Shown: in pieces, positions 1 through 64,000 of the stretch
Layout of the letters: each line of letters opens with the position of its first letter
Numbering within the stretch: position 1 is the first letter of the stretch
Source: Thauera sp.
GTDB taxonomy: Bacteria; Pseudomonadota; Gammaproteobacteria; Burkholderiales; Rhodocyclaceae
Direction of reading: 5' to 3'
Assembly (NCBI GenBank): GCA_017302295.1
Contig: JAFLDS010000001.1
Span: forward strand, 1 to 64,000
Length of the DNA: 64,000 nt
The notes under the pieces: model-generated
Database searches by the model: none
What the model was told of the DNA's origin: nothing
Seen by the model: only the letters and a program-made list of their open reading frames with translations
Made by a program: the position numbers and the translations under genes

Positions 1-81
1 GGACCTACCGGCCCGATCCCGGGCTCGGGAACAGAAAGCTATTTCCAGGGAGACGGACCGGGCTTGTTCAACAACCGGTTC

Positions 82-111
82 AGATCGTGGCTCGCTTCGC
101 GATCACGATCT
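82..111. other. Hairpin upstream of the first helicase gene
   Basis: Arms AGATCGTG (82-89) and CACGATCT (104-111) are perfectly complementary, and an inner TCGC/GCGA pair closes on a TTC loop. No T-run follows, so it is not a clear terminator. It lies about 20 bases before the start at 132 and could be the leader of that gene or the end of a gene outside the window. Confidence 0.4.
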
Positions 112-131
112 AACCTTAATCGTTGGGGTAG

Positions 132-2456
132 ATGATGAAGTTTATTTATATTGATGAGGGTGCTTGCTCTGAAATTGTCTCTGAGCGATTTTTTCAGTCG
201 CCTGAATTCGAGTTGGGTGCCTTGTTAGTCTCGATTGTGCGTGGTGCCGTTAATAGAACACAACTCACTTTTCGCTGCATAGCGTTCTCTGCATTCGAGG
301 GTGTTTTTATCTTGACGCCCGAAAGGAGAATTCAAAACTACATAGTCATTGATTTAGAGGAGGCTGGGGAGCTGCTTCAGCTAGACGACGGCGGATTGGT
401 TTTGACGCTTCAGAAAACTTTTCGTTTTGCGATGAAATATTGGGGAGGGATGAAGCCAAGTACAAATGAACGCATCTTGTCAAACAACAAGGCAATTATC
501 TTTCCGTATCCAATCGGGATGCAAACGGAGCTTCGGGTTAGTATAGATAGAAACCCAGATGAAAAGCGAAGGGCAAAGCGGGATGTCTGGAAAGCTCTCT
601 TGTTATATAAGTTTGGAGATAAGGAAGGAGGGGGAGTCACTGAGGCCCCCCGCCTGACAGTTTTCAGGAAAGCGTGGGATAGTCGTGAATCAGCCTATGG
701 ACTCGCGGCCGAACTGCTGTCCGATATGGCTTCAACGGGAAGAAACGGCTCAAACTCATTGTTCGTGACTGAACTGCGTGACTCAAATATCCCGCGTATC
801 ATTGAATCGGGCCTTGAGGGCTGGTCGAGAGTGCTTACGAGCTCTCAATCGTCGTTTGTGAACTCAGCTCTGACTGTTCCTCATCGAATAGAGGGGCCAG
901 CGGGGACGGGGAAAACCCTGTGCCTCGTGCTGAAGGCGCTAAAGACAGTCCTTGATGCCGCAGTGGCCGGTGAGCCACACCGGGCGCTCTTCATCGCTCA
1001 CAGTGAGCCGACGCGTCGCACGATTAACAACCTCTTTGCAATTAACGGAGGTGTTGAGTTCCTGGAGGCTGATTTTGAGCGGTTAGCCAAGGCTCAGTCC
1101 ATAAAGGTGACAACGCTACAGGAGCTCTGCGCGCATCTGTTGAAGCGGGAAATTTCTGAGTCTGAGCTAGTAGACCGCGATGCTTACGAGTCGAAGCTTG
1201 TTCAACGTCTTTATGCGATTGAAGGTGTCGAACGGGCGTTGCGCGATGAGCTGGAGTCACATCTTCCATTTCTATCCGCTTCGTTTAGCAGGTTTCTGAG
1301 TGAGACCGAAAATTGGGCCATAGCAGAGATGCTGCAACATGAGATTAGCGTCCAGATTAAGGGGCGTGCGGACCAAGATTTAAGTAAATACAAAAAACTA
1401 GAGAGGCTAAAGGCCGGGATGCCTGTAGAGAATGATGGTGACAAGACCTTCGTTTTTTTGATGTACCAGAATTACCAAGAAGAGTTGGAGTCTTCCTCTC
1501 AGTTCGATACGGATGACGTGGTCTTAAGTGCGACGTCGCAGCTCAATACGCCTATTTGGCGACGCCGCCGTGCGCGTGAGGGGTTTGATTCAATATTTAT
1601 TGATGAGACACATCTTTTCAACGTCAATGAGCTTTCGGTATTTCACAGGCTAACAAAGAGCGAGCTTAGCCAACCAATTGCATATTCAGTCGATAGGTCT
1701 CAGGCGCTTGGGGACAGAGGTTGGACGGACCAGTCTTTCGATGCGGCGTTCGACCCAAATGGTGTCCTTGGTCAATCTGACCCGACTCGGATTCGCTCCG
1801 TGTTTCGCTGTGCGCCTGAAATTGTCGACCTTGCGTTTTCGGTGACCTCATGTGGTGCAACGCTTTTCACCAACTTCCATAATCCGCTCACCGCATCGGT
1901 AAGTGCCTTTACAGCTGAGGAGGAGCGCAAGTCAAAAAAACCGATTTATTTGGAATTTCCGTCGGATGAGGTAATGCTTGAGGCTTCCTTCGAGCGTGCG
2001 GATATTGTTGCTCGCGACATGGACGTTTTTAAGGCTGATGTTGCAATTATTGTTTTCGGAGATGACCTTTTTGCTCGCGCTCAGGAGTTTTCTAAAGGGG
2101 GACGTAAACCGGTTGAAGTAGTAAAAAGCCGAGGCGACCTTGACGCAGTGAATCGAGCCAAGACGTCGGGACGTTTTGTTTTGACAGCTCCAGAATTCGT
2201 CGGTGGTCTTGAGTTTGCGGCTGTTATATTGGTTGGCGTAGATGGGGGGCGTGTCCCGCCTAAGGGGACGGGCTTAGAGTTCGAGCCGAGCCAGAATTTT
2301 CTGAACTACGCCGCTCATCAGCGTTTGTATGTGGCGATAACGCGTGCTCGTTTTCGAGTCGAGGTTTTGGGAAATAGGGCGCGTGGGGTGAGTGACATTC
2401 TCCGGAGCGCTATTGCCGCTGGATTGCTTGATGTCGGTGCGCCCGTTGGGCATTGA
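132..2456 (+). CDS. UvrD/Rep-like superfamily 1A helicase, 774 aa
   Basis: A predicted DNA helicase or translocase. Walker A GPAGTGKT is at residues 255-262, motif II DETH at 491-494, and the motif VI-like AITRAR at 735-740, close to the C-terminus. The first 240 residues match no domain I recognise and may sense a substrate or partner. ATP hydrolysis and DNA movement follow from the family; a phage-defence role is inferred only from the neighbours. The gene is visibly AT-richer than the genes after it and uses many A/T-ending codons, which points to separate acquisition. It is not in an operon: the next gene is convergent. ATG at 132 and 135 are both possible starts. Confidence 0.8.
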   Translation: MMKFIYIDEGACSEIVSERFFQSPEFELGALLVSIVRGAVNRTQLTFRCIAFSAFEGVFILTPERRIQNYIVIDLEEAGELLQLDDGGLVLTLQKTFRFAMKYWGGMKPSTNERILSNNKAIIFPYPIGMQTELRVSIDRNPDEKRRAKRDVWKALLLYKFGDKEGGGVTEAPRLTVFRKAWDSRESAYGLAAELLSDMASTGRNGSNSLFVTELRDSNIPRIIESGLEGWSRVLTSSQSSFVNSALTVPHRIEGPAGTGKTLCLVLKALKTVLDAAVAGEPHRALFIAHSEPTRRTINNLFAINGGVEFLEADFERLAKAQSIKVTTLQELCAHLLKREISESELVDRDAYESKLVQRLYAIEGVERALRDELESHLPFLSASFSRFLSETENWAIAEMLQHEISVQIKGRADQDLSKYKKLERLKAGMPVENDGDKTFVFLMYQNYQEELESSSQFDTDDVVLSATSQLNTPIWRRRRAREGFDSIFIDETHLFNVNELSVFHRLTKSELSQPIAYSVDRSQALGDRGWTDQSFDAAFDPNGVLGQSDPTRIRSVFRCAPEIVDLAFSVTSCGATLFTNFHNPLTASVSAFTAEEERKSKKPIYLEFPSDEVMLEASFERADIVARDMDVFKADVAIIVFGDDLFARAQEFSKGGRKPVEVVKSRGDLDAVNRAKTSGRFVLTAPEFVGGLEFAAVILVGVDGGRVPPKGTGLEFEPSQNFLNYAAHQRLYVAITRARFRVEVLGNRARGVSDILRSAIAAGLLDVGAPVGH

Positions 2457-2710
2457 GTTGCGTTGGGCGATAGATTTCCGATGAGGCGCGGTTTTGCCAG
2501 GCAGTCTGCTGGTTGTGGAGGCCTCGTTTGCATAGGTTTTGGGCAAACGCCTAAGCGCAGACGGAGCCTTACCGTGATGTGTAGAGGGAAAGTCGGGGAT
2601 TCCATACATACCGCATCTTGGCGCGACGAGGTACTGTTGGAGGTTGGCACAAGAATCCGGCCTTTATGACTCACTCTGGTTTATTGGATGCTCTGATAAC
2701 GCCCCAAGAG

Positions 2711-2853
2711 GAGAATGTTCGCCTAGTTGCGTTGCCCGAGGCCCGCGACATCTTGCGGCACCTGCCGGGTGGGCCCCCTTGGCGGCCGAACGTGAGCGTC
2801 CTACTACGTTCACGGCGGAAAAGCTTACGCTTTTCCGTTGGCTGTTCTAAGGA
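2711..2853 (+). pseudogene. Relic of the 5' end of a TOTE-type primase-helicase gene
   Basis: Bases 2711-2752 match 23117-23158 at 33 of 42 positions, and 2812-2853 match the stretch from 23225 at 32 of 42. The encoded fragments read ENVRLVAL and TAEKLTLFRWLF, against ENARLVAL and TEEKLALFRRLF in the longer copy. The spacing between the two blocks differs by 7 bases, which is a frameshift. The Gln codon after RLF has become TAA. It is therefore a dead remnant. The rest of the 2457-2968 gap shows no credible gene. Confidence 0.75.
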
Positions 2854-2968
2854 CGAAAAGTTGCTTTTCCAGTTCTATGAATCTGGAACCGCGTGTTACA
2901 TAGCTTTCACCATCGCAACCCTCGCGCGTCAAATTCGGCGTTCGGCTCTCCGCTCGTGGTAGGTGGGG

Positions 2969-4162
2969 TCATTCGTCGAATCCGAATGCTTTGCGGTGCT
3001 CAGCCAGATAAGGCCTATTGCGTTCGTGGACGGTTGTCAGACGCGAGCGAGCGGAAAGTCCGAGCGGCGACAGGTCCTCTGTGCTAAGCGAGGGCTTCAT
3101 GAGGATGTTGCCTGCGTCAGAGAAGGAGATGAGGCCGCGGTCGAAGAGCCGGTCAACTGACGCGGTTAGAAGCAGCCCGTTGTGCTCGTCCAGGCGCTCT
3201 ATGTTGGACGACTTGACCCAAGGTTTCGCATGCGAGGCGATGAGCGCCTCTGAAATCCTGCAACCAGTGACTGCACAACGCCCTTCCCATAGGAGCAGCA
3301 TTCTCTGCCGAAAGGCGCCTTGGCCGATGCGGGCATTTACGAGGGCCTGGCGAGTTGTCTCCGAAACGTTGGAGCATAGGGGGTCGGCGTCGATTTCCTG
3401 TCGAGCGCCGACGGCCCTCAAGTCAACAACAGGCTCATCTGCGAGCCCCAAGTCCTGGAGGGCACGCACGAGCGCTGGTCGCATGGTCCACCGTGCGTCG
3501 CCGCCTGAGCTGTTTGGCTCCAGCGTAGCCAACGCCTCAGTTAGATTCTTGAGTCCCGAGAGGGAGAACTCCTGCGCCACGAGTCCCCCAAGCGAACCGT
3601 ATTGGATGTTGGCGCTGTTATAGGTCTCGTAGCCTCCCAGATGAGCGATTTGCGCCATCGAGAGCGTTTGAGATGGAGCAGACGCGTGTCCGATGAGCAT
3701 GGCGCGTTGATTGTTAGTAATTCGAGGAAGAATGGCATGGAGCGCTTTGAAGTAATCCGCGGCCGTCAATTCCGCCAATCTGACGTAGTCGTCGGCAACG
3801 GGTGGGGCAGCTGGGACCGAGTCTGATAGAGGCGCTTCGTCGATTGGGCGGTAAGGGGCCCCCGTAACCAGGTGCCGTAGCTCGGGTGCAATCCAGTAGC
3901 CGATAATTTCCTTCTCCGCGTGAAGAGATAGACTGTTCCCGCGTTTGCTCTTTGAGTTGTCCAGTGTTTTGACTCGGACACTCTCTCCATCAAAGACGAC
4001 CGCCCGAATGACTTTTGCAATGTCTGATGTGTATTCGCCGCCTCCATGCCGGTCTCGGCCCAATACAAAGCCATATCGATTGGTTTTGCGCTGGTGCTTC
4101 TGGTAGGGATAGCGGTATGCATTATCCCGGTCAATCAAGGCGAATCGCTTGTCGACAGTCAT
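2969..4162 (-). CDS. HNH endonuclease-domain protein, 397 aa
   Basis: The C-terminal part is an HNH_2-type nuclease: CAVTGC (C296, C301), then ASHAKPW with H311, then EHNGLLL (H327, N328) and the DRLFD segment near 337-341. This order of zinc or structural cysteines and catalytic His/Asn is that of HNH proteins found beside restriction and defence genes. The first 290 residues are not recognised; they hold no membrane segment and may bind DNA or recognise modification. DNA cleavage is inferred from the family. The gene is convergent with the upstream helicase and followed on the same strand by the large helicase-nuclease, with a gap of about 270 bases between them. Confidence 0.8.
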   Translation of the reverse strand: MTVDKRFALIDRDNAYRYPYQKHQRKTNRYGFVLGRDRHGGGEYTSDIAKVIRAVVFDGESVRVKTLDNSKSKRGNSLSLHAEKEIIGYWIAPELRHLVTGAPYRPIDEAPLSDSVPAAPPVADDYVRLAELTAADYFKALHAILPRITNNQRAMLIGHASAPSQTLSMAQIAHLGGYETYNSANIQYGSLGGLVAQEFSLSGLKNLTEALATLEPNSSGGDARWTMRPALVRALQDLGLADEPVVDLRAVGARQEIDADPLCSNVSETTRQALVNARIGQGAFRQRMLLLWEGRCAVTGCRISEALIASHAKPWVKSSNIERLDEHNGLLLTASVDRLFDRGLISFSDAGNILMKPSLSTEDLSPLGLSARSRLTTVHERNRPYLAEHRKAFGFDE

Positions 4163-4430
4163 GGTGCCTCCGAAGAATAGCTACCGATGTCGAGCTGGCC
4201 GGCAATGGCCGTTGAAATCAGCGAGGTGTGGCTCTCGCGGATGCGGTTGAGGTGACCGCAGACGGAGGTGTAACCGAACTCGCAGTAGTGACCGTTCTTT
4301 AGCATGAAATATCGGATTATGTTTCGTGGGCGCGGACCGACAAAATGAGGTTGTGGACCCATCAAGAGTTCTGTGCCATGTGTTTCTGATGTTTCCCCCT
4401 TTTTGGTTGGTTGCAAGTATGTGCTTAATG

Positions 4431-7400
4431 TCAGCCGACCGTGACTGCCCTCCATCCCGACGCCTCCGCTGCCTCAGTTGCAATACGAATCGCCTCGTCG
4501 CGCTTAGAGTGTGCAGCTTCGGCGGCCGGAGAGATATTCTTCTCCAGCAATTTGTCTAGGACTGCGTCCACGTGGGCACTTACAGCGGCTGCGGTGTCCT
4601 GGGCTCCTGAAGCGCGCTGGTCTCGATTCGCTTGACGAAGAGCACCAAGGGTGTGGTGCGCCGGAAATGCGCGTGTCCACCATGGCCCGTTCTCGTACTG
4701 CTGTACGGTAATCAGGTAAGCGACGTTGCTCTCAGTAGTCGTCTGGATGCCGTCGCTGGACGCCGACTCTGGTGCGCGAGGAGCATCGGCTTTCGTTGAG
4801 GATTCCCCCGAGGTGTTTTCGCGGTTCGCTTGAGCGATTGCTTCTTCCAAGACGCAGGAAGCGGTGTTGTCGGCCCCTTGGCTATCGCCATTTGCACGCG
4901 TCCAGGTTCGTTTTTCCACCAGAGAGGGCACTCTCTCCATCGCCCCAATCGGCTCAATACCCATAGCCTGAAGCCTTGAGAGGAGCTCCGCGAAAACCTC
5001 GTCCTTCTGTAGCGACCAAGTGGACGCAAAACACCGCCAGAAGACCCAGCCGGCGCGTTCAAGAACGCGCTGGCGGGTCATGTCGTAGCCCCACCGGTCC
5101 GGTCCGTGGTACTCGTCACCATCAAGCTCGATGGCGAGGCGGGCGTCTCCTGCACCTTCGACGACCATGTCAATACGATATGCGCCAGCTCTGACTTGAG
5201 GAATGACCCGATAGCCGCGCTCGGAGAGCCTCGTAAAGACCTCTCGTTCGAATCCCGATTCGCACAGGTCAATGAGGAGTTCTGCAGGTTGGTCGCCGGC
5301 AATGAGCGGCTTGTCAAAATGGCTCAGAAGTGTGAGGCGCAGGTCCTTATCTGACAGGTCTGAGACTTTGACTGAACGGACAAGATACATGCGGTCGCGG
5401 GCGCGGCTTGCAGCAACGTTAAAGCGTTGGTCATACATCGTGCCGGAAAGAGCCTTACAACTCTTGCTGTCGACCACCATCGACAGGAACATGATGTCGC
5501 GTTCGCTCCCCTGGAAGGTCCGTGCGTCGCCGCAGTCGAACCTGCGCCGCAGGAGTTCAGCCGCGTCACACCTCTGACGTACGACGCCATCAATGAGCTT
5601 CGCCTGCTCCATGCCGAGCAGAGAGACAACGCCAATCGTCCGACCCGCGAAGCTTGGGTTATTGAGGATGGCGGCGATTTCCTCGGCAATCGCTTCAGCC
5701 TCCGCCTCATTGCAGCTGTGCTTATCGCGCACGCCGTGAGGAACGTAGATGTCCACAAGGGGAGGGTCGATGCGCTCATACGCGCTGGGAATGCGTAGCG
5801 GTTGGATGTTGTCCTTGTAGAAGGTGCGGTTCGAGTAGGCGATGATGGCCGGGACACAACGGAAGTGCTCCCGGAGCATGACCTGGTGTGCCGCGAAAAC
5901 TCGCGCCGCCAGGTCGTACAGGGACTTCTCTGGCGTCATATCGTTGCCGTACGGCTGCTCGGTCAGGAAGCGTGCCTTGAGTTCATCAATTCGCGTGCTT
6001 GCGATGAACCCGCCATCCGGTGAGACTTGCTTGTCGTCACCGACTACAAGAATCTTTTTCCCACGCAAGATGGCCGGCAGCGCCCAGAGGTCGGATTGGC
6101 TTGCCTCGTCGACGATGATGAGGTCGAAAGCACCGATGTCGGCCGGCATCGCCTCGGAAATCCGAGCGTGACTCATAATCCAACATGGGACGGCGCCGGC
6201 GGCTTCGAACATTGCCTCCCGGGCATCCCGCCGATAGCGCGTGGCGTTCGGGCCGGTTCCCTGACCAATGCGGCGAATGGCGGAGGCGTAGCCTGCCAGA
6301 GCCTGGAGGACTCGATGAGTTGCGTTACGCTTGGTCGAGAGCCAAGCCGACTTCGCAACGAGCTCCTGATAGAGGCGCGCCAATCCGCTTTCCAGGTCTT
6401 TGCGTCGTGCGAATAGCCTGACGAGTTCCTCGCGGGCTTCAATCGACTGCAGATGGGTTCGCACACGTGCCCAGTTCCAGGCCTCTCGCCATGTCGGAGG
6501 AAAGACAGAATCTTCCCCCGCTGCGCCCACGGCTTCGCTCCGAATTCGTTGTGCGAGCTTCTCCCCACCCGCTCGTTCAATGCGGCTAGCGTAGTCTTTG
6601 ACTCGGTACAAGTGGCCGCTGAGCTCCGCGAGGCGCCGAAGTTCCGCCAGCAACTCTGCGTACCGTGCAGCTACACGTTCCGGTTCCAGGTCGACCTTGC
6701 CCAACTCGCGAAGGGCAAACCCTCGGAGCGTGTCGATAATCGGCCCCGATTTGCCCACGAGCTTTTCTTGCAGGGTGGCGAGTTGGACGGTTGCCTGAGC
6801 CAGCGTCGCCTTTGTCAGATGGTCGTCAAGTTGCTCACGGACGGAGCGCAACTCGTTTGAACCGCTGACAATCGCCTTGAGCGGTGGTCGCTGGAACACG
6901 TTCTGCGCTTTTGCCATCAAGTGGGCATCATGCTGCATCGCCAATTTGTGCGCGTTTTTAGCCGCGCTCGCGACCAACTCGATTTTTCTCAGGCTGGCAA
7001 CACCTCCCTCCAGTCGTGGCAGCGAAAGGTCATCCGCAAAGTTGTTCCAGCGAACCTGGAACGAGAGGATTTCCTGGTGCAGCTGCAAATACCGGTCTAC
7101 ATGTTGCCAATCGGCCGTCGACTGAGGGACAAGGCCGGAAACCCGAGCCTCCCCCACATTCTCTTTAGCTTCACCCGCCCCGAATGCGATAAAGCCAAAC
7201 GGCTTGCCTGTCTCGGCGGCGCGCTTAACGGCTTCCTTCGTCTTCTGGCACGTGAGCCCGCGCTCAGGGAAATCGACCGGGCGTTTCAGGAAGCCTGCAC
7301 GAGCTTCGATTAAAGCGTCGATGTCACTGAACAACGACTCCAATGCTTCGCGTTCAGCCTTGAAGTTGACGTCGCGGCACTTCTCTCGGAGAGCGAAGGG

Positions 7401-9389
7401 CCAAGTGTCACCGAGACCCTCCAGACCTGCGACGACTTCGAGTGCAGCGTCAATTCGTGCGAGCAAGTCTTGGGCTGCGCTCAGTACGTCGGGACTACTA
7501 GCCTTGAGGGGAAGAAGCTCGCCGCTGCTGATGCGTGATTCCAGTCGCCGCATTCTGACCAGAATCTCATGCAGTCGAGCGATGTCCGCCACGCTGGGCA
7601 GGGAGTCCGGGGCAGGTAGCTGAGCGCCCACATAGTGGAGGTCGTCGCTGAGGGCCCTTCGGGACTCTCGCAGCTGGCTTGCCTCTTCCTGGGTCAGAGG
7701 GGGCGCATGCTTGGCGTTTAGGTCGATTACATCGTCGAACCAGCCGTAGCGTTCGGTGCCGGAGAGCGCCAACTCTGCCATCTTAGCCGCGCGCAGCGGG
7801 ACTCCGTCGACCTCGATTTCCTCCAACTGCGTTGCGGCTATCTCGTCGACTCGCCGGTCTATGAGCGCGAGCTCCTCGTGAGCGCGGTCAATGGCACTTT
7901 GCCGTTCGGCAATCTCGCGCTGGGTGAGGTCGGGGTTCAGCTGTGAAATCTGGTGCTGTATCGCCTCGATGGATGCCTGGAACTGCCGCACGCCCTCTCG
8001 GTCGCTCGCGAGCAGCGAAACAGTGAGCTTGCGCACACCCTCAGGAATCTTCGACTGCAGCACCTCGAGTGCTTGCTCACCACGCGAAGTCACTAGAACT
8101 CGTTTCCCCCTCGCGAGATAGTGGCAGATGATGTTGGCAATTGTGTGAGTCTTGCCGGTGCCCGGTGGCCCCTGGACGGTCACGCCGGGGGACTGCTCGA
8201 GCTGCTGGATGATGGTGACCTGCTCGTCGTTGTACGGAAGGGGAAAGAACAGCTCTTGCGTACTTGCCGCAGCGCCACTATTTCCCGACCCGCGGCTCGA
8301 GAGTCCGCGGAACCGAATCTCCGAATGGCGAACAGGTTCGTCTGAAGGGGGAGAGACGAGGGACAGAGGGCCCGAGGGGATGTCCGCGCCGGCCTCGAGC
8401 TTTTCCTGAAGGCGTCGCAGGTCGTCAAACAGGAAATTGTTGGACCGCGGACGCGAGAGAAGAACCCACTCGTCCGTCACGATGAGGTGCGAGCCCGGTG
8501 GTGGGACGGGCTCATCCTTTCCCTGCACTTCTCGATATTGCCCGCCGCTATCCATGTTGCCGGCAACGAGCCGCAGGATGTCGCCGTAGCTCGATGCATC
8601 AAAAGGCGTCACTGGCGCGGCTCCAGACCGCTTCAGGTGTTCCTTAGCAGCTATCTCGACTTCGGTCGCTCCGGTGACGGCGCAAGCCGTGAACCCGTCA
8701 AGCTCGACGCGGGTGTCGGTTGCGCGGGGGCGCACCTCCAGCACCATTGAGCGTTCGTCGATGGCGATTTCCAGCGCCTGTGTGAGCAGCGGATATTCGA
8801 ACGCAATCCTGTCTGATTCGACCGGGATGTTCCAACTGGCGACACCCACGCCCCAGACCAACTCTTGGGGTCGTGCGGTCTCTTCCGCCTCGAGCTGGTG
8901 CTTCAGGGCGAAGAGTTCAGCGTACAGCGCAATCGTCTTCCTGCGAGGCCTTTCGCCCTCAGCCCAGGCCTGCCAGATTGGTAAATATGCTTTGAGGCTT
9001 GCATCGGCGGTGGTACGTACCTCCGCGGCTGCTACCTCTAAGGCATCCTCGGGTGTCCGCTCTCGGAGCTTGTTTATGCGCGACTTCACCCCGGCTTCGC
9101 TCACGACTGGAGGGGCGGCGAATGGGTCGGAACCAACAACAAGGAGGTCACTCGTGTGCTCTGGAGGCGCTGGTGGTCTGTGAGCCTCCAATCGTTCAAC
9201 CCGTAACCACGTGTGGTCACCTTCGACCTTGAGGTCGAAGGTGACGCCAGGAAGGCCTACGAGTTCGGTCCTACGACGAAGGAAACCCTTGGCCGCCGAG
9301 AGCCGAAAGCCCTTCGGGTCGACGTTCTTGGCTTGCTCTCGGACGTAATCCAAGAGGTTGTGCAGAAGCTGGCGAGGCGTAGTTTTCAT
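4431..9389 (-). CDS. Giant UPF1-like SF1 helicase fused to a PD-(D/E)XK nuclease, 1652 aa
   Basis: One long protein. An N-terminal unknown region spans about 1-380. Helicase Walker A GPPGTGKT is at 407-414. A long charged, helical insert spans about 450-1050. Motif II DEAS is at 1094-1097 and motif VI NVAASRARDR at 1324-1333. A DUF559/Vsr-like nuclease fold follows, with D1407 and the ELD at 1421-1423. The last 170 residues look like a linker plus a small unknown domain. The layout resembles DUF4011/DUF3320-type helicase-nucleases seen in defence islands, which unwind and cut invading nucleic acid. Target and trigger cannot be read from sequence. It stands alone, downstream of nothing on its strand until the WYL gene. 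Confidence 0.85.
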   Translation of the reverse strand: MKTTPRQLLHNLLDYVREQAKNVDPKGFRLSAAKGFLRRRTELVGLPGVTFDLKVEGDHTWLRVERLEAHRPPAPPEHTSDLLVVGSDPFAAPPVVSEAGVKSRINKLRERTPEDALEVAAAEVRTTADASLKAYLPIWQAWAEGERPRRKTIALYAELFALKHQLEAEETARPQELVWGVGVASWNIPVESDRIAFEYPLLTQALEIAIDERSMVLEVRPRATDTRVELDGFTACAVTGATEVEIAAKEHLKRSGAAPVTPFDASSYGDILRLVAGNMDSGGQYREVQGKDEPVPPPGSHLIVTDEWVLLSRPRSNNFLFDDLRRLQEKLEAGADIPSGPLSLVSPPSDEPVRHSEIRFRGLSSRGSGNSGAAASTQELFFPLPYNDEQVTIIQQLEQSPGVTVQGPPGTGKTHTIANIICHYLARGKRVLVTSRGEQALEVLQSKIPEGVRKLTVSLLASDREGVRQFQASIEAIQHQISQLNPDLTQREIAERQSAIDRAHEELALIDRRVDEIAATQLEEIEVDGVPLRAAKMAELALSGTERYGWFDDVIDLNAKHAPPLTQEEASQLRESRRALSDDLHYVGAQLPAPDSLPSVADIARLHEILVRMRRLESRISSGELLPLKASSPDVLSAAQDLLARIDAALEVVAGLEGLGDTWPFALREKCRDVNFKAEREALESLFSDIDALIEARAGFLKRPVDFPERGLTCQKTKEAVKRAAETGKPFGFIAFGAGEAKENVGEARVSGLVPQSTADWQHVDRYLQLHQEILSFQVRWNNFADDLSLPRLEGGVASLRKIELVASAAKNAHKLAMQHDAHLMAKAQNVFQRPPLKAIVSGSNELRSVREQLDDHLTKATLAQATVQLATLQEKLVGKSGPIIDTLRGFALRELGKVDLEPERVAARYAELLAELRRLAELSGHLYRVKDYASRIERAGGEKLAQRIRSEAVGAAGEDSVFPPTWREAWNWARVRTHLQSIEAREELVRLFARRKDLESGLARLYQELVAKSAWLSTKRNATHRVLQALAGYASAIRRIGQGTGPNATRYRRDAREAMFEAAGAVPCWIMSHARISEAMPADIGAFDLIIVDEASQSDLWALPAILRGKKILVVGDDKQVSPDGGFIASTRIDELKARFLTEQPYGNDMTPEKSLYDLAARVFAAHQVMLREHFRCVPAIIAYSNRTFYKDNIQPLRIPSAYERIDPPLVDIYVPHGVRDKHSCNEAEAEAIAEEIAAILNNPSFAGRTIGVVSLLGMEQAKLIDGVVRQRCDAAELLRRRFDCGDARTFQGSERDIMFLSMVVDSKSCKALSGTMYDQRFNVAASRARDRMYLVRSVKVSDLSDKDLRLTLLSHFDKPLIAGDQPAELLIDLCESGFEREVFTRLSERGYRVIPQVRAGAYRIDMVVEGAGDARLAIELDGDEYHGPDRWGYDMTRQRVLERAGWVFWRCFASTWSLQKDEVFAELLSRLQAMGIEPIGAMERVPSLVEKRTWTRANGDSQGADNTASCVLEEAIAQANRENTSGESSTKADAPRAPESASSDGIQTTTESNVAYLITVQQYENGPWWTRAFPAHHTLGALRQANRDQRASGAQDTAAAVSAHVDAVLDKLLEKNISPAAEAAHSKRDEAIRIATEAAEASGWRAVTVG

Positions 9390-9617
9390 CGGTCGTCAGT
9401 GATGCAAATGAGCTTTAATTCTAATGCGATGTAACTGAGCACTGAACAGGTGTCACCGGTCATTCATAAGCTCCTGCTGCGGGTTATCACTCCCGAACGG
9501 GTGCCGTCGAGATGTTGTCGATGTGTCGAAACGCGGGGGGCCGTCCAGTCTTCTCCTGCGCTGTGGCGGGCGTGCTTGCCGAACAGCAGCCCATGAAGCA
9601 CTTGGGCAAACGTTGAG

Positions 9618-10538
9618 TTATCGCTCCGAGAATTTAGCCGTAGTTCCGTCGAGGTTGCGCGCGACCTCGACCTCGTTCTTTAAGACGATTTGCTGCGCCT
9701 GCGGCGTGACGGCCTCGCACCCTTCGAACCCCAGATGTTTGAGCACGTAAAAGAGCAGCGCCTGGCGGCAATCGAGGCGTGCTTCTCCGTTCTGCATGCC
9801 GTAATCGAGCTCGACCACCTTGCGCTGCGCCGGCGGAAGGCCTGGGTGCGGTGCAATGACGAGGGTAACTGGTGTCTGCCAAGCGAGGTCATCTTGCGAT
9901 GAAACCGTCGAAGCGGAGCCAGCACGAATGCTCTGCATTCGTGCAATTACAAAGTCCCGGAACGACTGTCGTGTGTGGCAAAACGCACGGACATGCCACC
10001 GAAAACCATCAAACCCCAACGCGTGTGGCGACAGCGTGCGCGCCTGGGGTTCATCGCTCGTGAGGGATTGGTAAGTCACCCTGACGGTTTCACGGTTCCG
10101 AATCGCATGCAGCAATCGACCGAGCGTCTCTGCCGAGACAACGCGTGCCGGGATGGGTGTCAGTCCGACCGGCGGTGCCCATCCGATGAACGAGCTGCCT
10201 TCCGATGCGAGTCCTGAAGCGGAAATGAGGAGGTCGTTTAGGTAACGGAGGGGGTTGTCTGTGTTGTACAGCGGAGTGAAGTTGGTGCCGGACAGGTAAG
10301 TGCGCGCGCTCGCGTCGTAGCGGATGTTGTCCGGCGCAAGCTCGGTGTAGCGCGCGATGTCGAGAGACGCTTGCGGCACCGAGATGCCGAAGAACTCGAT
10401 GAGGTCCGACCGATTGAGATGGCCATCCCAACGCAAGCGGTAGTCGATGAATTCCAGCCGACGCTCCTGACTCCAGCGCCCGGAGGCGCGAGAAGGGCTT
10501 GGTGCGGCTGAGCCGGTGGGCGAAGTGCGGGCAGTCAT
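9618..10538 (-). CDS. WYL-domain transcriptional regulator of BrxR/CapW type, 306 aa
   Basis: An N-terminal winged helix (about 23-80, ERRLEFIDYRLRWDGHLNR then the recognition helix SVPQASLDI) is followed by a WYL domain (about 130-210, with LGFDGFRWHVRAF) and a C-terminal WCX-like extension. Proteins of this build repress phage-defence operons as dimers on palindromes and may release on binding a nucleotide-like ligand. The gene is divergent from the SMC operon, and a perfect 13+13 bp palindrome lies between them, 20 bases from its own start, so it probably represses both itself and that operon. Family and role are fairly sure; the ligand is unknown. Confidence 0.85.
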   Translation of the reverse strand: MTARTSPTGSAAPSPSRASGRWSQERRLEFIDYRLRWDGHLNRSDLIEFFGISVPQASLDIARYTELAPDNIRYDASARTYLSGTNFTPLYNTDNPLRYLNDLLISASGLASEGSSFIGWAPPVGLTPIPARVVSAETLGRLLHAIRNRETVRVTYQSLTSDEPQARTLSPHALGFDGFRWHVRAFCHTRQSFRDFVIARMQSIRAGSASTVSSQDDLAWQTPVTLVIAPHPGLPPAQRKVVELDYGMQNGEARLDCRQALLFYVLKHLGFEGCEAVTPQAQQIVLKNEVEVARNLDGTTAKFSER

Positions 10539-10558
10539 GGGGGAAGTCTAGCGGGGAT

Positions 10559-10586
10559 ATAAAAACTATACGAGTATAGTTTTTAT
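10559..10586. promoter_or_regulatory. Perfect palindromic operator between the WYL gene and the SMC operon
   Basis: Arm ATAAAAACTATAC (10559-10571), a 2-base centre GA, and arm GTATAGTTTTTAT (10574-10586) are perfect inverted repeats in an AT-rich patch within GC-rich DNA. Long AT-rich palindromes in a divergent promoter are the known binding sites of BrxR/CapW WYL regulators. A TACAAT that could be a -10 for the plus-strand operon lies at 10590-10595. Confidence 0.75.
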
Positions 10587-10647
10587 GCCTACAATGCCGT
10601 TGTGATTTCGCCGATAGTCCCTGCTGTCCCGGATTCCTCCGCTCGCT

Positions 10648-12153
10648 ATGGACCAAGCTGCTGAACTGCCACCTATCGAAGAGACTGACTCCGCGCCAGA
10701 CTGTGTGGTGGAGCTCCTTGACCTCAACAAACAGCAGCGCAACCTCCTGCTGCTGCGCCCGCTGTTCCAGCTCGAAATCAACAAGCACAGCATCGGGACT
10801 GAGTCCGCGGGAGCGGTACCGCTCTTCAAAGACCTCGATACGCACTATTTGGTCCTCACGGCGCTGGACCAGATGATGGAAGGCACGACCATCCACATGG
10901 GCTGTACGCCCGCCGAGCTGATTGATGGATTGATGGCCATTGCATCGGTGATGAAGCCCGGTCTCACCAGTGCGCAGGCACGCCGGGTGGCAGAAGCCAT
11001 CCTCGACACCCTCGACAACAAGGCCAATGCGTATCGCGAGTTTGCCTTCGACTTCTTCGATGGACGCGTTCGTCAGACGAGAACCGTCCGCTTCCGGCTA
11101 GTCAGCTACGAGCCGGACCTTGAGGACGTCTATCGCTATCGACCGACGGCCGAGGGCTATCTCGTGTATCTCGGCATGCTCGACTTGGCTCCCGAGGATG
11201 CGCAGGAGCTCATGGAGAAGATGCTCGACTTGCTGGTGCAGCGCGGGCGCTTCGATGCGGCACTCGAAATCGCCAAGCGGGCACGCACGCTTTCGCTCGA
11301 GTACCGGCAATTCATCCGTGACCGGCTGATGCAGGCATACCGGGCACCCGGTTCGGTGAACTGGACGCGAGAGGTAGCGGGGAAGCTCAAGGACGCCCGC
11401 GCCCACGTCGGTGCGCGTCAGGCCGAGGACCAGCGCATGACGGAGGCAGTACGGGAGGCCCTGCAGTCCGCTGAGGAAGCGAAGGCGCGGCAGGACCTCT
11501 CGCAACTTCTGAAGACGTTGCAGGGTGCCAGCGTGATTCGCGCCAATCTGGTGAGCGACATCACGGTTGCTCCGGACAAGTTCCTGCTGGCGCAGCGTGC
11601 GCTCTTCCGAGCCCGCCGCCCGTCTGGGCTCCCGGACCTCGAAACTCGCCTCCTGCCTGACCTGCTCAAGCTCGGCAGCGAGGTGTTGGCTGAGCATGCG
11701 GATGACGCCATCAGCGCGGTGTATCCGGTCAAATGGCCCAAGGTCTTTGGACTTAACAGTGTCTTCGGACTGCTGCTGGAGCGGCGCACCGAGGCGGTCG
11801 AGCCTGATGATGACGAGGGCGAAATCGAGCCCTTCGTGCCACTGCCCGAGCAGTTCTCCGCAGCACTTATCAGCGAGGTGCAGGCGTGGGTGACCCGCAG
11901 GTTTGCCGAAGTCGGCGCTTGCAGTGTCGATGCGCTGCTGGCCATGGCCGAGGCCGAAGGCCTGGACCGCACCAGGCTGCGCTGTCTCGTGCTCATGATG
12001 TTCCGCAGCTACTCGCAGGCCGAAACGCTGTTCCCCGCGATGCGTGCTGAGGCCGACGGGCGGTTCGAACGCGATGTTGCGCAAGGTTCGAACCTACTCT
12101 TCTCCCCACTGGACGAGACTCGCCATGACGGACCCAACCAGTACCGCGCGTAA
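10648..12153 (+). CDS. Wadjet/Mks-like kleisin-position protein (JetA-like), 501 aa
   Basis: The first gene of a four-gene SMC operon. It has no signal peptide or membrane segment and is mostly helical and acidic-basic, with a long charged helix around 230-300 (KLKDARAHVGARQAEDQRM onwards). In Wadjet and MksBEF systems the first gene encodes the kleisin-like subunit that bridges the SMC heads. This protein has that position and size, but I do not recognise the DUF3375 (type I) or DUF2397 (type II) signature in it. The assignment therefore rests on operon order and length. Its 3' end overlaps the next gene by 29 bases, so the two are translationally coupled. Confidence 0.65.
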   Translation: MDQAAELPPIEETDSAPDCVVELLDLNKQQRNLLLLRPLFQLEINKHSIGTESAGAVPLFKDLDTHYLVLTALDQMMEGTTIHMGCTPAELIDGLMAIASVMKPGLTSAQARRVAEAILDTLDNKANAYREFAFDFFDGRVRQTRTVRFRLVSYEPDLEDVYRYRPTAEGYLVYLGMLDLAPEDAQELMEKMLDLLVQRGRFDAALEIAKRARTLSLEYRQFIRDRLMQAYRAPGSVNWTREVAGKLKDARAHVGARQAEDQRMTEAVREALQSAEEAKARQDLSQLLKTLQGASVIRANLVSDITVAPDKFLLAQRALFRARRPSGLPDLETRLLPDLLKLGSEVLAEHADDAISAVYPVKWPKVFGLNSVFGLLLERRTEAVEPDDDEGEIEPFVPLPEQFSAALISEVQAWVTRRFAEVGACSVDALLAMAEAEGLDRTRLRCLVLMMFRSYSQAETLFPAMRAEADGRFERDVAQGSNLLFSPLDETRHDGPNQYRA

Positions 12154-12859
12154 CGCTGCACGCCTCGTCTATAAGGCCGTCCAGCCGGCTCTCTCGCCGG
12201 TCAATGACGCCCAGTACCGCGAACTGCTCGACCTCTATCGCGCCGAGCCAAGCTTCGCAGCTATGGTCGAGGAGGTCGCCGACGGACTTGAGCTAGCTGT
12301 ACTCGATTTCAGCGAGCGGGGCTTGGTGGTCGTCCCGGCCTCGCGGGAAAGCAAATTCGCCATGCGCATTACGGATTTGCGCGCAAACCTCAAGCCCGAC
12401 CAGAAGGCAGGGCTCGTGCTTGCCCATGTGGCGGTGGCGGCGGTGTTCTATCCGACGACGAGCGGCCTCGAAGACGACCGTTTCGTGCCACCGCCTGTGA
12501 GCCTCGCGCAGTTCCGCGACACCTTGCTGGCGCTGGCGCACCGCTTGAAGGACGAAGTCGGGGAGGCCGACCTTAAGGACATCCCGCTTGAGCTCGCTCC
12601 CGGGTGTGAGCTCATTTGTTCGCTACCGTCGATGGTGCCGGGTGCTCAGCGAGCGTCCCCGGCCTCCGTGACCGGACTTATTGGCCTCGCGCTGCTCCAC
12701 CTTGTGCAAGGCGGTCTGGTGCGCGTCGACCGGGAGGCATCCGATGAGATGCAGGTGACCTATACGCCTACTCACCGCCTCCAGGTGCAGCTTCGCGAAC
12801 TCACGCTGAGGCGCCTCTTCGAAATCGCCCAGAGCGCTACTACGGAAGGACGGGCCTAA
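12125..12859 (+). CDS. Wadjet/Mks-like KITE-position protein (JetB-like), 244 aa
   Basis: The second gene of the SMC operon. ATG at 12125 was chosen because it lies inside the end of the first gene, which is usual for this operon type; an ATG at 12044 would give a frame-shadow N-terminus. The protein is small, soluble and helical, with a likely winged-helix stretch near the C-terminus (SVTGLIGLALLHLVQGGLVRVDRE). In Wadjet systems JetB is the KITE (MukE-like) dimer that binds the kleisin and DNA. Two bases separate its stop from the SMC gene. Function is inferred from position and fold pattern. Confidence 0.65.
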   Translation: MTDPTSTARNAARLVYKAVQPALSPVNDAQYRELLDLYRAEPSFAAMVEEVADGLELAVLDFSERGLVVVPASRESKFAMRITDLRANLKPDQKAGLVLAHVAVAAVFYPTTSGLEDDRFVPPPVSLAQFRDTLLALAHRLKDEVGEADLKDIPLELAPGCELICSLPSMVPGAQRASPASVTGLIGLALLHLVQGGLVRVDREASDEMQVTYTPTHRLQVQLRELTLRRLFEIAQSATTEGRA

Positions 12860-12861
12860 TC

Positions 12862-15800
12862 ATGCAGAAGATTTCACGCATCTATGTTGGCGGCTATGGC
12901 GTTGATATGGCGTGGTACGACGGGGTGACCTTCGACCTGACGGACCCGGATACAGGTGAGCCCACCGACACCATCCTCAATCTCGAAAACGGTGGCGGGA
13001 AGACGACACTGTTGAGTTTTGTGTTCTCGTGCTTTGACACCCCGGTGGAGCGCTTCCTCAAGCACATCCAGAACAAGAACCATCGCTTCGGCGAGTATTT
13101 CGCACGCGATGGCCAGCCCGGCATCATCCTCATCGAGTGGGTGATGCCGCCTCGTACGGCGGGCGGGCAGCCCTACCGGCTGGTCCTTGGACAGGCGGTC
13201 GCGGTGAGGACGAGCGCGGAGCGCGATGAAGTGGAGCGCATCTTCTTTAGCTTCGAGGCTAACAGCAACTTGACCTTTGAGTCGGTGCCGGCGCCGAAGC
13301 TGAACTGGGCGCCGTTGAGCAGCATGCCCGAGCTCTCACGCTGGATTCATGAAGCGCACAAGGTCTCGTCAGACTTCTTCCACACCAAAGTGCAGCATGA
13401 CTGGCAGAAGCACTTGCGTGACGAGCGTCTCATCGACGTCGACATGCTGAAGCTACAGGTGAACTTCTCCGCACAGGAGGGCGGTATCGATACCGGCTTC
13501 CTGACGTTCAACTCCGAGCCGGAATTCATTCGCAAGTTTTTTAGCCTCACCCTCGATGAGGGGCTGGCGGCATCCGTACGCCAAAGCGTGGTCGATGTCT
13601 GCGACAAGCTTCGGCGCAAGCCTCATTTGCAGAAGTGCCTGACCGAGCTCACCCGGCTACGTACGTCGTTGCTTACCTTCAACGAGGCTGCGGCCGCCTA
13701 TACGGTCTCCCGCGGCGCTCAGGACACGGTGCTGCGTCGTGGGGCGGGCCTCGTTCGCGGCCTTGAGGCGATGGCTATCGAATTGAGAACGGCGGAGCGC
13801 GATGCCGTCGCCGCGCAGGAGGCTCAGGCCGTCCTGGCTAAGGAGAAGGAGCGCAAGTCGACGGAGCACGCGGGCGAGGTCACCACGTTGAGGCTGCTGC
13901 AGCTCACGCGAGCTGTTGAGACCGCCACGGCGCATAGGGAGTCAGCACAACGGGTCGTCGGCGCCGCGCAGCTGACGCAGCACTGGGTGAAGGCGGCCAA
14001 GGCTCGCACCGAGATTGCCGCCTCCGAGCTGCGCTTGGCCGAACTGGAAGCGAGCGCCGCAGCCGAACGGCAAGCGCTTGAACCTTGGCGGGATAGGGCA
14101 GAAACGCAGGGGGCGCTGCTGCGCCATGTGCTTCATAAGGCCGAGCAGGCGCTGCGCGACCAGGCGAGTGCAGCAGGTAACGAGGAGGCGCTGGCGGGAC
14201 GGCGGCTTTCCACACTCGCGCAAGAGTTGCGCGAGCTCGATGCCGCCGTGCGCAAGCTCGACGCGGAGGAGGCGCGTCTGAACGAAGCTGAAAACGCTTA
14301 CGCCATCGCGCTCGCACAGCTGGTGAACGAAGGCGTGCTCGAAGAGGGCGAGTCAACTTCGGTGGCCTTGTCACGCTACGCTGAGCTCGCCGTGGGGAAG
14401 CGCAGCGAGGAGCAACAGTTGCGCACCCGAGCGGAGACGCTTCGTGAGCAGGCGCGTGATGCACGTCGGCATGCCAAACAGGCAGAGGTCAATGCCGCCA
14501 AGTCCGAAGGCAACATCGTTCAGTGCGAGAAGTTCCTGGCTGAGGGTGAAGGAGAGCGTGAGCAGCTATCGCAGTTGCCGATTCTACGGCTGGTGGCCGA
14601 GGCTGACACGGCAGACCCCGAGTCGCCGGCTTTGTTGCCAGCCTTGGAGCAACTCATGCTCGCCGAGGAACGTGCGGTGGCAAATCAGGCCGTGCAGCTG
14701 TCGACGCTTGAAGCAAGCCGCAGCGCGATTCTGGCGACCGGCGTCGCAGGGGGCTCCCGCGACGTCGATGAGGTCGTCATGCGTCTGCGCGAACGAGGCG
14801 TGAAGTCGGCCAAGCCTTTCAACACTTATCTTGCCCAAGCCCTCCCAGACGCAAAGGTGGCCCGCAACTTGGTCATGAGCAACCCAGCGCGCTTCTTGGG
14901 GGTCTCAGTCGCGTCTGGCGAACTCACACGCGCCCGTGAACTCGTCGGCCAAGCGTTGCCGATTGATACCCCGGTCATGGTGTCTGTGTCCGCGTTGGAG
15001 CCCGAGGTCGCCAGCGAGGACCGCTTCGTTCTGCCCGCGGCCGATGATGCTGCGTTTAATCAGGAGGCCGCCCAAGTCCTGCTCCAGCAACTCGATGCAA
15101 AGCTTGTCATCGCTGAACGGCAGCGTGATGCACACGCAGCGCGTCACAAGGAGGCGGTTACCGCCAAGGAGCAACTACTGGCGTATGCCAAGCGTTTTGG
15201 TGGTGGTGCGCTGGCTCGTGCCCGAATGGAGCTTGAGCGCTTACATGCCGAGTCGGCGGCTGCGCTGGCGCGCGCTCAGATGTTTGCGGCGCAGGCTGAC
15301 GAGTATGACCAGCATGCAGAAGCGGAAAGCCAGTCGGCTGCTGATTGCGCTCGTGCTGCGGACGCCGCTGATATGCACGGTAGAGCGGTGCGCCGATTTG
15401 ACGAGATGCACGACGCCGCGCGACCAGGCCGACTCGCCCGACTGCAGACTCTTTCTGCGGAGCGCGCTGAGCAGGAGGCGCACCGGGGTCAAATCGAGAA
15501 CGAACAGGCGGCGGTGGCCATAGCGAAGGAACGTGCCTTTCAGAGCAAGGTGGAGAGTGGTGCCAAGGCGGGGGACTTGCTCAAAGAGCGACTCGCCGTA
15601 ACTTACTGCAGAGACGGCTTCCCGGCTGAGGAGTGGCTGCAGGCACAGCCGCACACGCTGGAGGGGTTACGCGCCCTCTATTCTGACGCCGAGCGGGTCT
15701 ACGCCACCGAAGCAAATGCGCGATTGGGCGTGCTCCAGTATCAAGAGGAACTGGCGAGCAAGGAGCTTTCCACCCGCGAGCGAGCTTTTGCAGCCGAGTT

Positions 15801-17196
15801 CGCAGAGGTGCCTCTGAGTGAGTACGAGCCTTACCTCGCCGTTCAGGATTTCCCGGCGCAACTCCAGCAGTGTGCCGAAACGCTCGCTCAGGCTCAGTCT
15901 GCGCTGAAGGTAGCAGAGCAGGAAGAAGCGGCTGCTGTGACGAAACGTACAGTGTTTCAGGAGGGTAACCGCCAGGTCGAGACCGCCACCGCCGACATGG
16001 TGGCCCTCGATGACGCGGCACTCGAGGAAACGCTGGCCCGTACTCTTGTGGCCCAACAAGAGGCAAGTGACGCAGCAAAGGCCGCGCGCCTTGAGAGTGA
16101 GCGCCACAGGGACATTGCGCGCGAGGCTGGCGCGAGGGCGGCTAGCGCTGAGCAAGCGTCGGGCGGCCTAAAGGCGGCGCTGGGACTGCAGGACTTCTTT
16201 GACGCGGAGGCGGAAACGCCGGACAGCGCATTCGTGGAGCAGGCCAACGCTCTCATCGCTGATTTCAATCGCAGGCGCAACGAGTCGGAGGGGGCGCGCA
16301 AAGTCGCGAGCAAGGCCTTCGAGCGACTGAAGAGCGACGCGGCTACGCCCGCCATGCAGGAGGTGGAGCCTGACATCGCCGGCCAGATGCTCCGGAACGA
16401 ATTTGAAGCGGCCTGTGCAGATAGCGCGAGGCTGCTCGAGGGCCTCGATGACCGAATCGGCACCACGCAGTCGAGCCTCGACGGTATGCGGGAGGATTTC
16501 GAGGCGTGTCTGGGCGAACTGCTCAATCTCACGAGCAGTGCCGTCACGCTGCTCACATCGGCCTGTAACAACAAGCGTGTGCCTGTCGGCGCCCCCTACG
16601 TGGGCGGTAAATCAATTTTAAAGATGCGTGCCCGTTTCCAGGAGCTTGGCAACGACGTGCGTCGGCAGCAACTCGGTAACTACCTAGACGAGCTGATTGA
16701 TTCCACGGTTGTACCAATGAAAGGGGCCGAGCTCGTCGCTAACGCGCTGCTCCGCGTCCACGGCAAGCCACTCGGGCTGCAGGTGCTCAAGATGGTGCCG
16801 GATGAGGCTCTGCAGTATGTCGCAGTGGACAAGATTCAGAACTCGGGGGGCGAGGGGGTGGTGATGGCGATGTTTCTCTACATGCTCATCAACCAGTTAC
16901 GTGCTGAGACCCAGGCGAAGCTCAAGAAGGCCGGTGGTGGGCCGCTCATCCTCGATAACCCGTTCGCGAAGGCCACTACGCCGACGCTATGGCAAGCACA
17001 GCGATTGCTGGCGCAGGCAATGGATGTGCAGCTCATCTTCGCCACCGCACTACCTGACTACAACACCGTGGGCGAGTTCGGTCGCTTCGTGCGCTTGCGC
17101 AAGGCCGGCAAGAATTCGAAGACTGGTCGTTGGCATCTCGAAGCGGTCGACTTCAAGCTCAACGAGCAGCGTTCGGCTGTCGAGGCCATGGCATGA
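12862..17196 (+). CDS. SMC-like ATPase of Wadjet/MksB type (JetC-like), 1444 aa
   Basis: Walker A NGGGKTT is at 43-49, the ABC signature NSGGE at 1327-1331, and Walker B LILDNP with D1365. The two ATPase halves are separated by about 1270 residues of Ala/Glu/Arg-rich coiled coil with a hinge-like break near 610-740. This is the SMC/MukB/JetC layout: ATP-driven loop extrusion on DNA. The NGGGKTT and ILDNPFA motifs match the JetC/MksB branch rather than chromosomal SMC. At 1444 residues it is longer than the type I JetC proteins I know of (about 1100). Its stop overlaps the next start (ATGA). Confidence 0.88.
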   Translation: MQKISRIYVGGYGVDMAWYDGVTFDLTDPDTGEPTDTILNLENGGGKTTLLSFVFSCFDTPVERFLKHIQNKNHRFGEYFARDGQPGIILIEWVMPPRTAGGQPYRLVLGQAVAVRTSAERDEVERIFFSFEANSNLTFESVPAPKLNWAPLSSMPELSRWIHEAHKVSSDFFHTKVQHDWQKHLRDERLIDVDMLKLQVNFSAQEGGIDTGFLTFNSEPEFIRKFFSLTLDEGLAASVRQSVVDVCDKLRRKPHLQKCLTELTRLRTSLLTFNEAAAAYTVSRGAQDTVLRRGAGLVRGLEAMAIELRTAERDAVAAQEAQAVLAKEKERKSTEHAGEVTTLRLLQLTRAVETATAHRESAQRVVGAAQLTQHWVKAAKARTEIAASELRLAELEASAAAERQALEPWRDRAETQGALLRHVLHKAEQALRDQASAAGNEEALAGRRLSTLAQELRELDAAVRKLDAEEARLNEAENAYAIALAQLVNEGVLEEGESTSVALSRYAELAVGKRSEEQQLRTRAETLREQARDARRHAKQAEVNAAKSEGNIVQCEKFLAEGEGEREQLSQLPILRLVAEADTADPESPALLPALEQLMLAEERAVANQAVQLSTLEASRSAILATGVAGGSRDVDEVVMRLRERGVKSAKPFNTYLAQALPDAKVARNLVMSNPARFLGVSVASGELTRARELVGQALPIDTPVMVSVSALEPEVASEDRFVLPAADDAAFNQEAAQVLLQQLDAKLVIAERQRDAHAARHKEAVTAKEQLLAYAKRFGGGALARARMELERLHAESAAALARAQMFAAQADEYDQHAEAESQSAADCARAADAADMHGRAVRRFDEMHDAARPGRLARLQTLSAERAEQEAHRGQIENEQAAVAIAKERAFQSKVESGAKAGDLLKERLAVTYCRDGFPAEEWLQAQPHTLEGLRALYSDAERVYATEANARLGVLQYQEELASKELSTRERAFAAEFAEVPLSEYEPYLAVQDFPAQLQQCAETLAQAQSALKVAEQEEAAAVTKRTVFQEGNRQVETATADMVALDDAALEETLARTLVAQQEASDAAKAARLESERHRDIAREAGARAASAEQASGGLKAALGLQDFFDAEAETPDSAFVEQANALIADFNRRRNESEGARKVASKAFERLKSDAATPAMQEVEPDIAGQMLRNEFEAACADSARLLEGLDDRIGTTQSSLDGMREDFEACLGELLNLTSSAVTLLTSACNNKRVPVGAPYVGGKSILKMRARFQELGNDVRRQQLGNYLDELIDSTVVPMKGAELVANALLRVHGKPLGLQVLKMVPDEALQYVAVDKIQNSGGEGVVMAMFLYMLINQLRAETQAKLKKAGGGPLILDNPFAKATTPTLWQAQRLLAQAMDVQLIFATALPDYNTVGEFGRFVRLRKAGKNSKTGRWHLEAVDFKLNEQRSAVEAMA

Positions 17197-18203
17197 GTGA
17201 CACGTTCCTTGAGAGGTTGCGGGCCGGGCGCCGCAAGCGCGTGCCGCTCGAGGATGTCCGGCGGGCGTTCTTTGATGCACATCCGGAGACTCTCAACAGT
17301 CCTGGTCGCCTAGCGCTCTTGCTTGAGCGCCTGAGGGGACTTGAGGAGGTGGGCGCGATTGCACTCCCGGCGTCAGGCAGTTGGGAGAAGTTTGGCAATC
17401 CTCCTCTGCCTAACTGGATTCAGGTCACGCGTGAGTCGCCCCTCGCGACACTGGTGGATTACGCCGCTGTACCGTGGGTGCCGGAGCTGGGTTTCTGGCC
17501 GGAATTGAAACCGTTGGCGTTGGAGGCCGCCCTGGCCATCAACGACTTTCTGCTGCGCCGGCGTAACACGCTCACGATGGTCCCCATCAAGGAGCGCTCC
17601 CTCGAAATCTTCGGTGATGAGAAGCGCCTCGATGCGTTACGCGCCAGTGGCGGCAACAGTCTTTTCGGCGGACGGCTCCCCTTGTCGGTCCTGGGGGCAT
17701 TCGTGGTCCCCTCACCCTTGCCTTATCGCATCGCTGACGCGGTAGGCCAGCCTGTTCTTGTTGTTGAGAATCACAACAGCTTCTGGAGCTTCGGTGAGTG
17801 GAACCAGCAGGCTAGGCGCTACGCCGCCGTGGTGTACGGTTCTGGCCTAGCTTTTCAGGGCACCGCCAACGCGCTTGAGCAGGTGTTGGGCGAGGTTGGC
17901 GGGGTGGGGGCCCTTTACCTTGGGGACCTCGACCCGACTGGTGTGCGAATCCCGCTGGAGTTCAATCGAATGCGTGGTGAGGGCAGAACACATGTTGCCC
18001 CTGCGCTTGAGCTGTACGCCTGGCTTTTGGCACATGGTCGTCGCCGGCCGCTTGAAGGGTGGGACGGCGGGGAGAAATCGTCGGCGGCCGACTGGCTTGG
18101 CGCGGAGCTCGGTGGTGACGTGCTCCAGCTATGGCGGGAAGGATGCTGGATTCCGCAGGAGTCCCTGGGCTTCGAGCAACTCTCAGGGAAGAATGAGCTG
18201 TAG
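17193..18203 (+). CDS. Wadjet nuclease subunit, Toprim/DUF2220-like (JetD-like), 336 aa
   Basis: The C-terminal Toprim-like domain shows VVENHNSF (E192) and LYLGDLDPTG (D245, D247). These are the acidic metal-binding residues of the topoisomerase VI-like JetD/DUF2220 nuclease that cuts plasmids trapped by the SMC motor. The N-terminal 160 residues would be the arm that binds the SMC complex. ATG at 17193 overlaps the SMC stop by four bases. Presence of this subunit separates the operon from plain chromosome-organising MksBEF and makes anti-plasmid defence the most likely role. Confidence 0.82.
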   Translation: MSDTFLERLRAGRRKRVPLEDVRRAFFDAHPETLNSPGRLALLLERLRGLEEVGAIALPASGSWEKFGNPPLPNWIQVTRESPLATLVDYAAVPWVPELGFWPELKPLALEAALAINDFLLRRRNTLTMVPIKERSLEIFGDEKRLDALRASGGNSLFGGRLPLSVLGAFVVPSPLPYRIADAVGQPVLVVENHNSFWSFGEWNQQARRYAAVVYGSGLAFQGTANALEQVLGEVGGVGALYLGDLDPTGVRIPLEFNRMRGEGRTHVAPALELYAWLLAHGRRRPLEGWDGGEKSSAADWLGAELGGDVLQLWREGCWIPQESLGFEQLSGKNEL

Positions 18204-18250
18204 TCGGGGACAGGGGACGTTGCCTGCTGTGTTCAGTTACGTTGCCCCGC

Positions 18251-18988
18251 TCAGCGTGCGTCAGAACAGTTTGGCGACGCAGGCCCATGCACGATGGGCA
18301 ACACGTCCTTGAACGTCCCGTGTATTCGGCGAACAGGCTCCATGTCCATAGGCTGTCCCGTCAGAATCGACAGGAGTTGTGCGGTGAGCGCGACCACTGC
18401 GTTGGAGTTTCGGACAACGTCGTAGATGAGCTGTGGCGGGTAGCCCGTCAAGGTCCTCGACAAGGGGTGGAGACCGCCGTGGGTATAGCTATTCAGTGCT
18501 TTCCAGGCGACCTCTTTGTACTCGCGAAGCTGTGCCACGATGCCTGATGGCGCATCTGGAGCGGCTTCCAGCTCCTTGAGCATGTCTGCCAGCCCCAAAC
18601 CCTCGTTTGCTCGCTTGGCGCTCTCCACGGTAAGTGGGTCGGAAAGTTTGTCGACCCATGCGTCGCTCGCGGCGTGCAGGAGCCATATGCCCCTCACAAG
18701 ACTCTCGTACTGTGGGCGCGCCAGGGCAATCGCCGATGAGCAAAGCCCCTGCTGGAAAAGCATGAAGGCGCTGACGGCATGTTCGAGCGATATGAGACCG
18801 GATTGGAATGCGGTCAAGAAGCGTGCTTGCGGCACGGGCTGAAGCGAACTGACGTGCCGATGAACTGTTTCATGGAACCCGGCGGTACGTTCGAGGAGGT
18901 GAAGGAGTGCTTCTTCGGTCATGTAGGGGCGTTGACGTGGATAGATGGGTTTGCGAGCCTCGGGCATGCTAACCGAGTTATTTGACAC
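18251..18988 (-). CDS. Hypothetical protein resembling DUF5677/DUF6988 HEPN-like families, 245 aa
   Basis: A soluble, mostly helical protein. The core LARPQYESLVRGIWLLHAA (about 88-106) is the pattern seen in DUF5677 and DUF6988 proteins, where an Arg sits before a Glu in a helical bundle. These families are often placed near HEPN proteins and occur in defence islands. No RxxxxH RNase motif is clear, so RNase activity is not claimed. The gene converges on the SMC operon (about 47 bases between stops) and is divergent from the DUF429 gene. The family link is from memory of motifs. Confidence 0.5.
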   Translation of the reverse strand: MSNNSVSMPEARKPIYPRQRPYMTEEALLHLLERTAGFHETVHRHVSSLQPVPQARFLTAFQSGLISLEHAVSAFMLFQQGLCSSAIALARPQYESLVRGIWLLHAASDAWVDKLSDPLTVESAKRANEGLGLADMLKELEAAPDAPSGIVAQLREYKEVAWKALNSYTHGGLHPLSRTLTGYPPQLIYDVVRNSNAVVALTAQLLSILTGQPMDMEPVRRIHGTFKDVLPIVHGPASPNCSDAR

Positions 18989-19036
18989 GCTGCCAGCAGC
19001 AGCTTCGGTATCGACAGAACTGCAAGGATTTCAGCG

Positions 19037-19702
19037 ATGGCGCTTCACGACCCCTCCGGCGTCGTTGCCGGTATCGACATTGGTGGTGTGAGGAAGGGGT
19101 GTCATCTCGTCGTGATACGTGGCCGCGAGGTGCTCTGTAACGTCAAGAGCGGTGACCCTGAGTACCTCGCGCAACAATGCAACGAGTTCGGCGCTGTGCT
19201 GGTTGGCATTGACTCGCCTTGTCGATGGGCACGACCAGGCAAGGGACGGATTGCCGAACGGGCTCTCTCAAAAGAGCGAATTTTCTGTTTTGCGACCCCA
19301 TCCCGTGAGTGCGCCTTGGACAGCACCTCCGGGTTCTACGACTGGATGTTCAACGGCGAGCGGGTCTATCAGGCCTTGGCTGCAACGCATTCCTTACTTG
19401 CGGAAAGCCAATACTCCGGCGGCAGGGTGTCCTTCGAGACGTTTCCACACGCGGTTACGTGCGCCCTGCTTGGTACTGAAGTCGCGTCAGCCAAGAAGAA
19501 GCGTGAGCAGCGTCGTGCGTTGCTCCAAAGTGCAGGCATCGACACAAGCGCCCTGAAGTCTATCGATGCCATCGATGCCGCCGTGTGTGCCCTCACTGCG
19601 GACTATCTGCGGCTCGGGCAAGCAAGGGCGTACGGGGATGGCGAGGGCGGCTTCATCTTCGTACCCCAGTTTTCGGCTCGTGTGCACCTTCCAACTAGGT
19701 GA
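19037..19702 (+). CDS. DUF429-domain protein, 221 aa
   Basis: It begins VVAGIDIGGVRKGCHLVVI, an RNase H-like first strand with acidic D17, followed by VGIDSPCRWA (D61) and later SIDAIDAAVCAL. The D...D...D spacing and these motifs fit DUF429, a family predicted to have an RNase H-like nuclease fold. It has no signal peptide. It starts 48 bases from the divergent HEPN-like gene and may share its promoter region. The substrate is unknown, and a part in defence is only suggested by the setting. Confidence 0.7.
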   Translation: MALHDPSGVVAGIDIGGVRKGCHLVVIRGREVLCNVKSGDPEYLAQQCNEFGAVLVGIDSPCRWARPGKGRIAERALSKERIFCFATPSRECALDSTSGFYDWMFNGERVYQALAATHSLLAESQYSGGRVSFETFPHAVTCALLGTEVASAKKKREQRRALLQSAGIDTSALKSIDAIDAAVCALTADYLRLGQARAYGDGEGGFIFVPQFSARVHLPTR

Positions 19703-19848
19703 AGGTCGCACAGCCTGGGAGCGTCGGCGATGGAGAGTACCGATACCGCCCCAGAGTGGATGATGACGACCCGTTTGGGTCAGAGCGTGTCCAGCGGCCT
19801 TCTCAACGATTTCGTCTTACCGCGTCGTCTCTGTCGACACCAGGTAGA

Positions 19849-19909
19849 TGTACAAATGGAACGTTCACATTGAATTATGAGTGGGATTTTTGTACAATGT
19901 GTATGTTCA
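19849..19909 (+). promoter_or_regulatory. Sigma-70 promoter with two operator-like direct repeats
   Basis: A -35 box TTGAAT (19870-19875) and a -10 box TACAAT (19893-19898) are 17 bases apart, 29 bases before the ATG at 19927. Two 19-mers, TGTACAAATGGAACGTTCA (19849-19867) and TGTACAATGTGTATGTTCA (19891-19909), match at 14 positions and start 42 bases apart, about four helical turns. The second overlaps the -10. Self-repression by the encoded Phd-like protein is likely. Confidence 0.65.
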
Positions 19910-19926
19910 ATATGAGTGGTGGCGAT

Positions 19927-20532
19927 ATGGAAACGAAAGTGAAATCGACAGATGCGCGTAACAATCTGAAGGCGTTGCTCAGCCAAGTTTGGGAAACCGA
20001 GGAACCGGTCGAGATTCTTCTTGATGGTAAGCCCGTTGCAGTCTTGACGCTGGAGGAGCCGCAGACGGGGACACCTGCTCTGCGCATCAAGTTCGACGAG
20101 GCACGGAAGGGGTGGTCGGAACTGCTGAACTACGTTTTCATCATGGGGGCCAGGTTCTACTTTCGCGTAAGGCTGAATGACGACAAACCGGCACCTAAAA
20201 TCTATCTCGTGAGGCCCGTGGGGTCTCGCAATCGGTTTGACGAAGCTTGGAAAGCGCATCGTGAGACCTATCGCGCGCAACAGAACAAGAGTCTCGACCC
20301 GGTCGACCTCCTTGACCATATCGAGGATTTGTATGGCGAGTTGCAAGAGGACGTACAGAGCTCATTAGCCGAGATGCAGGCAACGCTCGAGAAATCCGTC
20401 CAGCAAATCAACAACAAAATTGGGGTTGCGTTTGCCAGTACTCATAGACCTCATCTCTACGCTGTTCCAGAATTGGGCGGGGTACCGTTGAGGTCCGCGC
20501 GGGACATTGCCGACGATGGGGTTCCTGATTGA
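19927..20532 (+). CDS. Phd/YefM-type antitoxin-like protein with long C-terminal extension, 201 aa
   Basis: The start METKVKSTDARNNLKALL followed by PVEILLDGKPVAVLTL is the Phd/YefM DNA-binding fold (about 1-45). ATG at 19927 was chosen because it begins this domain and follows a good promoter; a start at 19699 would add 76 residues of non-domain sequence. Residues 50-201 are unusual for an antitoxin: a charged region with a possible coiled coil (ELQEDVQSSLAEMQATLEKS). No toxin gene follows; the next gene is YigZ-like after 291 bases. It may be an orphan regulator or an antitoxin whose partner has been lost or fused. Confidence 0.6.
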   Translation: METKVKSTDARNNLKALLSQVWETEEPVEILLDGKPVAVLTLEEPQTGTPALRIKFDEARKGWSELLNYVFIMGARFYFRVRLNDDKPAPKIYLVRPVGSRNRFDEAWKAHRETYRAQQNKSLDPVDLLDHIEDLYGELQEDVQSSLAEMQATLEKSVQQINNKIGVAFASTHRPHLYAVPELGGVPLRSARDIADDGVPD

Positions 20533-20823
20533 TTGGCGCCTGTGCTTGAAGGCGTTGGCGGGAAATGTTTGTGGAAGCGACGGGGGGAGTCAGACACGCT
20601 TCTTCATGTGGAAGACACCAGGGGCCTGCCACAGTCGGGGCAGCAATATGCGCGAGCGGCCGGGCATGTGTCGCGCAGCGCTGACGGAGACCGGGTGTCT
20701 AAGGCGTCAGGACCTCACTCACCGACGGTAGCGCTGTGCCGACTACAGTCGGAAGGCGCGGTTCGGTTAGTAACACTGCAGCAGCCAGCACAATGGTGCG
20801 AATCCCTGAATCTCCGATTTGCG

Positions 20824-21414
20824 ATGCCCCAGACCCTCTCCATCCCGGTTGAGAGCGAGCTTCTCATCAAGAAGAGCCGCTTCATCGGCTGCGTCCAGCC
20901 CGTCGGCGACCGTGCGGCAGCGCAAGCTATTGTTGCTGGCTTACGTGAGCAGCATCCTGGAGCAGCGCACGTTTGTTGGGCGCTTCTGGCCGGCGGCCAC
21001 TCGGCTGCGGTTGATGACGGCGAGCCGTCGGGGACTGCCGGGCGACCCATGCTTGACGTGCTCCGACATCAAGACCTCGAGGGTGTCCTTGCAACTGTCG
21101 TCCGCTACTACGGGGGCGTGAAACTGGGCGCCGGCGGATTGGTGCGTGCCTATACGGACTGCGTCGCGCAGGCGCTGCAGAATGCAACCAAGGTGCCCAT
21201 CGTGAAGTGGAGAACCCTTCAGTGCGCTGTGCCGTACTCCATGGAAGGCTTGCTGCGGCGTGAGGTCGACGCGGCAGGCGGGAGCCTGCAAAACGTCTTG
21301 CATGGCGACCAGGTTGCGGTTGTTTTCAGGATTGCAGAGCACGCGGCGACAGCCCTGGTAGCCCGATTGAACGAAACCGGACAGGGTAGGCTGACTTGGG
21401 TGGAGCCGGATTGA
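20824..21414 (+). CDS. YigZ/IMPACT family protein (UPF0029), 196 aa
   Basis: Start at ATG 20824 gives SELLIKKSRFIGCVQPV, the canonical family opening, followed by the hallmark DDGEPSGTAGRPML (about 66-79) and VVRYYGGVKLGAGGLVRAY (about 95-113). The N-terminal IMPACT domain and a C-terminal ferredoxin-like DUF1949 region give the usual length of about 200 residues. The cellular role in bacteria is not settled; eukaryotic IMPACT regulates translation. The 290 bases before it hold no convincing gene. Confidence 0.88.
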   Translation: MPQTLSIPVESELLIKKSRFIGCVQPVGDRAAAQAIVAGLREQHPGAAHVCWALLAGGHSAAVDDGEPSGTAGRPMLDVLRHQDLEGVLATVVRYYGGVKLGAGGLVRAYTDCVAQALQNATKVPIVKWRTLQCAVPYSMEGLLRREVDAAGGSLQNVLHGDQVAVVFRIAEHAATALVARLNETGQGRLTWVEPD

Positions 21415-21816
21415 ATGGGCTAGAGCTTTAGCCAAACTCAGTCGCAACTCGATGCGCAGGGCGAATCGCGGCAAGGTCGTGAGGACCGTCGCGCCGCAGC
21501 ACGTTGGTGTGAGCGCCAACGAAAAGTCGCTCACCATTGGCTAGTCGGTTGCTCGGTAAGAAAGCAGCTGTAAAAACGCTCGCTTTCTCAGAGGCTTGCT
21601 CGGCGTTTTCAATGTGTACTCCCAGGGTTATCCACAGCTGTCGGGGATAACTTCTGTTTATTGGAACGCCGCCTACATTCGTTGGGATGCGATGACCGTC
21701 TGACTGTCGTTCTTGACGTTTCCAACTGCGTTCGACACGGGGTGCAGCTGAATCATTGCGTCCAGGCTGGGCGCGAGACGTTGCGTCACGGCGTCGGGCC
21801 CGGTCGTCCCGGTAGG
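21415..21816. other. Gene-poor stretch with a DnaA-box-like sequence
   Basis: No frame here has protein-like composition. A consensus DnaA box TTATCCACA is at 21628-21636, with a reversed near-match GGGGATAA at 21643-21650. A single box pair is not evidence for an origin. Nothing else is supported. Confidence 0.35.
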
Positions 21817-21988
21817 TCAATAGCCATAGTTCTCGCGCTGCAGTACGACAGGCATGCGGTCATATAAGGCACGCATGCTGTCGTTGGCACCTATTTTGAC
21901 GACCGTGAAGGTATCTAGCGATTCACCTTCTGGATTCGTCCAGCGCTCCCATAAACCCGCATGCAAAACGGCTCGTCGTCGGCTGGTA
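21817..21988 (-). pseudogene. C-terminal remnant of an SRAP (DUF159/YedK-like) protein
   Basis: The minus strand reads HAGLWERWTNPEGESLDTF, then VVKIGANDSMRALYDRMPVVL and stops after ENYGY. The blocks AGLWERW, TxT...AND and HDRMPV-like YDRMPV are hallmarks of SRAP proteins, which crosslink to abasic sites in single-stranded DNA. The usual catalytic N-terminus (MCGRY) is missing, and the expected His of HDRMP is Tyr. No start is available in frame, so this is a decayed 3' fragment. It lies just downstream of a LexA-box gene, a usual place for SRAP. Confidence 0.75.
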
Positions 21989-22009
21989 GATTTAGAAGGG
22001 CGGCTTGCG

Positions 22010-22261
22010 TCAGCGCCACGTCCAGTCGTCCTTTCTTACAAGCATGCGGGCCTCGTCGCCGAAGGTGCCAACAACCGACAGTTCGAGTTGGTGGCTGTGA
22101 CTGATACACGCTCGCGTGCCAACTGCCTTCAGCAACGACCGTGACGGCGGTACCCCTTCATGGGCCGCTAGCCAGGGCATCTGATGCCGTAGCGTCGCAA
22201 GCCAGCGCTGTGCCGCGGCTTCGTCGAGGGTCAAAAGGTCCAGGTCGATGTCTCGAGGCAT
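22010..22261 (-). CDS. Small LexA-box-preceded ORF, possibly truncated, 83 aa
   Basis: The product begins MPRDIDLDLLTLDEAAAQRW and I do not recognise it. It has a good ribosome site (AAGGAG, about 10 bases before ATG), a TTATAA -10-like box at 22277-22282 and a LexA box just upstream, so it was an SOS gene. A one-base shift near 22015 would continue the frame as LDVALTQAALLNLPADDEPF, so the 3' end may be frameshifted. The SRAP remnant follows directly; the two may be parts of a rearranged SOS locus. Confidence 0.45.
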   Translation of the reverse strand: MPRDIDLDLLTLDEAAAQRWLATLRHQMPWLAAHEGVPPSRSLLKAVGTRACISHSHQLELSVVGTFGDEARMLVRKDDWTWR

Positions 22262-22285
22262 CCTGAGCTTGCTCCTTTATAAGGG

Positions 22286-22301
22286 CTGTACGAAAATACA
22301 G
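22286..22301. promoter_or_regulatory. LexA (SOS) box
   Basis: CTGTACGAAAATACAG fits the CTGT-N8-ACAG consensus exactly. It lies between the divergent starts at 22261 (minus) and 22321 (plus), so both genes are probably SOS-induced. Confidence 0.8.
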
Positions 22302-22320
22302 TATCAGAGGAGGCGCCATC

Positions 22321-22551
22321 ATGAAAAGCCTTACACACCTGAATTGCCCGAGCTGTCACACCCCGGTTGCGCTGGAGCGCTACGAACGTGCTTGCGGGGC
22401 TGCGAGCAACTATCTCGTCTGCCCGGAGTGTGACTACACCTTCCTGCTCCCGGAGGCTCAATGCATCGCTGTAGCCTTCAAGTTCAACCGCGCTGAAGCG
22501 GGTGTTGAGAAAGATGTGGTGGCGGAGTGGTCGTGTTCGACGTTCGGCTGA
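22321..22551 (+). CDS. Small zinc-ribbon protein under an SOS box, 76 aa
   Basis: CPSC (residues 9-12) and CPEC (34-37) form a four-cysteine zinc ribbon; the rest is a short beta-rich tail ending WSCSTFG. It has no signal peptide. A strong AGGAGG lies about 9 bases before the ATG, and the LexA box is 20 bases upstream. The family is unknown to me. A DNA-damage-linked accessory role is inferred from the LexA box alone. Confidence 0.6.
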   Translation: MKSLTHLNCPSCHTPVALERYERACGAASNYLVCPECDYTFLLPEAQCIAVAFKFNRAEAGVEKDVVAEWSCSTFG

Positions 22552-23071
22552 GCTGGCGCAAAACGGGGCGATGGAACCGGGGCGGTTGTTCGAGTCGTCG
22601 GATACGGACATCAATGCGCAGGGGCCGTTGGGCGTGTTCCCGCCGGTGACAGTGAAGCAGATTGTGCAGGTGCTGTAGGAAATTCGGGAGCGGGCGGTGG
22701 CCTAGGGCAGCAAGGAGCTGGCTGAGGTGTGCGTCGCTAATGCGCGAGTGCGTTGGTGTTCGATGAGGGCGTTCAATTGCGTGAAAGAAAGTTGACGTGG
22801 GGCGAAACCCAGGTCGTTGCCAACAAAGTGCGGCTCGATGGTCAGCTCGATAAGGCGCCAGCAAGTTGCATTCGCGGTCATGCCACGAAGGAACAATGCG
22901 AAGCGGTGGAAGGCTCGCGTTACTACGGAATCCAGAAGTGTGACCTTTGTTTGCGCGGCGGAAAGCTTTAATGTAAGTCCAGTGTTTGGCGCCTGAAGTG
23001 GTCGGCACGCCACCGTCCGCTGGCGTTAAACTCGACGCCCCCCTGATGCTCGGCGCTTGGCTGTGGCAGAT
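22552..23071 (+). other. Stretch with two weak small ORFs
   Basis: A 35-codon frame from ATG 22572 (MEPGRLFESSDTDINAQG) ends at TAG 22679. If the stop is read through, the frame continues EIRERAVA, suggesting a decayed gene. A second frame, 22753-22971 (72 aa), ends with Cys/His-rich CIRGHATKEQC and CDLC, which could bind zinc. Neither has a clear family or promoter, so neither is called as a gene. Confidence 0.3.
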
Positions 23072-25424
23072 ATGACCGAAGCCTCCGCGTCCAATCCTCT
23101 GGCGGCCCTCCAGGTGGAAAACGCCCGCCTAGTCGCGTTGCTCGAGGCTCACGGCATCGAGTGGCGCCTGCCGGCTGCGACTCAGGCTCCCTTGGAGACC
23201 GGACACGAGCGTATCCCCAAATCGACCGAGGAAAAGCTCGCGCTCTTCCGCCGTCTGTTCCAAGGGCGGGCGGATGCTTTCCCGGTTCGATGGGAAAGTC
23301 AGTCAACGGGCAAATCGGGCTACTCGCCTGCGTGTGCGAACGACCGACGGCCGGGGGTGTGCCAGAAGCCTGCAGTGAAGTGCGGCGATTGCGCCCATCG
23401 CCAGTTGCTACCAGTCACGGACAAGGTCATCTTCGAGCACCTTGCCGGAAAGCGTACGCTGGGGGTCTACCCGCTTCTCGCCGACGACACTTGCAACTTC
23501 CTTGCGGTCGATTTCGATGAAGCCGAATGGCAGGAGGATGCGAAGGCCTTCGCCCGTTCCTGCCGTGAACTGGGTGTCCCGGCGGCGCTCGAAATTTCGC
23601 GCTCGGGGCAAGGCGCTCATGCGTGGGTATTCTTCCGTTCGCGTGTGTCAGCAAGGGATGCACGCCGGCTGGGCACAGCGCTTATCAGTCACACCTGTGC
23701 TTCGACGCGGCAGCTGCGGCTCGCCTCCTACGACCGCTTGTTTCCGAATCAGGTTGCCGAAAGGGGGTTTCGGCAACCTGATTGCGCTTCCCTTGCAGAA
23801 GCAGGCGCGAGAGCGTGGCTGCACGGTTTTCGTCGATGAAGCGCTGCGGCCTTACCCGGACCAATGGGGCTACCTCTCGGCGCTTGTGCGAATGGCCCCG
23901 GAGGACATCGAGGCCACCATTTTGCGGGCCACGGGCGGTGCGCAGCCGCTCGACGTCACCTTCATCGATGACGAGGACAACGCCAACCCGTGGCAGAAGT
24001 CCGCGCCAAGTGCGCGGACCGTCGCCGGCCCTCTTCCAGAGTCGTTGAAGGTGACGCTGGGAAACCTCATTTATGTCGAGAAAGCCGGGCTGTCCCAGCC
24101 GCTGGCCAACCGGCTGATTCGACTCGCCGCGTTTCAGAACCCCGCGTTCTATCAGGCGCAGGCCATGCGCTTTTCCGTGTGGGACAAACCTCGCGTCATC
24201 GGATGCGCCGAGAACTTTCCGCGCCATATCGGTTTGCCGCGTGGATGCCTTGATGCGGTGGCCGCACTACTGAAGGAAAACGGTGTGCGGATGGAGCTCC
24301 AAGACGAGCGCTACGCCGGTAGCGCCATCGGCATTTCTTTCATGGGCGCGCTGCGCATCGACCAAGAGGCCGCGGTCGCCGCCATGCTGCACCACGACAC
24401 CGGTGTGCTTTGTGCGCCGACGGCGTTTGGCAAGACAGTGACGGCCGCAGCGATGATTGCCCGTCGCGGCGTCAACACGTTGATTTTGGTCCATCGCACC
24501 GAGCTCCTGAAGCAATGGCAGGCCCGACTTACCGCATTTCTCGAGGTAGGAAAGGGCGACATCGGCGTCATCGGCGGTGGCAAGAGCAAGCCGAGCGGGC
24601 GCATCGACATCGCGGTGATGCAGTCGCTGTCCCGCGCCGGCGAGGTCAGTCCCGTCGTCGAGAACTACGGCCAGGTCATCGTCGACGAATGCCATCATTT
24701 GGGCGCCGTGTCCTTTGACCTATTGCTGCGGAGAACCAAGGCCCGCTATGTCCTTGGCCTGACGGCGACACCGACGCGGCGCGACGGGCAGCAGCCCATC
24801 ATCTTCATGCAATGCGGTCCCATCCGTTACGCCGCCGCTACGCCTGAAGGTGCCCCGAGGGACCTCGAGGTCATCCCAAAGATGTTGTCGACCTCGTTCG
24901 TGTTGCCCGACGACGCGGGTATTCAGGACGTTTTCCGGTGCGTTGCGAACGACGCACAGCGCACAGCAATCATTGCCGGCGAGGCGCGCCAGGTGTTCGA
25001 AGAGGGCAGGAAGGTGTTGATTCTGACCGAACGCGCCGACCACATCGATGCAATACGCGACAGCCTGTCAGAGACCGGTGAGGCCGTGTTCGTGTTGCAC
25101 GGAAGGATGTCGCGAAAGCAGCGAGCCGCGGTGATGACTGCACTCGAAGCGCTTCCTGCGGATGCACCGCGGATTCTGCTTGCCACAGGGAAACTGGTGG
25201 GCGAGGGCTTCGACCATCCGCCACTGGATACGCTGTTGCTTGCGATGCCCATCTCGTGGAAGGGAACGCTACAGCAGTATGCCGGTCGGCTGCATCGGGA
25301 GCACGATGGCAAGACGGATGTTCGAATTCTCGATTTTGTCGACACCGGCCATCCAGCCCTGTTGCGGATGTGGGACAAGCGTCAGCGCGGGTATAGGGCG
25401 ATGGGATACAGGATTTCGAGCTGA
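23072..25424 (+). pseudogene. Frameshifted TOTE-type AEP primase plus SF2 helicase
   Basis: The first frame (23072 to about 23752) carries an archaeo-eukaryotic primase domain: FLAVDFDEAEW (metal-binding DFD) and SRSGQGAHAWVFF. The second frame (about 23752-25424) continues with LPKGGFGNLIALPLQ and an SF2 helicase: Walker A-like PTAFGKT, DECHH, LTATPTRRD, and a C-terminal helicase domain with GEGFDHPPLD. Together they make the AEP-helicase protein of TOTE conflict systems. The join needs a +1 shift at 23752-23760, where family members read NQDTLPKGG or NQDTMPKGG and five bases are missing. A perfect 16-bp hairpin sits on the break. Probably inactive, unless the shift is a sequencing error or is bypassed. 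Confidence 0.82.
23747..23783. repeat. Perfect 16-bp inverted repeat at the frameshift
   Basis: Arm AATCAGGTTGCCGAAA (23747-23762), loop GGGGG (23763-23767), arm TTTCGGCAACCTGATT (23768-23783). It is perfect over 16 pairs inside coding sequence, which is very unusual in a helicase gene. The left arm is where the family residues Asp-Thr have been lost. Confidence 0.9.
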
Positions 25425-25589
25425 CCCGACCGAGTCGGCAGTCGTGCGCTTGTGCGAGGCATCGGACTGCCGAGTATGGGTTCGGTGGGCTAAAGCGTGA
25501 CGTACGGGGACACGGAGTGTGACTACATTTTCTGCCCCTCGCGTTTGTAAGTGATTTCAGCGTCCGGACGAGCCTGTGGCGTTGGTGGT

Positions 25590-25634
25590 GATTGCAATGA
25601 TTGCGGCGTTCGCTACAATGCAAGCATTGCAATC
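25590..25634 (+). promoter_or_regulatory. FitAB promoter with inverted-repeat operator
   Basis: Arms GATTGCAATG (25590-25599) and CATTGCAATC (25625-25634) are perfect inverted repeats. A -35-like TTGCAA (25592-25597) and a -10 TACAAT (25614-25619), 16 bases apart, lie between and on them. The ATG of the antitoxin gene is 15 bases downstream of the right arm. This is the usual layout for autorepression by a FitA/FitB complex. Confidence 0.7.
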
Positions 25635-25648
25635 GTCAGGAGAGCGTG

Positions 25649-25861
25649 ATGGCGACTAATCTTGTCGTTCGTAACATCGACCCTTCGGTCGCACAGGCTT
25701 TGAAAGAGGCTGCGGCGCGGCACGGTCGAAGCGCTGAGGCGGAGCATCGGGAAATCCTGCGGGCAGCGCTTGCCCGACCTGTGCGGCGGACCTTCAAAGA
25801 CGTTCTGGCCAGCATGCCGGACGTGGGTACCGATGAAGACTTCAACCTCAGGCAGGGCTGA
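25649..25861 (+). CDS. fitA: FitA-type ribbon-helix-helix antitoxin, 70 aa
   Basis: MATNLVVRNIDPSVAQALKE and HGRSAEAEHREILRAAL form the Arc/FitA ribbon-helix-helix DNA-binding fold. The short C-terminal tail (FKDVLASMPDVGTDEDF) is the part that plugs the toxin active site. ATG at 25649 was chosen for its AGGAG 7 bases upstream and the domain start. It is coupled to the toxin gene by a TGATG overlap and would repress the operon through the palindrome upstream. Confidence 0.88.
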   Translation: MATNLVVRNIDPSVAQALKEAAARHGRSAEAEHREILRAALARPVRRTFKDVLASMPDVGTDEDFNLRQG

Positions 25862-26286
25862 TGTACCTGCTCGACACCAATATCATCAGCGAGCTGCGAA
25901 AAGGCGGGCGTGCCAATCCGGGCGTGACCGCCTTTTTCGACACCCTGGCCGCGGAGGACATCTATCTGTCGGTCCAGACAATCGGTGAGATTCGCCGGGG
26001 CCTAGAGAACATCCGTAACCGCGGTGACCGCGAGCAGGCCGCGCGACTCGAAGCCTGGCTGGATATGGTGGTCGCTGACTATGCAGACCGTATTCTGAGC
26101 TTTGACCTCGACTGTGCTCAGCTCTGGGGCCGACTGATGTCACCGAGTCCTCAGCATCCCATCGACAAGCAGATTGCAGCCATCGCCCTCATCTACGACC
26201 TAACCGTCGTTACGCGCAACACGGAAGACTTCAAGTCGACCGGGGTGCGGAGCATCAATCCGTTTAGCCCGCCCTTGGTGACCTGA
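25861..26286 (+). CDS. fitB: FitB/VapC-family PIN-domain toxin, 141 aa
   Basis: A PIN ribonuclease: MYLLDTNIISEL (D5, N7), SVQTIGEIRRG (E43), and a later acidic set around HPIDKQIAAIA and VTRNTEDF. These residues hold the metal ions that cut RNA, commonly tRNA or mRNA in this family. Length and the NTEDF end fit FitB closely. It is translated in one-base overlap with the antitoxin. Confidence 0.88.
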   Translation: MYLLDTNIISELRKGGRANPGVTAFFDTLAAEDIYLSVQTIGEIRRGLENIRNRGDREQAARLEAWLDMVVADYADRILSFDLDCAQLWGRLMSPSPQHPIDKQIAAIALIYDLTVVTRNTEDFKSTGVRSINPFSPPLVT

Positions 26287-26841
26287 GAGGCGAGCGGCAG
26301 CGTTCCGCTCTCCTCGGTGCCTAGCCTCTGGAGTGCCGAGAATCGGGAACACTGCTCGTCGGCTGACCTTCGGGAGTGGTGCCTCATGCCACCGAGTGCC
26401 GAAAACGGCAAAAAATGCCTGAGTTTCCAAGAGATTTTTTTTGGCCACGAATTGCTTTATTTCGTGCTTTTTGGCCAAGATACGCTTTTCTGGCTGTCGC
26501 GGACGGCTGGAAGAGGCGTCCGTAGGCTGCTTTTCGGGCTGTTTGTGGTCGTGAGTTCGGTAGTTCTTGGCCACTTTATGCTTGATTCCGTGCCAAGAAA
26601 TGCTTAACGGCACAGGCTTTTTCTTTCTCTGCCACAGACGCCAGTATTGGCGCGGTTTGTGGCAGTCTTGCTGTGTTCCGCTTGCCGACGGTGCGGGCGT
26701 TTCCTGCCGATTTCCCCGCCAAAAACCTCTCTTTTCTCCATTTGACCGGTGCCTGGTAGCAGGACGAAGCCCAGTATTCATGCGGATTTGCGGGTCGTGG
26801 TTGTCCGTCAACGCCGCCGACCAGTAGCCCATCAAACCCAC
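26287..26841. other. Non-coding left edge of the mobile element with repeats
   Basis: Three copies of TTGGCCA(C/A) lie at 26441, 26471 and 26567. The first and third extend as a similar TTGGCCAC-N4-TGCTT-N6-GTG block. A 37-base palindrome spans 26629-26665, with arms CTGCCACA and TGTGGCAG and an inner CGCCA/TGGCG. The stretch is AT-richer than its flanks and no frame looks coding. It lies just beyond the recombinase module, so an attachment site could be here. Confidence 0.5.
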
Positions 26842-27261
26842 TCACCCATCGAGGCTTCCGAAGAATTCCTGCTGATCGCCCCAGTCCCACGGCAGCTCAT
26901 TCGTTTTCAGCCAGCGCATACTCAGCGTTTTGGGCTGGCGGCCGTTGAGGATGTCGCGCACCAGCGCCGGGGATAGCTGGGTGAGCCGCAGCAGCGCATT
27001 CACCGTTGTCTGGTGCAAGCCTTCACGTCGCGCAATGCCCGATCCACTGTCGACCACGCCGGTGTCGATCAGGCGTTGCCAATGGTAGGCCCGCGACAGC
27101 GCGACGAGCATCGACGCATCGTGTTCCGCTTGCTGGTCGGGCAATGTCGCCGCCGGAATGACCTTCTTGCGCCCGCCGTGCCATTTGATGCGCACCGGGA
27201 TCAGTGTCGTCATCTTCTTTTCTTCCAACTGGACTGCCGCGCCGTTCTGCCGGATTTTCAT
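26842..27261 (-). CDS. Small HTH-like partner of the serine recombinase, 139 aa
   Basis: The middle, GIARREGLHQTTVNALLRLTQLSPALVRDILNG (about 74-107), is a helix-turn-helix of the ParB/KorB or LuxR-like kind. The start, PVRIKWHGGRKKVI, is basic. Its ATG overlaps the recombinase stop (ATGA). Proteins like this commonly follow DUF2924/recombinase gene pairs and may help in site recognition or directionality. The name of the family is not known to me. Confidence 0.65.
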   Translation of the reverse strand: MKIRQNGAAVQLEEKKMTTLIPVRIKWHGGRKKVIPAATLPDQQAEHDASMLVALSRAYHWQRLIDTGVVDSGSGIARREGLHQTTVNALLRLTQLSPALVRDILNGRQPKTLSMRWLKTNELPWDWGDQQEFFGSLDG

Positions 27262-28601
27262 AGCAGGGCCTCCTGTTGTTCGAGCTCCAGCAATTCCGCG
27301 CCAATGCTGCCCGGGCGCATTTCACTTGCCAGCGTCGGCCAGCCCGCCGCGCGCCATGTGATCTCGATACCAGCGTCGCCCAGCGTCACGCGCTCGATCA
27401 ACAACTGAACGATGCGCCGCCGTTCCTCGGGGAACAGTTGTTCCCACACCGCGCCGATCTCGCGCAGCTGCAACACGACCTCTGGCTCCGAGATTTCCGG
27501 GTGCTGGGCGCGAACCGCATCCCACACCGCTTGTACCGCCTCCGGTGCTTTCAGCACGGCATGGACTTGAGTCAGCACCAGTTGCTCGATGGGTTCAGCC
27601 GGTACGCGCCCCGCTTCACTGGCGTCCGCTCCGAAGCGTAGTTTGCGGATCGGCACGTAATAACGGTACGACTTACCGTTCGTCTTGCGTGTATGCGACG
27701 GCTGATACCGTTCGCCGTCCTGTGTGAAGAACAAGCCGAGCAGCAGGGATTCCGGCTGGCGGCGTTGCCAGGTCTCCGACGCGCGCTGCCGATTGCTCTG
27801 CGCGAGGATGGCATGAACCGCATCCCACTGCGCCTGATCGATGATCGCCTCGTGCTGGCCGGGATAGCTTTTCTCCTCGTGCAGGATGTGGCCGAGATAG
27901 ACCCGGTTGTGCAGCAATTTGTACACCATCTGTTTGCTGAATTTCGTGCCCGAGCGCGTGGTCTGCCCATTGGCCGCCAACTGTTTTACCAGATCGGTCG
28001 TCGAACGGCAGCGCACGAATTCGTGGAAGATGTGCCGCACCAGTTTCGCCTCGGTGTCCTCGATGACCAGCCGCCGATTCTCGACGCGATAACCCAGCGG
28101 CGTGTAGCCGCCCATCCACATACCCTTGGCCTTGCTGGCGGCGATCTTGTCGCGGATGCGCTCGCCGGTCACTTCGCGTTCGAACTGCGCAAAGGACAGC
28201 AGGACGTTGAGCATCAACCTGCCCATCGAGGTGGTGGTGTTGAACTGCTGGGTGACCGAAACGAAGGATACCTGTCGCCGTTCAAAGACCTCGATCAGCT
28301 TGGCGAAGTCAGTCAGGTTGCGCGTCAGGCGGTCGATTTTGTACACGACCACGATGTCGATCCGGCCTGCCTCGATGTCGGTCATCAGCCGTTTCAGTGC
28401 CGGTCGCTCGATATTGCCGCCGGAGAAACCGGGATCAATATAGTCATCGGGCACCGGAATCCAGCCTTCGGCACGCTGGCTGGCGATGTAGGCCAGACCC
28501 GCATCCTTCTGCGCATCCAGCGAATTGAAGGATTGGTCGAGGCGTTCATCTGTCGAGACCCGGCAATAGACGGCGCCGCGTTTGGGGGCGACCATTTTCA
28601 T
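27258..28601 (-). CDS. Large serine recombinase (resolvase/invertase family), 447 aa
   Basis: GAVYCRVSTDERLDQSFNSLDAQ holds the catalytic Ser16, and VVYKIDRLTRN and FAQFEREVTGERIRDK carry the conserved Arg and E-helix of the resolvase domain. A Recombinase domain follows (GYTPLGYRV to about residue 290), then a Zn-ribbon-like and coiled-coil tail. At 447 residues it is a large serine recombinase able to integrate or excise DNA on its own. It is in translational overlap with the DUF2924 gene before it and the HTH gene after it. Confidence 0.9.
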   Translation of the reverse strand: MKMVAPKRGAVYCRVSTDERLDQSFNSLDAQKDAGLAYIASQRAEGWIPVPDDYIDPGFSGGNIERPALKRLMTDIEAGRIDIVVVYKIDRLTRNLTDFAKLIEVFERRQVSFVSVTQQFNTTTSMGRLMLNVLLSFAQFEREVTGERIRDKIAASKAKGMWMGGYTPLGYRVENRRLVIEDTEAKLVRHIFHEFVRCRSTTDLVKQLAANGQTTRSGTKFSKQMVYKLLHNRVYLGHILHEEKSYPGQHEAIIDQAQWDAVHAILAQSNRQRASETWQRRQPESLLLGLFFTQDGERYQPSHTRKTNGKSYRYYVPIRKLRFGADASEAGRVPAEPIEQLVLTQVHAVLKAPEAVQAVWDAVRAQHPEISEPEVVLQLREIGAVWEQLFPEERRRIVQLLIERVTLGDAGIEITWRAAGWPTLASEMRPGSIGAELLELEQQEALL

Positions 28602-29050
28602 GGGCGTGCTCCTTTCACGCCAAAGAACGCCGGGCCCGACCAGTGCGTGCCAGTAATGGCGCGGGCGGCTGCCGACAGGCTGCGGTAGCGCTGGCCGTTC
28701 AGTTCATAGCTGCCATCGGGCAATACCGTGACGCGGTATTCCTGCCGATCCCATTCGCGGATCAACGTGGTGCCCGGCAACAGGCGCACTTCCGGCCCGC
28801 GCCCCACCTTGATCTTGGAATGCTTTTCACCGCAGTCGGCCAGATAGGCTTTGACGTCGGCAGGCAATCCGCCCAGCGCTTTTTCTTGCAGGCGGTACGC
28901 CAAGCGGCCTTCCAAATAATGCCGCACGACACGCATCGGCCGTCGGGGAAAGTGCTGATCCCACAGCGCCCACAATTCGGGCATCGGGAGATTCGGCAAG
29001 GCGGCGAGTTGGGCTGCGATGCTGGTTTTGTGTTTCCATGAATCGGTCAT
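28598..29050 (-). CDS. DUF2924-domain protein, 150 aa
   Basis: The protein has the DUF2924 pattern: LWALWDQHFPRRP, YLEGRLAYRLQEKALGGL, then GTTLIREWDRQEYRVTVL and YRSLSAAARAITG. This last part resembles a small DNA-binding tail. DUF2924 genes almost always precede a serine recombinase in mobile islands, as here, where the genes overlap by four bases (ATGA). A recombination accessory role is inferred from this linkage. Confidence 0.8.
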   Translation of the reverse strand: MTDSWKHKTSIAAQLAALPNLPMPELWALWDQHFPRRPMRVVRHYLEGRLAYRLQEKALGGLPADVKAYLADCGEKHSKIKVGRGPEVRLLPGTTLIREWDRQEYRVTVLPDGSYELNGQRYRSLSAAARAITGTHWSGPAFFGVKGARP

Positions 29051-29122
29051 AACAGAGATTCCGTGAGTTGAGACAGGTGCATGAACGCGCTGTGGCAGGC
29101 ATAAGCCAAGTCAAACCACGCT

Positions 29123-29533
29123 CTACTGACAATCATCGATCTGACCTGTTGCCGCCTCGAAACGCTCGCCCAGTAAGGTCTGTTTGTGCCCGGTGCGCTT
29201 GTCCTTGACGCCCAAGATGTAGACCTCGCCATTCCAGACGCCACAAGCCACGTCGGTGTCCACCTCGTCAGCAGGCATCAGCCAGCCCGTCACGCCTTCC
29301 GGCATTCGTAGCAGGTCGGCGGGCTCACTGATCGGTACGTGCAATGCGGCCTGCCGCGAATCAAGCCAGTGCAATATCTCGGGTGGTGTGTCGGGGAAAT
29401 TCTCCAGGCTCAGGATCGGAATCCAGACCAGCGGCTTCCCACCGCCGAGCCAACCCTGCACGCGCTGGGCGACTTCGGGGTCGTGAAAGGCCAGCGGCTG
29501 GCCGGGGATGGTGCTGTCAATCGTCGTGTTCAT
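29123..29533 (-). CDS. Hypothetical mobile-element protein, 136 aa
   Basis: A soluble protein with no recognised domain. It reads like a small enzyme-inhibitor or accessory fold, rich in Pro/Trp: KPLVWIPILSLENFPDTPPEI and GWLMPADEVDTDVACGVWNGEVYILGVKDKRTGHK. An AGGAGAT lies just before the ATG at 29533. It is on the same strand as the recombinase module, 72 bases from the DUF2924 start, so probably in one transcript. Confidence 0.55.
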   Translation of the reverse strand: MNTTIDSTIPGQPLAFHDPEVAQRVQGWLGGGKPLVWIPILSLENFPDTPPEILHWLDSRQAALHVPISEPADLLRMPEGVTGWLMPADEVDTDVACGVWNGEVYILGVKDKRTGHKQTLLGERFEAATGQIDDCQ

Positions 29534-29677
29534 TTCATCTCCTTGAATGCTGGTAACCCGGCGAATTGCCGAGTGGTAACCGGTAACCTGGCGTGGTAAC
29601 CCGGTTTCAGGCTCTGTCTCTGGCGAGGGAGCGCGGCTGCGCCCCCCGTATGGGTTTATGCGTGGGAAGGACCCCTT

Positions 29678-30070
29678 TCACCTGTGACGGCGATACCGAC
29701 GTAGCGGGCGTTGGAAATGGCGCTGCCACCATCGCCGCAGACGCCGTTCGATGCGCGCGGCCATACACAGCCAGCGCCACCACCACGGCAGCCTGAGCCG
29801 CACGCGGCGCGGCCTGCGCACGATGGAGGTCGACGTCCTGCCGGGAACAGTGAACGGGGTCTCGCCCCACGTGGCCTGTGACGCGGAAGGCTGCGCACCA
29901 ATGCCGTCATCGCGCTTGATGGCGGCGTGCGCTGCTGGTGGCAATGACTGCTGTCGGATGGGCAGGCGCTCCCGACCATCTGGTCCGGGTGCGATACGCG
30001 GCGACAGCGGCCCGAAGCGATCCGGCTGGTGCTGGCGTGAAGGCTGGATTTCCATGGAGGCAGCCCTCAC
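29678..30070 (-). CDS. Arg-rich small protein coupled to the upstream gene, 130 aa
   Basis: GTG at 30070 overlaps the stop of the upstream gene by four bases (GTGA), the same coupling used through this gene set, which is the main reason to call it. An inner ATG would give MEIQPSRQHQPDRFG. The C-terminal third is very basic with a Trp/Leu patch (LRLPWWWRWLCMAARIERRLRR), which could touch membrane or nucleic acid. High GC makes chance frames likely, so confidence is modest. Confidence 0.4.
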   Translation of the reverse strand: MRAASMEIQPSRQHQPDRFGPLSPRIAPGPDGRERLPIRQQSLPPAAHAAIKRDDGIGAQPSASQATWGETPFTVPGRTSTSIVRRPRRVRLRLPWWWRWLCMAARIERRLRRWWQRHFQRPLRRYRRHR

Positions 30071-30966
30071 ACATCCACGCGCACAACGGTCGATAGGCCC
30101 GTGCCATGACCGAGATGCTTCTTCGGTGGATTGGGATCGGGCGCGTAGATGCGGCGCTCATCGCCTTTGGCCTTGGGGTGATAGACCTTCACTCCCCAGC
30201 CATCAAAGCCAGCGCTGCACAGGGCCTTATCCAGCGCAGCGATCAATTCGTTGTCGGTGCGTGTGAACTGGTCGTTCAGATCACGCAGTTCTTCAAATGG
30301 GATGCCCGCGATCAATGTTGGCAGCAGTTCGCCGTCACGCGTTTGTCCGATTAGCTCGTGGTCGAAGCGGGTGCAGGTATCACCCGTCACGCGGGCGTGG
30401 GTCAGGCGCACACGCTGCATCAGCACCGCCTCCACGCCTTGCATCTCGCGCCAGGCCTGCACGAAGGTCTTGGCAGCCTCCAGCATCCGCTGTGCGCTGG
30501 GCTGGAAAATGCGGCGGATTTCCTGATCGACTAATGACTCATCGACGCCGGCCACCATCTGCCCGGCCAGATCGTTGAGGTACTGCTCCAGCGCCTTGAC
30601 ACGGGTGGGCGCTTCCAGCACCTGCTGCGTGGCTTTCACACGCGCGGATTGTTCCTGTGCCAATGCCTGCTGGTGTTCCTGATCGAACTTTGCCAACGCA
30701 TCCGCATCGCCCAAGGCCAGCAGCACTTCGCGCTGGATGGTCAACGCCATCTCCGGCTCGGCGGGTTTGTCCCAGCCGTTGCTGATGCGATTGGCCGCGA
30801 TCAGTGCCGCAAGGGCCTGGTCGTACTGGGCGTTCTGCTGGCGCAGGCGGTCAAACATTTGCGCCACGGCACTGACATCCCCGATTTCATTCAGGGGCGA
30901 TGCGCCCGTGACGGATTTCGGGTTGGCCGCTGCGGCGGCTTTCTTGGTGAAAGGGTTTACGTTCAT
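30067..30966 (-). CDS. Hypothetical protein of the element replication operon, 299 aa
   Basis: ATG at 30966 (MNVNPFTKKAAAAANPKS) overlaps the stop of the ATPase gene by four bases; the longer frame upstream is a shadow of that gene. The protein is helical, with coiled-coil-like stretches (QEHQQALAQEQSARVKATQQ) and a C-terminal globular part ending in YHPKAKGDERRIYAPDPNPP. No motif assigns it. Its fixed place after the ATPase suggests a replication or transfer accessory protein. Confidence 0.6.
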   Translation of the reverse strand: MNVNPFTKKAAAAANPKSVTGASPLNEIGDVSAVAQMFDRLRQQNAQYDQALAALIAANRISNGWDKPAEPEMALTIQREVLLALGDADALAKFDQEHQQALAQEQSARVKATQQVLEAPTRVKALEQYLNDLAGQMVAGVDESLVDQEIRRIFQPSAQRMLEAAKTFVQAWREMQGVEAVLMQRVRLTHARVTGDTCTRFDHELIGQTRDGELLPTLIAGIPFEELRDLNDQFTRTDNELIAALDKALCSAGFDGWGVKVYHPKAKGDERRIYAPDPNPPKKHLGHGTGLSTVVRVDV

Positions 30967-32822
30967 TTGTGTTCTCCATATCGAATACCGCCCACAGAGG
31001 TGTGGGAGACGCCGGGCGGCGTGGCGTACTGTTTTTGGGTGGTGATGCGCCATAGCGCACCGTCGCGGCTGTGGCCAAGATGGGTGATGTCGATGCCCTT
31101 GGCGCGATAGGCTGGGGCGATGCGGCGCAGCTGATCGGCCAGCCCTTTCGGGGAACGAGGCCAAGTGCTGCGGTCCGGGATGCTGTGGGTGTTCAGCAAG
31201 TCGTAGAGCTGACCGGCGGTGCCTTGCCAGTTGATCGGCAGGATGCGATCTGCGATGTACTTGTCGAGCGCCTGTGCGACGGCATTGCTCTCCAGCGCAC
31301 GGTCGATGCCCGCACGCACGAGCTCGGCGTACTGCTGCTGGAATTCACCGGGCGCGAAGCCCAAGGCGCGCGCCACCGCCTCGCCCAGCCGCTCAAAGTC
31401 GGCCATGCGCTGTTTCTGGGTGAGCTTGACTGTCGGCAGAATGGCCAGCGCCGCTGAGAACAGATCCAGCAGCCCGGCGAACACCTTGGGCTGATTCCGT
31501 TCCCAGCCTGCGTGGGTGTCGGCATCGTCACGCCGGGCCTCGGCGGCAATGGTCGGCAGATCGACGTGAATCACCCTGTCGATCAGGTCCGGGCGGGTGG
31601 CGACCACGGCGATGCCATTGAGCACCACCGGTCGCTTGGTCTCCATGACATGCTCTTCACCGTTGGTGTAGAGCTGGCGCGAGGCAAAGCCGCCGCCGGT
31701 GGCCAGTGTGCAAAAGGCATCCTGCTGCTCGGGCGTGAGGCCGGAGAGGTTCTCGTAGCTGACCAGCCAGTTGTTGGCGGCGGCGACGAACACGTCCTCC
31801 ACCGTCTTGGGCCGCCCGCGCAGCATCACCTTGTTGGGATCGACCAGGCTGCGCAGCACGGATTGCGTGGTGGACTTGGCCGAGCCTTGTTCTCCTACCA
31901 GCTCCAGAACCGGGAAAGGGGTGTCAGGGCGGAAGCAATCCAGCAGCCACGCCAGCACCATCACGCGGCTGTGCGCCGGAATGTTGGTGTGCGGCCAGAG
32001 CAACCCGACATCGCTATGGGCCACCGGCATCGGCAGCGGGCGCATCGAAGGCGTGCGGGTGAAGTACACCGGCGACTCGTTCACCACCCTCCAGCCCTGG
32101 GGGGTGACGTGGATGGCCTGCCACTGCTCATCGGCCAGATCGATCAGGTAGCCGTCGTCGCAGCGGGCGGCGCGGACATGGACCTTGATCTCGTCGCCAT
32201 CATTGATGCCTGCTGCGGCGAGCGTGGCCAGTGCCGATTTCATCGTGGTTTCCGGCACGCCCATTTCCTTGGCACGCCAGTACGCCGCCCGCAACCAGTC
32301 CTCGAAGCCGGAGGAATACACGCGCCACACTTCGCGCCGACTGGGCATCGGGATGACGGCCACCGCATTACGGTCGGCATCGTGGTGCAACTGGCACTGT
32401 GCCCGCGCCAAGGCGACCAGTTCATCAAGCGCGCTGGCATCGTCATCGCTGCCGGACAATTCGTCGCGCACCAAGTTGTCGAGCACCGTCACCGAGCAAT
32501 CGCGGTTGGCCTTCTTGGCGGCGTTGCGCAAGCGCAAGTAGGTCGGCAGATCAGTGGCCTTCAAGATCGAGAAGGCACGCACCACGTCCTCTTCGGCCAG
32601 CACGCCCACGTCATCCACCAGACGGGCCAGTGCCGCCTCGATCAAGCCAACGGGATCGGTGTCGGGCGTGACGGTCGCGTTGCCAGCCATATCTGCATGC
32701 TGCGACTGCAACAATAGGGCGGCATCGTCACCACCATCACAACCATCACCGCTGTGACGGTGGTGATGATCGTGACGGTCCTTGTCTACTGACTGGCCCG
32801 GGGGAAGGATGGTGTCGGTCAT
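30963..32822 (-). CDS. Element-encoded ATPase/replication helicase-like protein, 619 aa
   Basis: Walker A GEQGSAKST is followed by a Walker B-like WLVSYENLSGL and a sensor region (VVLNGIAVVATRPDLIDRVIHVDLP), the layout of phage and island DUF927-like ATPases related to primase-helicases. No primase motif is clear in the N-terminal half. ATG at 32822 overlaps the stop of the AlpA gene by one base (TGATG); a GTG at 32825 is possible. Residues 10-35 (His/Asp/Gly-rich) are coded by the GTGAC-type repeat array, a sign that regulatory DNA overlaps the coding start. Confidence 0.72.
   Translation of the reverse strand: MTDTILPPGQSVDKDRHDHHHRHSGDGCDGGDDAALLLQSQHADMAGNATVTPDTDPVGLIEAALARLVDDVGVLAEEDVVRAFSILKATDLPTYLRLRNAAKKANRDCSVTVLDNLVRDELSGSDDDASALDELVALARAQCQLHHDADRNAVAVIPMPSRREVWRVYSSGFEDWLRAAYWRAKEMGVPETTMKSALATLAAAGINDGDEIKVHVRAARCDDGYLIDLADEQWQAIHVTPQGWRVVNESPVYFTRTPSMRPLPMPVAHSDVGLLWPHTNIPAHSRVMVLAWLLDCFRPDTPFPVLELVGEQGSAKSTTQSVLRSLVDPNKVMLRGRPKTVEDVFVAAANNWLVSYENLSGLTPEQQDAFCTLATGGGFASRQLYTNGEEHVMETKRPVVLNGIAVVATRPDLIDRVIHVDLPTIAAEARRDDADTHAGWERNQPKVFAGLLDLFSAALAILPTVKLTQKQRMADFERLGEAVARALGFAPGEFQQQYAELVRAGIDRALESNAVAQALDKYIADRILPINWQGTAGQLYDLLNTHSIPDRSTWPRSPKGLADQLRRIAPAYRAKGIDITHLGHSRDGALWRITTQKQYATPPGVSHTSVGGIRYGEHK
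32687..32790. repeat. GTGAC/AACAATA repeat array, copy 1
   Basis: It contains AACAATA (32710-32716), then inverted GTCAC/ATCAC and GTGAC/GATG motifs on both sides of a centre near 32753. The start, ATATCTGCATGCTG, matches ATATCTGCGTGCTG in copy 3 at about 34688. It lies inside the start of the ATPase gene. Confidence 0.6.
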
Positions 32823-33037
32823 CACAACATCACCGCACGCGAGGCCTGGGTGCGCTCAGCGATCCAGGCATCGATCTCGTGTTCCAGCCAGCCGACTGTG
32901 TTGGCGGACAGGCGGATCGGTGCCGGAAACTGCCCAGCGGCGATCAGGGCATAGAGGGAGCTGCGGCCAAGCCCGGTCCGCGCCTCGACCTGACGGCGGC
33001 GCAGCACACACAGCCGGGGCTGGATCGGTTTGGACAT
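32822..33037 (-). CDS. AlpA-family transcriptional regulator, 71 aa
   Basis: ATG at 33037, with AGGAGG about 9 bases upstream, gives LRRRQVEARTGLGRSSLYALIAAGQFPAPIRL. This is the winged-helix AlpA/MerR-like fold that activates excisionase or integrase genes in prophages and islands. It is the usual first small regulator of such elements and is directly coupled to the ATPase gene, so it probably controls replication or excision of this element. Confidence 0.85.
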   Translation of the reverse strand: MSKPIQPRLCVLRRRQVEARTGLGRSSLYALIAAGQFPAPIRLSANTVGWLEHEIDAWIAERTQASRAVML

Positions 33038-33198
33038 TGGTGCAACCTCCTGTTTCGCGTTGGAATGCGATGGAGGTTGTTTGCCGTATCCATGCCGTAG
33101 CAAGGGCGGCGGCAAAGCGGCCAGCTGGGATGTGGCCTGACGGGGAGAACTACGGCAAAGGAATTGCGGGGAGGCAGTGCCGGACTACGGCAAAGCGC

Positions 33199-33960
33199 TC
33201 AATCGTCGCCGAAATAATCGGCGGCGTCGGCCCAGTCGGGGAAAGAGCGGATGAGGATGCGTTTGACGACCTTGGCCTGCATATGGCCCTTGTCCACCAA
33301 CCAAGCCGCGATGAGATGCGGTTGCCAGCGGGACGGCTCGCGCAGACGACCAGCATAGGTGCGTGCCCCCGTCAGGCCGCAATCCTTGGCTTCCCGCATG
33401 CGGGTCTTCCACCACTCGGTGTTGGCCTGCTCATCAGCAAGGACGGAAAATGCGGCGATGATCTCGTTGCTGGGCACATCGCCAGCAGGCGGGGTGAGAT
33501 TGGGGCGATCTGATGCAATGGGAGCGGAAACAAATTCCTTCTCGGCAGTGGCACCCACCATCGGCACTTCGACCTGCTGATTACAGACATCCGCAACAAC
33601 GGGGGACACCGGTGCAGGCATCGGTTTGGCCCACGCGGGCGTCGGCGGCAAGGGTTGCATCGGTCGTGGTGGACCTGCCAACGGACTGTTGCCATCCAGC
33701 CGGATCGCCCAGGCGTCGAAGGAGGCGCGCTCGATGATGAGGATGCGCCGCTCAGCCAGTTCGCGTAGCGGGTCGTCGAAGTTCTTGCCATCGCGCCGAC
33801 CGTACTGGACCTCCCCACGCTCACAGGCGGTCAGCAAGGCTTCGTATTTGGCTTGACGACACCGGTCATCGCGCTGGCACCAGCGGTCAAGGATGTACCA
33901 GGGCGGCAGCCAGTTGGCGTGTTCCCAATAGTGATCACAGCTGTCGGCAGCCCAGTTCAT
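33199..33960 (-). CDS. Hypothetical mobile-element protein, 253 aa
   Basis: ATG at 33960 (MNWAADSCDHYWEHANWLPP) was chosen because the longer frame upstream runs into repeat DNA. The N-terminal 90 residues hold YEALLTACERGEVQYGRRDGK and a Trp-rich start. A Pro-rich linker (about 100-125) leads to a C-terminal helical domain ending FPDWADAADYFGDD. Homologues of this build accompany AlpA/ATPase island modules; no function is known to me. It reads toward AlpA with a gap of about 160 bases. Confidence 0.6.
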   Translation of the reverse strand: MNWAADSCDHYWEHANWLPPWYILDRWCQRDDRCRQAKYEALLTACERGEVQYGRRDGKNFDDPLRELAERRILIIERASFDAWAIRLDGNSPLAGPPRPMQPLPPTPAWAKPMPAPVSPVVADVCNQQVEVPMVGATAEKEFVSAPIASDRPNLTPPAGDVPSNEIIAAFSVLADEQANTEWWKTRMREAKDCGLTGARTYAGRLREPSRWQPHLIAAWLVDKGHMQAKVVKRILIRSFPDWADAADYFGDD

Positions 33961-33976
33961 GGAGGGTGAGTATCCC

Positions 33977-34017
33977 GGTGACGATGGTGATGATGGTGAC
34001 GGTTGATCTCTATTGTT
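33977..34017. repeat. GTGAC/AACAATA repeat array, copy 2 (half)
   Basis: GGTGACGATGGTGATGATGG from 33977, then GTGAC and CTATTGTTA (TATTGTT at 34011-34017). It matches the right half of copy 3. Downstream, GCGCACATATTGCCC resembles GCGCATACATGCCCC after copy 3. It lies between the 253-aa gene and parD. Confidence 0.65.
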
Positions 34018-34056
34018 ACGATCGAGGAGCGCACATATTGCCCTCGTATCTTGCCT

Positions 34057-34074
34057 TGCCAAATTTTGCCAAAG
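34057..34074 (+). promoter_or_regulatory. ParD operator-like direct repeats
   Basis: TTGCCAAA occurs at 34057-34064 and 34067-34074, exactly 10 bases apart on one face of the helix, 17 bases before the parD start. Ribbon-helix-helix antitoxins bind such tandem short repeats. Confidence 0.45.
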
Positions 34075-34090
34075 AATACACACTTACGCC

Positions 34091-34342
34091 ATGAGCACGA
34101 TGAACATCTCCCTTCCCGACACCCTGAAGTCCTTCGTGGACGAGCAGGTCAGTCAGCGCGGCTACGGCACGAGCAGTGAGTACGTGCGCGAGTTGATCCG
34201 CAAGGATCAGGATCGCCTGCAACTGCGCAACCTGCTGTTGGCCGGAGCCACCTCGGCCCCGGCGGCACCTGCCGATGCAAGCTACTTTGATGGCCTTCGG
34301 GATCGGGTGCGCAAGGCTGCCAAACCCGCGACCAAGGCGTGA
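34091..34342 (+). CDS. parD: ParD-type antitoxin, 83 aa
   Basis: MSTMNISLPDTLKSFVDEQ and GYGTSSEYVRELIRKDQDRLQ are the CopG/ParD ribbon-helix-helix; the C-terminal half (SYFDGLRDRVRKAA) binds and blocks ParE. ATG 34091 begins this domain. It overlaps the parE GTG by four bases (GTGA). With ParE it would stabilise the element in the host. Confidence 0.9.
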   Translation: MSTMNISLPDTLKSFVDEQVSQRGYGTSSEYVRELIRKDQDRLQLRNLLLAGATSAPAAPADASYFDGLRDRVRKAAKPATKA

Positions 34343-34668
34343 AGGCCAAGCCAGTCGTCCCGCGTGAGCAGGCCAACCGGGATGTCGATGATGCCGTTGC
34401 CTACTACTTGAACGAAGCCACCGAAGCAGTCGCGCTCGGTTTCATTGATTCGCTGGAGCAGGCATACACCCACATCGCTCGCCATCCGGCCACCGGCTCG
34501 CCGCGTTACGCCCATGAACTCAACCTGCCCGGCCTGCGCACTTGGCCGCTGACGCGCTACCCGCACCTCGTGTTTTACGTTGAGCTCCCGGACCACATTG
34601 ATGTCTGGCGTGTGCTGCATGGCCAGCGGGATATTCCGGCGTGGATGCAGGAGCCTGACGGCGTGTGA
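34339..34668 (+). CDS. parE: ParE-family toxin (RelE/ParE superfamily), 109 aa
   Basis: Starts at GTG 34339. VVPREQANRDVDDAVAYYLNEA and ALGFIDSLEQAYTHIARHPATGS are the ParE helical hairpin, followed by the beta-sheet LRTWPLTRYPHLVFYVELPDHIDVWRVLHGQRDIP ending. Proven ParE proteins poison DNA gyrase; others of the family target ribosomes, so the target is not certain. Confidence 0.9.
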   Translation: MKAKPVVPREQANRDVDDAVAYYLNEATEAVALGFIDSLEQAYTHIARHPATGSPRYAHELNLPGLRTWPLTRYPHLVFYVELPDHIDVWRVLHGQRDIPAWMQEPDGV

Positions 34669-34686
34669 TGGTCGGACCGCCAGGGC

Positions 34687-34812
34687 ATATCTGCGTGCTG
34701 GCCGGTGTAAACAATAAGAAGCGACCGTCACAACAATCACCACTGTCACGTCGCCGCCGGTGATGGTTGTGACGATGGTGATGGTCACCGCCTATTGTTA
34801 TGGTCGGCGCGC
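34687..34812. repeat. GTGAC/AACAATA repeat array, copy 3 (full palindrome)
   Basis: Outer AACAATA (34710-34716) and TATTGTT (34793-34799) are inverted. Between them several GTCAC/ATCAC motifs on the left mirror GTGAC/GTGATG motifs on the right. It matches copies 1 and 2 and lies directly after parE, so ParDE is bracketed by related sequence. Confidence 0.65.
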
Positions 34813-34907
34813 GCATACATGCCCCGGGCAAAACGGGTCCTTCCTACCGAAAATCCAATGCGGGGGGCGGCAGCGCAGCATTTCGCCACCGTCCGACCAG
34901 AAAACAA

Positions 34908-35042
34908 GGTTTGCAGGGTTTGCGGTTCGCACTCGGCGGTGTGGGCCAGCGGGCCAAATCCCACGTCAGCACTGGCGTTCGCAGGATGGCAGGGAATACG
35001 GAAGGTGCGAACCATGGTGCGTACCGGGTTCGCAGGTTTGCA
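34908..35042. repeat. Iteron-like GGTTYGCA octamers
   Basis: GGTTTGCA at 34908-34915, GGTTTGCG at 34917-34924, GGTTCGCA at 34924-34931, an inverted copy TGCGAACC at 35006-35013, then GGTTCGCA 35027-35034 and GGTTTGCA 35035-35042. Six copies in 135 bases of non-coding DNA look like a binding array for a replication or transfer protein. Confidence 0.5.
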
Positions 35043-35342
35043 CCCTGGTCGCGTGAAATCGGCCACCGATGGTGTCCACCAAATTGAAGGGCTCGGATTT
35101 TCTCCGGGCCCTTTTTCTTGCCTGAAATCCCCGCACCACATGGGGTTCCGGCCGCCTGTGCTGCGGGTGGCCACCTGCCAAAACGCCCGAAATCGGCCAC
35201 TTTCTCGGCCAGAGCCGTCTCTATTCTCTGTTTTGGCCTGCGGGTAGGCGCAGATTTTGCTCTCGCAAAATCAACAACTTACGCGCGGCGGTTCAGCGTC
35301 AACCACGGTCACCAGTCACCAGTACGACTAGATGATGTGCGT
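35043..35342. other. Non-coding stretch before the TacAT module
   Basis: Several short overlapping frames exist but none has protein-like composition or a ribosome site. The DNA is rich in GGCCA-type words and short repeats. No feature is supported until the promoter of the DUF1778 gene. Confidence 0.3.
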
Positions 35343-35376
35343 CACTTGTACTAACATTGTGACACTTGATCTAACA
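35343..35376 (+). promoter_or_regulatory. TacA operator-like tandem repeats
   Basis: CACTTGTACTAACA (35343-35356) and CACTTGATCTAACA (35363-35376) differ at two positions and are 20 bases apart, two helical turns, ending 14 bases before the antitoxin start. This fits autoregulation by a ribbon-helix-helix DUF1778 antitoxin. Confidence 0.55.
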
Positions 35377-35390
35377 AAAGAGGTGCTGCC

Positions 35391-35684
35391 ATGACTGCCG
35401 TTGCATCGTCGCCTTCCGTCCGCTCCGCCCGACTTGGGCTGCGAGCCACCCCCGAACAAGAGGTGGTGCTGCGCCGTGCCGCCGAGGTGGCCCGCAAGTC
35501 GCTGACCGACTTCATTCTCGACAGCGCTTGCCTGGCCGCCGAGCAGACCCTGCTGGACCAACGATTGTTCATGGTCTCGGGCAGCCAGTACCAGGCCCTG
35601 ATGGATCTGCTGGATCGCCCCGAACAGGCCAACGAGGGATTGCGTGACCTGTTTGCCCGCAAGGCGCCCTGGGACACGAAGTGA
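35391..35684 (+). CDS. tacA: DUF1778 antitoxin of TacA type, 97 aa
   Basis: SARLGLRATPEQEVVLRRAAEVARKSLTDFIL is the DUF1778 ribbon-helix-helix, and the C-terminal part (FMVSGSQYQALMDLLDRP) is the known toxin-neutralising arm. Four bases overlap the next gene (GTGA). With the GNAT protein it forms a TacAT-type pair. Confidence 0.9.
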   Translation: MTAVASSPSVRSARLGLRATPEQEVVLRRAAEVARKSLTDFILDSACLAAEQTLLDQRLFMVSGSQYQALMDLLDRPEQANEGLRDLFARKAPWDTK

Positions 35685-36181
35685 CATTGCGCGCACCGGA
35701 GCCTCTGGCCGCGCAACATCGGCTGGAGGGTTTTGATTGCGGCAAGTCCACGCTGAATGACTGGCTGTTGCGCCACGCCCGCCAGGCGCAGGGCAGTGGC
35801 TCGGCCAAGACCTTCGTCGTTGCCGAGGTCGATGGCCGCGTGGCGGGCTACTTCAGCCTCACCGTGGGGCAGGTCGACACGCTGAAGGCGCCGGAGCGCA
35901 TCCGCAAGGGGATGGGGCAGTACCCTTTGCCAGTGGTGATCCTGGCGAGGCTGGCAGTATCCATTCACGATCAGGGGCGAGGTATAGGCTTTGGCCTGCT
36001 GCAGGACGCGATTCGCCGCACGATGCTGATTGCCGAGCAGGCCGGCATCCGTGCCATGCTGACCCACCCCATCGATGAAGAAGCGGCGAGCTTCTACACC
36101 CGGTTTGGGTTCATCGCATCACCGCTGCGCGAACAGCAATTGTTGCTGCTCTTGAAGGACGCCCGTCGCTGGGTCCGCTGA
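35681..36181 (+). CDS. tacT: GNAT-family acetyltransferase toxin of TacT type, 166 aa
   Basis: It starts at GTG 35681, as LRAPEPLAAQHRLEGFDCGKSTLNDWLLRHA, the usual TacT start. The GNAT fold holds VVAEVDGRVAGYFSL and the acetyl-CoA loop QGRGIGFGLL, then YTRFGFIASP. TacT toxins acetylate the amino group of charged tRNA and stop translation. Its partner is the overlapping DUF1778 gene. Confidence 0.9.
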   Translation: MTLRAPEPLAAQHRLEGFDCGKSTLNDWLLRHARQAQGSGSAKTFVVAEVDGRVAGYFSLTVGQVDTLKAPERIRKGMGQYPLPVVILARLAVSIHDQGRGIGFGLLQDAIRRTMLIAEQAGIRAMLTHPIDEEAASFYTRFGFIASPLREQQLLLLLKDARRWVR

Positions 36182-36211
36182 ACCATCAGGGCTCCCGCAG
36201 CTACGCATTCA

Positions 36212-36851
36212 TCAATCATCGTCATCCTCATCATGCGCTTCGAAGCCCAGCAACGCTGCGCGAAACTCGTCGGATGTCGCGGCCAGCAGTCGCTTGGTCT
36301 TGATGCTGGTCTTGATCGAGGTATCGAGCCGGATGACGTTGAGGGCCATGTGGCGGACCAGCGCGAGGTTGTGGGCGACGTGGCCGGAGCGGGCGCGGGC
36401 GTAATCATCACCGAACTGAACATCGAGACACCAGTGCAGACGATTCTCGACCTCCCAGTGACTTCTGACTGCCTGCGCGATCCGCTCGGCGTCGGCGGGC
36501 AAGCTGCTGATGTAGCACACGCGCTCGGTGCTGGTGCGATCGCCCACCGTTCGGATGCGTTCGACCACGGCGAAGCCGGCGACGTCCTTCCAGGCGGCGC
36601 CGTTGTGAAGCCGATCGCCGGTGTCGTAGGCGCGGCAGCGATGTAATTCGATCCTGTCGTGCCCGGTGCTCGTGCTCTCGTGGGTCGACGTCGGCGTCAG
36701 CGGGCCGCGTGGGTCGAGGTTGGCGAAGATGATCGAATCGTGCAGGTTGGGATGGTTGTCTTTCACACACAGCGCATAATGCGCACCGCGTTCGCGAAAT
36801 GGTGCGCGCGATCTTGGTCTGCGTGCCCATTGAACTAGTCGATGCACTCAA
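36212..36851 (-). pseudogene. Truncated, frameshifted ISAs1-family transposase
   Basis: The frame from about 36797 reads ERGAHYALCVKDNHPNLHD and later HWEVENRLHWCLDVQFGDD with HNLALVRHMALNVIRLD, the C-terminal half of an ISAs1 (DDE) transposase. Upstream, a different frame holds MGTQTKIARTI, so a shift lies near 36800. The first half of the gene is missing and the break abuts the pirin gene stop. It is a dead remnant at the right edge of the element. Confidence 0.85.
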
Positions 36852-37732
36852 CGTTGGTCATGCCACGGCAGAGGCGGCGCCACGAGCCGCTGCGCCTTGC
36901 CGTCGCCGATCGTGCCGAAGCGCGCATCACCTCGTTCCCAGTCGGCCTGCGCCTGCGCGATGTCGGCCTTGCTGAAGCCGACGAAGTTCCACCACATCAG
37001 TACCGCCTCGTCGAACGGCTCGCCGCCCAGCAACAGGACGCGCGTGCCTGCGGCCAGGCTCAGGAGCAGTTGCCTCCGCCCCGTGCCGAGGTAGGCGAGT
37101 TCGTCGGTGCGCAGCGTCTCTTCGTCGAGCGTCACCTCTCCGACGAGGGGCATCAGCCCGTACTCGAAACCGGGTTCCAGTTCGAGCGTGAGCGTACTTG
37201 GGTCGTCGCAGACGATGTCGATGCCGACCAGCGGAGAATGGATGCGCGCCGGTGCGGTTCTCTGAGCGTAGCGGCCGGCGAGCAGGGTGAGTGCGGCGCC
37301 GCCTTCGCGCCATTGCGGCAGCTCAGGGTAGTGGTCGAAGGCCGGCGCGATATCCTTTCGGTCTGGCGGCAGGGCGATCCAGAGCTGCGCCGCATGAAGG
37401 CGCTCACCGTCGCGAAGGGAGTCCTCGGTATGGGCGATGCCGAATCCGGCGGTCATCAGGTTGACCTGGCCGGGGCGAATGACCTGCTCGTTGCCGAGGC
37501 TGTCGCGATGCAGCACCTCGCCCTCGATCAGCCAGGTGAAGGTCTGCAGCGCGATGTGCGGGTGGGCGCCGACATGCATGCCCTTGCCGGGCTCGAACCG
37601 CACCGGGCCGGCGTGGTCGAGGAAGCACCAGGCGCCGATCATCCGCTGCTGGCGGTTGGGAAGCGTACGGCGAACGAGCATGCCGTCGCCGAGGTCGGCG
37701 CTGCGGGGTTGGATGCGGACGATCGGGCCCAT
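36848..37732 (-). CDS. Pirin-family protein, 294 aa
   Basis: GKGMHVGAHPHIALQTFTWLIEGEVLHRDSLG gives the metal-binding His/His of the cupin N-domain, and RPGQVNLMTAGFGIAHTE gives the later His and Glu. A second cupin-like half and a Pirin_C tail (VLLLGGEPFDEAVLMWWNFV) follow. Such proteins act as quercetinase-like dioxygenases or redox sensors; which one is unknown. ATG 37732 starts the conserved region. The stop touches the IS remnant. Confidence 0.88.
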   Translation of the reverse strand: MGPIVRIQPRSADLGDGMLVRRTLPNRQQRMIGAWCFLDHAGPVRFEPGKGMHVGAHPHIALQTFTWLIEGEVLHRDSLGNEQVIRPGQVNLMTAGFGIAHTEDSLRDGERLHAAQLWIALPPDRKDIAPAFDHYPELPQWREGGAALTLLAGRYAQRTAPARIHSPLVGIDIVCDDPSTLTLELEPGFEYGLMPLVGEVTLDEETLRTDELAYLGTGRRQLLLSLAAGTRVLLLGGEPFDEAVLMWWNFVGFSKADIAQAQADWERGDARFGTIGDGKAQRLVAPPLPWHDQR

Positions 37733-37878
37733 GGTTGGTGTCCTCCTCGGCATGGATGCGCCAGGTGTTGCAGCCTCGCGATCGAGGCGTACCGCGGGGC
37801 CGGTGAGCGCATCTCGTGTGCGACCCTTCACGCAATCCAGTTTAGATGCGATGCCGGCGCAATCCTGCGCGCTGAATG

Positions 37879-38241
37879 CTATTCGAGCGGCGCAAAACCG
37901 TAGTAGGAGCCGTAAGCCGAGGGCGTCGGCGCATAGGCGGCAACCTTGATGGCGTCGGGCAGCGTCACAGCGTCGGTGAATCCATCGATGCCCCGCGCAT
38001 CGGCAAGCCATTTTGCCTCGATTTCCTGTTCCGACAGGCCCTCGAGCGCGAGGTCTTTGTCGAGGCGCGCCGATCGATATTCGAAGGCCGTGTCGTGGGC
38101 GATGAACAGCGTGTGCGGGCAGGCGGTGATGCGGGTCTCGTCGTCGGGGTCGGCACCCATGACGCGCACGCCGCAGAACGGACAGTGGACGGGCGTGTAG
38201 TAGAAGGTCTTGAGTTCAGTTCGCTGGATCAGTTGGGACAT
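37879..38241 (-). CDS. Hypothetical protein with a CPFCG zinc-ribbon motif, 120 aa
   Basis: ATG 38241 has AAGGAA just upstream and gives MSQLIQRTELKTFYYTPVHCPFCG. The CPFCGVRV and ACPHT motifs form a possible Cys3His or Cys4 zinc site near 20-45. The rest is acidic. No family is recognised. It lies about 145 bases from the pirin gene on the same strand, possibly in one unit. Confidence 0.65.
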   Translation of the reverse strand: MSQLIQRTELKTFYYTPVHCPFCGVRVMGADPDDETRITACPHTLFIAHDTAFEYRSARLDKDLALEGLSEQEIEAKWLADARGIDGFTDAVTLPDAIKVAAYAPTPSAYGSYYGFAPLE

Positions 38242-38332
38242 TTCGCATTCCTTGGACGACAGGATGGGGCGGGCGGCCTGCTGCGGTCGTGCGGCGTCTG
38301 CAGGCACGGCTGTTTTCTTTGGCCGAAAAGCA

Positions 38333-38358
38333 AAAGGCCCGACTTTCGTCGGGCCTTT
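38333..38358 (-). terminator. Rho-independent terminator of the cold-shock gene
   Basis: Arms AAAGGCCCGAC (38333-38343) and GTCGGGCCTTT (38348-38358) with a TTTC loop. On the minus strand the stem is followed by TTGCTTTT. It lies 36 bases after the csp stop. Confidence 0.85.
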
Positions 38359-38394
38359 GGACGACCTGCGCCGGCGGCGCGGGTCGAAGGCTGA

Positions 38395-38601
38395 TCAGCT
38401 GGCTGCGCGGATGTTGGACGCCTGCAGGCCCTTGGGGCCGGTGGTCACGTCGAAAGTCACGCGCTGACCTTCCGCGAGGGTCTTGAAACCCTGGCCCTGG
38501 ATGGCGGAAAAGTGGGCGAAAAGATCATCGCCACCCGCTTCCGGGGTGATGAATCCAAAGCCCTTGGAGTCGTTGAACCACTTGACGGTACCTGTTGCCA
38601 T
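38395..38601 (-). CDS. CspA-family cold-shock protein, 68 aa
   Basis: [34 protein letters not shown] carries the RNP1 (KGFGFI) and RNP2 (LFAHF) motifs of a single cold-shock domain that binds single-stranded RNA and DNA as a chaperone. The long leader of about 200 bases before it, up to the FKBP gene, is usual for csp mRNAs that fold differently in the cold. Confidence 0.95.
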
Positions 38602-38847
38602 GTCTTGAATCTCCTGAAAATGGGGAAAGCCCCCTGAGTGGGGCGAGCATCAAGACGGCGAGGTATGACTTGGGGGAATACGACCGAAAAATCGGATATG
38701 CCAACAAATGAACTACACGACTTGAATATCGCTGCACTGGAATATAAGTGAAATTCAGCAGTAAGGATAGTTTTATTTTTTATTTCTTCAGGGGCCGTTG
38801 CTGCGGCAGTCATGCGGTGGAGAAAATCCACCTTCTCGGCTCGCCCC

Positions 38848-39252
38848 TTACTGAATCTCCAGCAGCTGGACTTCGAACTTCAGCGTCGCGTTGGGCGGGA
38901 TCTTGCTGCCGGCGCCCGCTTCACCGTAAGCGGTGCGCGAAGGGCAAGTCAGCACTGCCTTGCCGCCGACGTTCATCTGCTGCACGCCCTGGGTCCAGCA
39001 CGGGATGACGCCGCGCAAGGGAAAGGCAATGGGTTGCTTGCGTTCGACGGAGCTGTCGAAGACGGTGCCGTCGAGCAGCGTGCCGTGATAGTGAACCAGT
39101 ACCGTGCTGGAAACGTTGGGACGGGCGCCGGTTCCACGTTGAAGGTGTTCGATGCGCACGCCGGAGGGGAGCAATTCGACGTCCGCTTGGGCCGCGGCGG
39201 CGGTGTGGAAGGCCGCGAGGCTGGTCAGGAGAAAGAGACAGGTTTTCTTCAT
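38848..39252 (-). CDS. Periplasmic FKBP-type peptidyl-prolyl isomerase, 134 aa
   Basis: A signal peptide (MKKTCLFLLTSLAAFHTAAAAQA) precedes one FKBP domain: VLVHYHGTLLDGTVFDSS, the flap FPLRGVIPCWTQGVQQM, then AYGEAGAGSKIPPNATLKFEVQLL. The core residues of the active site (Y, D, W, Y) are present. It would speed proline isomerisation in exported proteins. Confidence 0.93.
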   Translation of the reverse strand: MKKTCLFLLTSLAAFHTAAAAQADVELLPSGVRIEHLQRGTGARPNVSSTVLVHYHGTLLDGTVFDSSVERKQPIAFPLRGVIPCWTQGVQQMNVGGKAVLTCPSRTAYGEAGAGSKIPPNATLKFEVQLLEIQ

Positions 39253-39587
39253 CTTCTGCTGGAGGGGCTGGGGTGGGATGGGTCTGCGCCTTGGATCGGG
39301 GCTTGTGCTTCCGCGAAGGTTTCCGGGCGTGAGCGCGCATGCTACCCGCTTGCGCGTCTCTTCCTCAAGGCGCGCGCGATCGGCGTGCCGTCGTCAAGTG
39401 GTCTCGATGGTTTGAGCGGACGCCTGACCGCGGCGCAGAAACTACCCGTGACTGTGACGGCGATAAGAAAGGCTGCCCAGATTGAGATACAAAAGCTACC
39501 CGAATAGGGTTGAGTTCTGTCACACTTTGCCTCGGTTCGGCTACCCCGACCGCCCCCACGTGCTTCCTTAACTCTTCGATCGGCCCC
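39253..39587. other. Gene-free stretch between the FKBP gene and a small plus-strand gene
   Basis: No frame here looks coding. Nothing beyond the promoter regions of the two divergent genes is expected, and no clear -35/-10 pair is seen. Confidence 0.3.
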
Positions 39588-39923
39588 ATGCGCTGTCCTT
39601 TCACTCTCATCGTCGGCGACGAAGGAAAACTGAGAAATTACGTGGCGCAGTGGGATATTGCGGAGGCTTTGAGCCGTACGCGACTGGTCGAGCCGAACAT
39701 GCTCGACGAAGAGTTCCCTCGCATCTGGGCGTGGCCCGACATCGTCTGTTCGGTGTTCCCGCGTCCCTTCCGCTGGCGGCAGGAGAGCCTGCATCAGAAC
39801 CTCCTCGCCCTGTGTGGCGAGGCGAAGCGCTGCGACGGTCATATCGTGCTGCAGATCGATTTCGAAAGCGATCTGCGCCGGCTCGATCTGCCGCTCGATC
39901 CGTCCTACATCCTCCGTCTCTGA
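39588..39923 (+). CDS. Hypothetical protein, 111 aa
   Basis: ATG 39588 gives MRCPFTLIVGDEGKLRNYVAQWDIAEALS. It is a short soluble protein with no recognised domain, ending LDLPLDPSYILRL. A longer minus-strand frame overlaps it but has shadow-like composition (His/Arg-rich). The plus frame has better codon use and a ribosome-like GATCGG spacing is weak, so the call is modest. Confidence 0.4.
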   Translation: MRCPFTLIVGDEGKLRNYVAQWDIAEALSRTRLVEPNMLDEEFPRIWAWPDIVCSVFPRPFRWRQESLHQNLLALCGEAKRCDGHIVLQIDFESDLRRLDLPLDPSYILRL

Positions 39924-40086
39924 CGGCGGACGGCCCTCGTAGCCGGGTTGCGGGAGCGATCGGGACGTCGGTGCCTGGCATTTGTCCCGGCCCTGTCCTA
40001 TATGTTCATCATCGCCGCACGAGTTCGGCCTTACCGTTGGGTGATCATGCCGTCGGCGTGAGACGAAGGCTGCTTCGTGCGTGGAG

Positions 40087-41130
40087 ATGCCCATCATGGC
40101 CAAGCCCCCGAAAGTGTGTTTCGACCGCATTCTGCCGAGCGAAATGATGAAGCTGCAGCAGACCGTTCCGGATCGTCCGGGACAGGTGCGTGGCATATCC
40201 CCGATCGGCAAGACCTGGATGAACGGCTCGACGCTGCATGTGCGTTTCATGGGCGGAACGCCGCAGCAGAAAAAGCTTGTGAAGGAGCAGGCGGGCTGGT
40301 GGACCGAGCACGCCAACCTGAGCTTCGTCTTCGACGACGCGCCGACGGCCGAGATCCGCATTGCCTTCGACGAGAACGATGGCGCTTGGAGTTACATCGG
40401 CACCGACGCGAAGACGATCCCGGTGAATCAGCCGACGATGAACCTCGGTTTTCTGGATGGCGGCACGGCGGCGCACGAGTTTGGTCATGCGATCGGGCTG
40501 GCGCATGAGCACCAGAACCCGGCCGGCGGCATACAGTGGAACGAGCAGGCGGTGATCCGTGCGATGGCGGGGGCGCCGAACTTCTGGAGCGAGGCGCAGA
40601 CGCGCCACAACATCCTGCGCAAGTATGCGGCGAACCAGATCAACGGCACCGAGTTCGATCCGAAGTCGGTGATGCTGTACTTCTTCCCAGCCGAATGGAC
40701 CACCAACGGCATCGCCACCAGCCGCAACGAGGTTTTGTCCGGACTCGACAAGCAATTCATCGCCGGCGCGAAGATGTACCCCAAGTCCAAGCCCGGCGTG
40801 ACGGGCACGGTCACCGAGCTGAAGGTCAATCCGCGTCGGCGCACGGCAGCGAGCATCGGTACCTTCGGGGAGGAAGATCTGTTCCGCTTCCGCGTTGATC
40901 AGCCGGGGCGCCATGTGATCGACACGCAGGGATCGACGGATGTCTATATGAAGCTGTTCGGTCCGGACTCGCAAACGGCCCTGATTGCCGAGGATGATGA
41001 TTCCGGCATCGCGTCGAACGCGCGGATTGCGGCCGACCTGATCGAAGGCGAGTATTTCGTGCAGATCCGGCACTGGAACCGCGAGAGCGGAAAGGGTGAC
41101 TACACCATCTCCGTGCGGAGGACACGCTGA
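40087..41130 (+). CDS. Zinc metallopeptidase (metzincin type) with a PPC-like C-terminal domain, 347 aa
   Basis: The metzincin zinc motif HEFGHAIGLAHEH is followed by a Met-turn-like SVMLYFF. The first part (TLHVRFMGGTPQQKKLVKEQ and IRIAFDENDGAWSYIGTD) is the astacin/M12A-like fold that precedes it. The C-terminal 120 residues are a jelly-roll PPC-like domain (DLFRFRVDQPGRHVIDTQG, then VQIRHWNRESGKGDYTISV). No signal peptide is present, so it may be cytosolic or leave by another route. ATG 40087 or 40096 are both possible starts. Confidence 0.8.
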   Translation: MPIMAKPPKVCFDRILPSEMMKLQQTVPDRPGQVRGISPIGKTWMNGSTLHVRFMGGTPQQKKLVKEQAGWWTEHANLSFVFDDAPTAEIRIAFDENDGAWSYIGTDAKTIPVNQPTMNLGFLDGGTAAHEFGHAIGLAHEHQNPAGGIQWNEQAVIRAMAGAPNFWSEAQTRHNILRKYAANQINGTEFDPKSVMLYFFPAEWTTNGIATSRNEVLSGLDKQFIAGAKMYPKSKPGVTGTVTELKVNPRRRTAASIGTFGEEDLFRFRVDQPGRHVIDTQGSTDVYMKLFGPDSQTALIAEDDDSGIASNARIAADLIEGEYFVQIRHWNRESGKGDYTISVRRTR

Positions 41131-41193
41131 ATCACCTCGCTGGATGCGCCGGACGGACAGCAGCCGGTGCGCCAGCGAAGGACTCCATGAGCG

Positions 41194-42870
41194 TCAGGTG
41201 TTCTTCTTGAGGCGATAGTTCAACTGGGGCCGGGTGATGCCCAGCAGGCGCGCGGCAGCTGAGAGGTTGCCGTTTGCGCGCTTGACCGCACGCTGCAGCA
41301 ACTCGTTCTCGAGCGCATCGAGCGGCATGCCGCTGTCGAGCACCGCATCGGGCAGGTCGAGTGAGGTCGTACCAAGCGCCGCCGAACGCTGTTCGAGGCG
41401 GCCGTCGCTCGAGATTGACGAGTGGATGGCTTCAGCTGGCAAGGGGCCGACGAACAGATGCTCGGCTTCGATCCAGCCATTGTGCGGTGCGAGGATGACG
41501 CCGCGCTCGATGACGTTTTCGAGTTCGCGCACGTTCCCCGGCCACGGGTGGGCCTTCAGTGCGCGCATTGCCTTGTCGGTGAGGCCCGCGAGTCGCTTGT
41601 CGTGCAGCGAGCAGAAGCGGGTGACCATGGCTTCGACGAGTGGCGGGATGTCCGATGCGCGTTCGCGCAGGGCGGGAATCGTGATCGGATACACGTTCAG
41701 CCGGTAGTAAAGGTCGCGGCGAAACCGGCCCTCGGCAACTGCAGTGTGCAGGTCTACATTGGTCGCGGCCACCAGGCGTACATTCACCTTGCGCGTACGC
41801 TCGTCGCCGAGGCGCTCGATCTCGCCCTCCTGTAGCACTCGCAGCAGTTTCGCCTGCGCCGCCAGCGGGAGCTCGCCGAGTTCGTCGAGGAAGAGGGTGC
41901 CGCCGTCGGCGCGTTCGAACTTGCCGGGACGGGACGCATGGGCGCCGGTGAAGGCGCCGCGCTCGACCCCGAAAAGTTCCGATTCGATCAGCTCGTCCGG
42001 CAGCGCGGCGCAGTTGACCGCGACGAACGGCGCCTCATGACGTGGGCTGAGTTCGTGCAGCGTGCGAGCGAAGCGCTCCTTGCCGACGCCGGTTTCGCCC
42101 AGCAGCAACACCGTCACATTTGTCGTCGCCGCCTTCACCGCGAGGTCGTAGGCATGCAGGAAGGCGGTAGAACTACCGATCAGGTTGGGCGCCTTGTTGC
42201 GGCATGCGATGCTGCGGCGCATGGCTTCCATTTCTTCGCGCAAGTCGAGCAGGCGCCCGACGATCGAGTCCGCCTCGAAGTAGGGGGTCAGTTCGTTCGC
42301 GTCGGGCCACTCGTCGACCGGACGCCCGACGATGCGGCAGTTCGGCAAGCCGGTCGCAGCGCATTCGACTTCCTTGAACAGGATGAAGCGGCCCATGAAC
42401 GCGGTCGTGTAGCCCGAGGCGTAGCCGATCTGCATCCAGCACACCGGGTGGTCCTCTTCGCCGAACTCCTTCACGTGGACTTCGGCCTCCCAAGAGTGCC
42501 GCCAGATGAACTCGCCGTAGAACTGTCCGCTCTGGCGATCCACCTCGAGGCGTACCGGTTCAACCTGGACGGAGCCTTCGAGCATGTGCAACTGCGGGCC
42601 GACCACGAAGGCGTCGACCAGGTCACCTGCGCCGCGCACCTTGCGTGCGAGCTCTGCATCACGCATGCCGGACGCGAACCCCATGCGGGTCAGGATCCGG
42701 CGCGCCTGCTCGATGCCCAGGGATCCGATCAGTTCCTTTCTCAGCTCGGACAGTGCGCCCGCGTGAAGCAGCACCATGCGATGCTCGCCAAGCCAGATCA
42801 GGCTGTCCTCGCCCGAAAAACGCAGCATGCGCCGCAAGTCGGAATCTTCCGGGTACCGGATGCTGCTCAC
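41194..42870 (-). CDS. dmpR: Sigma-54-dependent phenol-responsive activator (DmpR/XylR type), 558 aa
   Basis: An N-terminal XylR_N/V4R sensor (about 1-210), with the zinc- and effector-binding cysteines near 144, 170 and 178. The AAA+ domain has Walker A GETGVGKE (258-265), GAFTGA (305-310) and Walker B LFLDE (326-330). A Fis-type HTH is at the C-terminus (NLSAAARLLGITRPQLNYRL). It would bind phenol, then twin UAS palindromes, and open the -24/-12 promoter of the divergent phenol operon, as DmpR does. Confidence 0.95.
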   Translation of the reverse strand: MSSIRYPEDSDLRRMLRFSGEDSLIWLGEHRMVLLHAGALSELRKELIGSLGIEQARRILTRMGFASGMRDAELARKVRGAGDLVDAFVVGPQLHMLEGSVQVEPVRLEVDRQSGQFYGEFIWRHSWEAEVHVKEFGEEDHPVCWMQIGYASGYTTAFMGRFILFKEVECAATGLPNCRIVGRPVDEWPDANELTPYFEADSIVGRLLDLREEMEAMRRSIACRNKAPNLIGSSTAFLHAYDLAVKAATTNVTVLLLGETGVGKERFARTLHELSPRHEAPFVAVNCAALPDELIESELFGVERGAFTGAHASRPGKFERADGGTLFLDELGELPLAAQAKLLRVLQEGEIERLGDERTRKVNVRLVAATNVDLHTAVAEGRFRRDLYYRLNVYPITIPALRERASDIPPLVEAMVTRFCSLHDKRLAGLTDKAMRALKAHPWPGNVRELENVIERGVILAPHNGWIEAEHLFVGPLPAEAIHSSISSDGRLEQRSAALGTTSLDLPDAVLDSGMPLDALENELLQRAVKRANGNLSAAARLLGITRPQLNYRLKKNT

Positions 42871-43032
42871 TCGTCTCTCCTTGTCATCCCGTCGAACGCG
42901 GGTTCAGGGTGTGCATGCCTGCTGGCGCGGCATGCATCCGTCGACTCTTCATCTTCTTATATCACGGCAGCGCTCAGCGTCAGGCGCGGGCGGCTGGCGA
43001 TCAAGCCCCAAGGGTCGGTCGAGAGTGGATAG

Positions 43033-43040
43033 TAATCTCG
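43033..43040. promoter_or_regulatory. Possible GntR half-site upstream of the phenol operon
   Basis: TAATCTCG here matches half of the perfect palindrome found before the GlcG-like gene (49959-49976). A single half-site is weak evidence. Confidence 0.35.
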
Positions 43041-43124
43041 GAATTTGTTTCTGAACGGTGATATTTCCCCGCTCGAGAGAGAAGGTGGACGGATGCAACT
43101 TTTGCTGCCATGCAGAAAATGAAT

Positions 43125-43170
43125 GTGATCAATTGATCAAACGAATGGGGCGGTTTGATCAATTGATCAT
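43125..43170 (+). promoter_or_regulatory. Twin upstream activator sites for the DmpR-type regulator
   Basis: Palindrome TGATCAATTGATCA occurs twice, at 43126-43139 and 43156-43169, exactly 30 bases apart centre to centre, about three helical turns. This is the known UAS motif and spacing of DmpR/XylR/PhhR regulators. It lies about 85 bases before the -24 element. Confidence 0.9.
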
Positions 43171-43246
43171 TCCATAAAAGATGGAATTTTCAACCAATTA
43201 TCCATGTAAATCTTATTTTTGATTTAAATCAATAAGATGAATTTTA

Positions 43247-43262
43247 TGGCACGAAGCTTGAT
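43247..43262 (+). promoter_or_regulatory. Sigma-54 (-24/-12) promoter of the phenol hydroxylase operon
   Basis: TGGCAC (43247-43252), five bases, then TTGAT (43258-43262) fits the TGGCAC-N5-TTGCW pattern except for the third -12 base. AT-rich DNA between it and the UAS would allow IHF bending. It is the only -24/-12 match of this quality found upstream of dmpK. Confidence 0.75.
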
Positions 43263-43315
43263 TGGTATAGCGGAGTCGCAGCAGGCATTGCACCAAAACA
43301 GACGGAGCCCCGCAG

Positions 43316-43579
43316 ATGGAGACAGAGAAACCCCAAATCGACGTAACACGGAAGTTCGTGCGCCTGATCGAGCGCCGGGCTGACGGGTTCGTCGAGTTCG
43401 AGTTCGCGATCGGCGAACCCGAGCTTTACGCAGAGATGCTGTTGCCCGCAGACGCTTACGAGGCGTTCTGTGCGGCCAATGAAGTGATTCAACTTGGCCC
43501 CCGGGAAGAGGCGTCCGACAAGGACGACTCGGACTGGGGCTGGAACCTGCATCAGGCGACGCATCAGCACTTCCGCTGA
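43316..43579 (+). CDS. dmpK: Phenol hydroxylase assembly subunit (P0), 87 aa
   Basis: A small acidic protein (KFVRLIERRADGFVEFEFAIGEPELYAEMLLP), with the usual DmpK length of about 90. In the dmp system this subunit helps load iron into the oxygenase. It opens the operon and precedes dmpL by 29 bases. Confidence 0.85.
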   Translation: METEKPQIDVTRKFVRLIERRADGFVEFEFAIGEPELYAEMLLPADAYEAFCAANEVIQLGPREEASDKDDSDWGWNLHQATHQHFR

Positions 43580-43608
43580 TTGCTTGGTTAACACGAGGAG
43601 GAGAACTC

Positions 43609-44604
43609 ATGCAAATCGATTTGCGCACCGTATCCATCAAGCCGATCCGGCACACCTTCGACAACGTTGCTCGCCGCATCGGCGGCGACAAGCCGGCCTC
43701 GCGCTATCAGGAAGGCACGCTGGACATGCAGCAGACGGCTAACTTCCACTATCGGCCGACCTGGGATCCGGAGCACGACATCTACGACGCCTCGCGTAGC
43801 GCGATCAAGATGGCCGACTGGTATGCGTTCAAGGATCCGCGCCAGTTCTACTACGGCGCCTACACGATGGCCCGTGCCAAGCAGCAGGACACCGCCGAGG
43901 CCAACTTCGATTTCGTCGAGAACCGTGGCCTGGCTGCCACGCTGCCGGACTCGGTGCGTGAAACCGCACTGAAGTTGCTGGTGCCGCTGCGCCACGTCGC
44001 GTGGGGCTCGAACATGAACAACGCCAGCGTCTGCGCCTATAGCTACGGGACCGGCTTCTCGCAGCCGCACATCTTTCACTCGATGGATCAGCTGGGTATC
44101 GCCCAGTATCTCACCCGGGTTGGCCTGTTGCTTGGCGACGTCGCGTCGCTCGACGAGGGCAAGCGCGCGTGGATGGACGACGATGCCTGGCAAGGCTTGC
44201 GCCGCTACGTCGAGGATTCCTTCGTGGTCAAGGATCCGGTTGAGCTGTTCGTCGTGCAGAACGTCGTCCTCGACGGCCTGATGTACCCGCTGGTGTACGA
44301 AACCATCGTCGACGACGTGCTCGCGTCGCAAGGTGGTACCGCAGTTGCGATGCTGACCCAGTTCATGACCGACTGGTTTGCCGAAACCAAGAAATGGGCC
44401 GACGCAACGGTGAAGACGGCAGCTGCTGAATCGCCCGACAACAAGGCAATCATGGCGAAGTGGCTGACCGAGTGGCGCGATCGCGCGGCCGCGGCCCTGC
44501 TGCCGGTGGCCCGCATCGCCCTTGGCGATCGCACCGACGAAGTCATGGGCGAAGTCGTTCAGCAATTCAATGCCCGCATGGCGAAAGCCGGCGTGGCCAT
44601 CTAA
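43609..44604 (+). CDS. dmpL: Phenol hydroxylase oxygenase beta subunit (P1), 331 aa
   Basis: The beta subunit of the alpha2-beta2-gamma2 diiron oxygenase. It has the ferritin-like fold without its own iron, seen in TANFHYRPTWDPEHDIYDASRSAIKMADWYAFKDPRQFYYG. AGGAGGAG lies about 8 bases before the ATG. It is followed after a few bases by dmpM. Confidence 0.95.
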   Translation: MQIDLRTVSIKPIRHTFDNVARRIGGDKPASRYQEGTLDMQQTANFHYRPTWDPEHDIYDASRSAIKMADWYAFKDPRQFYYGAYTMARAKQQDTAEANFDFVENRGLAATLPDSVRETALKLLVPLRHVAWGSNMNNASVCAYSYGTGFSQPHIFHSMDQLGIAQYLTRVGLLLGDVASLDEGKRAWMDDDAWQGLRRYVEDSFVVKDPVELFVVQNVVLDGLMYPLVYETIVDDVLASQGGTAVAMLTQFMTDWFAETKKWADATVKTAAAESPDNKAIMAKWLTEWRDRAAAALLPVARIALGDRTDEVMGEVVQQFNARMAKAGVAI

Positions 44605-44615
44605 GGAGACACTGG

Positions 44616-44885
44616 ATGTCGACCGTATTTCTTGCGCTGCAAACGAACGAAGAAACCCGCCCCATCATCGAGGCGATCCTTCAGGACAATCCCAGTGCCG
44701 TGGTGGACGAGCAGCCGGCGATGGTGAAGATCAATGCTGATGGCAGGCTCGTCGTGCGTCGCCAGACGATCGAGGAAATCACCGGCCGTGACTACGACCT
44801 GCAGGAACTGCAGGTGAATATGATCACGATGTCGGGCAACCTCGACCAGACCGACGACGAAATCACCCTTTTCTGGAAAGCCTGA
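44616..44885 (+). CDS. dmpM: Phenol hydroxylase effector/regulatory protein (P2), 89 aa
   Basis: A small cofactorless effector, MSTVFLALQTNEETRPIIEAIL, with the MmoB/DmpM fold. It binds the oxygenase and tunes substrate access. ATG 44616, with AAGGAG upstream, was chosen; a longer frame from 44460 lies inside dmpL and is a shadow. Confidence 0.93.
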   Translation: MSTVFLALQTNEETRPIIEAILQDNPSAVVDEQPAMVKINADGRLVVRRQTIEEITGRDYDLQELQVNMITMSGNLDQTDDEITLFWKA

Positions 44886-44904
44886 GCCCCAAGGAGACAA
44901 GAAC

Positions 44905-46458
44905 ATGGACATGACCGTTGCGAAGAAGAAGCTGGGCCTCAAGGAACGTTACGCGGTGATGACGCGGGGTCTGGACTGGACCCCGTCGTACCAGAAGATG
45001 GAGGACATCTATCCCTACATCGCTTACGAGGGCATCAAGATCCACGACTGGGACAAGTGGGAAGACCCGTTCCGCCTGACGATGGATGCGTACTGGAAGT
45101 ATCAGGCCGAAAAAGAGCGCAAGCTGTATTCGGTGCTCGACGCCTATACGCAGAACAACGGCCACCTCAACGTGACCGATGCGCGCTACCTGAACACCGT
45201 CAAGCTGTTCCTGAGCGGCATCAGCCCGCTGGAATACGTGGCGCACCGCGGTTTCGCCCATGCCGGCCGCCAGTTCCCCGGCCCCGGCCCGCGCGTTGCC
45301 TGCCTGATGCAGTCGCTCGACGAGATCCGCCATGCGCAGACGCAGGTGCATGCCGTGTCGAACTACAACAAGTACTACAACGGCATGCATGACTTCCATC
45401 ATGCGCACGACCGTGTGTGGTTCCTGTCGGTGCCGAAGTCCTTCTTCGACGATGCGATCACCGCCGGCCCGTTCGAGTTCATGGTCTCGATCGGCTTCTC
45501 GTTCGAGTACGTGCTGACCAACCTGCTGTTCGTGCCCTTCGTGTCGGGTGCGGCCTACAACGGCGACATGGCGGCGATGACGTTCGGCTTCTCGGCGCAG
45601 TCCGATGAAGCGCGTCACATGACGCTCGGCCTGGAAGTCATCAAGTTCATCCTCGAGCAGGATCCGGACAACGTGCCCATCGTCCAGCGCTGGATCGACA
45701 AGTGGACCTGGCGTGGTTATCGCGTGCTGACCCTGGTCGCGATGATGATGGATTACATGCTGCCCAAGCGCACGATGAGCTGGAAGGAGTCGTGGGAGAT
45801 CTACTTCGAGGAGAACGGCGGCGCGCTGTTCAAGGATCTGGCCCGCTACGGCATCAAGATGCCCAAGTGTGCCGAGCAGATCGCCCTCGAGAAGGACCAC
45901 CTGTCGCACCAGGCCTGGAGCACTTTCTACAACTACGCTGCCGCCGCCAACTTCCACACCTGGATGCCGGACGAGGACGAGATGGAGTGGCTGTCGTCGA
46001 AGTATCCGAACAGCTTCGACAAGCACTACCGTCCGCGTTACGAGTTCTGGCGCGAACAGGCGGCCAAGGGCAACCGTTTCTACAACAAGACGCTGCCGAT
46101 GTTGTGCCAGACCTGCCAGATCCCGATGATCTTCACCGAGCCGGGCGACGCGACCAAGACCTGCTACCGCGAAGTCGATTACAAGAACGAGAAGTATCAC
46201 TTCTGTTCCGACTACTGCAAGGAGATCTTCGAGCACGAGCCGGAGAAGTACGTCCAGGCCTGGCTGCCGGTGCACCAGATCTACCAGGGCAATTGCTTCC
46301 CTGAAGGTACCGACCCGACGGTGGAAGGCTTCGATCCGCTGGCCAAGGTGCTGGAGTACTACCACCTCGAGCACGGCCGCGACAACCTCGACTTCGACAT
46401 TTCCGAGGACAAGAAGAACTTCGCCGAGTGGCGCGGTCAGGCGACCAAGAACGTCTGA
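44905..46458 (+). CDS. dmpN: Phenol hydroxylase oxygenase alpha subunit (P3), 517 aa
   Basis: It holds the carboxylate-bridged diiron site: E110, the EIRH motif (140-143) and EARH (235-238). It hydroxylates phenol to catechol with O2. A C-terminal Cys-rich YHS-like part (CQTCQIPM and YHFCSDYCKEIF) is usual for DmpN. Length matches the family. Confidence 0.97.
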   Translation: MDMTVAKKKLGLKERYAVMTRGLDWTPSYQKMEDIYPYIAYEGIKIHDWDKWEDPFRLTMDAYWKYQAEKERKLYSVLDAYTQNNGHLNVTDARYLNTVKLFLSGISPLEYVAHRGFAHAGRQFPGPGPRVACLMQSLDEIRHAQTQVHAVSNYNKYYNGMHDFHHAHDRVWFLSVPKSFFDDAITAGPFEFMVSIGFSFEYVLTNLLFVPFVSGAAYNGDMAAMTFGFSAQSDEARHMTLGLEVIKFILEQDPDNVPIVQRWIDKWTWRGYRVLTLVAMMMDYMLPKRTMSWKESWEIYFEENGGALFKDLARYGIKMPKCAEQIALEKDHLSHQAWSTFYNYAAAANFHTWMPDEDEMEWLSSKYPNSFDKHYRPRYEFWREQAAKGNRFYNKTLPMLCQTCQIPMIFTEPGDATKTCYREVDYKNEKYHFCSDYCKEIFEHEPEKYVQAWLPVHQIYQGNCFPEGTDPTVEGFDPLAKVLEYYHLEHGRDNLDFDISEDKKNFAEWRGQATKNV

Positions 46459-46467
46459 TCCCGCAGA

Positions 46468-46491
46468 CCGCGGGTGTTGAGACACCCGCGG
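46468..46491. other. Stem-loop between dmpN and dmpO
   Basis: Perfect 10-bp stem, CCGCGGGTGT (46468-46477) and ACACCCGCGG (46482-46491), with a TGAG loop and no T-run. It could protect or process the mRNA between the alpha-subunit and P4 genes. Confidence 0.6.
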
Positions 46492-46519
46492 CTTTCACGA
46501 GTTAGCAAGGAGACAACAC

Positions 46520-46879
46520 ATGGCTGTTGCTGCTGTTTCAAAGTACGAATTCGCCCCCGCCGACACGCAGGACAAGTTCCACGGTGCCCAATTGCTGTAT
46601 ATCGGCTGGGAAGACCACCTGCTGTTCTGCTCGCCGTTCGCGTTTCCGTTCCCGGCGACGATGCGCTTCGGTGACATCATCGCGGGCGTGTTGCCGGGTG
46701 TGTTCGGCTATCACCCCGATTTTGCCCAGATCGACTGGGCGAAGGCCGAGTGGCTCAAGTCCGGCAAGCCGTTCCAGCCCGATTTCGACAAGTCGTTGGC
46801 TGACAACGGTCTCAAGCACAAGGACGTGATTCGATTCCGCACGCCGGGCCTGACCGGCATCAAGGGGTCGTGCAGCTGA
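46520..46879 (+). CDS. dmpO: Phenol hydroxylase P4 (gamma) subunit, 119 aa
   Basis: The gamma subunit of the oxygenase, recognised from LLYIGWEDHLLFCSPFAFPFPATMRFGDII. AAGGAG lies 12 bases before the ATG. It is followed by a terminator-like hairpin instead of directly by the reductase gene. Confidence 0.92.
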   Translation: MAVAAVSKYEFAPADTQDKFHGAQLLYIGWEDHLLFCSPFAFPFPATMRFGDIIAGVLPGVFGYHPDFAQIDWAKAEWLKSGKPFQPDFDKSLADNGLKHKDVIRFRTPGLTGIKGSCS

Positions 46880-46891
46880 GCGTCTGCATGG

Positions 46892-46925
46892 ACGGCGACC
46901 CGCGCAAGCTGGTCGCCGTTTTTTT
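46892..46925 (+). terminator. Terminator-like hairpin between dmpO and dmpP
   Basis: Stem ACGGCGACC (46892-46900) with GGTCGCCGT (46911-46919) followed by TTTTTTT (46919-46925) is a strong intrinsic terminator pattern inside the operon, 12 bases after the dmpO stop and 36 before dmpP. It would lower reductase expression by partial read-through. Confidence 0.7.
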
Positions 46926-46960
46926 CGCCCGACTGAGAACATAGAGTACGGACAAGAATC

Positions 46961-48016
46961 ATGAGTTATGAACTGACCATTGAACCGATCGGACAGACCA
47001 TCGAGGTCGAGGAAGATCAGACCATCCTCGACGCGGCCCTGCGCGCCGGCATCTGGCTACCGCACGCTTGCTGCCATGGCCTTTGCGCCACCTGCAAGGT
47101 GAGCGTGCTCGATGGTGAAGTCGATCACGGCGAGGCGTCGAGCTTTGCGCTGATGGACTTCGAGCGCGACGAAGGCAAGACCCTGGCCTGCTGTGCGCGA
47201 TTGCAGAGCGATGTCACGATCGAGGCCGAGATCGAAGAAGAGCCCGACGCGGAAAACATTCCCGTGCGCGACTTCCCTGGCACGGTGACGCGTATCGAGA
47301 ACCTGACGCCGACGATCAAGGGCATCTTCATCGAACTCGACGAGCCGATGCACTTCCAGGCCGGGCAATACGTCAACTTCGACATCGAGGGTGGCGCCTA
47401 CAATCGCGCGTTCTCGCTGGCGAACCCGCCCTCGACCGGGCGCACCGTCGAGTTGAACATTCGCGTCGTTCCCGGCGGCAAGGGCACGACCTGGGTGCAT
47501 GAGCACCAGAAGGTCGGCGACCGGGTGAAGCTGTCCGGTCCCTATGGCCGCTTCTTCGTCCGCAAGTCGGCGCCCGAAGCGCTGATCTTCATGGCGGGGG
47601 GCTCGGGCCTTTCCAGTCCGCGCTCGATGATCATCGATCTGCTGGAAGCTGGCGATACGCGCAAGATGACTTTGGTGTATGGGCAGCGCATCCGAGAGGA
47701 GCTCTACTACCACGACGATTTCCGGGCCCTTGCCGAGAAGTATCCGAACTTCACCTACGTGCCGGCGCTGTCCGACGAGCCTGCCGGCTCGGCCTGGGAC
47801 GGCTTCCGCGGCTATGTCCACGAGGCTGCCAAGGCGCATTTCGACAACGATTTCCGTAACCACAAGGCCTACCTGTGCGGGCCTCCGGTGATGATCGACG
47901 CCTGCATCACGACGCTGATGCAAGGGCGTCTGTTCGAGCGCGACATCTACATGGAAAAGTTCTTCTCGGCGGCGGATGCGCAGCAGGTGCGTAGTCCCTT
48001 GTTCAAGAAGGTTTGA
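46961..48016 (+). CDS. dmpP: Phenol hydroxylase reductase (P5), 351 aa
   Basis: An N-terminal plant-type ferredoxin domain with C37, C42, C45 and C77 binds 2Fe-2S. It is followed by an FAD domain (RAFSLANPPS) and an NAD(P)H domain (MAGGSGLSSPRSMI and AYLCGPPVMIDA). It passes electrons from NADH to the diiron subunit. Its ribosome site is weak and a terminator-like hairpin precedes it. Confidence 0.96.
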   Translation: MSYELTIEPIGQTIEVEEDQTILDAALRAGIWLPHACCHGLCATCKVSVLDGEVDHGEASSFALMDFERDEGKTLACCARLQSDVTIEAEIEEEPDAENIPVRDFPGTVTRIENLTPTIKGIFIELDEPMHFQAGQYVNFDIEGGAYNRAFSLANPPSTGRTVELNIRVVPGGKGTTWVHEHQKVGDRVKLSGPYGRFFVRKSAPEALIFMAGGSGLSSPRSMIIDLLEAGDTRKMTLVYGQRIREELYYHDDFRALAEKYPNFTYVPALSDEPAGSAWDGFRGYVHEAAKAHFDNDFRNHKAYLCGPPVMIDACITTLMQGRLFERDIYMEKFFSAADAQQVRSPLFKKV

Positions 48017-48033
48017 GCTAAATCAACAAATAT

Positions 48034-48041
48034 CGAGATTC
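48034..48041. promoter_or_regulatory. Possible GntR half-site before catechol dioxygenase
   Basis: TCGAGATT here matches one half of the palindrome at 49959-49976. It lies about 120 bases before dmpB, in a gap of 141 bases that may carry a promoter of its own. Confidence 0.35.
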
Positions 48042-48157
48042 CATCCGCGCCCCGTGATTGGAACGCTATGATTTTCATGGTTGGCTTTTTTTATCGGTAA
48101 CCCGCTCCGATCCGGTCTGATAAAGGCCGGACGGGCAACTTCCAGGAGGAGAAATTT

Positions 48158-49087
48158 ATGGCAATGACTGGCGTTCTGCGTCCCGGCCACATCTCGCTGC
48201 GCGTGCTGGACCTCGAAGAGGGCATCAACTTCTACAAGAACACGCTCGGCCTCATCGAGACCGGTCGTGACAACCAGGGGCGCGTCTACTTCAAGGCATG
48301 GGATGAGCGCGACCACAACAGCGTGCTCATCCGCGAAGCGGACGAAGCGGGCGTTGATTTCTTCGCCTTCAAGGTTGCCGACAAGGCAACGCTCGAGAAG
48401 CTGGATGGCGACCTGAAGGCTTTCGGCCTGACGACCGAGCGCATTCCCGCTGGCGAAATGCTTGAGACGGGCGAGCGTGTCCGCTTCAAGATCCCGTCGG
48501 GCCACTTCATCGAGCTGTACGCGGACAAGACCGATATTGGCAACGGCCAGCCCTACGTCAATCCGGATCCGTGGATTCCCGATGCCGAGCGCGGCATCGC
48601 CCCGATCCGCATGGACCACTGTCTGCTGTACGGTCCGGACATCGAGAAGGTCCAGGAGATCTTCGAGAAGGTGCTGGGTTTCTTCCTCGTCGAGCACGTC
48701 GTGATGGAAGACGGCAAGACCGATCTGGCGATCTGGCTGTCGTGCTCGATCAAGGCTCACGACATCGCCTTCGTGCGTCACGCGGAGCCGGGCAAGCTGC
48801 ACCACATCTCCTTCAAGCTCGATAGCTGGGAAAAGGTGCTGCGTGCCGCCGACATCATGTCGATGAACCGCATCTCGATCGACATCGGCCCGACGCGTCA
48901 CGGCATCACCCGTGGCACGACGATCTACGCCTTCGACCCGTCCGGCAACCGCTTCGAAACTTTCTGCGGCGGCTACGATGGCTATCCCGACTACAAGGCG
49001 ATCAAGTGGACCTGGGACCAGGTCGGTCCGGGGATCTTCTACCACGACCGCAAGCTCAACGAGCGCTTCCTGACCGTCGTGTCCTGA
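48158..49087 (+). CDS. dmpB: Catechol 2,3-dioxygenase, 309 aa
   Basis: An extradiol ring-cleaving enzyme that turns catechol into 2-hydroxymuconic semialdehyde. The Fe(II) ligands are H153 (MDHCLLY), H216 (LHHISF) and E267 (NRFETFCGGY), in the two-domain VOC fold. AGGAGG sits before the ATG. A terminator follows, so it ends the first phenol block. Confidence 0.97.
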   Translation: MAMTGVLRPGHISLRVLDLEEGINFYKNTLGLIETGRDNQGRVYFKAWDERDHNSVLIREADEAGVDFFAFKVADKATLEKLDGDLKAFGLTTERIPAGEMLETGERVRFKIPSGHFIELYADKTDIGNGQPYVNPDPWIPDAERGIAPIRMDHCLLYGPDIEKVQEIFEKVLGFFLVEHVVMEDGKTDLAIWLSCSIKAHDIAFVRHAEPGKLHHISFKLDSWEKVLRAADIMSMNRISIDIGPTRHGITRGTTIYAFDPSGNRFETFCGGYDGYPDYKAIKWTWDQVGPGIFYHDRKLNERFLTVVS

Positions 49088-49111
49088 TCGAGCGACTGCC
49101 CAGGCAGAACG

Positions 49112-49139
49112 AAAGGCGGCCCTCACGGGCCGCCTTTTT
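49112..49139. terminator. Bidirectional terminator after dmpB
   Basis: Stem AAAGGCGGCCC (49112-49122) with GGGCCGCCTTT (49127-49137) and a TCAC loop, followed by TTT on the plus strand and TTTCG on the minus. It lies between dmpB and the convergent GntR gene. Confidence 0.85.
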
Positions 49140-49160
49140 ACTTCCTGGAGTCTGACGCTG

Positions 49161-49892
49161 TCAGCGGCTCGGGCCGCCGTTGGAAAAGAACTCCAGCGGC
49201 AGGCGCTTGACTGCGTCCAGCGTGCGCAGGATGTGCTCCGAGAGAATCGAGCAGGCCCTTACGGCATTACGCGAGAGCGTAGCGTCGAACAGGGCGTGGT
49301 GCTCGGCGTGGATGTCGCGCGTGATCGGCTGGCGAAACAGGCTGAGGCGCCGGTAGCGCTCCGATTGCTGATAGAGGATGTTTTGAAAGTGGCGGATCCA
49401 GCGCGACTGGCTGGCGGAAGTCAGGGCTTCATGGAACGCGCGGTTGCAGCGTTCCCAGTCTTCCGTTGTCGCGCTGTCGTTGTCGGTGAGCTTCTGTTCG
49501 GCCCGGGTGAGGCGATGGAACGACGCCACGAGATCGGCCTCCCACGCATCGTCGCCGCGCGCGATCGACTGCCGTAACGCCTCGGTTTCAAGCAGGACGC
49601 GGGTGTGGCTGATGTCTTCGCAGTCGGCTATCGAGATCGGTGCGACGCGAAATCCCCGCTGGCCCTGTGCGACCACCAGTGCATCGGTAACCAGCAGCAG
49701 CAGGGCTTCGCGCAGCGTACCGGCGCCCACTTCGTACTGGTCCTTCAGGTGCTCGACCCGAAGCTTTTCCCCCGGGGGGTGGAGGCCCTCGATGATGTCG
49801 CGGCGCAGCCGAAAGTACGCCGCCTCGACCAGGGTCTTGGGCTCCTCGATGCTTGCGGCTTCATCCGCTCGGACGGTTCGACTGTCACGCAT
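49161..49892 (-). CDS. GntR-family (FCD/FadR-type) regulator, 243 aa
   Basis: An N-terminal winged helix (AYFRLRRDIIEGLHPPGEKLRVEHLKDQYEVGAGTLREAL) and a C-terminal FCD domain with metal-binding His/Asp (TRVLLETEALRQSIARGD and later HHALFDATL). It resembles AphS, the GntR repressor of phenol genes in Comamonas testosteroni, and sits at the same kind of position. It is divergent from the downstream meta-pathway genes and probably binds the palindrome at 49959-49976. Confidence 0.88.
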   Translation of the reverse strand: MRDSRTVRADEAASIEEPKTLVEAAYFRLRRDIIEGLHPPGEKLRVEHLKDQYEVGAGTLREALLLLVTDALVVAQGQRGFRVAPISIADCEDISHTRVLLETEALRQSIARGDDAWEADLVASFHRLTRAEQKLTDNDSATTEDWERCNRAFHEALTSASQSRWIRHFQNILYQQSERYRRLSLFRQPITRDIHAEHHALFDATLSRNAVRACSILSEHILRTLDAVKRLPLEFFSNGGPSR

Positions 49893-49958
49893 GGACGTTG
49901 TGTGGAAAGAATGGTTCCAGATTCCATTTTAACCGAACGTGAAGAGTCAGGGTTCTAT

Positions 49959-49976
49959 AATAATCTCGAGATTATT
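49959..49976. promoter_or_regulatory. Perfect 18-bp palindrome, likely GntR operator
   Basis: AATAATCTCGAGATTATT is its own reverse complement. It lies 67 bases from the GntR start and just before a -35-like TTGACT (49979-49984) for the plus-strand genes. AT-rich palindromes of this size suit FadR/FCD GntR regulators. Confidence 0.7.
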
Positions 49977-50064
49977 TATTGACTTCGATAATGTTGGGTA
50001 CTATCTTGCTTCGGTTAAGATTTTGCGTTCTTGCGTTGACTTAATTCGTATCGAGGAGAAGACG

Positions 50065-50502
50065 ATGAAGCTTGCAGTGCCGCAGTCCACCGTGTCCTGG
50101 GAGGCGGGCCATGCCGCCGTGCAAGCCGCGGTGCGTCACGCCGAGTCACTTGGGGTTCTCATCAATGTCGCAGTGACCGATGTTGGCGGTAACCTTATTT
50201 CTTTTCTGCGCATGCCTGGTGCCTTCCCCCAGTCAATCGATATTGCCATCGACAAGGCCTACACCTCGGGCGGCTTCGGTTTTCCGACGAAGCAATGGAT
50301 GTCGATCTTCGGTGACAACGAAGGCATGAAGTTCGGTTTTTCGGCGCGTCCGCGGCTGGTGGTGTTCGGCGGCGGGCTCCCGATCCGGGTAAACGGCGAA
50401 CTGATCGGCGGTATCGGCGTGTCCGGTGCCTCGGAAGAACAGGATGCGGAGTGCGCGCGCGCGGCCCTGATTGCGATCGGTGCCGACAACGTCGAACCTT
50501 GA
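50065..50502 (+). CDS. GlcG/HbpS-type heme-binding-domain protein, 145 aa
   Basis: The HbpS/GlcG fold is clear from LGVLINVAVTDVGGNLISFLRMPGAF and GGLPIRVNGELIGGIGVSGASEEQDAECARAAL. ATG 50065 begins the domain with GAGGAGAAG upstream. Proteins of this family are often found in aromatic-degradation operons (as AphX-like genes), but their role there is not known. It is first in the second, GntR-controlled block. Confidence 0.85.
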   Translation: MKLAVPQSTVSWEAGHAAVQAAVRHAESLGVLINVAVTDVGGNLISFLRMPGAFPQSIDIAIDKAYTSGGFGFPTKQWMSIFGDNEGMKFGFSARPRLVVFGGGLPIRVNGELIGGIGVSGASEEQDAECARAALIAIGADNVEP

Positions 50503-50519
50503 ATTGAGGAAGGTCGCGG

Positions 50520-51374
50520 ATGAGTACGTCCAGCCCTGAGATTGGTCGCAGCATCGTTGCAGCGGGAATCCGCACCAACTATCACGACGTCGGTGAGGGT
50601 TTCCCGGTTCTGATGATTCACGGTTCCGGGCCGGGCGTCTCAGCCTGGGCGAACTGGCGCCTGGTGATGCCTGAACTCGCCAAGCGCTCGCGCGTGATCG
50701 CGCCCGACATGGTGGGGTTCGGTTTCACCGACCGCCCCGCGGGGCAGAAGTACGACATGGATGTGTGGGTCGAGCAGGCCGTGGGATTGCTCGATGCGCT
50801 CGACATCGAGCGGGCGGATCTCGTCGGCAACTCCTTCGGTGGAGCGCTCGCCCTGGCGCTCACGATCCGTCATCCGCAGCGGGTTCGCCGCCTGGTGTTG
50901 ATGGGGAGCGTCGGCGTACCGTTCGAGATCACGCCGGGACTGGATGCGGTGTGGGGATACCAGCCCTCGTTCGAGAACATGCGCCGCATCATGGACTACT
51001 TTGCGTGGGACCGTTCCCTCGTGAATGACGAACTGGCCCAGCTTCGATTCGAGGCGAGCATCCGGCCCGGGTTCCAGGAGTCCTTCTCGGCCATGTTCCC
51101 GGCGCCGCGCCAGCGCTGGGTCGACGCGATGACCAGTAATGAGGCTGACATCCGCGCGATTGCGCACGAGACGCTGGTGATCCACGGTCGTGACGACCAG
51201 GTGATCCCGCTGGCGACCTCGTTGGCGCTATCCACGCTGATTTCGCGTTCGCAACTGCACGTGTACGGGCGTTGCGGGCACTGGACCCAGATCGAACACT
51301 CGGCGCGCTTTGCCCGTCTGGTCGGCGATTTCCTCGCCGAGGCGCAGACCGACGAGCCGCGACCGCTGAGCTGA
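50520..51374 (+). CDS. dmpD: 2-Hydroxymuconic semialdehyde hydrolase, 284 aa
   Basis: An alpha/beta hydrolase with VLMIHGSGPGVSAW (oxyanion), nucleophile elbow VGNSFGGALA, an acid in IHGRDDQVIPL and the His in GRCGHWTQIEH. It cleaves the meta-cleavage product to 2-hydroxypenta-2,4-dienoate plus formate. It is the only meta-cleavage-product processing branch seen here, since no dehydrogenase is present. Confidence 0.93.
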   Translation: MSTSSPEIGRSIVAAGIRTNYHDVGEGFPVLMIHGSGPGVSAWANWRLVMPELAKRSRVIAPDMVGFGFTDRPAGQKYDMDVWVEQAVGLLDALDIERADLVGNSFGGALALALTIRHPQRVRRLVLMGSVGVPFEITPGLDAVWGYQPSFENMRRIMDYFAWDRSLVNDELAQLRFEASIRPGFQESFSAMFPAPRQRWVDAMTSNEADIRAIAHETLVIHGRDDQVIPLATSLALSTLISRSQLHVYGRCGHWTQIEHSARFARLVGDFLAEAQTDEPRPLS

Positions 51375-51528
51375 TTGCAGGTGCGCGGCGGGGCATCCCT
51401 CTCCCTCTCCCTTGCCCCGCCGCGTGCCCTGCATTCCTGGACGAGTCGGCGTCGCGCTGCCGGTCGATGGTTGTGCGCGCCGCAAGCGGTATTGATTTAA
51501 CCAAGCTGTCTCACAGAGAACGAAAGCG

Positions 51529-52455
51529 ATGAGCAAGAAGATCAAGTGTGCGCTGATCGGTCCCGGCAACATCGGTACCGACCTGCTCTACAAACTGAAG
51601 CGCAGCCCCGTGCTGGAGCCGGTGTGGATGGTCGGTATCGACGCCACCTCGGAAGGCCTCGCACGGGCGCGTGAAATGGGTCTGAAGACGACGGCCGACG
51701 GCGTCGACGGTCTGTTGCCGCACGTCAAGGAAGACGGCGTCCAGATCGCCTTCGATGCCACCAGCGCCTACGTCCACGCCGAGAACAGCCGCAGGCTCAA
51801 CGAACTGGGCGTGCTGATGATCGACCTGACGCCGGCAGCCGTCGGCCCGTACTGCGTGCCGCCGGTCAACCTGGTCGAGCACGTCGGCAAAGGCGAGATG
51901 AACGTGAACATGGTCACCTGCGGTGGCCAGGCCACGATCCCGATGGTGGCTGCGGTGTCTCGTGTGCAGCCGGTGAAGTACGGCGAAATCATTGCCACCG
52001 TGTCGAGCAAGTCGGCCGGCCCCGGCACACGCAAGAACATCGACGAGTTCACCCGCACTACCGCGGGCGCGGTCGAGCGCGTCGGCGGCGCGAAGCAGGG
52101 CAAGGCGATCATCATCCTGAATCCGGCCGAGCCGCCGCTGATCATGCGCGACACGGTTCACTGCCTGACCGAAGGCGAGCCCGATCAAGCGAAGATCACC
52201 GAGTCGATCCACGCCATGATCAAGGAAGTGCAGAAGTACGTGCCCGGCTACAAGCTCGTCAACGGCCCGGTGTTCGACGGTAACCGCGTCTCCGTCTACC
52301 TCGAGGTGGAAGGCCTGGGCGACTACCTGCCCAAGTACGCCGGCAACCTCGACATCATGACGGCGGCGGCGGCGCGCACCGCCGAGATGTTTGCCGAAGA
52401 GATCATCGCCGGCAAGCTCACCCTCGAACCCAACCGCGCCGTCATGGCAGCCTGA
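51529..52455 (+). CDS. dmpF: Acetaldehyde dehydrogenase (acylating), 308 aa
   Basis: GPGNIGTDL is the NAD site and C131 in [13 protein letters not shown] is the catalytic thiol. It makes acetyl-CoA from acetaldehyde channelled from the aldolase DmpG, its obligate partner, encoded right after. Confidence 0.96.
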
Positions 52456-52466
52456 AGGAGATGACG

Positions 52467-53498
52467 ATGGATCTTCACGGCAAGAAAGTTACCCTGCACG
52501 ATATGACCCTGCGCGACGGGATGCACCCGAAGCGCCACCTGATGACGCTCGAGCAGATGAAGAGCATCGCCGTCGGCCTCGACGAGGCGGGCGTTCCGCT
52601 GATCGAAGTCACCCACGGTGACGGCCTCGGCGGCAGCTCGGTCAACTATGGCTTCCCGGCGCACACCGACGAGGAGTACCTGGGTACGGTGATCCCGCTG
52701 ATGAAGCGGGCCAAGGTGTCGGCACTGCTGCTGCCCGGCATCGGCACGGTAGACCACCTGAAGATGGCCCATGAGCTCGGCGTGAGCACGATTCGCGTTG
52801 CGACCCACTGCACCGAGGCGGACGTCTCCGAGCAGCATATCGGCTACGCGCGCAAGCTCGGCATGGATACCGTTGGCTTCCTGATGATGAGCCACATGAA
52901 CAGCGTCGACGGCCTGATCGGCCAAGCGAAGCTGATGGAAGGCTACGGCGCCAACTGCATCTACGTCACCGACTCGGCCGGCTACATGCTGCCCGATGAG
53001 GTCAAGACCAAGCTGGGTGCGGTGCGTCAGGCACTGAAGCCGGAAACCGAACTCGGTTTCCATGGCCACCACAACCTTGCCATGGGCGTGGCGAATTCGA
53101 TCGCGGCGATCGAGGCCGGTGCGAACCGTGTCGACGCGGCCGCTGCAGGTCTGGGTGCCGGTGCGGGCAACACGCCGATGGAAGTTCTCGTGGCGGTGTG
53201 CCAGCGCATGGGCATCGACACCGGCGTTGACGTGTTCAAGATTCAGGATGTGGCCGAAGACCTCGTCGTTCCGATCATGGACTTCCCGATCCGTTGCGAC
53301 CGCGACGCGCTGACGCTGGGCTACGCGGGCGTTTACGGCTCCTTCCTGCTGTTCGCCAAGCGCGCCGAGAAGAAGTACGGCGTTCCGGCGCGCGAGATCC
53401 TCGTCGAGATGGGTCGTCGCGGCATGGTCGGCGGTCAGGAAGACATGATCGAGGATACGGCAATCACCCTGGCCAAGGCGCGTCAGCAGGCTGCCTGA
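52467..53498 (+). CDS. dmpG: 4-Hydroxy-2-oxovalerate aldolase, 343 aa
   Basis: [14 protein letters not shown] carries the metal-binding Asp (D17) and R16, and [11 protein letters not shown] carries the later metal His pair. It cleaves 4-hydroxy-2-oxovalerate to pyruvate and acetaldehyde. ATG 52467 has AAGGAG at 6 bases; an ATG at 52461 directly abuts the ribosome site and is less likely. Confidence 0.96.
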
Positions 53499-53571
53499 GT
53501 TCCTGGGTTTGTCGCGTGCGGCGGATGGCATGATGGCCTGAAGCCGCTTCATGAAACGGGGAGGGATCGTT

Positions 53572-53763
53572 ATGCCATTGGCTGAAATCACCATGATCGA
53601 AGGACGCACCGAAGACCAGAAGCGTGCCGTGATCGAAAAGGTCACGCAGGCACTGGTCGAAGCAGTGGGTGCTCCGATCCAGACGGTTCGCGTCGTCATC
53701 CGCGAGGTGCCCAAGACGAACTGGGGTATCGGAGGCGTGTCGGCAAAAGACCTCGGACGCTGA
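53572..53763 (+). CDS. dmpI: 4-Oxalocrotonate tautomerase family protein, 63 aa
   Basis: After Met removal the catalytic Pro1 is followed by Arg11, Arg39 and Trp50, the active-site set of 4-oxalocrotonate tautomerase. Length is typical. In the classical path it works after the dehydrogenase DmpC and before the decarboxylase DmpH, neither of which is in this window. GAGGGA precedes the ATG. Confidence 0.92.
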   Translation: MPLAEITMIEGRTEDQKRAVIEKVTQALVEAVGAPIQTVRVVIREVPKTNWGIGGVSAKDLGR

Positions 53764-53934
53764 TTGCAGGGCGTTGTCGTGCGTGTGATGACGAGGCGGG
53801 CGTAAAGCCTGGGGGGCGATGCCCGCACTCGTCGGAATGTTCGGCCGGAAGCGTACGCGACCGGCCGAATTCGTTTGTGGAATGCAGTGTTCCCGGCAAG
53901 CCGTTGCAGGCGCGGGTGGAACGAAGGTGAGCAA

Positions 53935-54534
53935 ATGACTGAAGCGAGCGAAACGAACAAGCGACCGGCCATTTCGGTGGCAGCGGCCCCGGTGACCCGC
54001 ATCGCGCGGCGCCACGCCCGCCCTGGGCGCGAGGCCGAGTACGAGGCGCTTGTGCGCGAGATGTTTGGAAGGATGCGCGCGAGCCGTGGATTCATGGGGG
54101 CGGACATGATTCCGCCTGAGGAAGCGCACGGCGAGTACCAGGTGGTCGTGAAGTTCGCCTCCGAGGCCGACCTGCAGGCCTGGGACGAGTCTGCCGCGCG
54201 CGCCGAAATGCACAAGCGCATTCGTGAGGTTGCCGAGGATGAGCCGGAGTACCGGCGTCTGAGCGGACTCGAGGCGTGGTTTACCGGTGCGGTGGTGCCG
54301 GCCTCGATGCACCCGCCGCGGTTTCGCATGGCGGTTGTGACCTGGATGGGCATCTTCCCGGTGGTCTCGTTCTACCTGTGGCTGGTGTCGCTTTGGCCCG
54401 GCTTCGTGGAGTTGCCCTTTCTGCCACGCACCGCGGTATTCACCGCGCTGATCGTCGCGACCATGACCTGGGGCGTCATGCCGCGTCTCACCAAACTGAT
54501 GCGCGGCTGGCTGAGTCCGAAATCGAAGCAGTGA
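53935..54534 (+). CDS. ABM-domain protein with two C-terminal membrane helices, 199 aa
   Basis: The first 110 residues match the antibiotic-biosynthesis-monooxygenase fold: ITRIARRHARPGREAEYEALVREMF-like start and GEYQVVVKFASEADLQAW. Two hydrophobic helices follow (MAVVTWMGIFPVVSFYLWLVSL and TAVFTALIVATMTWGVM). Such membrane ABM proteins are widespread but unassigned. It does not look like a phenol enzyme. Confidence 0.75.
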   Translation: MTEASETNKRPAISVAAAPVTRIARRHARPGREAEYEALVREMFGRMRASRGFMGADMIPPEEAHGEYQVVVKFASEADLQAWDESAARAEMHKRIREVAEDEPEYRRLSGLEAWFTGAVVPASMHPPRFRMAVVTWMGIFPVVSFYLWLVSLWPGFVELPFLPRTAVFTALIVATMTWGVMPRLTKLMRGWLSPKSKQ

Positions 54535-54542
54535 GGGCGCGG

Positions 54543-54607
54543 GGATTTCCCCGCCGGCCGCGCGGAGGGCGAGGCGAAGGGGGAAATCCGGAGGCGTCGG
54601 GTATAAT
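54543..54607 (+). promoter_or_regulatory. Inverted repeat and -10 element before purL
   Basis: GGATTTCCCC (54543-54552) and GGGGAAATCC (54580-54589) are inverted repeats, then TATAAT at 54602-54607, 60 bases before the purL ATG. No good -35 is seen. Confidence 0.45.
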
Positions 54608-54666
54608 TCCGCGATTCTGCAGGCGCACGACGCTTGCTGAGCCTTTCCATTCCCGCCTCGACCGAC

Positions 54667-57600
54667 ATGACCTCGATCCTGAAACTGCGTGGCGCTGCGG
54701 CGCTGTCCCGTACCCGACTGGAACGCCTCTCCCGCGCAGCGGGCGAGGTGGTGCCGAAGCTGAAGGGGCTCGCGGCCGAGCACTGGTATTTCGTCGAGCT
54801 CACCGCGCCCCTGTCCGCGGCCGAGGAGGATCGACTGGCGGACCTTCTCGGGGCGCGACCGGAATCGGCTCAGGCGCCTGCAGGCACGCTGCTGTTCGTG
54901 GTGCCGCGCCTCGGTACGATCTCGCCGTGGTCGTCGAAGGCGACCGACATCGCTCGGCAGTGCGGGTTCGACAAGGTCGTGCGCATCGAGCGTGGCACGG
55001 CCTACAGCGTCGACGGCAAGGGTGCGGAGAGCAATCCGGCGCTGCTGGCGCTGCTGCACGATCGCATGACCGAGTCGGTGCTCCCCGCGCTGGATCAGGC
55101 TGATGAACTTTTTCATCACTACGCGCCGCAGCCGCTAACGTCAGTCGACATCCTCGCCGGCGGGCGCGCTGCGCTGGAGAGGGCGAACGGCGAACTTGGC
55201 CTGGCGCTGTCCGAGGACGAGATCGATTATCTGCTCGAGAACTTCTCGCGCATGGCGCGCAATCCGACCGATGTCGAGCTGATGATGTTCGCTCAGGCGA
55301 ACTCCGAGCACTGCCGCCACAAGATCTTCAACGCCGACTGGGTGATCGACGCGCGGCCGATGGACAAGTCGCTGTTCGGCATGATCAAGGATACCCACAA
55401 GGCCCATCCGCAGGGCACGGTCGTGGCCTACTCGGACAACGCTTCCATCATCGAAGGGGCGACGATCGACCGGCTGTATCCGGATTCGGACGGCATCTGG
55501 CGCTACCACACCGAGGAAACCCATATCCTCGCCAAGGTCGAGACGCACAACCATCCGACAGCGATCTCGCCCTTCCCGGGCGCGGCGACCGGCGCCGGCG
55601 GCGAGATCCGCGACGAGGGCGCGACCGGCCGCGGTTCGCGTCCGAAGGCGGGCCTGGCGGGCTTCTCGGTGTCGAACCTGAACATCCCGGGGTTCGAGCA
55701 GCCCTGGGAGACACCTAACGGCAGGCCCTACGGCAAGCCCGAGCGCATTGCCTCCGCGCTCGACATCATGATCGAGGGGCCGATCGGCGCCGCTGCCTTC
55801 AACAACGAATTCGGTCGCCCCAACCTGGCCGGCTACTTCCGCAGCTTCGAGCAGGAAGTGCAGGGCGAGGTGCGCGGCTACCACAAGCCCATCATGATCG
55901 CCGGCGGACTCGGCAACATCCAGGCGCAGCAGTCCGAAAAGCCGACCTTTCCGCCGGGCACGCTGCTGATCCAGCTCGGTGGTCCGGGCATGCTCATCGG
56001 CCTCGGCGGCGGCGCGGCCTCCTCGATGGCGACCGGCACCAACACCGCCGACCTCGACTTCGCCTCGGTGCAGCGCGGCAACCCCGAGATCCAGCGCCGC
56101 TGCCAGGAAGTCATCGACGCCTGCTGGCAACTGGGCGACAAGAACCCGATCATCGCCATCCACGACGTCGGCGCCGGTGGCCTGTCGAATGCGATGCCCG
56201 AGCTCGCCGACCACGCCGGCCTGGGCGCGCATTTCGAGCTGCGAGAAGTCCACATCGAAGAGCCGGGCATGAGCCCGCGCGAGATCTGGTCGAACGAGTC
56301 GCAGGAGCGCTACGTGCTCGCGATCGCGCCGGAAAGCCTCGATCAGTTCCGCGCCTTCTGCGAGCGCGAGCGCTGCCCGTTTGCGGTGCTGGGTACCGCC
56401 ACGGCGGATGGTCACCTGACCGTGTCCGATCGCCATTTCGGCAACAAGCCGGTCGACATGGAGATGCAGGTGTTGCTCGGCAAACCGCCGAAGATGACGC
56501 GCAACGTGTCGCGCCGTGCGGTGCACCTGCCGCCCTTCGATACGACCGACCTCGACCTGAAGGAGGCGGGTCTGCGCGTCCTGCGCATGCCGGCGGTCGC
56601 GAGCAAGAGCTTCCTGATCACGATCGGCGACCGCTCGGTCGGCGGGCTGACCGCGCGTGACCAGTTTGTTGGCCCGTGGCAGATCCCGGTGGCCGACGTT
56701 GCCGTAACGGCGATGAGTTTTCAGGGCTACCGTGGCGAAGCCTTTGCGATGGGCGAGCGCACCTCGGTCGCCTGCGTCGACGCACCGGCGTCGGGCCGCA
56801 TGGCGATCGGCGAGGCGATCACCAACATCGCCGCGGCCGACATCGCCGGCATCGGCGACGTCAAGCTGTCGGCCAACTGGATGGCGGCGGCCGGCCATCG
56901 CGGCGAGGATGCCAAGCTGTTCGATACGGTGAAGGCCGTTTCCGATTTCTGCATCGCTGCGAACTTGTCGATTCCGGTGGGCAAGGACTCCTTGTCGATG
57001 CGCACCGCGTGGAAGGATGGCGACGAGGACAAGCAGGTCGTCGCCCCGCTGTCCTTGATCGCCACCGCCTTCGCGCCGGTGCAGGACATCCGCCGCACCT
57101 TGACGCCGCAACTGCAGTTCCCCGAGGGCGTCGAGACCGAGCTACTGCTGATCGACCTCGGCAATGGCCACAACCGCCTCGGCGGTTCGGTGCTCGCGCA
57201 GGCTTACAACGCCGTGGGCGAGCATGCGCCCGACGTCGATCCGGCCCAGCTTGCTGCCTTCTTCGCCACCATCCAGCGTTTGCGCCGGGACGGACTGCTG
57301 CTTGCCTACCACGATCGCGGTGACGGTGGTCTTTTCGCCACCGTGGTCGAGATGGCATTTGCGGCGAAGTGTGGGCTATCGCTTGTGCTCGATACGGTCT
57401 GCTACGACCAGTACATGAATGACGTCGACGGGCTGGAGAAAAAGCCGGACACGCTCAAGGGGCGCTTCGGCGACAAGCTGTTTGCCGGCCTGTTCGCCGA
57501 AGAGCTGGGCGCGGTCATCCAGATCCGCCGTGACGACCGCGCGAAGATCACCGAGGTGTTGCGCCAGGCGAAGCTCGCCTATCACTTCATCGGCGAGCCC

Positions 57601-58614
57601 AACGACAAGGACGAGATCCGTTTCCGTCGCAACGCCAAGCTCGTCTTTGGCGCCAGCCGTACCGAGCTGCTGCAGGCCTGGTCGGAGACGAGCTACCGGA
57701 TCGCCCGCCTGCGCGACGATGCCGACTGCGTGCAGCAGGAGTTCGACGCGCTGGCCGACGCGAGCGATCCGGGGCTATCCGTTGCGCTGTCCTTCGATGT
57801 TACCGAGGACGTTGCCGCGCCTTTCATCGCCACCGGCGCGCGGCCGCAGGTGGCGGTGCTGCGCGAGCAGGGCGTCAATTCGCAGTTCGAGATGGCCGCG
57901 GCCTTCGAGCGCGCCGGTTTTGCGCCGGTCGACGTGCACATGTCGGACCTCCAGTCCGGTCGCATCGACCTGGCCAACTTCCACGGTCTCGCCGCTTGCG
58001 GCGGCTTCTCCTATGGCGACGTGCTCGGAGCGGGGCAGGGGTGGGCGAAGTCCATCCTGTTCAACCCGAAGCTGCGTGCCGAGTTCGAGGCCTTCTTCGG
58101 TCGCAGTGACACCTTTGCGCTTGGCGTGTGCAATGGTTGCCAGATGATGGCTCACCTGGCGCCGATCATCCCCGGCGCGGAAGCCTGGCCGACCTTCCAT
58201 CGCAATCGCAGCGAGCAGTTCGAGGCGCGCTTCGCCATGGTCGAGGTGGTCGATAGCCCCTCCATCCTGTTGAAGGGCATGGCCGGCAGCCGCATGCCCA
58301 TCGTCGTCAGTCATGGCGAGGGCAGGGCGGTGTTCGCGCAGGAAGCGGATCGCGCCAGCGCGCTGCTTGCAGTGCGTTACGTCGACAGTCACGGCAAACC
58401 GACCGAGGTGTATCCGAAGAACCCGAACGGCTCTCAGGACGGCGTCACCGGCTTCACGACAGCCGACGGACGCTTCACGATCATGATGCCGCACCCGGAG
58501 CGTACCGCCCGCACGCTGCAGATGTCGTGGGCGCCGCAATGGCTGGTGGACACGAGTCCGGACGCCTCGCCTTGGCTGCGCATGTTCCGCAACGCCCGAG
58601 TCTGGCTGGGCTGA
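54667..58614 (+). CDS. purL: Phosphoribosylformylglycinamidine synthase, 1315 aa
   Basis: The single-chain PurL of purine synthesis makes FGAM from FGAR, glutamine and ATP. It has the FGAM synthetase part ([47 protein letters not shown] region) and a C-terminal class I amidotransferase with Cys1155 in GVCNGCQMM, then MPHPERTAR. Length is usual. ATG 54667 starts the conserved [13 protein letters not shown]; an upstream ATG would add 11 residues. Confidence 0.97.
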
Positions 58615-58767
58615 GCCGCGCTCGACGGGGCAGCCCGGTCGCCGCTGCCCCCGCGGTTGCGGCGCGGACTTTCCGGGCGTGACGGACCTCGGGTGCGACT
58701 TTTTGGCGCACCCGAGCAGCTGGATTTCTGGTGCATATTCCAGATTCCCGCTAATTGGAGATTCCGC

Positions 58768-59235
58768 ATGAAAAAGCTCGTCCTGGCGTCCCTCTTCGCC
58801 ACCTTTCTTGCCGCGCCGGCTTCGGCTGATGTGACCGTGGGCGATGCCTGGGTGCGCGCCACCGTGCCGTCGCAGAAGGCCACCGGCGCCTTCATGCTGC
58901 TGACTTCGGACGTCGATGCCCGCCTGGTGGCGGCGCGCTCGTCCGTTGCCGGTGTGGTGGAGATCCACGAAATGGTGATGGCGAACAACGTGATGAAGAT
59001 GAGCCCGATCCCGGCGCTCGATCTGCCTGCGGGCAAGGCGGTGGAACTCAAGCCCGGCGGCTATCACGTCATGCTGATGGACCTGAAGGCGCAGGTGAAG
59101 GACGGCGACAAGGTGCCGCTGACGCTCGTCATCGAAGGCAAGGACGGCAAGCAGCAGACGCTGGAACTCAGCGCGCCGGCACGCCCGCTGAACGCGCCGG
59201 CCAGCGGCGCGAGCATGCAGCACAAGCAGCACTGA
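58768..59235 (+). CDS. Periplasmic copper chaperone, PCu(A)C family, 155 aa
   Basis: A signal peptide (MKKLVLASLFATFLAAPASA) precedes the DUF461 fold: VTVGDAWVRATVPSQKATGAFM and HEMVMANNVMKM, with His and Met ligands for Cu(I), and PGGYHVMLMDLK. The His-rich end (MQHKQH) may also bind copper. It would deliver copper to cytochrome oxidase. Confidence 0.93.
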   Translation: MKKLVLASLFATFLAAPASADVTVGDAWVRATVPSQKATGAFMLLTSDVDARLVAARSSVAGVVEIHEMVMANNVMKMSPIPALDLPAGKAVELKPGGYHVMLMDLKAQVKDGDKVPLTLVIEGKDGKQQTLELSAPARPLNAPASGASMQHKQH

Positions 59236-59242
59236 ACCTGCG

Positions 59243-59287
59243 TCACCCTCAGGCCGGTCGGTTGCGTACCGACCGGCCTGAGGGTGA
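59243..59287. terminator. Perfect 20-bp stem-loop between convergent genes
   Basis: Arms at 59243-59262 and 59268-59287 are perfectly complementary with a TGCGT loop. It lies between the copper chaperone and ETF-QO stops (10 bases before the latter) and could end both transcripts, although no T-run is present. Confidence 0.7.
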
Positions 59288-59297
59288 CCTGAGGGCC

Positions 59298-60935
59298 TTA
59301 CATCCCCTGATAGATCGGCCCCTCGCCGCCCTGGGGCACGACCCAGTTGATGTTCTGGGTGGGATCCTTGATGTCGCAGGTCTTGCAGTGCACGCAGTTC
59401 TGCGCGTTGATCTGCAAACGCGGCACGTCGTTCTCGCGCACGATCTCGTAGACGCCGGCCGGGCAGTAGCGCTGCTCGGGCGCGTCGTACTGCGCCAGGT
59501 TCACGCCGATCGGCACCGACGCGTCCTTGAGCTGCAGGTGGCAGGGCTGGTCTTCCTCGTGGTTGGTGTTGGACAGGAAGACGGACGACAGCCGGTCGAA
59601 GGTCAGCACCCCGTCCGGTTTCGGGTAGGCGATCTTCGCGCACTCGGCGGCGGGCCTGAGCTCGAGATGGTCGGCGCTGTTGTGCAGCGTCCAGGGCACC
59701 TTGCCCTTGAAGAGCTTCTGCTCGGCGCCGAAGAGGAAGGAGCCCAGCCACAGGCCTTTCTTCATGTAGGGCTTGAAGTTGCGCGTCTTGTAGAGCTCCT
59801 CGTGCAGCCACGAATCCTGGAAGGCCGACGGATAGGCGGTGAGCGCGTCGCGCTGGCGCTGCGTCGCCAGGGCCTCGAAGGCGGCCTCGGCGGCGAGCAT
59901 GCCGGACTTGATCGCCGCATGGCTGCCCTTGATGCGCGCGGCGTTCAAGAAACCGGCGTCGTCGCCGATCAGCGCGCCACCCGGGAAGATCAGCCGCGGC
60001 AGGCTCTGCAGGCCACCGGCGGCAATCGCGCGTGCGCCATAGGCCAGGCGCTTGCCGCCTTCCAGATATTTGCGGATCTCCGGATGCGTCTTGTAGCGCT
60101 GCATCTCCTCGAAGGGCGACAGGTGCGGGTTGGTGTAGCCCAGGCCGACGACGAAGCCCACCGCAACAAGGTTGTCCTCGAGGTGATAGACGAAGCCCCC
60201 GCCATAGGTGGCGTTGTCCATCGGCCAGCCGGCGGTGTGCACCACCAGCCCCGGGCGATGGTTCTCGGGCTTCACCTCCCACAGCTCCTTGATGCCGATG
60301 CCGTAGGTCTGCGGATCGACGCCGTCCCGGAGGTTGAACTTCGCCTCCAGCTGCTTGCCGAGGTGGCCGCGGCAGCCCTCGGCAAAGAGGGTGTACTTCG
60401 CGTGCAGCTCCATGCCCGGCTGGTAGGCGGGGCCCGGCTCGCCATCGCGGCCCAGGCCCATGTCGCCGGTGGCCACGCCCTTCACCGCGCCGGCCTCGTC
60501 ATAGAGAATCTCGGCGCCGGCAAAGCCCGGATAGACTTCCACGCCCATCGCCTCGGCCTGCTCGCCCAGCCACTTCACCACGTTCCCCAGGCGCACGATG
60601 TAGTTGCCGTGGTTGATCAGGCAATCGGGCGTCAGGCCGTGAGGCACGGGGCGCGCACCGGTTTCGGTGAGCATCAGGACCTTGTCCTCGGTCACCGCGG
60701 TCTTGAGCGGCGCGCCTTGCGCCTTCCAGTCGGGGATCAGCTCGGTGAGCGCGCGCGGATCCATCACCGCGCCCGACAGGATGTGGGCGCCGATCTCGGC
60801 CGCCTTCTCGATCAGGCACACGGCGAGCTCCTGACCCTTGGCTGCGGCCAGTTGCTTGAGCTTGATCGCCGCGGCCAGCCCCGCAGGGCCGCCGCCGACG
60901 ATCAGCACGTCAAATTCCATCGATTCGCGTTCCAT
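59298..60935 (-). CDS. Electron-transfer flavoprotein-ubiquinone oxidoreductase, 545 aa
   Basis: FAD site VLIVGGGPAGLAAAIKL at the start, and at the C-terminus a 4Fe-4S set (CVHCKTCDIKDPTQ with an upstream Cys in NAQNC). It passes electrons from acyl-CoA dehydrogenases through ETF to ubiquinone. ATG 60935 has AAGGAG 9 bases upstream. Confidence 0.96.
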   Translation of the reverse strand: MERESMEFDVLIVGGGPAGLAAAIKLKQLAAAKGQELAVCLIEKAAEIGAHILSGAVMDPRALTELIPDWKAQGAPLKTAVTEDKVLMLTETGARPVPHGLTPDCLINHGNYIVRLGNVVKWLGEQAEAMGVEVYPGFAGAEILYDEAGAVKGVATGDMGLGRDGEPGPAYQPGMELHAKYTLFAEGCRGHLGKQLEAKFNLRDGVDPQTYGIGIKELWEVKPENHRPGLVVHTAGWPMDNATYGGGFVYHLEDNLVAVGFVVGLGYTNPHLSPFEEMQRYKTHPEIRKYLEGGKRLAYGARAIAAGGLQSLPRLIFPGGALIGDDAGFLNAARIKGSHAAIKSGMLAAEAAFEALATQRQRDALTAYPSAFQDSWLHEELYKTRNFKPYMKKGLWLGSFLFGAEQKLFKGKVPWTLHNSADHLELRPAAECAKIAYPKPDGVLTFDRLSSVFLSNTNHEEDQPCHLQLKDASVPIGVNLAQYDAPEQRYCPAGVYEIVRENDVPRLQINAQNCVHCKTCDIKDPTQNINWVVPQGGEGPIYQGM

Positions 60936-61043
60936 CCGTTTCTCCTTTGGATTCCGCTGCTCATGCCTTAGTGCGGTCGCGCGCCCTGCGCATTGTCGGC
61001 ACAATGAACAACGCCGGGAAGACCTTGCGCCGCTGCTCTTAAA

Positions 61044-61063
61044 AACATACGGATGCGTATGTT
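61044..61063. promoter_or_regulatory. TetR-type operator-like palindrome
   Basis: AACATACG (61044-61051) and CGTATGTT (61056-61063) are perfect inverted repeats with a 4-base spacer, between divergent ETF-QO and thioesterase genes. The shape suits TetR-family regulators of fatty-acid or CoA-ester breakdown. Confidence 0.6.
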
Positions 61064-61101
61064 ACATTACACGCGATTTTCGACAACAGGAAAATACCCG
61101 G

Positions 61102-61509
61102 ATGGAGACAACGAGGAAGCTTCTGCGCACGAGCCGTATGCCGGTGCGGTGGGGCGACATGGATGCCTATGGCCATGTCAACAACACGATCTACTTTCGC
61201 TATTTCGAGCAGATCCGCGTTGAATGGCTTGAGGAGATGGGTTCCATCGTGCGCCCCGACGAACCGGTGGGCCCGGTCATCATCAATGCCAGTTGCACCT
61301 TCCTGGCGCCGGTCAATTATCCCGCCACGGTGGTGGTGAAGATGTACGGCGGCGAGCCGGGGCGGACGAGCATGATGACCTGGTACGAGTTGTTCATCGA
61401 TGGTGACGATCGTCTCTATGCCGAGGGGGCAGCGAAAACCGTCTGGATGGACATGGCGACTGGAAAATCGTCGCCGCTGCCGGATATAATCCGCAGCTTG
61501 TTCGATTAA
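61102..61509 (+). CDS. Hot-dog acyl-CoA thioesterase of 4HBT type, 135 aa
   Basis: MPVRWGDMDAYGHVNNTIYFRYFEQIRVEWL is the YbgC/4HBT motif with catalytic Asp, followed by NASCTFLAPVNYPATVVV. It would hydrolyse an acyl-CoA. A longer frame upstream overlaps ETF-QO in the opposite strand and is a shadow. It is followed after 37 bases by the acetoacetyl-CoA synthetase gene. Confidence 0.9.
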   Translation: METTRKLLRTSRMPVRWGDMDAYGHVNNTIYFRYFEQIRVEWLEEMGSIVRPDEPVGPVIINASCTFLAPVNYPATVVVKMYGGEPGRTSMMTWYELFIDGDDRLYAEGAAKTVWMDMATGKSSPLPDIIRSLFD

Positions 61510-61546
61510 ACATAATTAAAATAATTCGATAATATCGGAGGAGACA

Positions 61547-63523
<1,977 letters not shown>

Positions 63524-63534
63524 AGGAGCTGGGC

Positions 63535-64000
63535 ATGCTGATGAATCGCGACAAGTCGGTGCTGCTCGTCATCGATGTGCAGGAGCGTCTGGCGCCGTCC
63601 ATCCACGATGGCGAGCGTGTGGCCGCAAACTGCGCCTGGCTGGCGGGTGTGGCGCAGCGCGTCGGGGTGCCGGTGGTCGTCACCGAGCACTTTCCCGACA
63701 AGATCGGCGCCACGCTCGCCGTAGTGAAGGCCGCAACCATGGGCGCGCATTACGTCACCAAGCAGGCCTTCTCCGCACAGGGCGATGGTTGCCTCGCCGC
63801 GACGGCGGTCCAGGAGCGGCGCCAGGTGGTGGTCTGCGGTACCGAGGCGCACGTGTGCGTGCAGCAGACCGCACTCGAGCTGCGCTGGGCAGGCAAGGAA
63901 GTCTTCGTCGTTGCCGACGCGTCAGGTTCGCGCGATCCGGCGAACCGGGAACTGGCGTTCGCGCGCATGCGCAGTCACGGCATCGAGATCGTGTCGCGCG
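63535..64000 (+). CDS. Isochorismatase-family hydrolase, cut by the window end
   Basis: MLMNRDKSVLLVIDVQERLAPSIHD carries the catalytic Asp, Lys appears in VTKQAFSA, and the Cys in GTEAHVCVQQTA completes the family triad. The frame is open to position 64000 without a stop, so only about 155 residues are seen. AAGGAG lies 7 bases before the ATG, 12 bases after the synthetase stop, so both are in one operon. Confidence 0.88.
   Translation, partial: MLMNRDKSVLLVIDVQERLAPSIHDGERVAANCAWLAGVAQRVGVPVVVTEHFPDKIGATLAVVKAATMGAHYVTKQAFSAQGDGCLAATAVQERRQVVVCGTEAHVCVQQTALELRWAGKEVFVVADASGSRDPANRELAFARMRSHGIEIVSR

Follow-up and report, generated by a model that had tools for sequence, protein, structure and literature searches.

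A probable complete type III Wadjet operon beside a divergent CapW-family gene in Thauera sp.

An operon that couples an SMC-like protein to a Toprim-type protein, with a WYL-domain gene reading away from it, raises two questions: to which kind of system does it belong, and does the divergent gene control it? The operon studied here lies in a stretch of 64,000 nucleotides from Thauera sp. (contig JAFLDS010000001.1, positions 1 to 64,000), referred to below as the window. A sequence-only reading had regarded it as a possible new Wadjet subtype. We consider it a complete Wadjet type III operon, the anti-plasmid kind that is already known, beside a divergent CapW-type repressor, and we give this reading, mechanism included, a probability of roughly 0.88. 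Four consecutive open reading frames on the plus strand cover positions 10648 to 18203:

10648 to 12153, plus strand: jetA (type III), 501 aa; PADLOC PDLC00569 JetA3, E 2.8e-219
12125 to 12859, plus strand: jetB (type III), start revised, 244 aa; PDLC00573 JetB3, E 0.0042, and hhalign
12862 to 17196, plus strand: jetC (type III SMC), 1444 aa; PDLC00578 JetC3, 1727.6 bits
17193 to 18203, plus strand: jetD (type III Toprim nuclease), start revised, 336 aa; PDLC00594 JetD3, E 4.2e-97, and PF09983 JetD_C

Alignment with the annotated starts of the corresponding genes of Polaromonas naphthalenivorans plasmid pPNAP03 points to ATG 12125 as the most likely start of jetB, which creates a 29-base overlap with jetA, and to ATG 17193 as that of jetD, which leaves a 4-base overlap with jetC. 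With these revised starts two of the three gene junctions overlap, so that the earlier description of four overlapping genes holds for jetA/jetB and jetC/jetD but not for jetB (end 12859) and jetC (start 12862). The operon is real and intact. Against a single relative (locus L012), dN/dS was 0.062 for JetA, 0.081 for JetB, 0.170 for JetC, 0.133 for JetD and 0.091 for the protein of the divergent gene, capW; these ratios are rough because dS ranges from 0.78 to 1.87. Both jetABCD and capW are thus under purifying selection, and the absence of internal stops together with the low ratios marks them as more than chance reading frames. Rfam (gathering scores) and tRNA scans found nothing.

The assignment to type III is based on the strong PADLOC models for JetA, JetC and JetD (JetA3, JetC3 and JetD3), and the gene order jetABCD is the canonical one of that type. 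JetB matches its model weakly (two JetB3 models each match four of six members at E up to 1, with 5.3e-05 as the best value), and its assignment rests on this match combined with a profile comparison, in which hhalign gave a probability of 98.8% against a Rhodococcus JetB whose locus encodes JetC and JetD of type III. JetD additionally scores 25.9 bits with PF09983 (cutoff 22), both of its profile scores having been computed on the frame from 17130. No Pfam or NCBIfam model exceeded its cutoff for JetA, JetB or JetC. In sequence searches against solved structures, the best value for JetA was E 0.69, which was taken as chance, and JetD had no match up to E 1. AlphaFold models built from two-sequence alignments (window and relative L002) were unusably poor (mean pLDDT 42.9 for JetA and 40.7 for JetB).

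These profile matches confirm that the third frame encodes a 1444-aa SMC-like protein and the fourth a Toprim-type protein, and they support the Wadjet identity that had been proposed. They do not bear out a new subtype, a proposal made by comparison with Wadjet types that did not include type III. The first two proteins had been described as not matching the known type I or II signatures; JetA falls firmly within an existing type, which refutes the proposal as far as JetA is concerned. For JetB the match is weak. The SMC had also been considered unusually long, yet its length is normal for type III, since the matched JetC3 models have 1451 to 1486 positions. The weak JetB match and the lack of Pfam or NCBIfam hits in JetA, JetB and JetC speak for a novel subtype; the scores of JetA3, JetC3 and JetD3 and the canonical order speak against it and make it highly improbable, and it was rejected on these three profile matches. 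The operon resembles PADLOC-defined type III Wadjet in gene order, in three strong models and in SMC length; it differs in its weakly matched JetB and in the CapW-type gene that diverges from it here and in L012.

The presence of an SMC gene with genes in kleisin and KITE position could also point to a chromosome-maintenance condensin of the MukBEF or MksBEF kind rather than to defence. Such condensins are not known to have a nuclease partner and have a broad housekeeping presence. Here, however, jetD is present and constrained, the surroundings are those of an island, and occurrence is patchy (among 297 genomes from the family, PDLC00569 matches 4, counting the source genome itself), which makes a condensin the least probable of the readings considered. 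The same model was found in 1 of 398 genomes from the phylum, and PDLC00578 in 2 of 399 from the order and 1 of 369 from the class. PDLC00579 matched 3 of 398 genomes from the order, with E no better than about 5e-4 for two of the three (own genome counted each time). Searches for JetC with six short peptide patterns yielded one relative in genome contigs (L002) and none in viral contigs. JetC had no relative in phages and matched eight plasmid records, one of which covers at least 80% of the query. A literature search for DUF3584 together with Wadjet found no such combination.

As for the control of the operon, three features precede jetA and one follows jetD:

9618 to 10538, minus strand: capW-like WYL repressor gene, 306 aa; PF13280, E 9.1e-17, and CapW 7tb6, E 2.4e-83
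10559 to 10586, no strand: perfect inverted repeat with 13-bp arms separated by a 2-bp spacer, probably the operator for CapW; distance to the capW start 20 bases, to the jetA start 61
10590 to 10595, plus strand: TACAAT, possible jetA -10 box, weak and picked out by eye, with no counterpart in the promoter scan
18251 to 18988, minus strand: convergent DUF6988 gene (PADLOC candidate PDC-S52); PF22491, E 8.1e-64, and PDLC05034, E 3.7e-75

The WYL gene diverges from the first jet gene, as had been noted. By homology it is a CapW-family repressor: phmmer matched its product to Stenotrophomonas maltophilia CapW (PDB 7tb6) with the E value given above, compared with weaker values of 2.1e-43 for BrxR (PDB 7t8k) and 1.3e-33 for the WYL protein 7qfz, two members of the same family that also use an inverted-repeat operator. 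R43, S53, Q56 and S58 are present in the alignment to CapW, at positions where, according to a passage in PMC9122588, mutations were designed to disrupt DNA binding. The protein thus shares with S. maltophilia CapW the WYL domain, these four DNA-binding residues and a palindrome in the promoter region, but its gene adjoins Wadjet instead of CBASS. WYL/BrxR homologues that co-localise with Wadjet, among other systems, are already mentioned in a section of PMC9122601.

The palindrome is probably the docking site of CapW. None of 2000 first-order Markov sequences derived from the 109-bp intergenic region contained a perfect arm of at least 13 bp (largest 9), and at up to three mismatches the palindrome has no second match in the source genome. 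L012 has a site with one mismatch to the 24 specified bases of the window, equalled by 0 of 1000 Markov samples. For comparison, CapW-like proteins encoded on plasmids were examined at six loci chosen from 40 listed, of 685 records, where their genes lie beside BREX (L021 and L022), CBASS genes (L019), a ThiF-family gene (L018) or UvrD and PD-(D/E)XK genes (L017 and L020). At L021, where the WYL gene is linked to BREX, there is a site with five mismatches (0 of 1000 samples as good); the best sites of the other five have 9 to 10 mismatches (31 to 160 of 1000 samples as good), and L019 carries a different palindrome of its own with 12-bp arms and one mismatch. No sigma-70 promoter was found by scanning the window's intergenic region. 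In L012, the scan placed a capW-direction -10 box, ending at 10837, on the palindrome of that locus (10822 to 10853), with one found against 0.1 expected.

Among six related loci searched by tblastn, CapW was detected in two, namely L012 and L013 (34% identical in the latter). L012 is the one relative that shares the whole capW-jetABCD-DUF6988 block and keeps the palindrome; L013 has no such site (best 11 of 24 mismatched, a level reached by 375 of 1000 samples), and the DUF6988 gene, in the same place in L012, had no match in the other five. CapW was not found in the remaining four related loci (L002, L010, L011 and L014) or in either of two distant type III loci (L015 and L016), and is not a fixed partner of type III Wadjet. 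The pPNAP03 operon (L010) has all four jet genes at 56-69% identity, but lies on a 172-kb plasmid, without a CapW match, after a gene annotated as a type I restriction endonuclease. A similar frame, restriction endonuclease-like as judged by eye, precedes the L002 operon, and Gabija genes precede that of L011. These jet genes, and the incomplete set of L014, with no CapW match in the stretch fetched, would fit a constitutive Wadjet in which the WYL gene is an unrelated defence-island neighbour. We regard this as unlikely, as L012, in a block with 78.7% nucleotide identity, retains the divergent arrangement and the palindrome. A putative WYL switch, as proposed in the sequence-only reading, is supported by CapW family membership and by the palindrome in the divergent promoter region.

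Under control by CapW, the most likely course of events, which we infer from what is known of these families, would be as follows. A CapW dimer bound to the palindrome between capW and jetA would keep transcription low. DNA damage or infection would increase the ligand of CapW, taken to be single-stranded DNA as for characterised family members; release of CapW and BrxR by single-stranded DNA or DNA damage is described in a passage of PMC13373217. CapW would then leave the palindrome and jetABCD would be transcribed. JetC would act with JetA and JetB as an SMC motor that draws in circular DNA by loop extrusion. Circles whose small size allows complete extrusion would then be cut by JetD, the Toprim nuclease. 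If CapW does control jetABCD, an anti-plasmid system would share its switch with CBASS and BREX.

The motor and the nuclease carry the following motifs:

12967 to 13032, plus strand: Walker A region of jetC (NLENGGGKTT), motif scan
16831 to 16887, plus strand: ABC signature region of jetC (NSGGEG), motif scan
16945 to 16965, plus strand: Walker B of jetC (LILDNPF, with N1366 where glutamate is usual), motif scan and alignment of eight JetC
17922 to 17936, plus strand: Toprim GDLDP motif of jetD (D245 and D247)

In JetD, E192, D245 and D247, which we take to be the catalytic Toprim residues, are invariant in all seven aligned sequences. In JetC, Walker B unexpectedly reads D-N-P in eight of eight type III proteins (the window and seven other JetC3-matching proteins), an observation that holds in the alignment independently of the motif pattern; L014, which carries jetC partially, was excluded from this comparison and from those of JetA and JetB. 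Glutamate is therefore not defining for type III as sampled. In type I MksB this position is occupied by a catalytic glutamate for hydrolysis, E1042, according to a passage in PMC10123090, so that the type III ATPase, with asparagine there, may differ. Parts of the 2023 review PMC10586767 state that cleavage by JetABCD needs a working JetC ATPase and that most Wadjet work concerns type I, with types II and III awaiting characterisation. Given D-N-P in all eight proteins and this dependence of cleavage, how type III hydrolyses ATP becomes a question.

A type III Wadjet that is damage-inducible, held off by CapW until single-stranded DNA appears and driven by a D-N-P Walker B motor whose cycle is unlike that of type I, is a tentative and somewhat doubtful possibility. 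Were it damage-inducible, the cell would tolerate plasmids in peace and destroy small circles under stress. A replaced Walker B glutamate is also described, in a section of the same review, for the SMC-like defence ATPase LmuB of Lamassu; the substitution there is glutamine, not asparagine, and the protein here is a full-length Wadjet JetC. Among six JetC relatives scanned with PADLOC, that of L015 alone also matched models for LmuB, with weaker scores than for JetC3.

The jetABCD operon is a further case of the known type III Wadjet, and the question that it leaves is the Walker B motif of this type. The operon, its divergent regulator gene and the sites discussed here are as follows (window positions):

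9618-10538, divergent from jetABCD: WYL gene (capW)
10559-10586, between capW and jetA: perfect inverted repeat, 13-bp arms, 2-bp spacer
10648-18203, forward strand: jetABCD, four genes
jetA, forward strand: 501 aa
jetB, forward strand, from ATG 12125: 244 aa
jetC, forward strand: 1444 aa
16945-16965: jetC Walker B
jetD, forward strand, from ATG 17193: 336 aa

JetA (PDLC00569 JetA3, E 2.8e-219), JetC (PDLC00578 JetC3, 1727.6 bits) and JetD (PDLC00594 JetD3, E 4.2e-97) are assigned to type III Wadjet by their PADLOC models. The sequence-only reading could not match the first two proteins to type I or II Wadjet signatures; JetA is now matched by a type III model, and the match of JetB to a JetB3 model is weak (E 0.0042). 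Two JetB3 models each match four of six aligned JetB members (best E 5.3e-05, threshold E up to 1). With hhalign, this six-member alignment pairs with a Rhodococcus JetB at 98.8% probability over 209 columns, and the JetA alignment pairs with the truncated JetA adjoining it at 97.7% over 303 columns; the JetC and JetD of the Rhodococcus operon place it in type III. The SMC length, earlier considered unusual, is normal, as the JetC3 models matched are 1451-1486 positions long. JetD residues E192, D245 and D247 are kept in 7/7 sequences.

The annotated starts in Polaromonas plasmid pPNAP03 (L010) line up with those of jetB and jetD. The description of four overlapping genes holds for jetA/jetB (29 bases) and jetC/jetD (4 bases) but not for jetB/jetC, and none of the four has an internal stop. 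The jet genes, CapW and DUF6988 are under purifying selection: against L012, the one relative compared, dN/dS is 0.062-0.170, 0.091 and 0.069, respectively, rough values given the strong divergence at synonymous sites (dS 0.78-1.87). By analogy with the Wadjet family, for which passages of PMC10586767 describe a total-extrusion model and the cleavage of circular DNA by JetABC and JetD together, the window proteins would act likewise.

The sequence D-N-P was first noticed through a pattern written around it, and then the eight JetC proteins that cover this region were aligned (window, L002, L010-L013 and the distant loci L015 and L016). All eight have JetC3 models as best match; the L015 protein has weaker matches to Lamassu LmuB models as well. 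Walker B reads L-D-N-P in 8/8, with asparagine at the usual glutamate position, whereas the type I relative MksB has glutamate E1042, and its E1042Q change impairs ATPase (PMC10123090). In Lamassu LmuB the glutamate is naturally changed to glutamine (PMC10586767). A narrow search limited to open texts turned up no paper dealing with this residue in type III.

The WYL protein matches S. maltophilia CapW best (7tb6, E 2.4e-83), followed by BrxR (7t8k, E 2.1e-43) and another WYL protein (7qfz, E 1.3e-33). R43, S53, Q56 and S58, counted from the CapW alignment, occupy the positions of Arg32, Ser42, Gln45 and Ser47, which a section of PMC9122588 describes as mutated to disrupt DNA binding. As passages of PMC13373217 state for CapW/BrxR, the window protein would repress until single-stranded DNA binds. 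Systems co-localized with BrxR homologues within 50 kb include Wadjet, with type and adjacency unspecified in the text available (PMC9122601).

The inverted repeat is separated from capW by 20 bases and from jetA by 61. A perfect arm of at least 13 occurred in 0/2000 first-order Markov sequences from the 109-bp intergenic region (largest, 9), and the repeat is the only matching place in its own genome (53 contigs, up to 3 mismatches). Other loci were scored against the window's site (24 specified bases). In L012, at the same distance, there is 1 mismatch, and in L021, a plasmid of Paracoccus whose WYL gene is BREX-linked, there are 5; neither score was reached in 1000 Markov samples. The promoter scan reported a promoter-like site, directed towards capW, that overlaps the L012 palindrome, and none in the window; this absence counts against a regulatory reading. 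A clear match is also lacking in L013 (11 mismatches, equalled or bettered by 375/1000 samples) and upstream of five other WYL genes (L017-L020 and L022; 9-10 mismatches, 31-160/1000), so the palindrome is not general to the family, which likewise weighs against that reading. CBASS-linked L019 has its own, different palindrome.

By tblastn, CapW was matched in two of six related loci, L012 (76%) and L013 (34%), and not in L002, L010, L011 (a 12.7-kb contig) or L014 (part of jetC only). The two distant type III loci, L015 and L016, had no CapW match either. The capW-jetABCD-DUF6988 block (window 9652-18922) is common to L012 at 78.7% over 9285 columns. Outside it, window 1-30000 and the 18-kb L012 share only three short matches, each at least 3.6 kb beyond, which suggests a cassette transferred in one piece. 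The DUF6988 gene (PADLOC candidate PDC-S52; window 18251-18988, L012 2487-3134), part of the block, is convergent to jetD in both. Plasmids carry L010 (172 kb) and L016 (77 kb, linear); plasmid-borne Wadjet operons are already in print (PMC10586767). In L011, of the same genus, Gabija gajA and gajB (7855-12125) directly precede jetA. L014 (9518-12420) is a partial or decayed copy, with a jetD match next to a jetC present only as fragments.

Judged from the neighboring genes, the surroundings read as a defense island on a once-mobile element:

132-2456: UvrD-like helicase
2969-4162: HNH nuclease
4431-9389: SF1 helicase with MTES_1575 nuclease domain, 1652 aa
23442-25424: AEP-TOTE/helicase protein
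25601-26286: FitA-like/PIN pair
27258-28601: serine recombinase (Pfam)

The SF1 helicase resembles candidate defense system PDC-S37 and also ProA, far below the curated cutoff. The protein at 23442-25424 has helicase domains, the last part of an AEP-TOTE primase domain and a PADLOC PrimPol match. Near jetABCD of L013, a 536-aa ORF (16333-17943) appears recombinase-like by eye.
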